23,307 bases of DNA from a virus: positions 1 through 23,307 of IMG/VR virus record IMGVR_UViG_3300036851_000288. The stretch is one strand, 5' to 3'. The notes below the pieces were generated by a model. It searched no databases, was not told where the DNA came from, and saw only the letters and a program-made list of their open reading frames with translations. Below are positions 1 to 23,307 of the stretch, in pieces; position 1 is the first letter of the stretch; every line of letters starts with the position of its first letter. The position numbers and the translations under genes were made by a program.

Positions 1-38
1 CTGTCCTTGAGCATCGCCAGCGTTGCCAGGTCCGCCAC
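1..38 (-). CDS. Start of a probable head-tail connector protein (partial)
   Basis: Only the first 12 codons are inside the window. They begin at GTG (38-36) and read VADLATLAMLKD. A strong ribosome site (GAGGAGGGG, 51-43) lies 4-5 nt upstream, and the frame is open to the window edge. The opening resembles the M-A-x-L-A-T-L-x-x-(V/L)-K start often seen in gp6/gp15-like head-tail connector proteins, which usually follow the capsid gene in phage head modules. It lies 18 nt after the glycosyltransferase gene on the same strand. The identification is an inference from a dozen residues and from position; the presence of a gene start is better supported than its function. Confidence 0.5.
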   Translation of the reverse strand, partial: MADLATLAMLKD

Positions 39-56
39 AGACACCCCTCCTCGGGC

Positions 57-1112
57 TTATGTGGGCCGGATGGGCTCCGGCCCGTGGGCGAGCATACCCG
101 GCCGGACCGGCGGCGCCAACCCTGCCCATGCGACGAGTGCCTCGGCCGTGCGCTCGGCGGCCTCGCCCCGGTAGGCGTACACGAGGTCGAGCGCAGCGTC
201 GCGCGCGGCTCGCACCTCGGGCGGATCGGTGAGCGCCTCGGCGACGACGCGCTCAAGCTCGGCCGGATTGTCACATTGCAGCCCGACCGTGGCCGCCTCC
301 CAAAAGCGCAGGCCATGGTGCACGTTGCGCCGGTAGCGGCTGGCGTTCATGAGGACGACCGGACGCCCTGTCGCGGCGAACTCGAAGATCGTCGAGGAGT
401 TGTCGCACACATACAGGTCGGCCCGGGCGAGGACCTCGTCGAAATCGCGCACGACCTCGATGCCCTTCGAGCGGTAGAACGCTTCGAGTTCGAGGTAGCC
501 CGAGGCGAACGCTCGCGGGTGCCCATGGCCGAGGACCTCGTAGGGCAGCGCGGCCGCCGCGTCGCGGAACTCCCAATACGCCGACTCTGTCTCGGGCGCG
601 AACTTGAGGTGTGAGTGCCAGGACACCGCGACCACCGGGCGCTCCGGAGGTGGCCCGGGGAATGCCAGCGGGATTTCGCGGACCTTCGGTGACCCGACGA
701 CCGTGACGGTCGCCCGTGGGTACGCCTCGCGCCACCGGCCCGCCGAGTGCTCGTTCGGGGTCAGGAACAGGCTCACGTCGTGGTGGTCCTTGCCGCCGGC
801 GTAGCTCTCGCCTGTGGCGTGGTGCGGATCGCCCGCGTACGACTGGCCGATGCCGTGCTCGATGTAGGCGATCGCTCGCGGGCTCGACTTGCGGACGGCC
901 TTGAGGTCGTTATACGAGGCGACGAGCACACGACGGCCGGACCGCATCGGTTCGAGGTAGGCCGGCACGCCTAGCCCGGCCGCGTAGTCCGCGAGCGCCT
1001 CGGGCACGTGAAGCTCGCCGCGGGCCCACAACGGCAGCGCCCGCCAGACCGGAGCGAGGTGATCGAGGTACTGCGGCTCGGACGCGAATAGGTCGATCGG
1101 CGCGCCGCTCAA
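57..1112 (-). CDS. CDP-glycerol glycerophosphotransferase-like GT-B glycosyltransferase
   Basis: This 351-residue protein has the signature of the TagB/TagF family, which transfers glycerol- or ribitol-phosphate or related sugars to cell-wall polymers. Visible motifs are YIEHGIGQSY (83-92), VVGSPKV (138-144), SWHSH (164-168), HGHPR (196-200) and the donor-binding segment CDNSSTIFEFAATGRPVV (236-253), where D237, S239/S240 and E244 are the family hallmark. It is shorter than full TagF because it lacks an N-terminal membrane-association region. The first in-frame start codon is TTG 1112 without a clear ribosome site, yet sense-like sequence continues in frame upstream to a stop at 1175-1173. 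A good GGAGG (1182-1178) instead serves GTG 1176 and ATG 1168 in other frames. The N-terminus is therefore uncertain. Donor and acceptor are unknown; in a phage head block the product may glycosylate virion or host glycans. Confidence 0.85.
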   Translation of the reverse strand: MSGAPIDLFASEPQYLDHLAPVWRALPLWARGELHVPEALADYAAGLGVPAYLEPMRSGRRVLVASYNDLKAVRKSSPRAIAYIEHGIGQSYAGDPHHATGESYAGGKDHHDVSLFLTPNEHSAGRWREAYPRATVTVVGSPKVREIPLAFPGPPPERPVVAVSWHSHLKFAPETESAYWEFRDAAAALPYEVLGHGHPRAFASGYLELEAFYRSKGIEVVRDFDEVLARADLYVCDNSSTIFEFAATGRPVVLMNASRYRRNVHHGLRFWEAATVGLQCDNPAELERVVAEALTDPPEVRAARDAALDLVYAYRGEAAERTAEALVAWAGLAPPVRPGMLAHGPEPIRPT

Positions 1113-1260
1113 TGTGCCGGTGCCTTCGGGTGGGGCGCGGATCGCGTCGTAGCCCGTCGGCTGTGCATTGGTTCACGCCTCCCTCGTCGCGAGGTACGAG
1201 CGGCGCCCTGTGCGTCCCGGGACCGGCGGCTCCGGGTCGGGCCAGTGTAGGACATAGCAG

Positions 1261-1286
1261 ACGGCCCCAGGCGAACCCGGGGCCGT
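1261..1286 (-). terminator. Hairpin after the coiled-coil protein gene
   Basis: An 8-bp perfect stem (ACGGCCCC at 1261-1268 with GGGGCCGT at 1279-1286) and a 10-nt loop lie 26 nt beyond the stop of the 1312-1722 gene on the minus strand. No T-run follows, so it may be a weak terminator or mRNA-stabilising hairpin. The 1113-1311 gap otherwise holds only a possible -10 (TACACT, minus strand 1249-1244) and the ribosome site at 1182-1178. Confidence 0.45.
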
Positions 1287-1311
1287 GCTCTGATCCTTTC
1301 CCGAGGGTTGG

Positions 1312-1722
1312 CTACGGGGTCGGCTGCGCGCCCTCCGGGGCCGGCTCGGCCGGCGGCTCCGTCGGCGGCGGTGCGACGACGTCCTCACCCTCGACCTCGA
1401 TCAACTGATCGACGTCGGTGCGGAGCCCGCCGATGCGATCGGCAACGGCCCGGAGGCCAGTCTCCGCGGCGGCGATTTCCTCGGGTGTGACCGCGCCGGC
1501 GGCCAACTGATCGGCGATCTTGGTGACCTCGGCAGCGACCTCATCGAGGCCCGCGTTGATGTCACCGGTGATCTGCGTGATTACGTCCAAACGTCCCATG
1601 ACGTCCTCCAAGCGTGAGAGCACAAGATGGATACCTACGTGGCGCGCGAGCCACCCGAGCCGCCACCAGTGGAACGGCCTCCGGCGCTCAGGCCCGCGGT
1701 AGGTGCGTGTCTCAATCGTCAC
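1312..1722 (-). CDS. Hypothetical coiled-coil protein with proline-rich tail
   Basis: This 136-residue protein starts at GTG 1722, preceded by GGAGG at 1739-1735. The N-terminus (about 1-35) is basic and tryptophan-rich. Residues 40-110 form long amphipathic helices with regular leucine/isoleucine spacing, predicted as coiled coil. The last 25 residues are mostly proline, glutamate and alanine. This three-part build is common in small phage proteins of unknown function. No enzymatic motif or membrane segment is visible. It stands alone between two gaps, with a hairpin downstream, and may be its own transcription unit. The 1723-1923 gap upstream shows an 11-bp tandem repeat (CCCCGCTCGGG at 1829-1839 and 1844-1854) and a possible TACACT -10 at 1771-1766 on the minus strand, but no convincing gene. 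Confidence 0.7.
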   Translation of the reverse strand: MTIETRTYRGPERRRPFHWWRLGWLARHVGIHLVLSRLEDVMGRLDVITQITGDINAGLDEVAAEVTKIADQLAAGAVTPEEIAAAETGLRAVADRIGGLRTDVDQLIEVEGEDVVAPPPTEPPAEPAPEGAQPTP

Positions 1723-1923
1723 TGCATACCTGCCCTCCGATGTACCTGCGGGATCGACGCCTCGCAGTGTACCCGGTGCCAGGATGCACCGCTAGGGGAA
1801 ATCGCGGACTCGACCACTCGCTACCCACCCCGCTCGGGTGTCCCCGCTCGGGCCAAAGCCTTGTCCGTCGGCCGCACTATCAGTCTGACTGGTCGCCTCA
1901 CGCCACGCAAGACGCCGATGGTC

Positions 1924-2196
1924 CTACTCGTCGGGCGCGTCCTCGAACGTCAGGATGAGGCTTTTGCCGATCCGCTCCTCGAACCACAGGCCGGCGCCCT
2001 CGCCCGCCTCGGCCGAGAGGCTCATCTCGAACCGGCCCGATGGGGTCGCCTCCCAAAACTTGCGGCTCTGCTCGTCCTTCCGGCTCGTTGCTTGGAGCAC
2101 AACCTTGCGGTTCGGGTGTCCGTTCGTCAGCGCCTCGCCACCGCCATACCCGAGCTTCGTGACCTCGGCCACGTAGAACTTCGCCTGCACTGCCAC
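1924..2196 (-). CDS. Hypothetical small phage protein
   Basis: This 90-residue protein starts at GTG 2196, with GGGAGGTG ending about 5 nt upstream. It opens MAVQAKFYVAEVTKLGYG, followed by alternating beta-like segments (RKVVLQATSR, FEMSLSAEAG, SLILTFED) and an acidic end. Small all-beta proteins with this kind of sequence (A-K-F-Y-V at the front, a W-F-x-x-R-I-G-K segment and a T-F-E-D end) recur near head genes in phages of high-GC hosts, but I know of no assigned function. It follows a hairpin-rich gap (2197-2298) and may be separately transcribed from the methyltransferase operon. Codon usage and the good ribosome site support a real gene. Confidence 0.75.
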   Translation of the reverse strand: MAVQAKFYVAEVTKLGYGGGEALTNGHPNRKVVLQATSRKDEQSRKFWEATPSGRFEMSLSAEAGEGAGLWFEERIGKSLILTFEDAPDE

Positions 2197-2222
2197 CGCG
2201 CACCTCCCTGTGGAATGCCGAA

Positions 2223-2275
2223 GCCCCGAAGCGGGGCGCCGGCTGACTGAACCGACGCCGCTCGGCCTTCGGGGC
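2223..2275 (-). terminator. Hairpin(s) downstream of the methyltransferase operon
   Basis: A compact hairpin (GCCCC 2223-2227 / GGGGC 2233-2237) and an alternative longer 9-bp pairing (GCCCCGAAG 2223-2231 with CTTCGGGGC 2267-2275) lie just past the FkbM-like gene stop. The two structures are mutually exclusive. There is no clear T-run, so intrinsic termination is a guess. Confidence 0.4.
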
Positions 2276-2298
2276 CCTGTGAGCGGTGCCGTGTAATC

Positions 2299-2973
2299 CT
2301 ACGCCGCGCCGGCCCACTCGTACAGAAACGTTTGGTGCGCCTGCTCCCACTCGGCAGCGAGTCGATACCCCGGCAGGAGCGAGCCGTACACGTTACCCCA
2401 ATCCTCGATGACGATGAGCGGGTGCCACCGCTCGATCGTGACGGCTGCCCCGGCGAGGACCTGTGGCTCGTGCCACTCGACGTCGATCTTGATGAGCCGG
2501 ACGTCCTCGAAGCCGTACGAGTCGAGCGTCCGCGCATCGGCCTCCCACACGGTGTCGACCGCGTCGGGCTCGGGCCAGGGATCGGTCGCGGCGACCGTCG
2601 CGTGGCCTCTGTTCTCTCGGTGCACGCTCATCGCCAGGCGCCCGGCCTTGTCCGAGAGCGCGATCGTGTGGACGTGCACGTTGCGATAGTGCGCCGTGTT
2701 CACCTTGAGGAGCCCGAGGTTGACGGGCGCCGGCTCGAACGCATGGATCGCGGAGTGCGGCGCGAACTCGGCCAGGTAGACGGTGTGATTGCCGATCATG
2801 GCTCCGGCGTCGACGAGGACGCCGGGCTCGCGCCCGCGGGCCGTCTGCGCCCACAGGCGATCGCGGATCGCATCGAGCACATCGGCCTCGTAGAACTCAC
2901 CCGTCCGGCGGATGTGGTCGCTGACGTAATCGGGCGATTGATGCAGCGCGAGCGGAACTCCCCGGACCCTCAC
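2299..2973 (-). CDS. FkbM-family SAM-dependent methyltransferase
   Basis: This 224-residue Rossmann-fold methyltransferase has motif I VDAGAMIGNHTVYLAEF (54-70), the adenosine-contact FEPAP (79-83), and the FkbM-typical LIKIDVEWHEPQVLAGA (160-176). FkbM-type enzymes O-methylate sugars and other hydroxyls, so next to glycosyltransferases it plausibly methylates a glycan made by this cassette. It starts at GTG 2973, 7 nt after the stop of the preceding methyltransferase and without an obvious ribosome site, suggesting coupling. Length is near the family's usual 220-250 residues. The conserved aspartate of motif I and the glutamate of FEP are present, so it should be active. Substrate is inferred from context only. 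Confidence 0.88.
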   Translation of the reverse strand: MRVRGVPLALHQSPDYVSDHIRRTGEFYEADVLDAIRDRLWAQTARGREPGVLVDAGAMIGNHTVYLAEFAPHSAIHAFEPAPVNLGLLKVNTAHYRNVHVHTIALSDKAGRLAMSVHRENRGHATVAATDPWPEPDAVDTVWEADARTLDSYGFEDVRLIKIDVEWHEPQVLAGAAVTIERWHPLIVIEDWGNVYGSLLPGYRLAAEWEQAHQTFLYEWAGAA

Positions 2974-2980
2974 TAGACGA

Positions 2981-3586
2981 CTAGGTCGCGAGGCGCCACA
3001 GGCCGAGCACCTTGCCGGGATCGCGCAGGTTGGTCACGCCAGGATCGTAGCTGTACCCGTCGATGATCGTGCGCTCGGGATCGCCGAGGCCGAATGGTCG
3101 GATCGCGAGGTTCGGCCGGTATGCCTCACCGGCGACTACGTCGATGTTCGCCCCGTCGACGAACGTGGACGCGAGGAGCCACGACGAGCGCGTCGCGAGG
3201 ATGCCGTCGAGGAGCTTGAGGCCCTCGTCAAGCGGTAGGTGCTGCATGGCGTCGCGCGAGATGACGAGGTCGAACGGGGCGAGGTCGCGAACCCGGACAT
3301 CGCCCACGGCGCAGACGATATAGATGCGATCCGGGTGCAGGCGTCGCGAGGTCGCGATCGCCTCGCGCGAGACGTCGATACCCATGTAGCCCGGTAGCTC
3401 GGGCATCCAATAGCCATCGCCACATCCGACGTCGAGCACCGTCTTGACGCCGAGGTCGGTCACAAGCTCGACGATGTCCCGCGCAACCTGCGACGTCGCA
3501 GCGGCGTCGGAGCCCGGGCCCGAACGCGACTGCCTCCCACGCCAGGCGTTCGTGCGGTAGATGCGGTCGAACACGTCGGCGCTCAC
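2981..3586 (-). CDS. Class I SAM-dependent methyltransferase
   Basis: This 201-residue protein has a clear SAM site: VLDVGCGDGYW (50-60), acidic end of strand 2 GIDVSREAI (69-77), and GDVRVRDLAPFDLVIS (95-110) followed by the histidine-containing MQHLP (114-118), typical of Methyltransf_11/25-like small-molecule or glycan methyltransferases. It starts at GTG 3586, overlapping the preceding stop by 4 nt (GTGA), and ends 7 nt before the FkbM-like gene. Two methyltransferases of different families in series suggest two distinct methyl groups on one glycan. The acceptor is not identifiable from sequence. Confidence 0.88.
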   Translation of the reverse strand: MSADVFDRIYRTNAWRGRQSRSGPGSDAAATSQVARDIVELVTDLGVKTVLDVGCGDGYWMPELPGYMGIDVSREAIATSRRLHPDRIYIVCAVGDVRVRDLAPFDLVISRDAMQHLPLDEGLKLLDGILATRSSWLLASTFVDGANIDVVAGEAYRPNLAIRPFGLGDPERTIIDGYSYDPGVTNLRDPGKVLGLWRLAT

Positions 3587-3831
3587 CGCCGCGGCCTCAC
3601 GTAGCGGCCGCGCCGCCTAGCGAGGAGCGTAAAGGTGCTCTTGAACGCGTCGTGCTCCGCGGCTAACCGGACCTCGCTGATGGGCACGTACTGACCGCCT
3701 CGGGGCCCGCGCAGGCTCTTGGATAGCTCGCCGCGCATGTACTCCCTGGCCTCGTCGATGAGCGCCCTGCCGAACTCGGCGATCGCCGAGTCGGCGATGA
3801 CGTAGGAGATGGCGAATTCGCGCGTCGTCAC
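3583..3831 (-). CDS. Hypothetical small protein in the glycan operon
   Basis: The 82-residue product uses GTG 3831, which overlaps the upstream stop by 4 nt (GTGA). A longer open frame continues upstream but would run deep into the glycosyltransferase gene, so the short form is chosen. It has a hydrophobic beta-like start (FAISYVIADSAI), an amphipathic helix, and a very basic C-terminus (LLARRRGRYVRPRR). No known motif is recognised. Four-nt overlaps on both sides place it firmly in the glycosyltransferase-methyltransferase operon. It could be an accessory or nucleic-acid-binding protein; neither can be shown. Confidence 0.65.
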   Translation of the reverse strand: MTTREFAISYVIADSAIAEFGRALIDEAREYMRGELSKSLRGPRGGQYVPISEVRLAAEHDAFKSTFTLLARRRGRYVRPRR

Positions 3832-5219
3832 TCGACTGCGACCATCTTTCCCGTCCGGACCGCCGGTGGCTTGGCGCCATCCTTGAGCCACGAGCCCGCG
3901 TAGTGGTGCAGGCCGAAGGCCCACGGGTTGAGCTTGCGCGTCATCGGATCGGCCATCTTGGCGTCGCGCTCGGGATCGCGGTAGTGGACAGGGTAGAACG
4001 CACTCGGTGGCAGCAGGATCACGTCACGGCGCCCAACGAGGACCTCGGTGGTGACGCCGGGGCCCGCCGGCCATACGTCGCCGGGGATACGCGAGAGCGC
4101 GAGGTCGAGGCACTCGCGGATGGCCGGGTGCCCTGGCACCGCACCCATGACCGCATTCGGCACGGTCCGGTGATCCTCCCACGCCGCGAACGCCGACAGG
4201 GGCAGTAGCTCATCGAACGCGCGCCAGGGCTCGACATCGGAGTCGACGTAGATGCCACCGAAGCGGAGCAACGCCTCAAGGCGGACGAGGTCGGCAAGCT
4301 GCGCGCCGGTCGAGCACGCCTCCCACTTGTGCGCGGTGTCGGGCCACTCGGCAGGATCGAGCGGGTCGCGCCAGGTGCGAAGCTCCCAATCCGGGTGCAG
4401 GTCGGCGAAGCGATCCCACCATCGCTCGACCTCGGCGCTCGTGTGCTCGGGCACGACCCGATGCAGGACGGGCGGGATGCCCGTTGGCCTGTGCTCGAAT
4501 GAGGGGGTCGCTAGGTCGCGGATCGCGCGGATCGCGTCGGGGTTGCCCTTGGCTTCGAGATACAGGCCCGCGCGGCGCCCGTTGCGGGTGTGGGTCGCGG
4601 TGCCTCGCTTGCCCTCGCGTGCCGTCTCGTGCCACAGGTGCCATAGCTCGCCCGGCAGCTTGTCGATCGGGGCGCCTGCGAACGTCTCGCACGCGGCCGC
4701 GAATGCGTTGTCCTCGAACCCCCACCCGACGAACGACTCGTCGAACCCGCCGACCGCATCCCACAGGCGCCGCGGGACCACGATGCAGGCCGAGCACATG
4801 TCGGTGTAGCTCTTGTGGACGTAGCGCGACCAGTTGCCACGAAAGCCGCCCATGACCGCGTCGGAGCCCGGACGGTCGATGTCCTTGCGCACGGTGAACG
4901 GCATCGTAAGGCGGCCCGTCTCGTGGGCCCGGGCGATTGCCTGGCGTACATGGTCGGGATCGCATATGACGTCCGCGTCGATGATGACCGCGACGTCCCA
5001 CGGCTGCACGTGCTCCCAATCGGCCAGGCGGGCAGCACGGTTGACGGCGGCCGAGCGATTGAACAGGCCGACGTCATGATGGCCCTCGACGATTTCGTAG
5101 CCGAGGTTCGTTCGCCACCACTCATCGACCCACGCCCACACGCGATCACGGTCGGGCTTGCCGGCCCGGCGGGGCACGAGGATCACGACCCGTAGGTCGT
5201 GGTCGAACGTCTCAGACAT
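3828..5219 (-). CDS. Two-domain glycosyltransferase: GT-A (GT2/GT27-like) fused to GT32-like
   Basis: This 463-residue protein carries two sugar transferase domains. Residues 1-235 look like a GT-A enzyme with the metal-binding DAD (81-83) and the galactosyltransferase-type GGFDESFVGWGFEDN (157-171), in which W-G-x-E-D is the base/acceptor motif. Residues 245-455 look like the DXD-sugar family (GT32): HRVVPE (253-258), ADLVRLEALLRFGGIYVD (309-326) and DSD (326-328), followed by a late GLHHYAGSW (GT32 enzymes often have a similar H-x-x-x-x-S-W end). It could add two consecutive sugars. The ATG at 5219 overlaps the upstream stop by 8 nt and has GGGAGGG just before it. Substrates are unknown. 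Confidence 0.88.
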   Translation of the reverse strand: MSETFDHDLRVVILVPRRAGKPDRDRVWAWVDEWWRTNLGYEIVEGHHDVGLFNRSAAVNRAARLADWEHVQPWDVAVIIDADVICDPDHVRQAIARAHETGRLTMPFTVRKDIDRPGSDAVMGGFRGNWSRYVHKSYTDMCSACIVVPRRLWDAVGGFDESFVGWGFEDNAFAAACETFAGAPIDKLPGELWHLWHETAREGKRGTATHTRNGRRAGLYLEAKGNPDAIRAIRDLATPSFEHRPTGIPPVLHRVVPEHTSAEVERWWDRFADLHPDWELRTWRDPLDPAEWPDTAHKWEACSTGAQLADLVRLEALLRFGGIYVDSDVEPWRAFDELLPLSAFAAWEDHRTVPNAVMGAVPGHPAIRECLDLALSRIPGDVWPAGPGVTTEVLVGRRDVILLPPSAFYPVHYRDPERDAKMADPMTRKLNPWAFGLHHYAGSWLKDGAKPPAVRTGKMVAVE

Positions 5220-5730
5220 CGCCCTCCCTTGGCTCTAGGGGCAGCACCGTAGGGGCAGCACCGGAGAGGCGGCGGTATTCAGCGGCGAGTCTATCAAGCG
5301 GCAAATCGGCCGAGGTTGCGCCCTCCGCCGTCCACGTCAACGCTCCGGGACCGGTCATCGACGAGCGCAACGAAAGGGCCACGCGCTCAGCGGCCCTCGC
5401 CAGCCGTTCCACGTCCAGCCCCTCGTCCGTGCCGGAGCGGTCGAGTCGGAGAGCAGCCCGAGCCACGATGGCCGCGTCATCGTCCGGGTCAGCGCTCGGC
5501 CGGTTCAGTATTTGTTCGGCGGCGAACCGTTCCTCGGCCCGCAGCCCCGAGAGGTCAGGCGATGGGTTGACGAGGGCGGCACGGTACTTTGAGCAATACG
5601 GGCTTGGGCACGTCTCGAACGGGCCTGAGCACGTGCTCTGTCGGGCGTCGAAGCCTCGGACGGTAAGCGCGTGGGCATCCTCTGCGGCCTCTCGCAGCGC
5701 CGCCACCGCATCGCTCTCTGGCGGGGTCAC
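5212..5730 (-). CDS. Hypothetical protein with N-terminal Cys cluster
   Basis: This 172-residue protein starts at GTG 5730, overlapping the previous stop by 4 nt. Near the N-terminus is a cysteine cluster, CSGPFETCPSPYCSKY (34-49), with C34, C41 and C46 spaced as a possible metal site. The rest is alanine-, arginine- and leucine-rich helix (65-160). No family is recognised. The first codons share a 16-bp identical stretch with the start of the upstream gene (5713-5728 and 6111-6126), both encoding T-P-P-E-S. It sits between the nucleotidyltransferase-like gene and the double glycosyltransferase in one operon. Confidence 0.68.
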   Translation of the reverse strand: MTPPESDAVAALREAAEDAHALTVRGFDARQSTCSGPFETCPSPYCSKYRAALVNPSPDLSGLRAEERFAAEQILNRPSADPDDDAAIVARAALRLDRSGTDEGLDVERLARAAERVALSLRSSMTGPGALTWTAEGATSADLPLDRLAAEYRRLSGAAPTVLPLEPREGDV

Positions 5731-6137
5731 TGGTTCGCCGCCTTCGGAACACCGGAGGTCGGGATGATCGACCAGTCGCGGACACCCATCGCATTGCGCG
5801 GCTTGTCGAACTCGGCGTTGGCCTCGGTCATGCGCTGCACTTGGAAGTCGATGGGCAGGCCGGTTTCCTGCTGGCCCCAGATCGAGAACCCTCGATTGAG
5901 AAACCGCACGGCCTCCAGACGCTTCCTGAATAGCCGGTCGAACGACTTGTCGGGCAGAATCGTCCGCAGATCAACGTCCCGATAGTCGGCCCGCTCGGTC
6001 ACGGAGCCAACGAGGAACGGGCCGTGACCGCCCAAGACGACCCGCACCATGCGGCACCAATCCTCCAGCCGGTCGAAGTCCGACTGAACGAGGAACGTGC
6101 TCCGGGTCCGGCTCTCTGGCGGGGTCGGGGTGGTCAT
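5727..6137 (-). CDS. Nucleotidyltransferase-fold protein
   Basis: This 136-residue protein has the minimal nucleotidyltransferase pattern: FLVGSVTERADYRDVDLRTI spans the helix-turn G-S and the metal-binding D-x-D (DVDL), and a later LPIDFQVQ supplies the third carboxylate. The superfamily transfers nucleotidyl groups to sugars, proteins, antibiotics or RNA. Similar small proteins with V-G-S...R-D-V-D occur in actinophages, with no known substrate. ATG 6137 is chosen because it overlaps the stop of the 39-residue membrane gene (CCATGACC); a GTG at 6179 is possible but would overlap that gene. In this cassette, a role in sugar activation or target modification is only an inference. Confidence 0.72.
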   Translation of the reverse strand: MTTPTPPESRTRSTFLVQSDFDRLEDWCRMVRVVLGGHGPFLVGSVTERADYRDVDLRTILPDKSFDRLFRKRLEAVRFLNRGFSIWGQQETGLPIDFQVQRMTEANAEFDKPRNAMGVRDWSIIPTSGVPKAANQ

Positions 6138-6253
6138 GGCCGGCCGTGGCCTTCGTGGTCGCCGGGAAGCATCGAACACGGAATCACGCCTAGCTCCAAG
6201 AGAACGGCGACCCAGAGAGCGGCGTACAGGAGAATGAACAGCGCGCCGCTCAT
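6134..6253 (-). CDS. Small single-pass membrane protein (39 aa)
   Basis: The open frame runs from ATG 6253 to TGA 6136-6134 and encodes 39 residues. It overlaps the upstream stop (ATGA at 6253-6250) and the downstream start (ATG 6137). Residues 4-24 (ALFILLYAALWVAVLLELGV) form one transmembrane helix, followed by a short His/Gly-rich tail (GDHEGHGRP). Precise 4-nt overlaps on both ends, a hydrophobic stretch and its place in an otherwise gapless operon support a real gene. Function unknown; it might anchor the neighbouring nucleotidyltransferase-like protein. Confidence 0.6.
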   Translation of the reverse strand: MSGALFILLYAALWVAVLLELGVIPCSMLPGDHEGHGRP

Positions 6254-6621
6254 CGCTCTACCTCGGGTGCCCTACGGCGGAGAGCTTGAAGCGCGGCGGC
6301 GGGCGTGGGGCCAGCGGCATCGAAACCATTGCCGTCGTGCCGAGATCGATACGCAGTTGCTACCCATCCCTGGGCTTCGTGGGTCAGCAGACAGAGATGC
6401 CACCCTTCCGGCAACGCAGCCTCAGCTTCGTGCCAAGCCGCATCCAGCGCTGGCCGCTCCCCCTCTCCCTCGGATAGACCGGACCTTCGTTGGACGATAA
6501 AGGCGCGACCCATCTGCTGAACAACCGCAGCATCCTCGCCGTGAATGACGGTCGCATGAGCTTCCGCGCCAATCTCGCCGCTCCACGAACAGAGCGTGCA
6601 GAACGCCATCACGTCACTCAC
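6250..6621 (-). CDS. Hypothetical protein with CxxC start
   Basis: The chosen start is GTG 6621, 5 nt after GGGGAGG and overlapping the upstream stop by 8 nt, giving 123 residues; ATG 6609 is an alternative without a ribosome site. It begins MSDVMAFCTLCSWSGEIG, with a C-x-x-C pair like half a zinc knuckle, and ends in a helical segment (GPTPAAALQALRRRAPEVER) resembling the short tail seen in many small phage proteins. The middle has alternating strands (HATVIHGEDAAVVQQM, HLCLLTHEAQGWVATAYRS). No enzymatic motif is seen. Confidence 0.62.
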   Translation of the reverse strand: MSDVMAFCTLCSWSGEIGAEAHATVIHGEDAAVVQQMGRAFIVQRRSGLSEGEGERPALDAAWHEAEAALPEGWHLCLLTHEAQGWVATAYRSRHDGNGFDAAGPTPAAALQALRRRAPEVER

Positions 6622-7078
6622 CGGAGCCTCCCCGGAGGGCGGCGCGGACGCCCGGGTCGGCAAGCAGTCGATCAACAAGCTCGTAATCAGGCAGCCATTG
6701 ATCGGCGTTACCTGTCGAGGCGACATTCTCAACCGCGATGCCGTTGACGCCGAGGGCATTCGCCAGCGCCTCTCGCAGCCCCGGCTCGGCTCGGGCTGCC
6801 TCGACAACGGCGTGAAGCCGACGAAGCTCCTGTTGGAGGTAGGCTTCCGGTGCCGTCTGCGCAATGAACCACAGACCCTCGTCCTCGGCCTGCTCGTTAA
6901 CAAGTGCTTGCAATGCGCCTTCCGGGGCTCGGGCTGCCCGCTCGACGTCGAGGGTGGCCGCTTCTAGCTCTGCCAGCATCGCGCAGCCCTGGCACCCTTC
7001 GACGAACTCGCCGTGTCGGTGCCAAAGAGTTCGGGCTTCCCGCAGCCGTTCTTCCGCCGTCAGGGGCGCTCTCGTCAT
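6614..7078 (-). CDS. Hypothetical helical protein with CxxC
   Basis: This 154-residue protein starts at ATG 7078, overlapping the previous stop by 4 nt (ATGA). A longer frame extends to 7393 but crosses the upstream gene and the terminator, so it is not used. The protein is almost entirely alpha-helical, acidic, and has one C-x-x-C (HGEFVEGCQGCAMLAEL, C29 and C32). Ala/Glu/Leu-rich helices at 34-60 and 80-110 look like coiled coil. No family is recognised. It is the second gene of the operon that starts at 7332. Confidence 0.65.
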   Translation of the reverse strand: MTRAPLTAEERLREARTLWHRHGEFVEGCQGCAMLAELEAATLDVERAARAPEGALQALVNEQAEDEGLWFIAQTAPEAYLQQELRRLHAVVEAARAEPGLREALANALGVNGIAVENVASTGNADQWLPDYELVDRLLADPGVRAALRGGSGE

Positions 7079-7332
7079 GGCCGTATCGGGCGCCAGTGGC
7101 CCGGACCGATCGTCTCGCCTGGCACGAACTCCTCGGCCGGGATGCCCGCGTTCTGCATGTCGAGCACGGCCTCGCGGCACAGGCGGATCGGGCGCAAGTC
7201 GGGCGAGGCGAGCCACAGGCCCTCCCACCGATAGGTCGGTGCGACCGGCGCGTCGTGGTGGGCGATGTCGCATGTGATACCGGACCACCACGGCGATGTG
7301 AAGCGTGGCGCCTCGGGCACCTGCGGAGTCAT
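7075..7332 (-). CDS. Hypothetical protein, first gene of the glycan operon, probably leaderless
   Basis: The 85-residue product begins at ATG 7332. There is no ribosome site; instead TGCTACGAT (7348-7340) lies 7 nt upstream, so transcription probably starts at or next to the A of the ATG. A TTG at 7356 is in frame but borders the upstream terminator stem. The protein (MTPQVPEAPRFTSPWWSG onward) has several Trp and Pro residues, a segment RWEGLWLASPDLRPIRLCRE and the end PGHWRPIRP. No fold or family is recognised. It leads the chain of overlapping genes down to the methyltransferases. Confidence 0.66.
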   Translation of the reverse strand: MTPQVPEAPRFTSPWWSGITCDIAHHDAPVAPTYRWEGLWLASPDLRPIRLCREAVLDMQNAGIPAEEFVPGETIGPGHWRPIRP

Positions 7333-7339
7333 GCGCCGG

Positions 7340-7348
7340 ATCGTAGCA
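7340..7348 (-). promoter_or_regulatory. Extended -10 promoter giving a leaderless mRNA
   Basis: TGCTACGAT reads as an extended -10 (TGn + TACGAT at 7345-7340). The ATG at 7332 follows after exactly 7 nt, the spacing of leaderless starts in high-GC bacteria. It lies directly downstream of the 13-bp terminator stem. No good -35 is visible because that position falls inside the terminator stem. Confidence 0.5.
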
Positions 7349-7356
7349 CGACACAA

Positions 7357-7388
7357 GGGCGCCCGACGGCCGAAACCGTCGGGCGCCC
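7357..7388 (-). terminator. Strong terminator hairpin after the coiled-coil gene
   Basis: A perfect 13-bp stem (GGGCGCCCGACGG 7357-7369 with CCGTCGGGCGCCC 7376-7388) and 6-nt loop start 10 nt past the stop of the 7399-7713 gene. On the minus strand it is followed by TTGTGTCGT, a weak T-rich tract. It probably ends the capsid-region transcript. Confidence 0.8.
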
Positions 7389-7398
7389 ATCATCGGGG

Positions 7399-7713
7399 TC
7401 AGCCCTTGAGCGCGTCCTCGATCTGTTCTCGCTCGGTGAACGGCCCACCCGACGCATCGCCCACGAGGCCGTGCGTCTGTGGCTTGGTTGGCTCACCGGC
7501 CCCGAGGCCCGCGCGGGTGTGCGCGTCGATCCGGTCGACCTGGCCCTGCGCCAGGCGAGCGGCTTCGGCGGCCTCGGTGGCGCCCTGCGCGGCGTCATTC
7601 GTCTGCTCGGCGGCCTTTGCCTGCGCCTTCGCGAGGTCCTTGGCTTCGGCCTCTGCGATGGCTTCGAGCTGATCTCGCTCGGCCTCCGCCTTGGCCCGTT
7701 GTCCCTGTGCCAC
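7399..7713 (-). CDS. Alanine-rich coiled-coil protein next to the capsid gene
   Basis: This 104-residue protein starts at GTG 7713 with GGGAGGTG about 6 nt upstream. Residues 3-65 are an Ala/Glu/Gln-rich continuous helix with heptad-like spacing (AERDQLEAIAEAEAKDLAKA and onward), followed by a Gly/Pro-containing tail. It lies immediately downstream of the capsid gene but is separated by a terminator and a 238-nt hairpin-rich gap, and it has its own strong terminator, so it may be expressed separately and heavily. A virion-associated or decoration role fits its position, but nothing in the sequence proves it. Confidence 0.72.
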   Translation of the reverse strand: MAQGQRAKAEAERDQLEAIAEAEAKDLAKAQAKAAEQTNDAAQGATEAAEAARLAQGQVDRIDAHTRAGLGAGEPTKPQTHGLVGDASGGPFTEREQIEDALKG

Positions 7714-7736
7714 GGTGGCACCTCCCGTTCGTTGTG

Positions 7737-7756
7737 GCCGGCGCGCGCGCGCCGGC
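7737..7756. repeat. 20-bp perfect GC palindrome
   Basis: GCCGGCGCGCGCGCGCCGGC is a perfect 20-bp self-complementary sequence, 24 nt upstream of the GTG of the coiled-coil gene. It could be a protein-binding site, a cruciform or an mRNA stem. The rest of the 7714-7951 gap holds another 7-bp hairpin (AACGGGC 7795-7801 / GCCCGTT 7809-7815) and the capsid terminator; no gene is convincing there. Confidence 0.6.
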
Positions 7757-7870
7757 TCATCCGGAGAATGCCCACGCTGGTCACGCGATGGATCAACGGG
7801 CCAAGTCCGCCCGTTACAGGCTCATCGCGGCCTCACGTCACCTCGACCATCGCGGCATTGACGTAGCTCC

Positions 7871-7919
7871 CTAAAACGGAGCCGCCCCGGAACGGCTGAC
7901 CCATTCGTCCCGGGGCGGT
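7871..7919 (-). terminator. Intrinsic terminator after the major capsid gene
   Basis: A 9-bp perfect stem (CCGCCCCGG 7882-7890 with CCGGGGCGG 7910-7918) is followed on the minus strand by CTCCGTTTTAG, that is a TTTT run at 7876-7873. A second small hairpin (GGGGTC 7931-7936 / GACCCC 7940-7945) lies between it and the capsid stop. This is the clearest intrinsic terminator of the window. Confidence 0.75.
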
Positions 7920-7951
7920 TCGCTCGTGACGGGGTCGGTGACCCCCTGCGG

Positions 7952-8941
7952 TTAGCTGCCGGACTCGATTTCGAGGTTCTCCGCGAGGACCGCGTAGTTC
8001 GGCTCGGCGTGCTTGACGTCGAACCGGACGGTCGGCAGGAACGAGGTCGCGCCCTCCCGCGGATCGCGGAACTTCTCGATCCGGACCCGGCGGTGCCAGC
8101 CGATGATCGTGTTCTTGGGATCGGTCAACCACGCGAACGTGCTGTAGTCGATCGCGCTGCCGTTGATCGTGTCATCGCCCGACAGGAGCGGGACCACCAC
8201 GACCGGGACGCCCCGGTAGCGCAGCGGGAACCTGTCGGTCGTGGCCGTGTCGCCGAGCGGCGTGGCGCGCTCCTGCAATTCGTCGTGGTAGACGTCCGCC
8301 ACGACCTGCGGCACGTAGAACCGCAGGTTCTGATACGAGCGCCGGTACCGGGTCGGCAGCGCGGCGATCATCCGGCGGAATAGGTCGGACGAGGACGTCT
8401 CGCCCGTCGCGTCGAGGATTTGCGCGGCGGGCAGGTTGTCCTGATACGACGCGATGATCCCGTCGAACTGGTCGAGGGTCGAGTCCTCGGCGCCCGTCCG
8501 ATCGGTGTCGGACTTGATGGCGATTTCCTCGACGTCGCGACCCGTCGCCTCGGCGATCATCGTCATGAGCGTGTCAGCGTTCGCCTCGCGCTCGACGTTG
8601 TCCTCGAACCACTCGTCGGAGACGAGCACCTCGCCCTTGAACAGGGCGGTCGAGAGGGTGACGAGGCCGGTGGCCGGCTTCTTTCGATCGGCGTCGACGA
8701 GGCGCTGCGCCTCGGTGCCGTTGCGCAGGAGCCGATCGTTGAGGCTGATCCGCGGAACCTCGAACCGCGTCGACAGGCTGAACTCCTGGCGAAGCTCGGA
8801 CACGAGGACCGACTGCTCCATGACCATCCGCAGGAACGTGCGGACCTGCTCAGGGGAGAGCAAGCCGCCGTTGGACCCGCCGGACAGGTCGGCCGATGTC
8901 AATGTGGCTCGTTCGAGCCACTGCCGCACTCGTGCAGGCAT
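7952..8941 (-). CDS. Major capsid protein (HK97 fold)
   Basis: This 329-residue protein has the layout of a small HK97-fold major capsid protein without a protease-processed delta domain. It opens with a helical N-arm (MPARVRQWLERATLTSADLS), a long helix with Q-S-V-L-V-S-E-L-R-Q (about 43-52), and an E-loop/strand region FEVPRISLNDRLLRNGTEAQ. The P-domain helix segment is VSDEWFEDNVEREANADTLM, and FYVPQVVADVYHDELQERAT (about 207-226) resembles the spine helix/A-domain. The C-terminal A-domain strand follows (YRGVPVVVVPLLSGDD). ATG 8941 follows AGGAGGGG at the right distance. It lies directly after the scaffold-like gene, the usual order, and is closed by an intrinsic terminator. It forms the icosahedral head shell. 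Confidence 0.87.
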   Translation of the reverse strand: MPARVRQWLERATLTSADLSGGSNGGLLSPEQVRTFLRMVMEQSVLVSELRQEFSLSTRFEVPRISLNDRLLRNGTEAQRLVDADRKKPATGLVTLSTALFKGEVLVSDEWFEDNVEREANADTLMTMIAEATGRDVEEIAIKSDTDRTGAEDSTLDQFDGIIASYQDNLPAAQILDATGETSSSDLFRRMIAALPTRYRRSYQNLRFYVPQVVADVYHDELQERATPLGDTATTDRFPLRYRGVPVVVVPLLSGDDTINGSAIDYSTFAWLTDPKNTIIGWHRRVRIEKFRDPREGATSFLPTVRFDVKHAEPNYAVLAENLEIESGS

Positions 8942-8963
8942 GTGCGTTACCCCTCCTGCGGCG

Positions 8964-8987
8964 CTAGGCCGCCTGTGTGTGGCCTAG
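8964..8987 (-). other. Hairpin spanning the scaffold stop codon, before the capsid gene
   Basis: CTAGGCC (8964-8970) and GGCCTAG (8981-8987) form a 7-bp stem with a 10-nt loop. The TAG of the scaffold gene lies in one arm, and the capsid ribosome site (8957-8950) follows. It may tune the scaffold-to-capsid expression ratio by attenuation or by processing the mRNA; this is inference. Confidence 0.45.
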
Positions 8988-9586
8988 TACCGACCGGATC
9001 GCTGGTGGATGACGCTGGCGAACATCCCCTCGCCGAACTTGGGGGTCGCCGACCGCTTGGTGATCGCCGTCTGGCCGGCAGGCTGCGCGGACGGCGGGAC
9101 CGTCGAGTCGGCGTCCTCGTCCTCGGGGCCGTCCTCCTCGACTGCCTTGGCGATGCCCGCGGACACGGCCTTGGCGATCGGCTCCGCGAGCGCCTCGGCA
9201 AACGCCTTCATGTCGAAGGGCTGCGCTGGTGCCGCGGTGGCCGCGGCAGGTGCACCCTCGCCGGACGTGACCGTTGGGGCGGCGGGTGTCTCGGGCGGCT
9301 TCGCTTCGCTCTTGGCGAACGGCTCCCCGCCCTCGTCGCCCAGGACATCGCGAAGCTCGTTGAGGGCAGTGATCTGCTCCTCGTCGAGGGTCGCCGCCGT
9401 CTCGGTCTTGCGGACCGCGCCCAACGCCTTGACCGCGGCCGAGAGGAGGCGCTTGGCCTCGCTCAGGCCCTCGCCGTCGGATGGCGCGCCGTCACCCTCG
9501 GCCTTGCGGATGAGGAACTTGCGCCCGGTCGCCGGGCGATCGACCGCGTCGACCCGATCGACGTCGAGGTCCGTGAGTGCTCCCAT
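8984..9586 (-). CDS. Scaffold-like head assembly protein
   Basis: This 200-residue protein directly precedes the capsid gene. It opens LTDLDVDRVDAVDRPATGRK (4-23), a motif (D-L-x-V-x-x-V-x-x-V-D-R-P-A-x-x-R-K-F) found at the N-terminus of many phage prohead protease/scaffold-region proteins. A helical stretch (40-85), an Ala/Pro-rich low-complexity linker, a second helix (MKAFAEALAEPIAKAVSAGI) and a basic C-terminus follow. High Ala/Glu content, helices and position suggest a scaffold. ATG 9586 follows AGGAGG by 6 nt. No protease triad is visible, so protease activity would have to come from elsewhere. Confidence 0.7.
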   Translation of the reverse strand: MGALTDLDVDRVDAVDRPATGRKFLIRKAEGDGAPSDGEGLSEAKRLLSAAVKALGAVRKTETAATLDEEQITALNELRDVLGDEGGEPFAKSEAKPPETPAAPTVTSGEGAPAAATAAPAQPFDMKAFAEALAEPIAKAVSAGIAKAVEEDGPEDEDADSTVPPSAQPAGQTAITKRSATPKFGEGMFASVIHQRSGRY

Positions 9587-9628
9587 GAGACGCCTCCTGC
9601 GCTCGTCGGGCTAGCCATGCCCGTCGGC

Positions 9629-9658
9629 GCTCCGGCACTCATAGATGCTCCGGCACTC
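9629..9658. repeat. 12-bp direct repeat upstream of the scaffold gene
   Basis: GCTCCGGCACTC occurs at 9629-9640 and 9647-9658, separated by 6 nt, in the 75-nt gap before the scaffold gene. Two sites with an 18-bp centre spacing could bind a regulator, but a chance duplication is possible. Confidence 0.45.
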
Positions 9659-9661
9659 GGC

Positions 9662-9886
9662 CTATGTCGCGGTGAGACTAGCGATCGCTCGGTCTGGATG
9701 CAAGTGCGCCCCGAACATTCGCCGGCAGCGCCGGCAGACCGAGCGGATCGTGACGACCACGCCGGCCCACCCGGGCGAGCGATCGTAGGTCATCAAGAGG
9801 CCCCGGCAATGCGGGCAACGAACCTCGATTTCCTCCGGTCGCGGATGCCTCGGTGAGCGGGCGATCGCGGGCTCGGACAGGGTCAT
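9662..9886 (-). CDS. Com-like zinc-ribbon protein
   Basis: This 74-residue protein starts at ATG 9886, overlapping the previous stop by 4 nt. It contains EEIEVRCPHCRGLLMTYD and SVCRRCRRMFGAHL, two C-x-x-C pairs 22-24 residues apart, flanked by basic residues. The arrangement resembles Mu Com, a small zinc-ribbon RNA-binding protein that activates mom translation, although Com-like proteins in other phages have no proven role. Here it lies ahead of the scaffold and capsid genes, so an RNA- or DNA-binding regulatory role is plausible but unproven. Confidence 0.68.
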   Translation of the reverse strand: MTLSEPAIARSPRHPRPEEIEVRCPHCRGLLMTYDRSPGWAGVVVTIRSVCRRCRRMFGAHLHPDRAIASLTAT

Positions 9887-10020
9887 CGGCGCAATGCTGC
9901 CTTGACGAGGACCGTGCGGATACGGCGCTCACTGTCGCCGTCCTTGACGATGACGACACCGCCCCGGCCCCGACGGATGAGCACGAGGCGCGCCGCCCGG
10001 ATCGCTTGGCGCAGGGTCAT
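9883..10020 (-). CDS. Small basic protein (45 aa)
   Basis: ATG 10020 shares one base with the previous stop (TGATG), and the gene ends with a 4-nt overlap into the Com-like gene. The 45 residues (MTLRQAIRAARLVLIRRGRG at the start) contain 11 arginines and several valines in a strand-like run (GGVVIVKDG), then an amphipathic end. No family is recognised. Exact overlaps on both sides support it. Nucleic-acid binding is likely from charge alone. Confidence 0.6.
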   Translation of the reverse strand: MTLRQAIRAARLVLIRRGRGGVVIVKDGDSERRIRTVLVKAALRR

Positions 10021-10640
10021 CAGCACCCTCCCACGGTCCAGAAACCCGAGCCGTAATCGAGCATGGCTGCGACAAATCCGCCCCGTTCCGTGGCGTCGAT
10101 GGTCAGCGTGTAGGTGACGATCGAGCCCTGACCGCCGTTCGACCCAGGAAGGTCGGGGTGCGGGGCCGGGATGTAGTTGTCGCCACAGGCGAGGTAGGCA
10201 AAGTCGTTGCCGTCCCTGACGGGTACCGCGACCCACGCCCTGCCGTCCGAGGCGTCCAGGCGCACCACGAGCCGATCTGTCTTGGCTCGTACCGAGGCGT
10301 CCACGTTCGCCCGGTGCGTCCCGTCAGATACGACGCACAGGGAGCCTTGCGCAACCTGGCCGGTCGCCAGCCGGCCGTCACCGCGCTTGGTCCACGAGTC
10401 GTCAATGTCCCAGCCGCATTCGGTGGGGTTGTTGACGACATTCGGTCCGGGGCAGGGAGATGCAGGGTCGAACTCGCCGTACCAGCGGATCGTCTGTTGC
10501 TCGACGTTGCAGGCTACGGACCGCGCGACCGTTACAAGCTCAGGCAGTTGCGGCCTGGCGAACGTCGAGGACGTGCCCAGGCCCATCGCGGCGAGGATGG
10601 CAAGGGCTACCAGAACTCGCCGCGTGTCGCGTCGGGTCAT
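10020..10640 (-). CDS. Secreted Cys-rich protein
   Basis: This 206-residue protein starts at ATG 10640, overlapping the holin-like gene's stop by 4 nt. Residues 1-29 are a clear signal peptide: a basic TRRDTRRV start, a hydrophobic core (LVALAILAAMGLG) and a likely cleavage after STFA. The mature part holds six cysteines (in ACNV, PCPG, ECGW, LCVV, ACGD and the terminal GGC), consistent with three disulfides in an exported protein, and is rich in strands and Trp/Gly. No known domain is recognised. A phage-encoded exported protein beside a holin-like gene could act in lysis or alter the host surface. Confidence 0.75.
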   Translation of the reverse strand: MTRRDTRRVLVALAILAAMGLGTSSTFARPQLPELVTVARSVACNVEQQTIRWYGEFDPASPCPGPNVVNNPTECGWDIDDSWTKRGDGRLATGQVAQGSLCVVSDGTHRANVDASVRAKTDRLVVRLDASDGRAWVAVPVRDGNDFAYLACGDNYIPAPHPDLPGSNGGQGSIVTYTLTIDATERGGFVAAMLDYGSGFWTVGGC

Positions 10641-10882
10641 CGGCCATCCTGCGGCGACGGCTGCCCGGGTGCCGGCGTGTTGAGCGCCTTGATCGTGGCC
10701 GAGGTCGTCGCCTTGGCAATCTCCTGGCCGAACACGAACGAGATGGCGCTCGACATGAACCCGATGATCGCGCCCTTGACGAACTCGGTGAGTTCGTACG
10801 GGTAGAGCACGAGCGCGTAGAACCCGCCCACCAACACGAGGACCGCGATGAGGTAGGGCATCGTCGCCCGCATTACGTTCAT
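10637..10882 (-). CDS. Holin-like two-helix membrane protein
   Basis: This 81-residue protein starts at ATG 10882, overlapping the upstream stop (ATGA). It has two hydrophobic helices, 8-28 (MPYLIAVLVLVGGFYALVLY) and 34-53 (EFVKGAIIGFMSSAISFVFG), and a polar Pro/Gln tail. The second helix ending F-G-Q-E-I-A-K resembles the Y-F-G-S-S end of small phage membrane proteins often annotated as holins. No endolysin is seen beside it, so the lysis assignment stays tentative. Confidence 0.6.
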   Translation of the reverse strand: MNVMRATMPYLIAVLVLVGGFYALVLYPYELTEFVKGAIIGFMSSAISFVFGQEIAKATTSATIKALNTPAPGQPSPQDGR

Positions 10883-11043
10883 TCGTGGCTCCGCTTGTGG
10901 GGCCCGACGTGTGGCTCGTGGCGCGCCTCGACGATCTGCCCAAGCTGGGCGCCGGCATAGGCCGCGACGAGGACGGCGAGCGCGAACTGCCAGTGTTCGA
11001 GGGTCGAAGTCTCGCCGAGCCACAGCAGGATCGAGTCGATCAT
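10879..11043 (-). CDS. Small membrane protein (54 aa)
   Basis: Starting at ATG 11043 (overlapping the upstream stop by 4 nt), the 54 residues include a single transmembrane helix at about 17-37 (HWQFALAVLVAAYAGAQLGQ) and a His/Lys-rich tail. A longer frame to 11145 would cross the upstream gene. It belongs to the chain of envelope-directed genes from 11887 to 10020. It might partner the holin-like protein; no family is known to me. Confidence 0.62.
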   Translation of the reverse strand: MIDSILLWLGETSTLEHWQFALAVLVAAYAGAQLGQIVEARHEPHVGPHKRSHE

Positions 11044-11357
11044 GCGTGGCACTCCGCGATGAGGTGGTAGTCGTTCAACTGCGGGCCAGGCTTGAACTTC
11101 GAGGGCCCATGGCCACGAACCCAAAAGTAGGCGTCGGTCGCCCACGTCGAGAGGACGAGCGTCCCGTCCTCAGACCATGAGGTCGTCCCGGTCGGGTATG
11201 GCGACGCGGTCACGGCGTACGGGTAGGTCGTCGGCAGCCCGATCGCGTACAGGTAGCCATCGGCAAACCAGCACGACGCCTCGACAGGCTTGGCCGCCGA
11301 CACGGGCGCGACGATCGCGGCCGTCAGGATCGCGCCGACGAGTGCTCGGCGGATCAC
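11040..11357 (-). CDS. Small secreted protein with signal peptide
   Basis: This 105-residue protein starts at GTG 11357, overlapping the preceding stop by 4 nt (GTGA). It has a basic start (MIRR), a hydrophobic core (ALVGAILTAAIVAPV) and a probable cleavage after SAA or VEA. The mature part is about 80 residues, rich in Tyr, Trp, Thr and Ser, with two cysteines (about residue 29 and near the end) that could form one disulfide. Its strand-rich pattern (YLYAIGLPTTYPYAVTASPY) suggests a small beta domain. Function unknown. Confidence 0.72.
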   Translation of the reverse strand: MIRRALVGAILTAAIVAPVSAAKPVEASCWFADGYLYAIGLPTTYPYAVTASPYPTGTTSWSEDGTLVLSTWATDAYFWVRGHGPSKFKPGPQLNDYHLIAECHA

Positions 11358-11506
11358 ACGACGACCTTGACTGTCGCGTGCTTATCGGCGAGATGCTCGG
11401 CGAGCTTGCGGCGCACCGGGCGCCACGTTTTACCCGATACCGTCCAGTTGCAGAACGAGCACGTCGCCTCGACCTTGCCCTCGATCCGCTTGAGATGTCG
11501 CGCCAT
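11354..11506 (-). CDS. Small C2H2-like zinc-finger protein (50 aa)
   Basis: The frame from ATG 11506 to TGA 11356-11354 encodes 50 residues: a basic start (MARHLKRIEGKVEATCSFCN), a C-x-x-C pair at 16/19, a basic helix and HLADKHATVKVVV with two histidines five residues apart. C-x-x-C...H-x4-H fits a C2H2-like zinc finger. It lies 3 nt after the upstream gene and overlaps the downstream start by 4 nt. Likely a small nucleic-acid-binding protein. Confidence 0.62.
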   Translation of the reverse strand: MARHLKRIEGKVEATCSFCNWTVSGKTWRPVRRKLAEHLADKHATVKVVV

Positions 11507-11509
11507 CGC

Positions 11510-11887
11510 CTACGCCTTCCCCCGACCGAGCGCACGACCTAACCCGAGGAGCGCCAGGACCACGACAAGGCCGCTCGTGACCGCCGCCATCGCGATCGGC
11601 CAGACGGTCACGAGCCCATCGGTCAGCAGGAGCATCACGAGCGACGGCTTGACCGGAGGCGACGACGGGAGCATCGCCTCGATCAACGGAGCCACCACCG
11701 CGCGATCCTCGACATCCTCAGCCGCGACCCAGCGCGGACACGGCTCATCGACCCACACCATGCCCTCGCGCGGTGCAGGTACGCGAGGCGCGGTCATCAG
11801 GGCATCTCGCATCCGCAGGATCGCCGGCTCCCAGGGCTCGTCGCGCAGATACGCGCGCCGCATATCCTCCTCGGTCACCGGGCTCAC
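11510..11887 (-). CDS. Hypothetical C-terminal membrane protein
   Basis: The 125-residue protein starts at GTG 11887, overlapping the stop of the 2H-XkdF gene by 4 nt. Residues 1-75 are soluble and acidic with two Trp-containing segments (DEPWEPAILRMRDAL, GMVWVDEPCPRWVAAEDVED). Residues 82-117 are hydrophobic with one or two membrane helices (LVMLLLTDGLVTVWPIAMAA, then SGLVVVLALLGLG), ending in a basic GRGKA tail that would face the cytoplasm. No family is recognised. It heads the run of membrane and exported proteins inside the head module. Confidence 0.65.
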   Translation of the reverse strand: MSPVTEEDMRRAYLRDEPWEPAILRMRDALMTAPRVPAPREGMVWVDEPCPRWVAAEDVEDRAVVAPLIEAMLPSSPPVKPSLVMLLLTDGLVTVWPIAMAAVTSGLVVVLALLGLGRALGRGKA

Positions 11888-13455
11888 GTGGGCACCTCGC
11901 GGAACGCGTAGCCCTGCATCGACCAGCCGGTCAATTCGCCCGACTCGATCCGCGGCCACGCCTCCTCGGACCAGACCGCGCCCACGAGCCAATCGCCGGG
12001 CTCGATCTTCTGATCCTCGATCGCCCACGTCGGGCCCCGGTAGATGTAGCTCTCGACCACGGTCGCGGCGCCGCCTGTGCCGTCCTTGTGCATCATCCCG
12101 ATGTCGGGCTTCTGCATGAACGCCCACGCCGCGGCCTCGACCTCCTCGGGGGTCATGTAATCGCCGTGGGAGTCGGTATTGTCCTTGGCCTTGCGGGTCC
12201 CGATCCGGCTCGCGGGATACGCGACGCCGAGCGTGTATCGCTGTGGCTTGTCGGCCTTGACCACGCGGTAGCGCGCCTGGTCGGCGTCGGCCTTGGCGAC
12301 GGGCGGCCGCATCCGGCTCCGACGCATCGCCTCGAACGACCGCTCGACCCAGGTGTGCCAGTCGAGGACCTCGTCACCTGTGTCGACAAGCATGACCGGC
12401 GCCTGGCCCTCGGCCTTGACCGTCCACACGATCGCGTCGTCACCATCGCGGGCCCAATCGAGGAGGGTCGCCTCGACCTCGCGCTCGTCGTCACCCGCGA
12501 GCACCTCGGCAGCTTTCGCGACCACGGCCTCGGCGCGCTCGGCGTCGGCCTTGGCGAGCGCGGCGTTGGCGGCCGCCTTGAGCTTGGCCTGCGCCTTGGC
12601 CTTGAGTTCAGCCGAGAGCTTGGTCTGCGGCAGGCGTGAGAGCGCGTTGCGCAGGTGCGGCAGGTCGACCTTGCCCGAGGCGTCCTTGTACGGCAGGTGA
12701 CGCAACGAGCGCGGCGTCGTCTTGCCGTCCTCGTCTTTCTCGCCTCCGGGCTCGATGACCGCGAACGAGGAGTCGGGCAGGTCGTTGATGAACGCCGCCG
12801 ACCATTCGGCCTTAGCGACCGCGATCGAGGAGCCCGGCGCGACGTCGGCGCCACTGAACAGGTAGTGCCGGCGCTCGTCGCCGATCGCGAAGGTGAGCCG
12901 GTCAATTCGCACCGGGATCGTGGGAACCTCGGGTAGCTCGCCCGATCCGTAGGCAAGGGTCACGTGCGGCGTGAAATCGTGCTCGGGCTGATCGCCTGCC
13001 GGCCGCATCGCCATGTGGTCGTACCCGATGTAGCAGACCTCCTCGTACAGACGATTGAGCCCGGGCGCATCGAGCGTCGCGTACACGACGTCGGCCCCGC
13101 CCGCCTGGTCGCCGTTGAACCGCCCGACTCCTGAGATGTTGCCCACGAGGACCGGGTGCGACTCGGCCGCGCGCTCGACCGCCGCCGCCCATTCCTCGAT
13201 CTGGCGAGGCGTCACGTCGGCCGCGCTGCTGGCGAGCACCCGGAGTGTCAGGTGCAGGTCGTTGACCGGGACCCCGCCCGGCTGCGCGAGTTCGGCCGCG
13301 ACCTCCGATGGCAGGAATAGCGCGATCATCACGCCGTCGTTGTTCTGCGCCTTGCGGGTCAGGCTCCGGACGACGTCTCGGAACACGCGCCGGACGAGGC
13401 CCGGCTCCTCGGTTGTGACGGTCACGTTCGGCACCTCGATCCGGTGGGCCCCCAC
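11884..13455 (-). CDS. 2H phosphoesterase-like domain fused to an XkdF-type domain
   Basis: This 523-residue protein has at least two domains. Residues about 40-215 form a 2H (LigT/CPD-like) fold with both H-x-T motifs (HLTLRV at 68-73, HVTLAY at 164-169); such enzymes hydrolyse or ligate 2',3'-cyclic phosphates. A middle part (216-330) has W-S-A-A-F-I-N-D-L-P-D-S-S-F and a long Lys/Ala helix. The C-terminus (about 400-523) matches phage XkdF, a putative protease domain of head operons: QRYTLGVAYPASRIGTRK, GDYMTPEEVEAAAWAFMQKP, then DWLVGAVWSEEAWPRIESGE and GWSMQGYAF. It would sit in the usual place of a prohead protease. GTG 13455 is used; GTG 13434 or 13425 could be real, since no ribosome site decides. 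Confidence 0.82.
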   Translation of the reverse strand: MGAHRIEVPNVTVTTEEPGLVRRVFRDVVRSLTRKAQNNDGVMIALFLPSEVAAELAQPGGVPVNDLHLTLRVLASSAADVTPRQIEEWAAAVERAAESHPVLVGNISGVGRFNGDQAGGADVVYATLDAPGLNRLYEEVCYIGYDHMAMRPAGDQPEHDFTPHVTLAYGSGELPEVPTIPVRIDRLTFAIGDERRHYLFSGADVAPGSSIAVAKAEWSAAFINDLPDSSFAVIEPGGEKDEDGKTTPRSLRHLPYKDASGKVDLPHLRNALSRLPQTKLSAELKAKAQAKLKAAANAALAKADAERAEAVVAKAAEVLAGDDEREVEATLLDWARDGDDAIVWTVKAEGQAPVMLVDTGDEVLDWHTWVERSFEAMRRSRMRPPVAKADADQARYRVVKADKPQRYTLGVAYPASRIGTRKAKDNTDSHGDYMTPEEVEAAAWAFMQKPDIGMMHKDGTGGAATVVESYIYRGPTWAIEDQKIEPGDWLVGAVWSEEAWPRIESGELTGWSMQGYAFREVPT

Positions 13456-13473
13456 CGAGCCCGATCGCCGGCG

Positions 13474-13482
13474 ATCGTACCA
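13474..13482 (-). promoter_or_regulatory. Extended -10 promoter for the leftward head operon
   Basis: TGGTACGAT (minus strand, 13482-13474) matches the extended -10 seen at 7348-7340 (TGnTACGAT). Transcription would begin near 13466, about 11 nt before GTG 13455, giving a very short leader. It lies back-to-back with the rightward promoter, whose -35 starts 24 bp away. Confidence 0.45.
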
Positions 13483-13505
13483 TCGGCCGCTAGTGCGATT
13501 GCCGC

Positions 13506-13534
13506 TTGCACTGTCTGTATCATCGTGATACGCT
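13506..13534 (+). promoter_or_regulatory. Rightward promoter A of the plus-strand cassette
   Basis: TTGCAC (-35, 13506-13511), a 17-bp spacer and TACGCT (-10, 13529-13534) with an extended TG-A just before the -10. The same architecture and much of the same sequence recur at 17152-17180. A start near 13541 would place a 6-bp hairpin (13543-13548 / 13554-13559) at the mRNA 5' end, then AGGAGG and ATG 13585. Confidence 0.75.
13517..13531. promoter_or_regulatory. Operator A: perfect inverted repeat in promoter A
   Basis: GTATCATCGTGATAC is a perfect palindrome (6-bp arms, 3-bp centre) filling the spacer and the first bases of the -10. A dimeric repressor bound here would block RNA polymerase. 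It may also affect the leftward promoter nearby. Confidence 0.65.
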
Positions 13535-13584
13535 ACGTGTGTCGGCGGTCGATCCGCCGGGCTCCGACTCCGCAGGAGGTACCA

Positions 13585-13968
13585 ATGGCCCGTTCTCCCG
13601 CTTCCCGCCCCGTGGTCCCGGCCTCGATGCTGGCCGGCGCGGCGGCCCTATTTGCCGCGGACCGCGCGGTGACCTCGGTCCACTACGCCGTCGACGGCGG
13701 GTTCGCCGCGGTCATGCGGACGGATGCCGGCCCGATGGTCGTGCCGGTCCTGTTCGGAACGGACGCGGCAGCCGCCTCGTTCGCCTCGTTCCTGGCCTCG
13801 ATCCCCGCGGATGTCGTGGCCCGTCGGGTCACGTACGACCTGTGCGGGTGGTGCGACAATCCGCGGTCCGCCGCGTGCCATCGCCCCGGCTATCGGACTC
13901 CGCCCTCGCCGTACGCGGTCGCGCGGTGCCCGTTCGTCGACCCCGCCATGACGGGCGGTGCGGCGTGA
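13585..13968 (+). CDS. Hypothetical protein with Cys/His motif, first gene of cassette A
   Basis: This 127-residue protein starts at ATG 13585, 5 nt after AGGAGG. The first half (MARSPASRPVVPASMLAGAA, then SVHYAVDGGFAAVMRTDAG) is a small alpha/beta region. The C-terminal part has CGWCDNPRSAACHRPGYRTP with C-x-x-C, a further Cys-His and a late Cys, likely a zinc-binding treble-clef or knuckle. No known family. As the first gene after an operator-controlled promoter it should be among the earliest products. It overlaps the next gene by 4 nt. Confidence 0.68.
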   Translation: MARSPASRPVVPASMLAGAAALFAADRAVTSVHYAVDGGFAAVMRTDAGPMVVPVLFGTDAAAASFASFLASIPADVVARRVTYDLCGWCDNPRSAACHRPGYRTPPSPYAVARCPFVDPAMTGGAA

Positions 13969-14204
13969 CCGCCGCGATCCGGACGATGCGCTCGTTCGGC
14001 GCCCGCTATCCCCTCCTCGACCTTGGCGACGGGCCCCGGATGTGGCACGTGGACGTGCCCGACGCCCCGCACTCGACTGCTGCCGTCAAGGCGGCTCGGA
14101 CCGCGGCCGACCTCCGCGGCTTCGACGTTCGCGACGTTGTCGGCGCCAAGCGCAACGGAGCCGGCGTGTTCGTCGTGACGATGATCGTGAGGGCCGCGAA
14201 ATGA
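13965..14204 (+). CDS. Hypothetical small alpha/beta protein
   Basis: This 79-residue protein starts at GTG 13965, overlapping the previous stop (GTGA), and ends with ATGA into the next gene. It has strand-like MWHVDVPDAP, the helix STAAVKAARTAADLRGFDV and a final strand GAGVFVVTMIVRA: a compact beta-alpha-beta unit. No motif is recognised. The second half (VVGAKRNGAGVFVVTM) is basic. Confidence 0.62.
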   Translation: MTAAIRTMRSFGARYPLLDLGDGPRMWHVDVPDAPHSTAAVKAARTAADLRGFDVRDVVGAKRNGAGVFVVTMIVRAAK

Positions 14205-14422
14205 CACTCCCGTCTTGGCTCCGAGGATCGGCCCCGTCCTATGGGCGCCCGATCCCGCTCGGCTCCGGTGGTACGGTCGTGATCCGCTCGACCCCGGTCG
14301 GCGCGTTCAAGCCGTCCGGCCGGCGCGTCTCGGTCCGGCCCGCTCCGGACCCCCTGGCCGTGTCGATGTCTCCGGTCCCTGGCTGGCGCGCCGATGCTGC
14401 CCCACTGGCCCGGGCCGCGTGA
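14201..14422 (+). CDS. Hypothetical basic protein
   Basis: ATG 14201 overlaps the previous stop by 4 nt and TGA 14422 overlaps the next ATG by one base. The 73 residues are Pro-, Arg- and Ser-rich (MTLPSWLRGSAPSYGRPIPL at the start) with a few strands and no hydrophobic core typical of a folded enzyme. It may be partly disordered. The exact overlaps support it; the function is unknown. Confidence 0.55.
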   Translation: MTLPSWLRGSAPSYGRPIPLGSGGTVVIRSTPVGAFKPSGRRVSVRPAPDPLAVSMSPVPGWRADAAPLARAA

Positions 14423-14742
14423 TGTACTCGCCTCACGACGGACCCCACGCCGGCGGCGACCTGGCCGGCTGCCATTTCTGCCGTTCGATCGCCGACGACA
14501 TCGTGCGCCGGCGGCTCGGTGTCGCTACGCGCCACTGGTACGTGTCCGCGATCAACGGGCGCTCGAAGCGCCTCATCGCGGGCCCCTTCGATGATGCGGG
14601 CGACGCGATCGCCGCGGTCGGCCCGAGCAAGGCCCGCGTCATGACCGACTACGCGACCGATCCCCGGGCCACGATGGCGAGCTTCGGCATCGCCTCCTCG
14701 ATCGGCGACCCTATGCCAACCCTGTACGGAGGTGCCACGTGA
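14422..14742 (+). CDS. Hypothetical protein with CxxC zinc pair
   Basis: This 106-residue protein begins at ATG 14422 (TGATG overlap) and reads MYSPHDGPHAGGDLAGCHFC, with the first C-x-x-C close to histidines that may complete a zinc site. It continues with helix (RSIADDIVRRRLG), strand (HWYVSAINGRSKRLIAGPFD), helix (AGDAIAAV) and a tail. The strand part resembles short phage proteins with W-Y-V-S...G-P-F-D-D-A, an alpha/beta nucleic-acid-associated layout. No function can be given. Confidence 0.6.
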   Translation: MYSPHDGPHAGGDLAGCHFCRSIADDIVRRRLGVATRHWYVSAINGRSKRLIAGPFDDAGDAIAAVGPSKARVMTDYATDPRATMASFGIASSIGDPMPTLYGGAT

Positions 14743-15047
14743 AACGCCCCGGCCACACTTATCGCATCCACGATTTCAAGATCGCGGGCAGGCCGCTCGT
14801 CTTGGCCTTCGATCCCGACGCACGAGGTGGGATGTACTCGCCTCGGGTGAGCGTCCACTGGAACACGCGCCCGGGCGGATGGTCCGGCCGCGGCTACATC
14901 GGCGGCCATTCCGTCTCGGTCGACCTGCCGCACCTGTCATTCGCCACGGCGTTCAAGCTGCGCCGGTTCGGCGCCCTGCGCGCCTACTCGGCGATGGCTC
15001 GGCTGATCTATTGGCTGTTCAACGGCCGGACAGGAGGCACACGATGA
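14739..15047 (+). CDS. Hypothetical protein
   Basis: This 102-residue protein starts at GTG 14739, overlapping the previous stop by 4 nt; GGAGG at 14729-14733 supports it. It is rich in Tyr, Arg and Gly with strands (TYRIHDFKIAGRPLVLAFDP, RVSVHWNTR, GRGYIGGHSVSVDLP) and a C-terminal helix (FATAFKLRRFGALRAYSAMA). A mixed beta-sheet/helix protein of unknown function. Confidence 0.6.
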   Translation: MKRPGHTYRIHDFKIAGRPLVLAFDPDARGGMYSPRVSVHWNTRPGGWSGRGYIGGHSVSVDLPHLSFATAFKLRRFGALRAYSAMARLIYWLFNGRTGGTR

Positions 15048-15352
15048 CCGCCGACACATCCGCGTGGCGGGCCCGGACCCAAACCGAGCACATCCTCAAC
15101 ATCGCCGCTGCGCTCGACACCGCGGCCAAGCTGACGGTCCTTGGCGACGCGGAGGACCGCAATCCCGACTACTACTACCGCGCCGCGGACGCCGCCCTGG
15201 CGGACCTTCACGAGTCGCCGAGCATCGCCCGCCTGCGGGCCGCGGTCCTGTTGCTCGACGGGATCACCGACGTGGATATCCTCGACGCCACGTCGCGCTA
15301 CAGCGACAAGCTGACTGAGGTCCTGCGCCGGGTCGACGACGGAGAACTGTGA
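15044..15352 (+). CDS. Hypothetical helical protein
   Basis: This 102-residue, helix-rich acidic protein starts at ATG 15044, 6 nt after AGGAGG and overlapping the previous stop. Helices: TEHILNIAAALDTAAKLTVL, DYYYRAADAALADLHES, IARLRAAVLLLDGI and YSDKLTEVLRRV. The NPDYYYRAAD segment is distinctive but I cannot link it to a known family. It may be a small scaffold or inhibitor protein. Confidence 0.62.
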   Translation: MTADTSAWRARTQTEHILNIAAALDTAAKLTVLGDAEDRNPDYYYRAADAALADLHESPSIARLRAAVLLLDGITDVDILDATSRYSDKLTEVLRRVDDGEL

Positions 15353-15438
15353 TGGGACGGTCACTCGATCCCAACCGAGCACCGGCGCGCGCGTTGGCCG
15401 AGCGGCGCCAGGAACGACGGACGGCCCGCAATGGCTGA
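15352..15438 (+). CDS. Tiny arginine-rich ORF (28 aa)
   Basis: ATG 15352 overlaps the previous stop by one base (TGATG), and TGA 15436-15438 ends inside the next gene's start (8-nt overlap). The 28 residues (MGRSLDPNRAPARALAERRQ onward) are 29% arginine. It bridges two genes without a gap, which favours real translation, but 28 residues alone are weak evidence. It may serve as a coupling leader. Confidence 0.45.
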   Translation: MGRSLDPNRAPARALAERRQERRTARNG

Positions 15439-15943
15439 CCGATCCGCGGCTGCCGAGGTGCGCAACCCGCTCCTCGGCCTCCCAGCCGTCGCCTCGATCC
15501 GGGCGCTCCCGCTCGAATGCCGGGCGCCCCTGGCCGAGCTTCTGCGTCAGGTCGCCGAGGAGGCCGACCGAAAGGCCGAGGCGGCATGGGCCAAGCGCAA
15601 GGGCCCAATGGCCGCCTACTGGCGAGCGACGTGCACCTACGCGAAGCACACCGCGCGGGCGATCGTCACGCCGGCCGAACGGCAATCACTCCGCGGCGAA
15701 CGGCCACCACGAGCACCGCGGGCGCGGACGCGTGCCCGCGTGCCGTGCCAGGAGACAGTGCGCGATCGAGGCACAGGCCACGACCGGCCCTGCCCCAACC
15801 GGGCGCGCTGGCGCGTCCAGGCATACGGATGGACCCGAAACCTGTGCGCCGTGCATGGTCGTCGCTACGCGGCTCGGGGGAAGGCATTCGGGACTAGCGA
15901 ACTCGGACTGCTCGGGGTCCACCCGATCGAGGCTGTGGCATGA
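15431..15943 (+). CDS. Hypothetical protein with C-terminal zinc-finger-like motif
   Basis: This 170-residue protein has a helical N-terminal half (LAELLRQVAEEADRKAEAAW, then AKRKGPMAAYWRATCTYAKH) and a basic C-terminal part with C-x(n)-C (VPCQETV, DRPCPNRARW) and NLCAVHGRRYAARG, four Cys/His ligands in zinc-ribbon order. It may bind nucleic acid through the latter. It starts at ATG 15431 without a strong ribosome site, inside the end of the previous small ORF. Overlaps the next gene by 4 nt. Confidence 0.62.
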   Translation: MADRSAAAEVRNPLLGLPAVASIRALPLECRAPLAELLRQVAEEADRKAEAAWAKRKGPMAAYWRATCTYAKHTARAIVTPAERQSLRGERPPRAPRARTRARVPCQETVRDRGTGHDRPCPNRARWRVQAYGWTRNLCAVHGRRYAARGKAFGTSELGLLGVHPIEAVA

Positions 15944-16386
15944 ACCGCTACGGCTACGTCGAGGTGAGCGTGTCCCGCGAGTTCGTCGCCACCCACCCCG
16001 CGCCCCGCCGGGAGGTGCGTCGGCAGGCGCGCCTGACGCTCGCCGAGGAGCGCCTGCCGCAAAGCCCGATCATCTGGCGGATCACCCCCGACGAGGACGG
16101 CGTGCGGTTCACGGTCCGCGGATTTGTCGGGCGCGATCGCATCGTTGGCGCAGACCTCGTCCGCAATCGCCGGCGCTGGCCTGAGTTGAGTTCGGCGAGC
16201 CCGTGTTGGTCTTGCGGGCTGCCCGGGCTCCGAATGGCCCGCATCGCGTCGGCGCCGCTGGTCGCGGCACTCTTGCCAGGCGATGACCCGGTGCCGATCG
16301 CCACGGTCGACGCATGCCCTCGGCACCGGCGGCCGCTCTTGCGGCTCGCGGCGACATACCGACGTGACCCGAGGGTGCGGGGATGA
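15940..16386 (+). CDS. Hypothetical protein with zinc-ribbon motif
   Basis: The 148-residue protein opens MNRYGYVEVSVSREFVATHP, followed by a basic helix (RREVRRQARLTLAEERL), a beta region (SPIIWRITPDEDGVRFTVRG), then PCWSCGLPGLRMARIA and DACPRHRRPLLRLA, giving C-x-x-C and C-x-x-H ligands for one zinc. The layout, an alpha/beta domain with a C-terminal finger, suggests a small regulator or nucleic-acid-binding protein. It overlaps both neighbours by 4 nt. Confidence 0.62.
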   Translation: MNRYGYVEVSVSREFVATHPAPRREVRRQARLTLAEERLPQSPIIWRITPDEDGVRFTVRGFVGRDRIVGADLVRNRRRWPELSSASPCWSCGLPGLRMARIASAPLVAALLPGDDPVPIATVDACPRHRRPLLRLAATYRRDPRVRG

Positions 16387-17174
16387 TCGCCAGGCGCCAC
16401 CTCCCGTCCGACGCGCTCTCGCTCGTCGGGCTCATCGTCATCGTGTTCGCCGCGCACGCCATGGCAGCGGACCCGCGAGCGGTCGACGTGCACGCCTATT
16501 GGGTCGCCGACTACGCGATCGCCCACGGCTCCGACGACGCGTTCGTCTACCCACCACCCGCGTACCTCGTGGCGCAGCTTGCGGGCGCCCTGCCCTGGCC
16601 CGTGTTCCGCGAGGGCTACGCGATCGCCAACGCGATCCTCGTGTGGGTCCTCGCGGGCCCGCTCACGATCGTCGCGGCGTTCGTGCCTCACGTCGTCGGA
16701 GAGCTTCGCCTCGGCAACGTGCACATCCTCCTCGGGTTCGTCGCGGTCATGGGCATGCGCTGGCCGGCCCTGTGGTCGATCGCGCTCCTGACCAAGGTCA
16801 CGCCAGGCATCGGCGTCCTGTATTTCGCGTTCGCGGGCGAATGGCGAAAGCTGGCGATCGCCCTCGGCGTCACGGCCGCGATCGCGCTGCCTACGCTGAT
16901 CCTCGCGCCCGGCCTGTGGGCCGCGTGGCTCGGGGTCCTGACGTCCTCGCCCGACGTGTCGGGCTCGATCAAGCTCGCGGTCCGGCTGCCGATCGCGGTC
17001 GCGATCCTGTTCGTCGGTGCGAGGCGAGGCTGGCCGTGGGTCGTGCCGATCGCGTCCATGCTCGCGCTGCCCGTCGTGTGGATACATTCGCCCGCGATGC
17101 TCGTTGGGCTCGCCTGGTACTTACGGCGGATCGGGCCCATACGATTGCCCCTTGCACGTCCTGTATCGGTTTGA
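16383..17174 (+). CDS. GT87-like (DUF2029) membrane glycosyltransferase, short form
   Basis: This 263-residue, very hydrophobic protein has seven to nine predicted membrane helices. It matches the GT87 family of polyprenyl-phosphate-mannose (or arabinose)-dependent transferases: early Asp-rich loop AVDVHAYW (34-41), YPPPAYLVAQLAGALPWPVF, RLGNVHILLGFVAVMGMRWP (the family's G-Q/N-V-x-x-L-L helix) and ALLTKVTPGIGVLYFAFAGE (K-x-x-P). Family members are usually 380-450 residues, so about a third is missing, probably at the C-terminus. It is the last gene of cassette A, and its final codons encode operator B (17163-17177). It may transfer a lipid-linked sugar at the membrane. Confidence 0.75.
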   Translation: MIARRHLPSDALSLVGLIVIVFAAHAMAADPRAVDVHAYWVADYAIAHGSDDAFVYPPPAYLVAQLAGALPWPVFREGYAIANAILVWVLAGPLTIVAAFVPHVVGELRLGNVHILLGFVAVMGMRWPALWSIALLTKVTPGIGVLYFAFAGEWRKLAIALGVTAAIALPTLILAPGLWAAWLGVLTSSPDVSGSIKLAVRLPIAVAILFVGARRGWPWVVPIASMLALPVVWIHSPAMLVGLAWYLRRIGPIRLPLARPVSV

Positions 17175-17180
17175 TACACT
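17152..17180 (+). promoter_or_regulatory. Rightward promoter B, second copy of promoter A
   Basis: TTGCAC (-35, 17152-17157), a 17-bp spacer and TACACT (-10, 17175-17180) with the extended TG-A, plus upstream GATTGCC and downstream GGGCTCCG shared with promoter A. A 7-bp hairpin (CCGGGAG 17188-17194 / CTCCCGG 17202-17208) lies in the leader before AGGAGG and ATG 17237. Confidence 0.75.
17163..17177. promoter_or_regulatory. Operator B: inverted repeat in promoter B
   Basis: GTATCGGTTTGATAC has 5-bp arms (GTATC/GATAC) and a 5-bp centre, at the same position relative to -35 and -10 as operator A. The sixth arm base is mismatched, so it may bind the regulator more weakly. It overlaps the last codons of the GT87-like gene. 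Confidence 0.6.
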
Positions 17181-17236
17181 AGCCATGCCGGGAGGCCCTC
17201 TCTCCCGGGCTCCGCAGGTGCTACAGGAGGTCCAGC

Positions 17237-17833
17237 ATGACGACCACCGCCCCGGCCAGACATCCGGTCTGGCGCAAGGCGACCACTGACGGATACGTCA
17301 CCACGGCCGATACCGCGCGGTTGATCCGCGACGCGCTCGGGGCTAAGTTCCCCGGCGTCAAGTTCTACGTCCGGTCCCACATGTACGCGGGCGGGTCCTC
17401 GATCCACGTCTACTATGACGGGCTCGACCACTACGCCCCGATGACCCACTGCTATTGCACCGACGGGCCCGATCCGGACCTGCCGCACTCCCCGAACTAC
17501 TGCCGTCGGTGCGGCTACATGGCCCGGCTCGATCCCGTCTACAAGGACGGGGCCCCGGCCAAGAGTGCCGTCGACGCGGTCGCCGCGACGTACGCGGGCG
17601 GACGGTTCGACGGGATGATCGACATGGCCTACTCGGTCAAGTCGTGGCTGAACCCGGACGGCTCGGCGACCTACGGCTCGTCGAGCGGCACGACCGGCTC
17701 GATGGGAGTCGATCCGGCCTACTCGAACCCTCGGCCCGATCCCGGCGCCGTGATGGTCCGGTTCGGAGCCGACTACGTGTTCGTCGACGACACACTGCCG
17801 TACGACGTCGCGAGGAAGCGAGGCGCCGCATGA
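17237..17833 (+). CDS. LPD29-like domain protein with Cys insertion
   Basis: This 198-residue protein starts at ATG 17237 after AGGAGG. The segments VTTADTARLIRDALGAKFPG (21-40), VKFYVRSHMYAGGSSIHVYY (41-60) and later GGRFDGMIDMAY (121-132) match large-polyvalent-protein-associated domain 29 (LPD29), known from phages and conjugative elements, where such domains are thought to help the invading DNA establish itself; the biochemical role is not settled. Between the two LPD29 parts is a Cys-rich insertion (HCYCTDG at 71-77, YCRRCGYMA at 88-96) with two C-pairs, a likely zinc ribbon. First gene under promoter B. Overlaps the next gene by 4 nt. Confidence 0.72.
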   Translation: MTTTAPARHPVWRKATTDGYVTTADTARLIRDALGAKFPGVKFYVRSHMYAGGSSIHVYYDGLDHYAPMTHCYCTDGPDPDLPHSPNYCRRCGYMARLDPVYKDGAPAKSAVDAVAATYAGGRFDGMIDMAYSVKSWLNPDGSATYGSSSGTTGSMGVDPAYSNPRPDPGAVMVRFGADYVFVDDTLPYDVARKRGAA

Positions 17834-18090
17834 ACGACAAATGCAAGAGCCGGACCGCGCTTGCCGGCCTCCCGGCCCCGACCCTCTTGGCGCCGCGCTG
17901 GCGCCGCGGTACGCGGTGGTGCGCCTCGTGCGGCGATTTCCACATGCCGGACGCCCATCCCCCGGTTCGAGATGTCCTCGGCCTCCGTGGCGCGCCCGCG
18001 GACGTGTGGTGCTCGATGTGCCCCGCCCCGAGCACCACGACCGTCGGCAACGATGCACGGTGCGATGACCACGTCGGCGGTGCGCCATGA
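17830..18090 (+). CDS. Hypothetical protein with two CxxC pairs
   Basis: This 86-residue protein starts at ATG 17830 (4-nt overlap with the previous stop). A basic N-terminus (about 1-28) precedes TRWCASCGDFHMPDAHPP and DVWCSMCPAP, two C-x-x-C pairs with histidines between and after them. It looks like a small zinc-binding protein, perhaps DNA- or RNA-binding. No family assignment is possible. Confidence 0.62.
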   Translation: MNDKCKSRTALAGLPAPTLLAPRWRRGTRWCASCGDFHMPDAHPPVRDVLGLRGAPADVWCSMCPAPSTTTVGNDARCDDHVGGAP

Positions 18091-18608
18091 GCCGCCGCCG
18101 GCATACCGTCCACAATCACGCCGAGGTCGTCGCGCGGGCGGTCGAGAGCGCACGGAGCTACGCCAGCGCGTTTCACGACGAGCCCGCCACGCTTCGCGAT
18201 CGCCTCGCGTTTGCCGAGGAGATGGCCTCGAAGCTGCGCGACCTGGCCGGCGCATGGCGCGCGCTCCGGGCCAAGTACAAGCCCGGCGAGGAACTCGCCA
18301 CCATCGCGAGCCGGGCCAACAAGGCGGCCTCGGCTCGTGCGGCCGCCAAATACGACCGCCAGGCCGACGTCTACGAGGCCGAAGCTGCGATCTTCCGAGA
18401 GGCCCTCGGAGCCATCAAGGTCGGCGATCGCGTCCGCCAGTCGGGCGCGATCTACCTCATCGGCACCGTCCGCCGACTGCTTCGGGCCAACGAGTTCTAC
18501 CACCGACGAGCCGAGGTCGAGTGGGACACCGGGCGCGTCGAGACACTCGCCGCTCACGTGCTCGTCAAAGACGATGGCGACGCATCCGCAGGAGGTACCA
18601 ACCCATGA
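18087..18608 (+). CDS. Hypothetical coiled-coil protein with SH3-like C-terminus
   Basis: This 173-residue protein starts at ATG 18087 (4-nt overlap). Residues 5-110 are mostly helices with many Ala, Arg and Glu (ESARSYASAFHDEP, DRLAFAEEMASKLRDLAGAW, YDRQADVYEAEAAIFREALG). Residues about 110-165 read IKVGDRVRQSGAIYLIGTVR and HRRAEVEWDTGRVETLAAHV, a small beta-barrel pattern like KOW/SH3 domains that follow V-G-D-x-V. No named family is recognised. Confidence 0.63.
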   Translation: MSRRRHTVHNHAEVVARAVESARSYASAFHDEPATLRDRLAFAEEMASKLRDLAGAWRALRAKYKPGEELATIASRANKAASARAAAKYDRQADVYEAEAAIFREALGAIKVGDRVRQSGAIYLIGTVRRLLRANEFYHRRAEVEWDTGRVETLAAHVLVKDDGDASAGGTNP

Positions 18609-19141
18609 CCATCGAGGAGAGCTACGACCAAGCGTTCGCGCGACTGTCACGCGAGAACGACGAATACGAGGCCCGCCAGCGGCCGATCCGCGAGCGGCTT
18701 GAGGCGTTCGACGAGTCAACGCCGCGGGTCGTCTACCGCGAGCCGCGATACGCGAGCTACAGGATGATCCGCCTCGCCGATGTGCGATGGGTGCCGGCGC
18801 ACACGGCCGATGTCCACGTGCTCACGTCGCGCGGGTTCAAGCCGCGCAAGGAACGCGTCGCTGACACGGTCCGGCTCATCGACCCCGGCCACGTCCGGCA
18901 CGTGATCCCGACGGAGACGAGCACCTACGTCCGCCGACCAACGGCGAAGCACCTCGCCAGGATCGAGGCCGCCGAAGCGGCGATCGCCGCGGCGCGGGCC
19001 GAACTCAAGGCGGCGGAGCGCGCCGCGTTCACCTACGGCAAGCCGATCCCGCTCTCGACGATCAAGCGGATCACGAGGGAGCGCGACGCGATCGCCAAGG
19101 ACAACCGGACCGACGAGGCGATCGTCAGGGACGCCGACTGA
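18605..19141 (+). CDS. Hypothetical helical protein
   Basis: This 178-residue protein starts at ATG 18605; AGGAGG is 9 nt upstream within a 17-bp sequence (18585-18601) identical to the ribosome site of the first cassette gene. The N-terminus (MTIEESYDQAFARLSRENDE) and the 118-145 part (EAAEAAIAAARAELKAAERA) are helices/coiled coil. A central basic strand region lies between them (RMIRLADVRWVPAHTADVHV). No known domain is recognised. It shares one base with the next start (TGATG), so it is coupled to the Mini-A-like gene and may partner it. Confidence 0.6.
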   Translation: MTIEESYDQAFARLSRENDEYEARQRPIRERLEAFDESTPRVVYREPRYASYRMIRLADVRWVPAHTADVHVLTSRGFKPRKERVADTVRLIDPGHVRHVIPTETSTYVRRPTAKHLARIEAAEAAIAAARAELKAAERAAFTYGKPIPLSTIKRITRERDAIAKDNRTDEAIVRDAD

Positions 19142-20121
19142 TGCCGCTCATCACCTACATCCCAAAGACGTTCAGCGAGGACCACACCCTCGTCATCGAC
19201 CGGGCGACCGCGATCGCGCGCGAGTACGCCCGCACAGGCGACGACCTGACCCTCCGGCAGCTTTACTACCAGTTTGTCGCCCGCGATTTCGTTCCGAACA
19301 AGACGACCGAGTACAAGCGGCTCGGCTCGATCCTCAACGACGCCAGGCTCGCGGGTGAGTTTGATTGGTCCTACCTGACCGACATCACGCGGAACCTCCG
19401 CGGCGGTGACGGCGGCAACGAGGAGCCGATCGAGGTCATCGACCCCAACGCGTTCTACGTCGAGGGTTGGAAGGGCCAGCCACATCGGGTCGAGGTGTGG
19501 GTCGAGAAAGACGCCCTAGTCCGAGTCATCGGGCGCGCCGCGCAGCCCGAGCGGGTCGCCTATTTCTCGTGCCGCGGCTACACATCGTCGTCCGAGCTTT
19601 GGTCGGCGGCGCAGCGCATTGAGCGGGTCCTCGACACAGACGACGTCGAGGACATGACGATCCTGCACCTCGGCGACCACGACCCCTCGGGGATCGACAT
19701 GACCCGCGACATCCGGACGCGGCTCGAACTGTTCCTCGACGGCGACGGGTATGACATCGACCGGCTAACCATCGAGCGGATCGCGCTCAACATGGACCAA
19801 GTCCGCCGGTACAACCCGCCACCGAACCCGGCTAAGGAAACGGACTCTCGGCACACCGGCTACGAGGCGCGCTTCGGGTCGTCATCGTGGGAGCTTGACG
19901 CACTCGACCCGCCCACCCTGCGGGCACTGATCCGCGAGCACATCCGCGCATTGCGAAACGAGGCCCTGTGGGAGGGCCAGCTACGGATCGAGCGCAAAGG
20001 CGAGGCCGTCCTCGAAGCGATCCGCGAGCACTACACGGACGTCGTCGCGTACCTCGATGAGCACGGATGGGCGGCGGCCACTGACGACGATGACGAGACG
20101 GAGGACGATGATGACGATTGA
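19141..20121 (+). CDS. Spo11/topoisomerase VI A-like protein (Mini-A type)
   Basis: This 326-residue protein combines a winged-helix part with LTLRQLYYQFVARDFVPNK (36-54), where Y42 or Y43 matches the DNA-attacking tyrosine of Spo11/TopoVI-A (R-x-x-Y-Y), and a Toprim domain: VEVWVEKDALV (117-127, E122) and LHLGDHDPSGIDM (176-188, D179 and D181), the metal-binding E...D-x-D set. It is as long as a TopoVI A subunit core but no B (ATPase) gene is visible. Stand-alone A-like proteins of phages and plasmids are called Mini-A; their function is unknown, though DNA nicking, breakage or replication roles are proposed. The C-terminus is a run of acidic residues (DDDDETEDDDDD). Confidence 0.83.
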   Translation: MPLITYIPKTFSEDHTLVIDRATAIAREYARTGDDLTLRQLYYQFVARDFVPNKTTEYKRLGSILNDARLAGEFDWSYLTDITRNLRGGDGGNEEPIEVIDPNAFYVEGWKGQPHRVEVWVEKDALVRVIGRAAQPERVAYFSCRGYTSSSELWSAAQRIERVLDTDDVEDMTILHLGDHDPSGIDMTRDIRTRLELFLDGDGYDIDRLTIERIALNMDQVRRYNPPPNPAKETDSRHTGYEARFGSSSWELDALDPPTLRALIREHIRALRNEALWEGQLRIERKGEAVLEAIREHYTDVVAYLDEHGWAAATDDDDETEDDDDD

Positions 20122-20449
20122 CCCGCGCCACCCGAAGATGATGCCCGGCCAGGCGCCGTACACCCCGGGCGAGCTTGACATCCTGTACGGGATGGTCCGC
20201 GTGGCGGCCGCCGGCGATCCCGGCGAGGGCATCGAGGAGCGCGACGCATTCCTCGACCTCGACGATACCCACAATCACCACGACGATCGGGACGCGCCGG
20301 CGGACCCGAACGACTGCCCGGGCTGCGCTCGTGGCGTCGAGCGCGCCGGCGGCGATCGTTCCCCCTGGCCTACGCGTCGGGCCGTCGACGTCGCCCGCGA
20401 GCTTGACGAGTCACTCAGCCACCTTGCAGCGATGAGGCCCAACCGATGA
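20111..20449 (+). CDS. Hypothetical acidic protein with CxxC
   Basis: ATG 20111 is preferred over ATG 20108 because GGAGG (20100-20104) then has normal spacing; it overlaps the previous gene by 11 nt. The 112 residues start with a Pro/Met-rich stretch (MTIDPRHPKMMPGQAPYTPG), then helix (ELDILYGMVRVAAAG), a His/Asp-rich stretch (DDTHNHHDDRD) and NDCPGCARG with C-x-x-C; the histidines could share a metal. No family is recognised. Confidence 0.6.
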   Translation: MTIDPRHPKMMPGQAPYTPGELDILYGMVRVAAAGDPGEGIEERDAFLDLDDTHNHHDDRDAPADPNDCPGCARGVERAGGDRSPWPTRRAVDVARELDESLSHLAAMRPNR

Positions 20450-20682
20450 TCCGCGCATCCATCCCAGGATCGGGACACGAACTCCGAACCGAGTTACCCC
20501 GAGGCGAACGTCTCAACGAGCACCTCCGCGAGATGTTCGACTCGGGCCCCGAACTCGTCGACGTGTTCCTCGCCGAACTGCTCGCGCGAGGGTTCGAGGT
20601 CATGCTCTCGCCCGCAGCCGCGGTCCGGCACGTCGCCCCACCCACCGAGAGCGAGGAGAGGATGAGTCATGGCGACCGCTGA
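20446..20682 (+). CDS. Hypothetical small protein
   Basis: The 78-residue product starts at ATG 20446 (ATGA overlap). The middle, RLNEHLREMFDSGPELVDVF and LAELLARGFEVMLSPA, is two helices with a turn; the ends are polar. It overlaps the next gene by 14 nt. Nothing identifies the function. Confidence 0.55.
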   Translation: MIRASIPGSGHELRTELPRGERLNEHLREMFDSGPELVDVFLAELLARGFEVMLSPAAAVRHVAPPTESEERMSHGDR

Positions 20683-20866
20683 CCGAGCCCGACTCATCGC
20701 GGCCGGCAAGCGTCACGCGACCGCACAGACCAAGCTCGACGAACTGCGAGCCGCGCTCGACGCCGAAATCCGCCAGGCACGGGCGGGCGGCCTCTCCGTC
20801 CGTGAGGTCGCGAGCCTAGCCGGCGTCCCGATCGCCACCGTCCAGCGGGCGGAGCGGCCAGGATGA
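20669..20866 (+). CDS. Small helix-turn-helix protein
   Basis: The 65-residue protein begins at ATG 20669 (GAGAGG upstream). A helical first half (RLIAAGKRHATAQTKLDELR) is followed by a likely HTH: GGLSVREVASLAGVPIATVQ, with the turn at A-G-V and recognition helix I-A-T-V-Q-R. The layout (helix plus HTH of about 25 residues) is typical of small phage DNA-binding proteins. It could be a candidate for recognising the repeated operators. Overlaps the next gene by 4 nt. Confidence 0.62.
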   Translation: MATADRARLIAAGKRHATAQTKLDELRAALDAEIRQARAGGLSVREVASLAGVPIATVQRAERPG

Positions 20867-21105
20867 CGCGCCTGGCCGATCGTGAGCGCGAGGTGCTCCT
20901 CGGGATTTGGGAGGCCGACGGCGACATCGAGGTCGTCGTCCGGCGCCTCGGGATCACCATGAGTACGGCCAGGACCCACACACTCAACGCACGTCGCAAG
21001 CTCGGCGTGCAGACAACCCTCGCAGCCATCCGGCATGTCTTGACCGCCGAGGCCGAGGGCCCGACACTCGGAGTACGAGATGGCAACCCCCTATCCGTGG
21101 ACTGA
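20863..21105 (+). CDS. LuxR-type HTH (GerE-like) DNA-binding protein
   Basis: This 80-residue protein starts at ATG 20863 (4-nt overlap). Residues 3-60 match the LuxR/GerE four-helix HTH: LADREREVLLGIWEADGDIE, then VVRRLGITMSTARTHTLNAR (recognition helix) and RKLGVQTTLAAIRHVLTAE. No N-terminal sensor or receiver domain is present, so it is a free-standing DNA-binding domain. Such proteins in phages can switch transcription. It may regulate the promoters at 13506 and 17152, but nothing shows its site. Confidence 0.74.
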   Translation: MTRLADREREVLLGIWEADGDIEVVVRRLGITMSTARTHTLNARRKLGVQTTLAAIRHVLTAEAEGPTLGVRDGNPLSVD

Positions 21106-21352
21106 TCCCTCGATGCCCTGGTACGCGCGCCTCGTCGATGGCGAGGGCACGACCTACGCGATCGCGCGCCAGGTACCCGGACCCCGAGGCATCCTCCACG
21201 AGGTTCTGAGTCGGGACGATCCGACTACCTGGCGGCCGACTTTCGAGGGGCCCGCCTATTTCACCGGCGCAGGCGGCGTCACCAACGCCGAGCCGATCGA
21301 CCCGACCACCGCGGGCACGATCGTCGCGTCGTGGGGCGGCGGCGCAGCCTAG
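21080..21352 (+). CDS. Hypothetical protein at the convergent end of the cassette
   Basis: This 90-residue protein starts at ATG 21080, 5 nt after GGAGTACGAG, and overlaps the LuxR-like gene by 26 nt. It starts MATPYPWTDPSMPWYARLVD, then beta-rich GTTYAIARQVPGPRGILHEV, and ends in TTAGTIVASWGGGAA. It has no motif I recognise. Its stop codon shares CTAG (21349-21352) with the stop of the MuF gene on the opposite strand. It could be an immunity protein for the MuF toxin-like tail only by position, which is speculation. Confidence 0.58.
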   Translation: MATPYPWTDPSMPWYARLVDGEGTTYAIARQVPGPRGILHEVLSRDDPTTWRPTFEGPAYFTGAGGVTNAEPIDPTTAGTIVASWGGGAA

Positions 21353-22950
21353 ATATCGGGGAACACCTCGGGCAGGAACGGGTCGCCGAGCGGTCCTTCG
21401 ATGCCGCGCCAAATCGAGGTTAGCTCCTCGACAAGTTGTGCCTTGCGCTCCGTCTCCTCGGGTCGGAGCGCTCGGTATTCCTCGTACGCCTTGTGGCTCG
21501 CCCGACCCCACGGTCCGGCCGTGTTCTTTCGAGCAAACGACTCAGGCGTGTGGAACTGTAGCTCGAACCGCGTCCCGCTCGGCGAGCGCCAGGCGGTATT
21601 GACGTCCTTATTGAGCGGGTTCGGCCAGTTGTTCTGCCATTTGATCGGCTTATACCCCGCGGCCCGCAGGGCACCGTGCACCGTCGTCGCGCTCTGCCAG
21701 TAGGTACCGCGGTCGTGCATGAAGGTGTAGCGCAGGGCATCGCGGACCTTGGCTGCCTCCTCGATCGGGGCGCCGTCGGCGAGGTCGCCGAGTATCTTGT
21801 CGACCGTCCGCTCGTTGTCAGCCTTGAGCCGGTACGCGATCCCTTCGAGCCGACCGACTCCCTGAGCTTCGAGGCCCTGTAGCAGCGCGGTCGTCTCGGG
21901 CTCCGCTTCGCGCGCCTCATTGAACACCCGCGCCTGAATGGCCCGAGCGTTCGTCTCGACCGGCGTGCGCGGACCCGCCTGTGGCCCGACCTGCGGCCGT
22001 GGGACGACCTGGCCGCCTGGCGCGCCCGCTGGCGGAGCGCCGGCGACGACGGCGCCGAATGCTCGCTGACAGTGAGGGTGCGAGAGCGGGTTGGCACGCG
22101 CCTCGGCGATCGGGACGCGCTTGCCGTTGGCGGCCTCCGGATCGGTGTGGGTGGTCCAGCCGCACCCCTCGCCATCGAACACGTTGACCATCTCGACGAG
22201 CCCTGACGCCGCGTAGGCGTTGAGGGTGCCGAGGTTGTACGCCCGGGCCGTCTCGGTGAGGGCGATGAGGTGCGCCCGATCGGTGGTCGTCGCCACGGGC
22301 GCGACTGCCTGCCAGCGGTCGACGATGCCTCGGAGCCCTGCGAACCCGTCGCCCTTGACGCCGCGTGTCAGTTGCTCGACCGAGTATCTCCGCTGGATGG
22401 CCGTCTGGACGGCGTCGGCTAGGTCGTTGCGGCTCGACTCGGTGATCTGCCGCACGTCCCGCCCGATGGCGTCACGGACGCCCTCGCTCAACGTCTCGCG
22501 GAGGCCGGGGTTGATCGCCACGCCGACGTCGTCTGCCACCGCTTCGAGCGCCTCCGCGCCCACATCCTCGTACAGGTCGGACACGACGCCGGCAAGCTCG
22601 CGCTCAAGGCGCGCCCACGCGATCGAGGACTCCTCGAAGTCGCTCGGCCCTGCGCGCCGAATGAACGAGAGCACCGAACGTCGGATCGCCCGACGCTCGA
22701 ACGCGTCGATCGCCTCCTCGGTCGCCTCGGCAAGACTGGCGAGCCACCGGCGGACCGGGCGGACCCAGCGTTCCGCCGTCGCCGGCGACGGCTTCGGCGC
22801 GTCAGCGCGCAGGATCGCGTCTGCCGCCTTGACGAACTCGACCGGGTCGAGTCCGGCGAGGAGGTCATCCTCGGTCGGCGCCGCCGTTCGTCGAGCGAGC
22901 TTGGCGAACCGATCCGGACGCCGGCGCCTGGCGAGGTACGCCGAGGGCAC
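21349..22950 (-). CDS. MuF head-morphogenesis protein with C-terminal RelA/SpoT-like toxin domain
   Basis: This 533-residue protein follows the portal by 2 nt with GTG 22950, the usual place of MuF proteins, which enter the head. Residues about 170-300 carry the MuF pattern: IQRRYSVEQLTRGVK, RAHLIALTETARAYNLGTLN, GCGWTTHTDPEAANGKRVP and LSHPHCQRAFGAVV. A Pro/Gly/Ala linker (302-332) leads to a separate domain (335-520) with VRDALRYTF (402-410), GYKPIKWQNNW (432-442), VNTAWRSPSGTRFELQFHTP (450-469) and SHKAYEEYR (485-493). This order resembles RelA/SpoT synthetase motifs (D-x-x-G-x-R, G-Y-R-S-x-H, E-x-Q-I-R-T, H). Temperate phages are known to carry MuF proteins with such exchangeable toxin tails; an active synthetase is inferred, not shown. 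Confidence 0.78.
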   Translation of the reverse strand: MPSAYLARRRRPDRFAKLARRTAAPTEDDLLAGLDPVEFVKAADAILRADAPKPSPATAERWVRPVRRWLASLAEATEEAIDAFERRAIRRSVLSFIRRAGPSDFEESSIAWARLERELAGVVSDLYEDVGAEALEAVADDVGVAINPGLRETLSEGVRDAIGRDVRQITESSRNDLADAVQTAIQRRYSVEQLTRGVKGDGFAGLRGIVDRWQAVAPVATTTDRAHLIALTETARAYNLGTLNAYAASGLVEMVNVFDGEGCGWTTHTDPEAANGKRVPIAEARANPLSHPHCQRAFGAVVAGAPPAGAPGGQVVPRPQVGPQAGPRTPVETNARAIQARVFNEAREAEPETTALLQGLEAQGVGRLEGIAYRLKADNERTVDKILGDLADGAPIEEAAKVRDALRYTFMHDRGTYWQSATTVHGALRAAGYKPIKWQNNWPNPLNKDVNTAWRSPSGTRFELQFHTPESFARKNTAGPWGRASHKAYEEYRALRPEETERKAQLVEELTSIWRGIEGPLGDPFLPEVFPDI

Positions 22951-22952
22951 GG

Positions 22953-23307
22953 CTACGCGACCGGAACGGGCTCAGGCGGCGGCGTGGAGCCGTTGGTGGG
23001 TGGAATGACCGGTTCGGCCGGCGCGAGCCCTGTGGGCGCCGTGGTCGCGGGCTGGCGGGCCCGTGAGCGGAGCGCGTCGAGGGCCGACGCCGCGGCGCTC
23101 GGTGCCTTGCCGCCGCGCGGGCTGCCAATCTCGACGCCCTTGTAGTAGTACGCCTGCATCTCGGGCCGGCCGGTGCGCGACAGGCCGAGGATTTCGCGCC
23201 CGTCGTCGGGGCTGCCCATGCCCTGCTCGACGATCGACTTGGCGATGTTGAGGTCGAGTTCTGTCTCGTCCCAATCGAGGTCGTTGAGCCGCCACACGTA
23301 GCCCTGT
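22953..23307 (-). CDS. Portal protein, C-terminal part (partial)
   Basis: Only the last 117 residues are in the window; the frame is open to the right edge (QGYVWRLNDLDWDETELDLN at the edge). It contains the helix DLNIAKSIVEQGMGSPDDGR and the segment EILGLSRTGRPEMQAYYYKG, like the C-terminal part of portal proteins (M-S-x-x-E-x-R-x-x-x-G-L). The end is a disordered Pro/Ala-rich tail (PTGLAPAEPVIPP). The portal forms the ring at the head vertex through which DNA enters. Its neighbour, MuF, is its usual downstream partner. Assignment rests on the C-terminal pattern and on the gene order. Confidence 0.7.
   Translation of the reverse strand, partial: QGYVWRLNDLDWDETELDLNIAKSIVEQGMGSPDDGREILGLSRTGRPEMQAYYYKGVEIGSPRGGKAPSAAASALDALRSRARQPATTAPTGLAPAEPVIPPTNGSTPPPEPVPVA

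Follow-up and report, generated by a model that had tools for sequence, protein, structure and literature searches.

Paired putative promoters with a common spacer dyad at the heads of two operons in an uncultured high-GC phage

Introduction

Several phage systems place a repeated or symmetric regulatory site at or near a promoter. In phage P22, Arc is a small dimeric ribbon-helix-helix repressor, and its dyad operator in the Pant promoter lies between the -35 and -10 hexamers. In lambdoid phages, two operons are read from PL and PR, with the same symmetric operator (OL and OR) within the promoters. In Cluster A mycobacteriophages (L5 gp71), the sites are asymmetric 13-mer stoperators, present in about 24 copies and mostly located away from promoters (PMC5712189). 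Cluster K mycobacteriophages carry the SAS (GGGATAGGAGCCC), a 13-bp element tied to translation starts and found in 11-19 copies, and the ESAS, with 17-bp inverted-repeat arms, for which a protein-binding or promoter role has been proposed (PMC3203893).

Here, we describe two putative promoters with a common dyad in an uncultured virus recorded in IMG/VR. The stretch analysed (hereafter the window) is the entire record of 23,307 bases (69% GC), which is probably a fragment of the genome. By comparison, the locus would resemble Arc/Pant in its geometry, having a dyad between the hexamers and a small phage-encoded dimeric repressor (here only proposed), but it differs in having HTH candidates and two promoters; we do not regard it as a member of that system because the candidate proteins fold differently and the operator sequences are unrelated. 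It shares with lambdoid PL/PR the control of two operons by one symmetric operator inside the promoters, whereas the window has no tandem operators and no CI/Cro was found in it, and the two promoters point in the same direction instead of diverging. As in Cluster A, a high-GC phage would carry an operator that overlaps an early promoter and is repeated in the genome, yet the site here is a symmetric dyad with both copies inside promoters; a stoperator system was ruled out on the symmetry of the site and on its number, with two exact copies in the window and a background level of matches once mismatches are allowed. The Cluster K elements also pair a conserved repeat with an inverted one ahead of some of the gene starts, but they are unlike the window promoters in sequence, copy number and position, and direct reading of the leaders found neither upstream of the two operons, which rules out this assignment.

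Results

The minus strand of the window is occupied by head and packaging genes, as identified by PHROG and Pfam scans (Table 1), and because of these functions we take the contig to be a phage. A plus-strand cassette (13585-21352) sits in the opposite orientation, flanked by the genes for head morphogenesis and the protease, and consists of about 20 genes in an overlapping chain. The joins checked, with one gene start near 20110 left out, overlap by 1-26 nt, except at a 129-nt gap before the first gene and a 62-nt gap (17175-17236). Both promoters fall exactly at these gaps, the only two in the chain, 50 nt (promoter 1) and 56 nt (promoter 2) upstream of an ATG that has an AGGAGG. Aside from the glycosyltransferase-like gene at its end, operon 1 encodes small proteins without known function. 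A terminator scan between the two operons found none, and therefore transcripts from promoter 1 may continue into operon 2. The 129-nt gap, which is divergent, also holds a minus-strand extended -10, TGGTACGAT (13474..13482), without a clear -35. Only three TGNTANNNT sites exist on the minus strand of the window, this being one of them; from its sequence, it may be a promoter that reads divergently into the head-protease operon.

Table 1. Positions of the features discussed in the text, numbered from the first base of the window.
Feature	Position	Strand	Remarks
GATTGCC	13497-13503 / 17143-17149	+	both copies
Promoter 1 upstream block	13496..13511	+	CGATTGCC-GC-TTGCAC (conserved block and -35)
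Promoter 2 upstream block	17142..17157	+	CGATTGCC-CC-TTGCAC
-35 TTGCAC	13506-13511 / 17152-17157	+	copy 1 / copy 2
Promoter 1 (putative)	13506..13534	+	TTGCAC, 17-nt spacer, extended -10 TGATACGCT
Promoter 2 (putative)	17152..17180	+	TTGCAC, 17-nt spacer, extended -10 TGATACACT
-10	13529-13534 / 17175-17180	+	TACGCT (copy 1) / TACACT (copy 2)
Dyad 1	13517..13531	+	GTATCATCGTGATAC (GTATCA-N3-TGATAC), proposed operator
Dyad 2	17163..17177	+	GTATCGGTTTGATAC (TGTATC-N5-GATACA), proposed operator
Leader hairpin 1	13543..13559	+	6-bp stem CGGCGG/CCGCCG, about +3 of predicted transcript
Leader hairpin 2	17188..17208	+	7-bp perfect stem CCGGGAG/CTCCCGG, about +2 of predicted transcript
GGGCTCCG	13559-13566 / 17207-17214	+	operon 1 / operon 2
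Shine-Dalgarno AGGAGG	13574-13579 / 17225-17230	+	operon 1 / operon 2
Operon 1	13585..17174	+	about ten overlapping small genes, GT87 family gene last
GT87 family glycosyltransferase-like membrane protein	16383-17174	+	last of operon 1
Operon 2	17237..21352	+	LPD29-domain protein, topoisomerase-like protein, two HTH proteins
Topoisomerase-like protein	19141-20121	+	phrog_6247; operon 2
Small HTH protein	20669..20866	+	phrog_686/5497; phage HTH family matches; candidate binder
Solitary GerE/LuxR-type HTH protein	20863..21105	+	favoured candidate binder
Virion structural protein	7952-8941	-	PHROG/Pfam scans
Fused RNA-ligase-like/protease protein	11884-13455	-	PHROG/Pfam scans
Head-morphogenesis protein	21349-22950	-	PHROG/Pfam scans

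The preliminary description of this DNA had listed, for each copy, GATTGCC, TTGCAC, a 17-bp spacer with an inverted repeat, an extended -10, a leader hairpin, GGGCTCCG and AGGAGG, and on reading the sequence directly we found every one of these in place in both copies. Aligned on the -35, copy 1 reads CGATTGCC-G-CTTGCAC-TGT-CTGTATC-ATCG-TGATAC-G-CTA and copy 2 reads CGATTGCC-C-CTTGCAC-GTC-CTGTATC-GGTT-TGATAC-A-CTA. The blocks CGATTGCC, CTTGCAC, CTGTATC, TGATAC and CTA are thus common to both copies while the bases between them differ, with a single difference from CGATTGCC through the -35. The GT87 gene ends within promoter 2, its stop codon (TGA, 17172-17174) belonging to the extended -10, a feature absent from the preliminary description.

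In the window, only the two promoters match the composite pattern, in which the spacer of TTGCAC-N17-TACNCT contains GTATC-N5-GATAC. Relaxed to TTGCAC-N15..19-TACNCT, it gives 2 matches in the window against 0.01 expected, a figure that is partly circular, the pattern having been derived from the copies themselves. A generic sigma-70 pattern, TTGNNN-(14-18)-TGNTANNNT, was built from general knowledge and not tuned to the copies; scanned against both strands of the window, it too picks out the two promoters and no other site. Extended -10 sites are rare, the 23 kb containing 6 matches to TGNTANNNT when both strands are counted. By itself, identity argues only weakly for the pair: at 31/41 bases it ranks first among ungapped 41-bp matches on the plus strand of the window, but the runner-up reaches 30/41. 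The strong evidence is the position of the promoters at the gaps in the gene chain.

Both copies have a -10 that fits TANNNT (TACGCT and TACACT) and carries a TG extension, at 17 nt from a -35 that starts with TTG, TANNNT being the preferred -10 of SigA, the housekeeping sigma factor, in the high-GC actinobacterium Mycobacterium smegmatis (PMC6448022). The -35 itself, TTGCAC, agrees with TTGACA at only 3/6 bases. From these elements we infer that both sites are very probably active sigma-70-type promoters of a high-GC phage. Sequence and gene layout give good support to the claim that this DNA holds one promoter in two copies, both with the same dyad and each heading one operon.

The exact dyad GTATC-N5-GATAC is found only twice in this fragmentary genome, at 13517 and 17163, and allowing two mismatches gives 6 matches, which is the level expected by chance (mean 4.7). 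In each copy it begins 11 nt downstream from where the -35 begins and lies between the -35 and the -10, at an identical place in both promoters. Its right half, TGATAC, is shared with the extended -10, so the promoter accounts for that half of the dyad. This overlap fits an account in which the two sites are duplicated ordinary constitutive promoters, and the dyad, which binds nothing, arose incidentally from the extended -10 and the ancestral spacer; duplication would also explain the similarity of the blocks, including CGATTGCC and GGGCTCCG. We consider this account unlikely, albeit one to be taken seriously, and the pattern of divergence between the copies argues against it: the 3-nt and 4-nt spacer stretches flanking CTGTATC differ completely and the leader stems have diverged, but the left half-site and its neighbouring CT are kept. 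Both copies have this left half, CTGTATC, unchanged in the spacer, a region in which no element of the promoter calls for it; at the base composition of the window, the chance that a 14-nt spacer includes a GTATC at any place is about 0.4% per promoter. Because the shared blocks are kept while the bases between them differ, the dyad looks selected.

The centres of the dyad half-sites are 10 bp apart, or one helical turn, a spacing that would be expected for an HTH dimer. We think it likely that the dyad is bound and acts as an operator, and a putative repressor acting there is plausible.

Downstream of both promoters, the leaders contain a hairpin. With the transcript start placed about 7 nt after the -10, each predicted transcript begins 1-3 nt before a perfect stem, and the two stems are unlike in sequence and equal in place (leader hairpin 2 has 8 pairs in its RNAfold structure). 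A perfect stem of at least 6 bp starting within 0-4 nt is found at 2.1% of positions, and both promoters have one. The whole-leader folds are no more stable than those of shuffled sequences (z 0.2 and 0.6), and because the folding energies are not unusual the hairpin evidence can only be called suggestive. Comparison of the leader with known RNA families gave no match. Stabilisers at the 5' end of RNAs are known, and on this basis the simplest reading is that a 5'-terminal hairpin would slow RNA decay.

What might bind the dyad? Operon 2 encodes two proteins annotated as HTH. The small HTH protein is modelled as a long helix followed by the HTH (pLDDT 90). The solitary protein that follows it matches Pfam GerE at E 9.9e-5, with a score of 22.3 that is slightly below the gathering score of 23.5, and is modelled as four helices (mean pLDDT 61), for which the top PDB fold match is Bacillus subtilis GerE (1fse; probability 1.00, E 0.02). 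It thus combines the sequence match and the four-helix fold of the GerE/LuxR type. That the dyad binder is encoded in operon 2 at all is a tentative proposal; of the two candidates, we infer that the GerE/LuxR-type protein is the most likely one.

GerE/LuxR proteins are often activators, and MerR-type activators use a 19-20 nt spacer. MerR-type activation was set aside since the spacer here is 17 nt. The dyad and CGATTGCC could nevertheless be activator sites, in which case the promoters would be of the middle or delayed type and depend on a phage protein, such as the GerE-like protein encoded in operon 2, acting positively. The weak -35 and the conserved block immediately upstream of it are in keeping with such a role, but the dyad lies within a spacer of normal length (17 nt), which is where a repressor site would be found, and we regard activation as improbable.

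Searches for relatives were made in IMG/VR, phage records and GTDB genomes, and none was found that is close enough to test conservation of the promoters. The exact composite pattern had no match in IMG/VR. A looser pattern, TTG-N8-GTATC-N4-TGATAC-N2-T, matched 114 IMG/VR stretches, about the number due to chance by our own estimate (not computed by a tool); these are mostly low-GC and in varied contexts, several being repeated homologous stretches, and none among them has a pair of copies like that of the window. A pattern of the upstream block and the -10 returned four copies of one site in a giant-phage group of 35% GC, which was not convincing. In GTDB genomes there was a single match, in a Dehalococcoidia draft genome of 44% GC; it is a two-way promoter, almost symmetric, with divergent genes on either side, and was judged unrelated. 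Searches with the capsid, head-morphogenesis, protease, LPD29 and topoisomerase-like proteins gave single-protein or distant matches, with at most 1-2 shared proteins and no locus with the promoter, and the promoter stretches had nothing similar among phage records.

Discussion

Here, we propose, with moderate confidence, that the two operons have co-regulated promoters, that the spacer dyad is bound by a dimeric HTH repressor, and that operon 2 provides feedback. The host holoenzyme would read TTGCAC and the extended -10 TGATACnCT at both promoters, which are probably read together and early. A dimeric HTH protein would then bind GTATC-N5-GATAC between the hexamers and block polymerase at both promoters at once, the sign of control being suggested by the position of the dyad. 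If the binder comes from operon 2, whether the GerE/LuxR-type or the small HTH protein, the outcome would be negative feedback on both operons. Each transcript would start almost directly in a hairpin, which would probably protect its 5' end. A more specific version, which we offer as speculation and think rather unlikely to hold in full, is that a standard module (promoter, spacer dyad and a 5'-terminal hairpin of free sequence) starts each operon of the cassette set among the head genes, and that the GerE/LuxR-type protein of operon 2 shuts both through the spacer dyad.

The preliminary description had also raised the idea of a lysogeny or early switch. Immunity systems typically have repeated operators in their promoters, and the window is a fragment, so a CI-like repressor encoded outside it could bind the dyad as part of the immunity or lysogeny switch of a temperate phage. 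We think this very improbable: PHROG and Pfam scans of this fragment found no integrase, no CI/Cro-like pair and no HTH protein in operon 1 or otherwise beside promoter 1, and each promoter has a single dyad with none elsewhere in the window. The lysogeny part of the idea thus finds no backing in the window, and an early switch is possible.

In light of the repressor model that we favour, twin promoters with a shared operator are a well-formed and fairly ordinary way to switch two operons together. This locus would be a further example of a single spacer operator linking two phage operons, and the general picture of phage gene control would stay unchanged. Thus, we present a clear promoter-operator pair for an uncultured high-GC phage without close relatives in the collections searched, and one that points to a specific candidate regulator.

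Gene-start elements

Promoter 2 (17152-17180, +), the second of the twin predicted promoters, contains the stop codon of the GT87-family gene, as seen from the gene layout of the window. A further case of a repeated gene-start element is found in a distantly related phage (locus L004), where a 64-bp repeat (copies at 3315-3378 and 3688-3751, 94% identity) terminates in a Shine-Dalgarno-like stretch and an ATG for two genes. In a Dehalococcoidia draft genome, a near-symmetric element (L201:2051-2087), reading TTGCAC...TGATACNNT from either strand, has divergent genes on its two sides.

Possible modification genes and head genes

Features discussed in this section
Feature	Position	Strand	Remarks
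Two glycosyltransferase-like proteins and two methyltransferases, close together	57-5219	-	perhaps decorate capsid or DNA
Composite protein, three parts	11884-13455		N-terminus 2'-5' RNA ligase-like; C-terminus XkdF-type (S78_2) head protease
GT87-family (mannosyltransferase-like) membrane glycosyltransferase gene	16383-17174	+	final gene of operon 1; uncommon in phage

The middle part of the composite protein (about 211-299) is common to many phage loci. In the head-morphogenesis protein (21349-22950), the C-terminal part (332-520) is ~33% identical to minor head proteins of Streptococcus phages, which the N-terminal part does not match, and this C-terminal part may be a distinct domain.

The cassette of about 20 genes (13585-21352) is oriented opposite to its flanks, with the head-morphogenesis gene on one side and the protease/capsid genes on the other. 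Because the cassette is thus reversed between head genes, transcription of the latter must either pass through it in antisense or start afresh at 13482(-), in a possible divergent promoter toward the head-protease operon.
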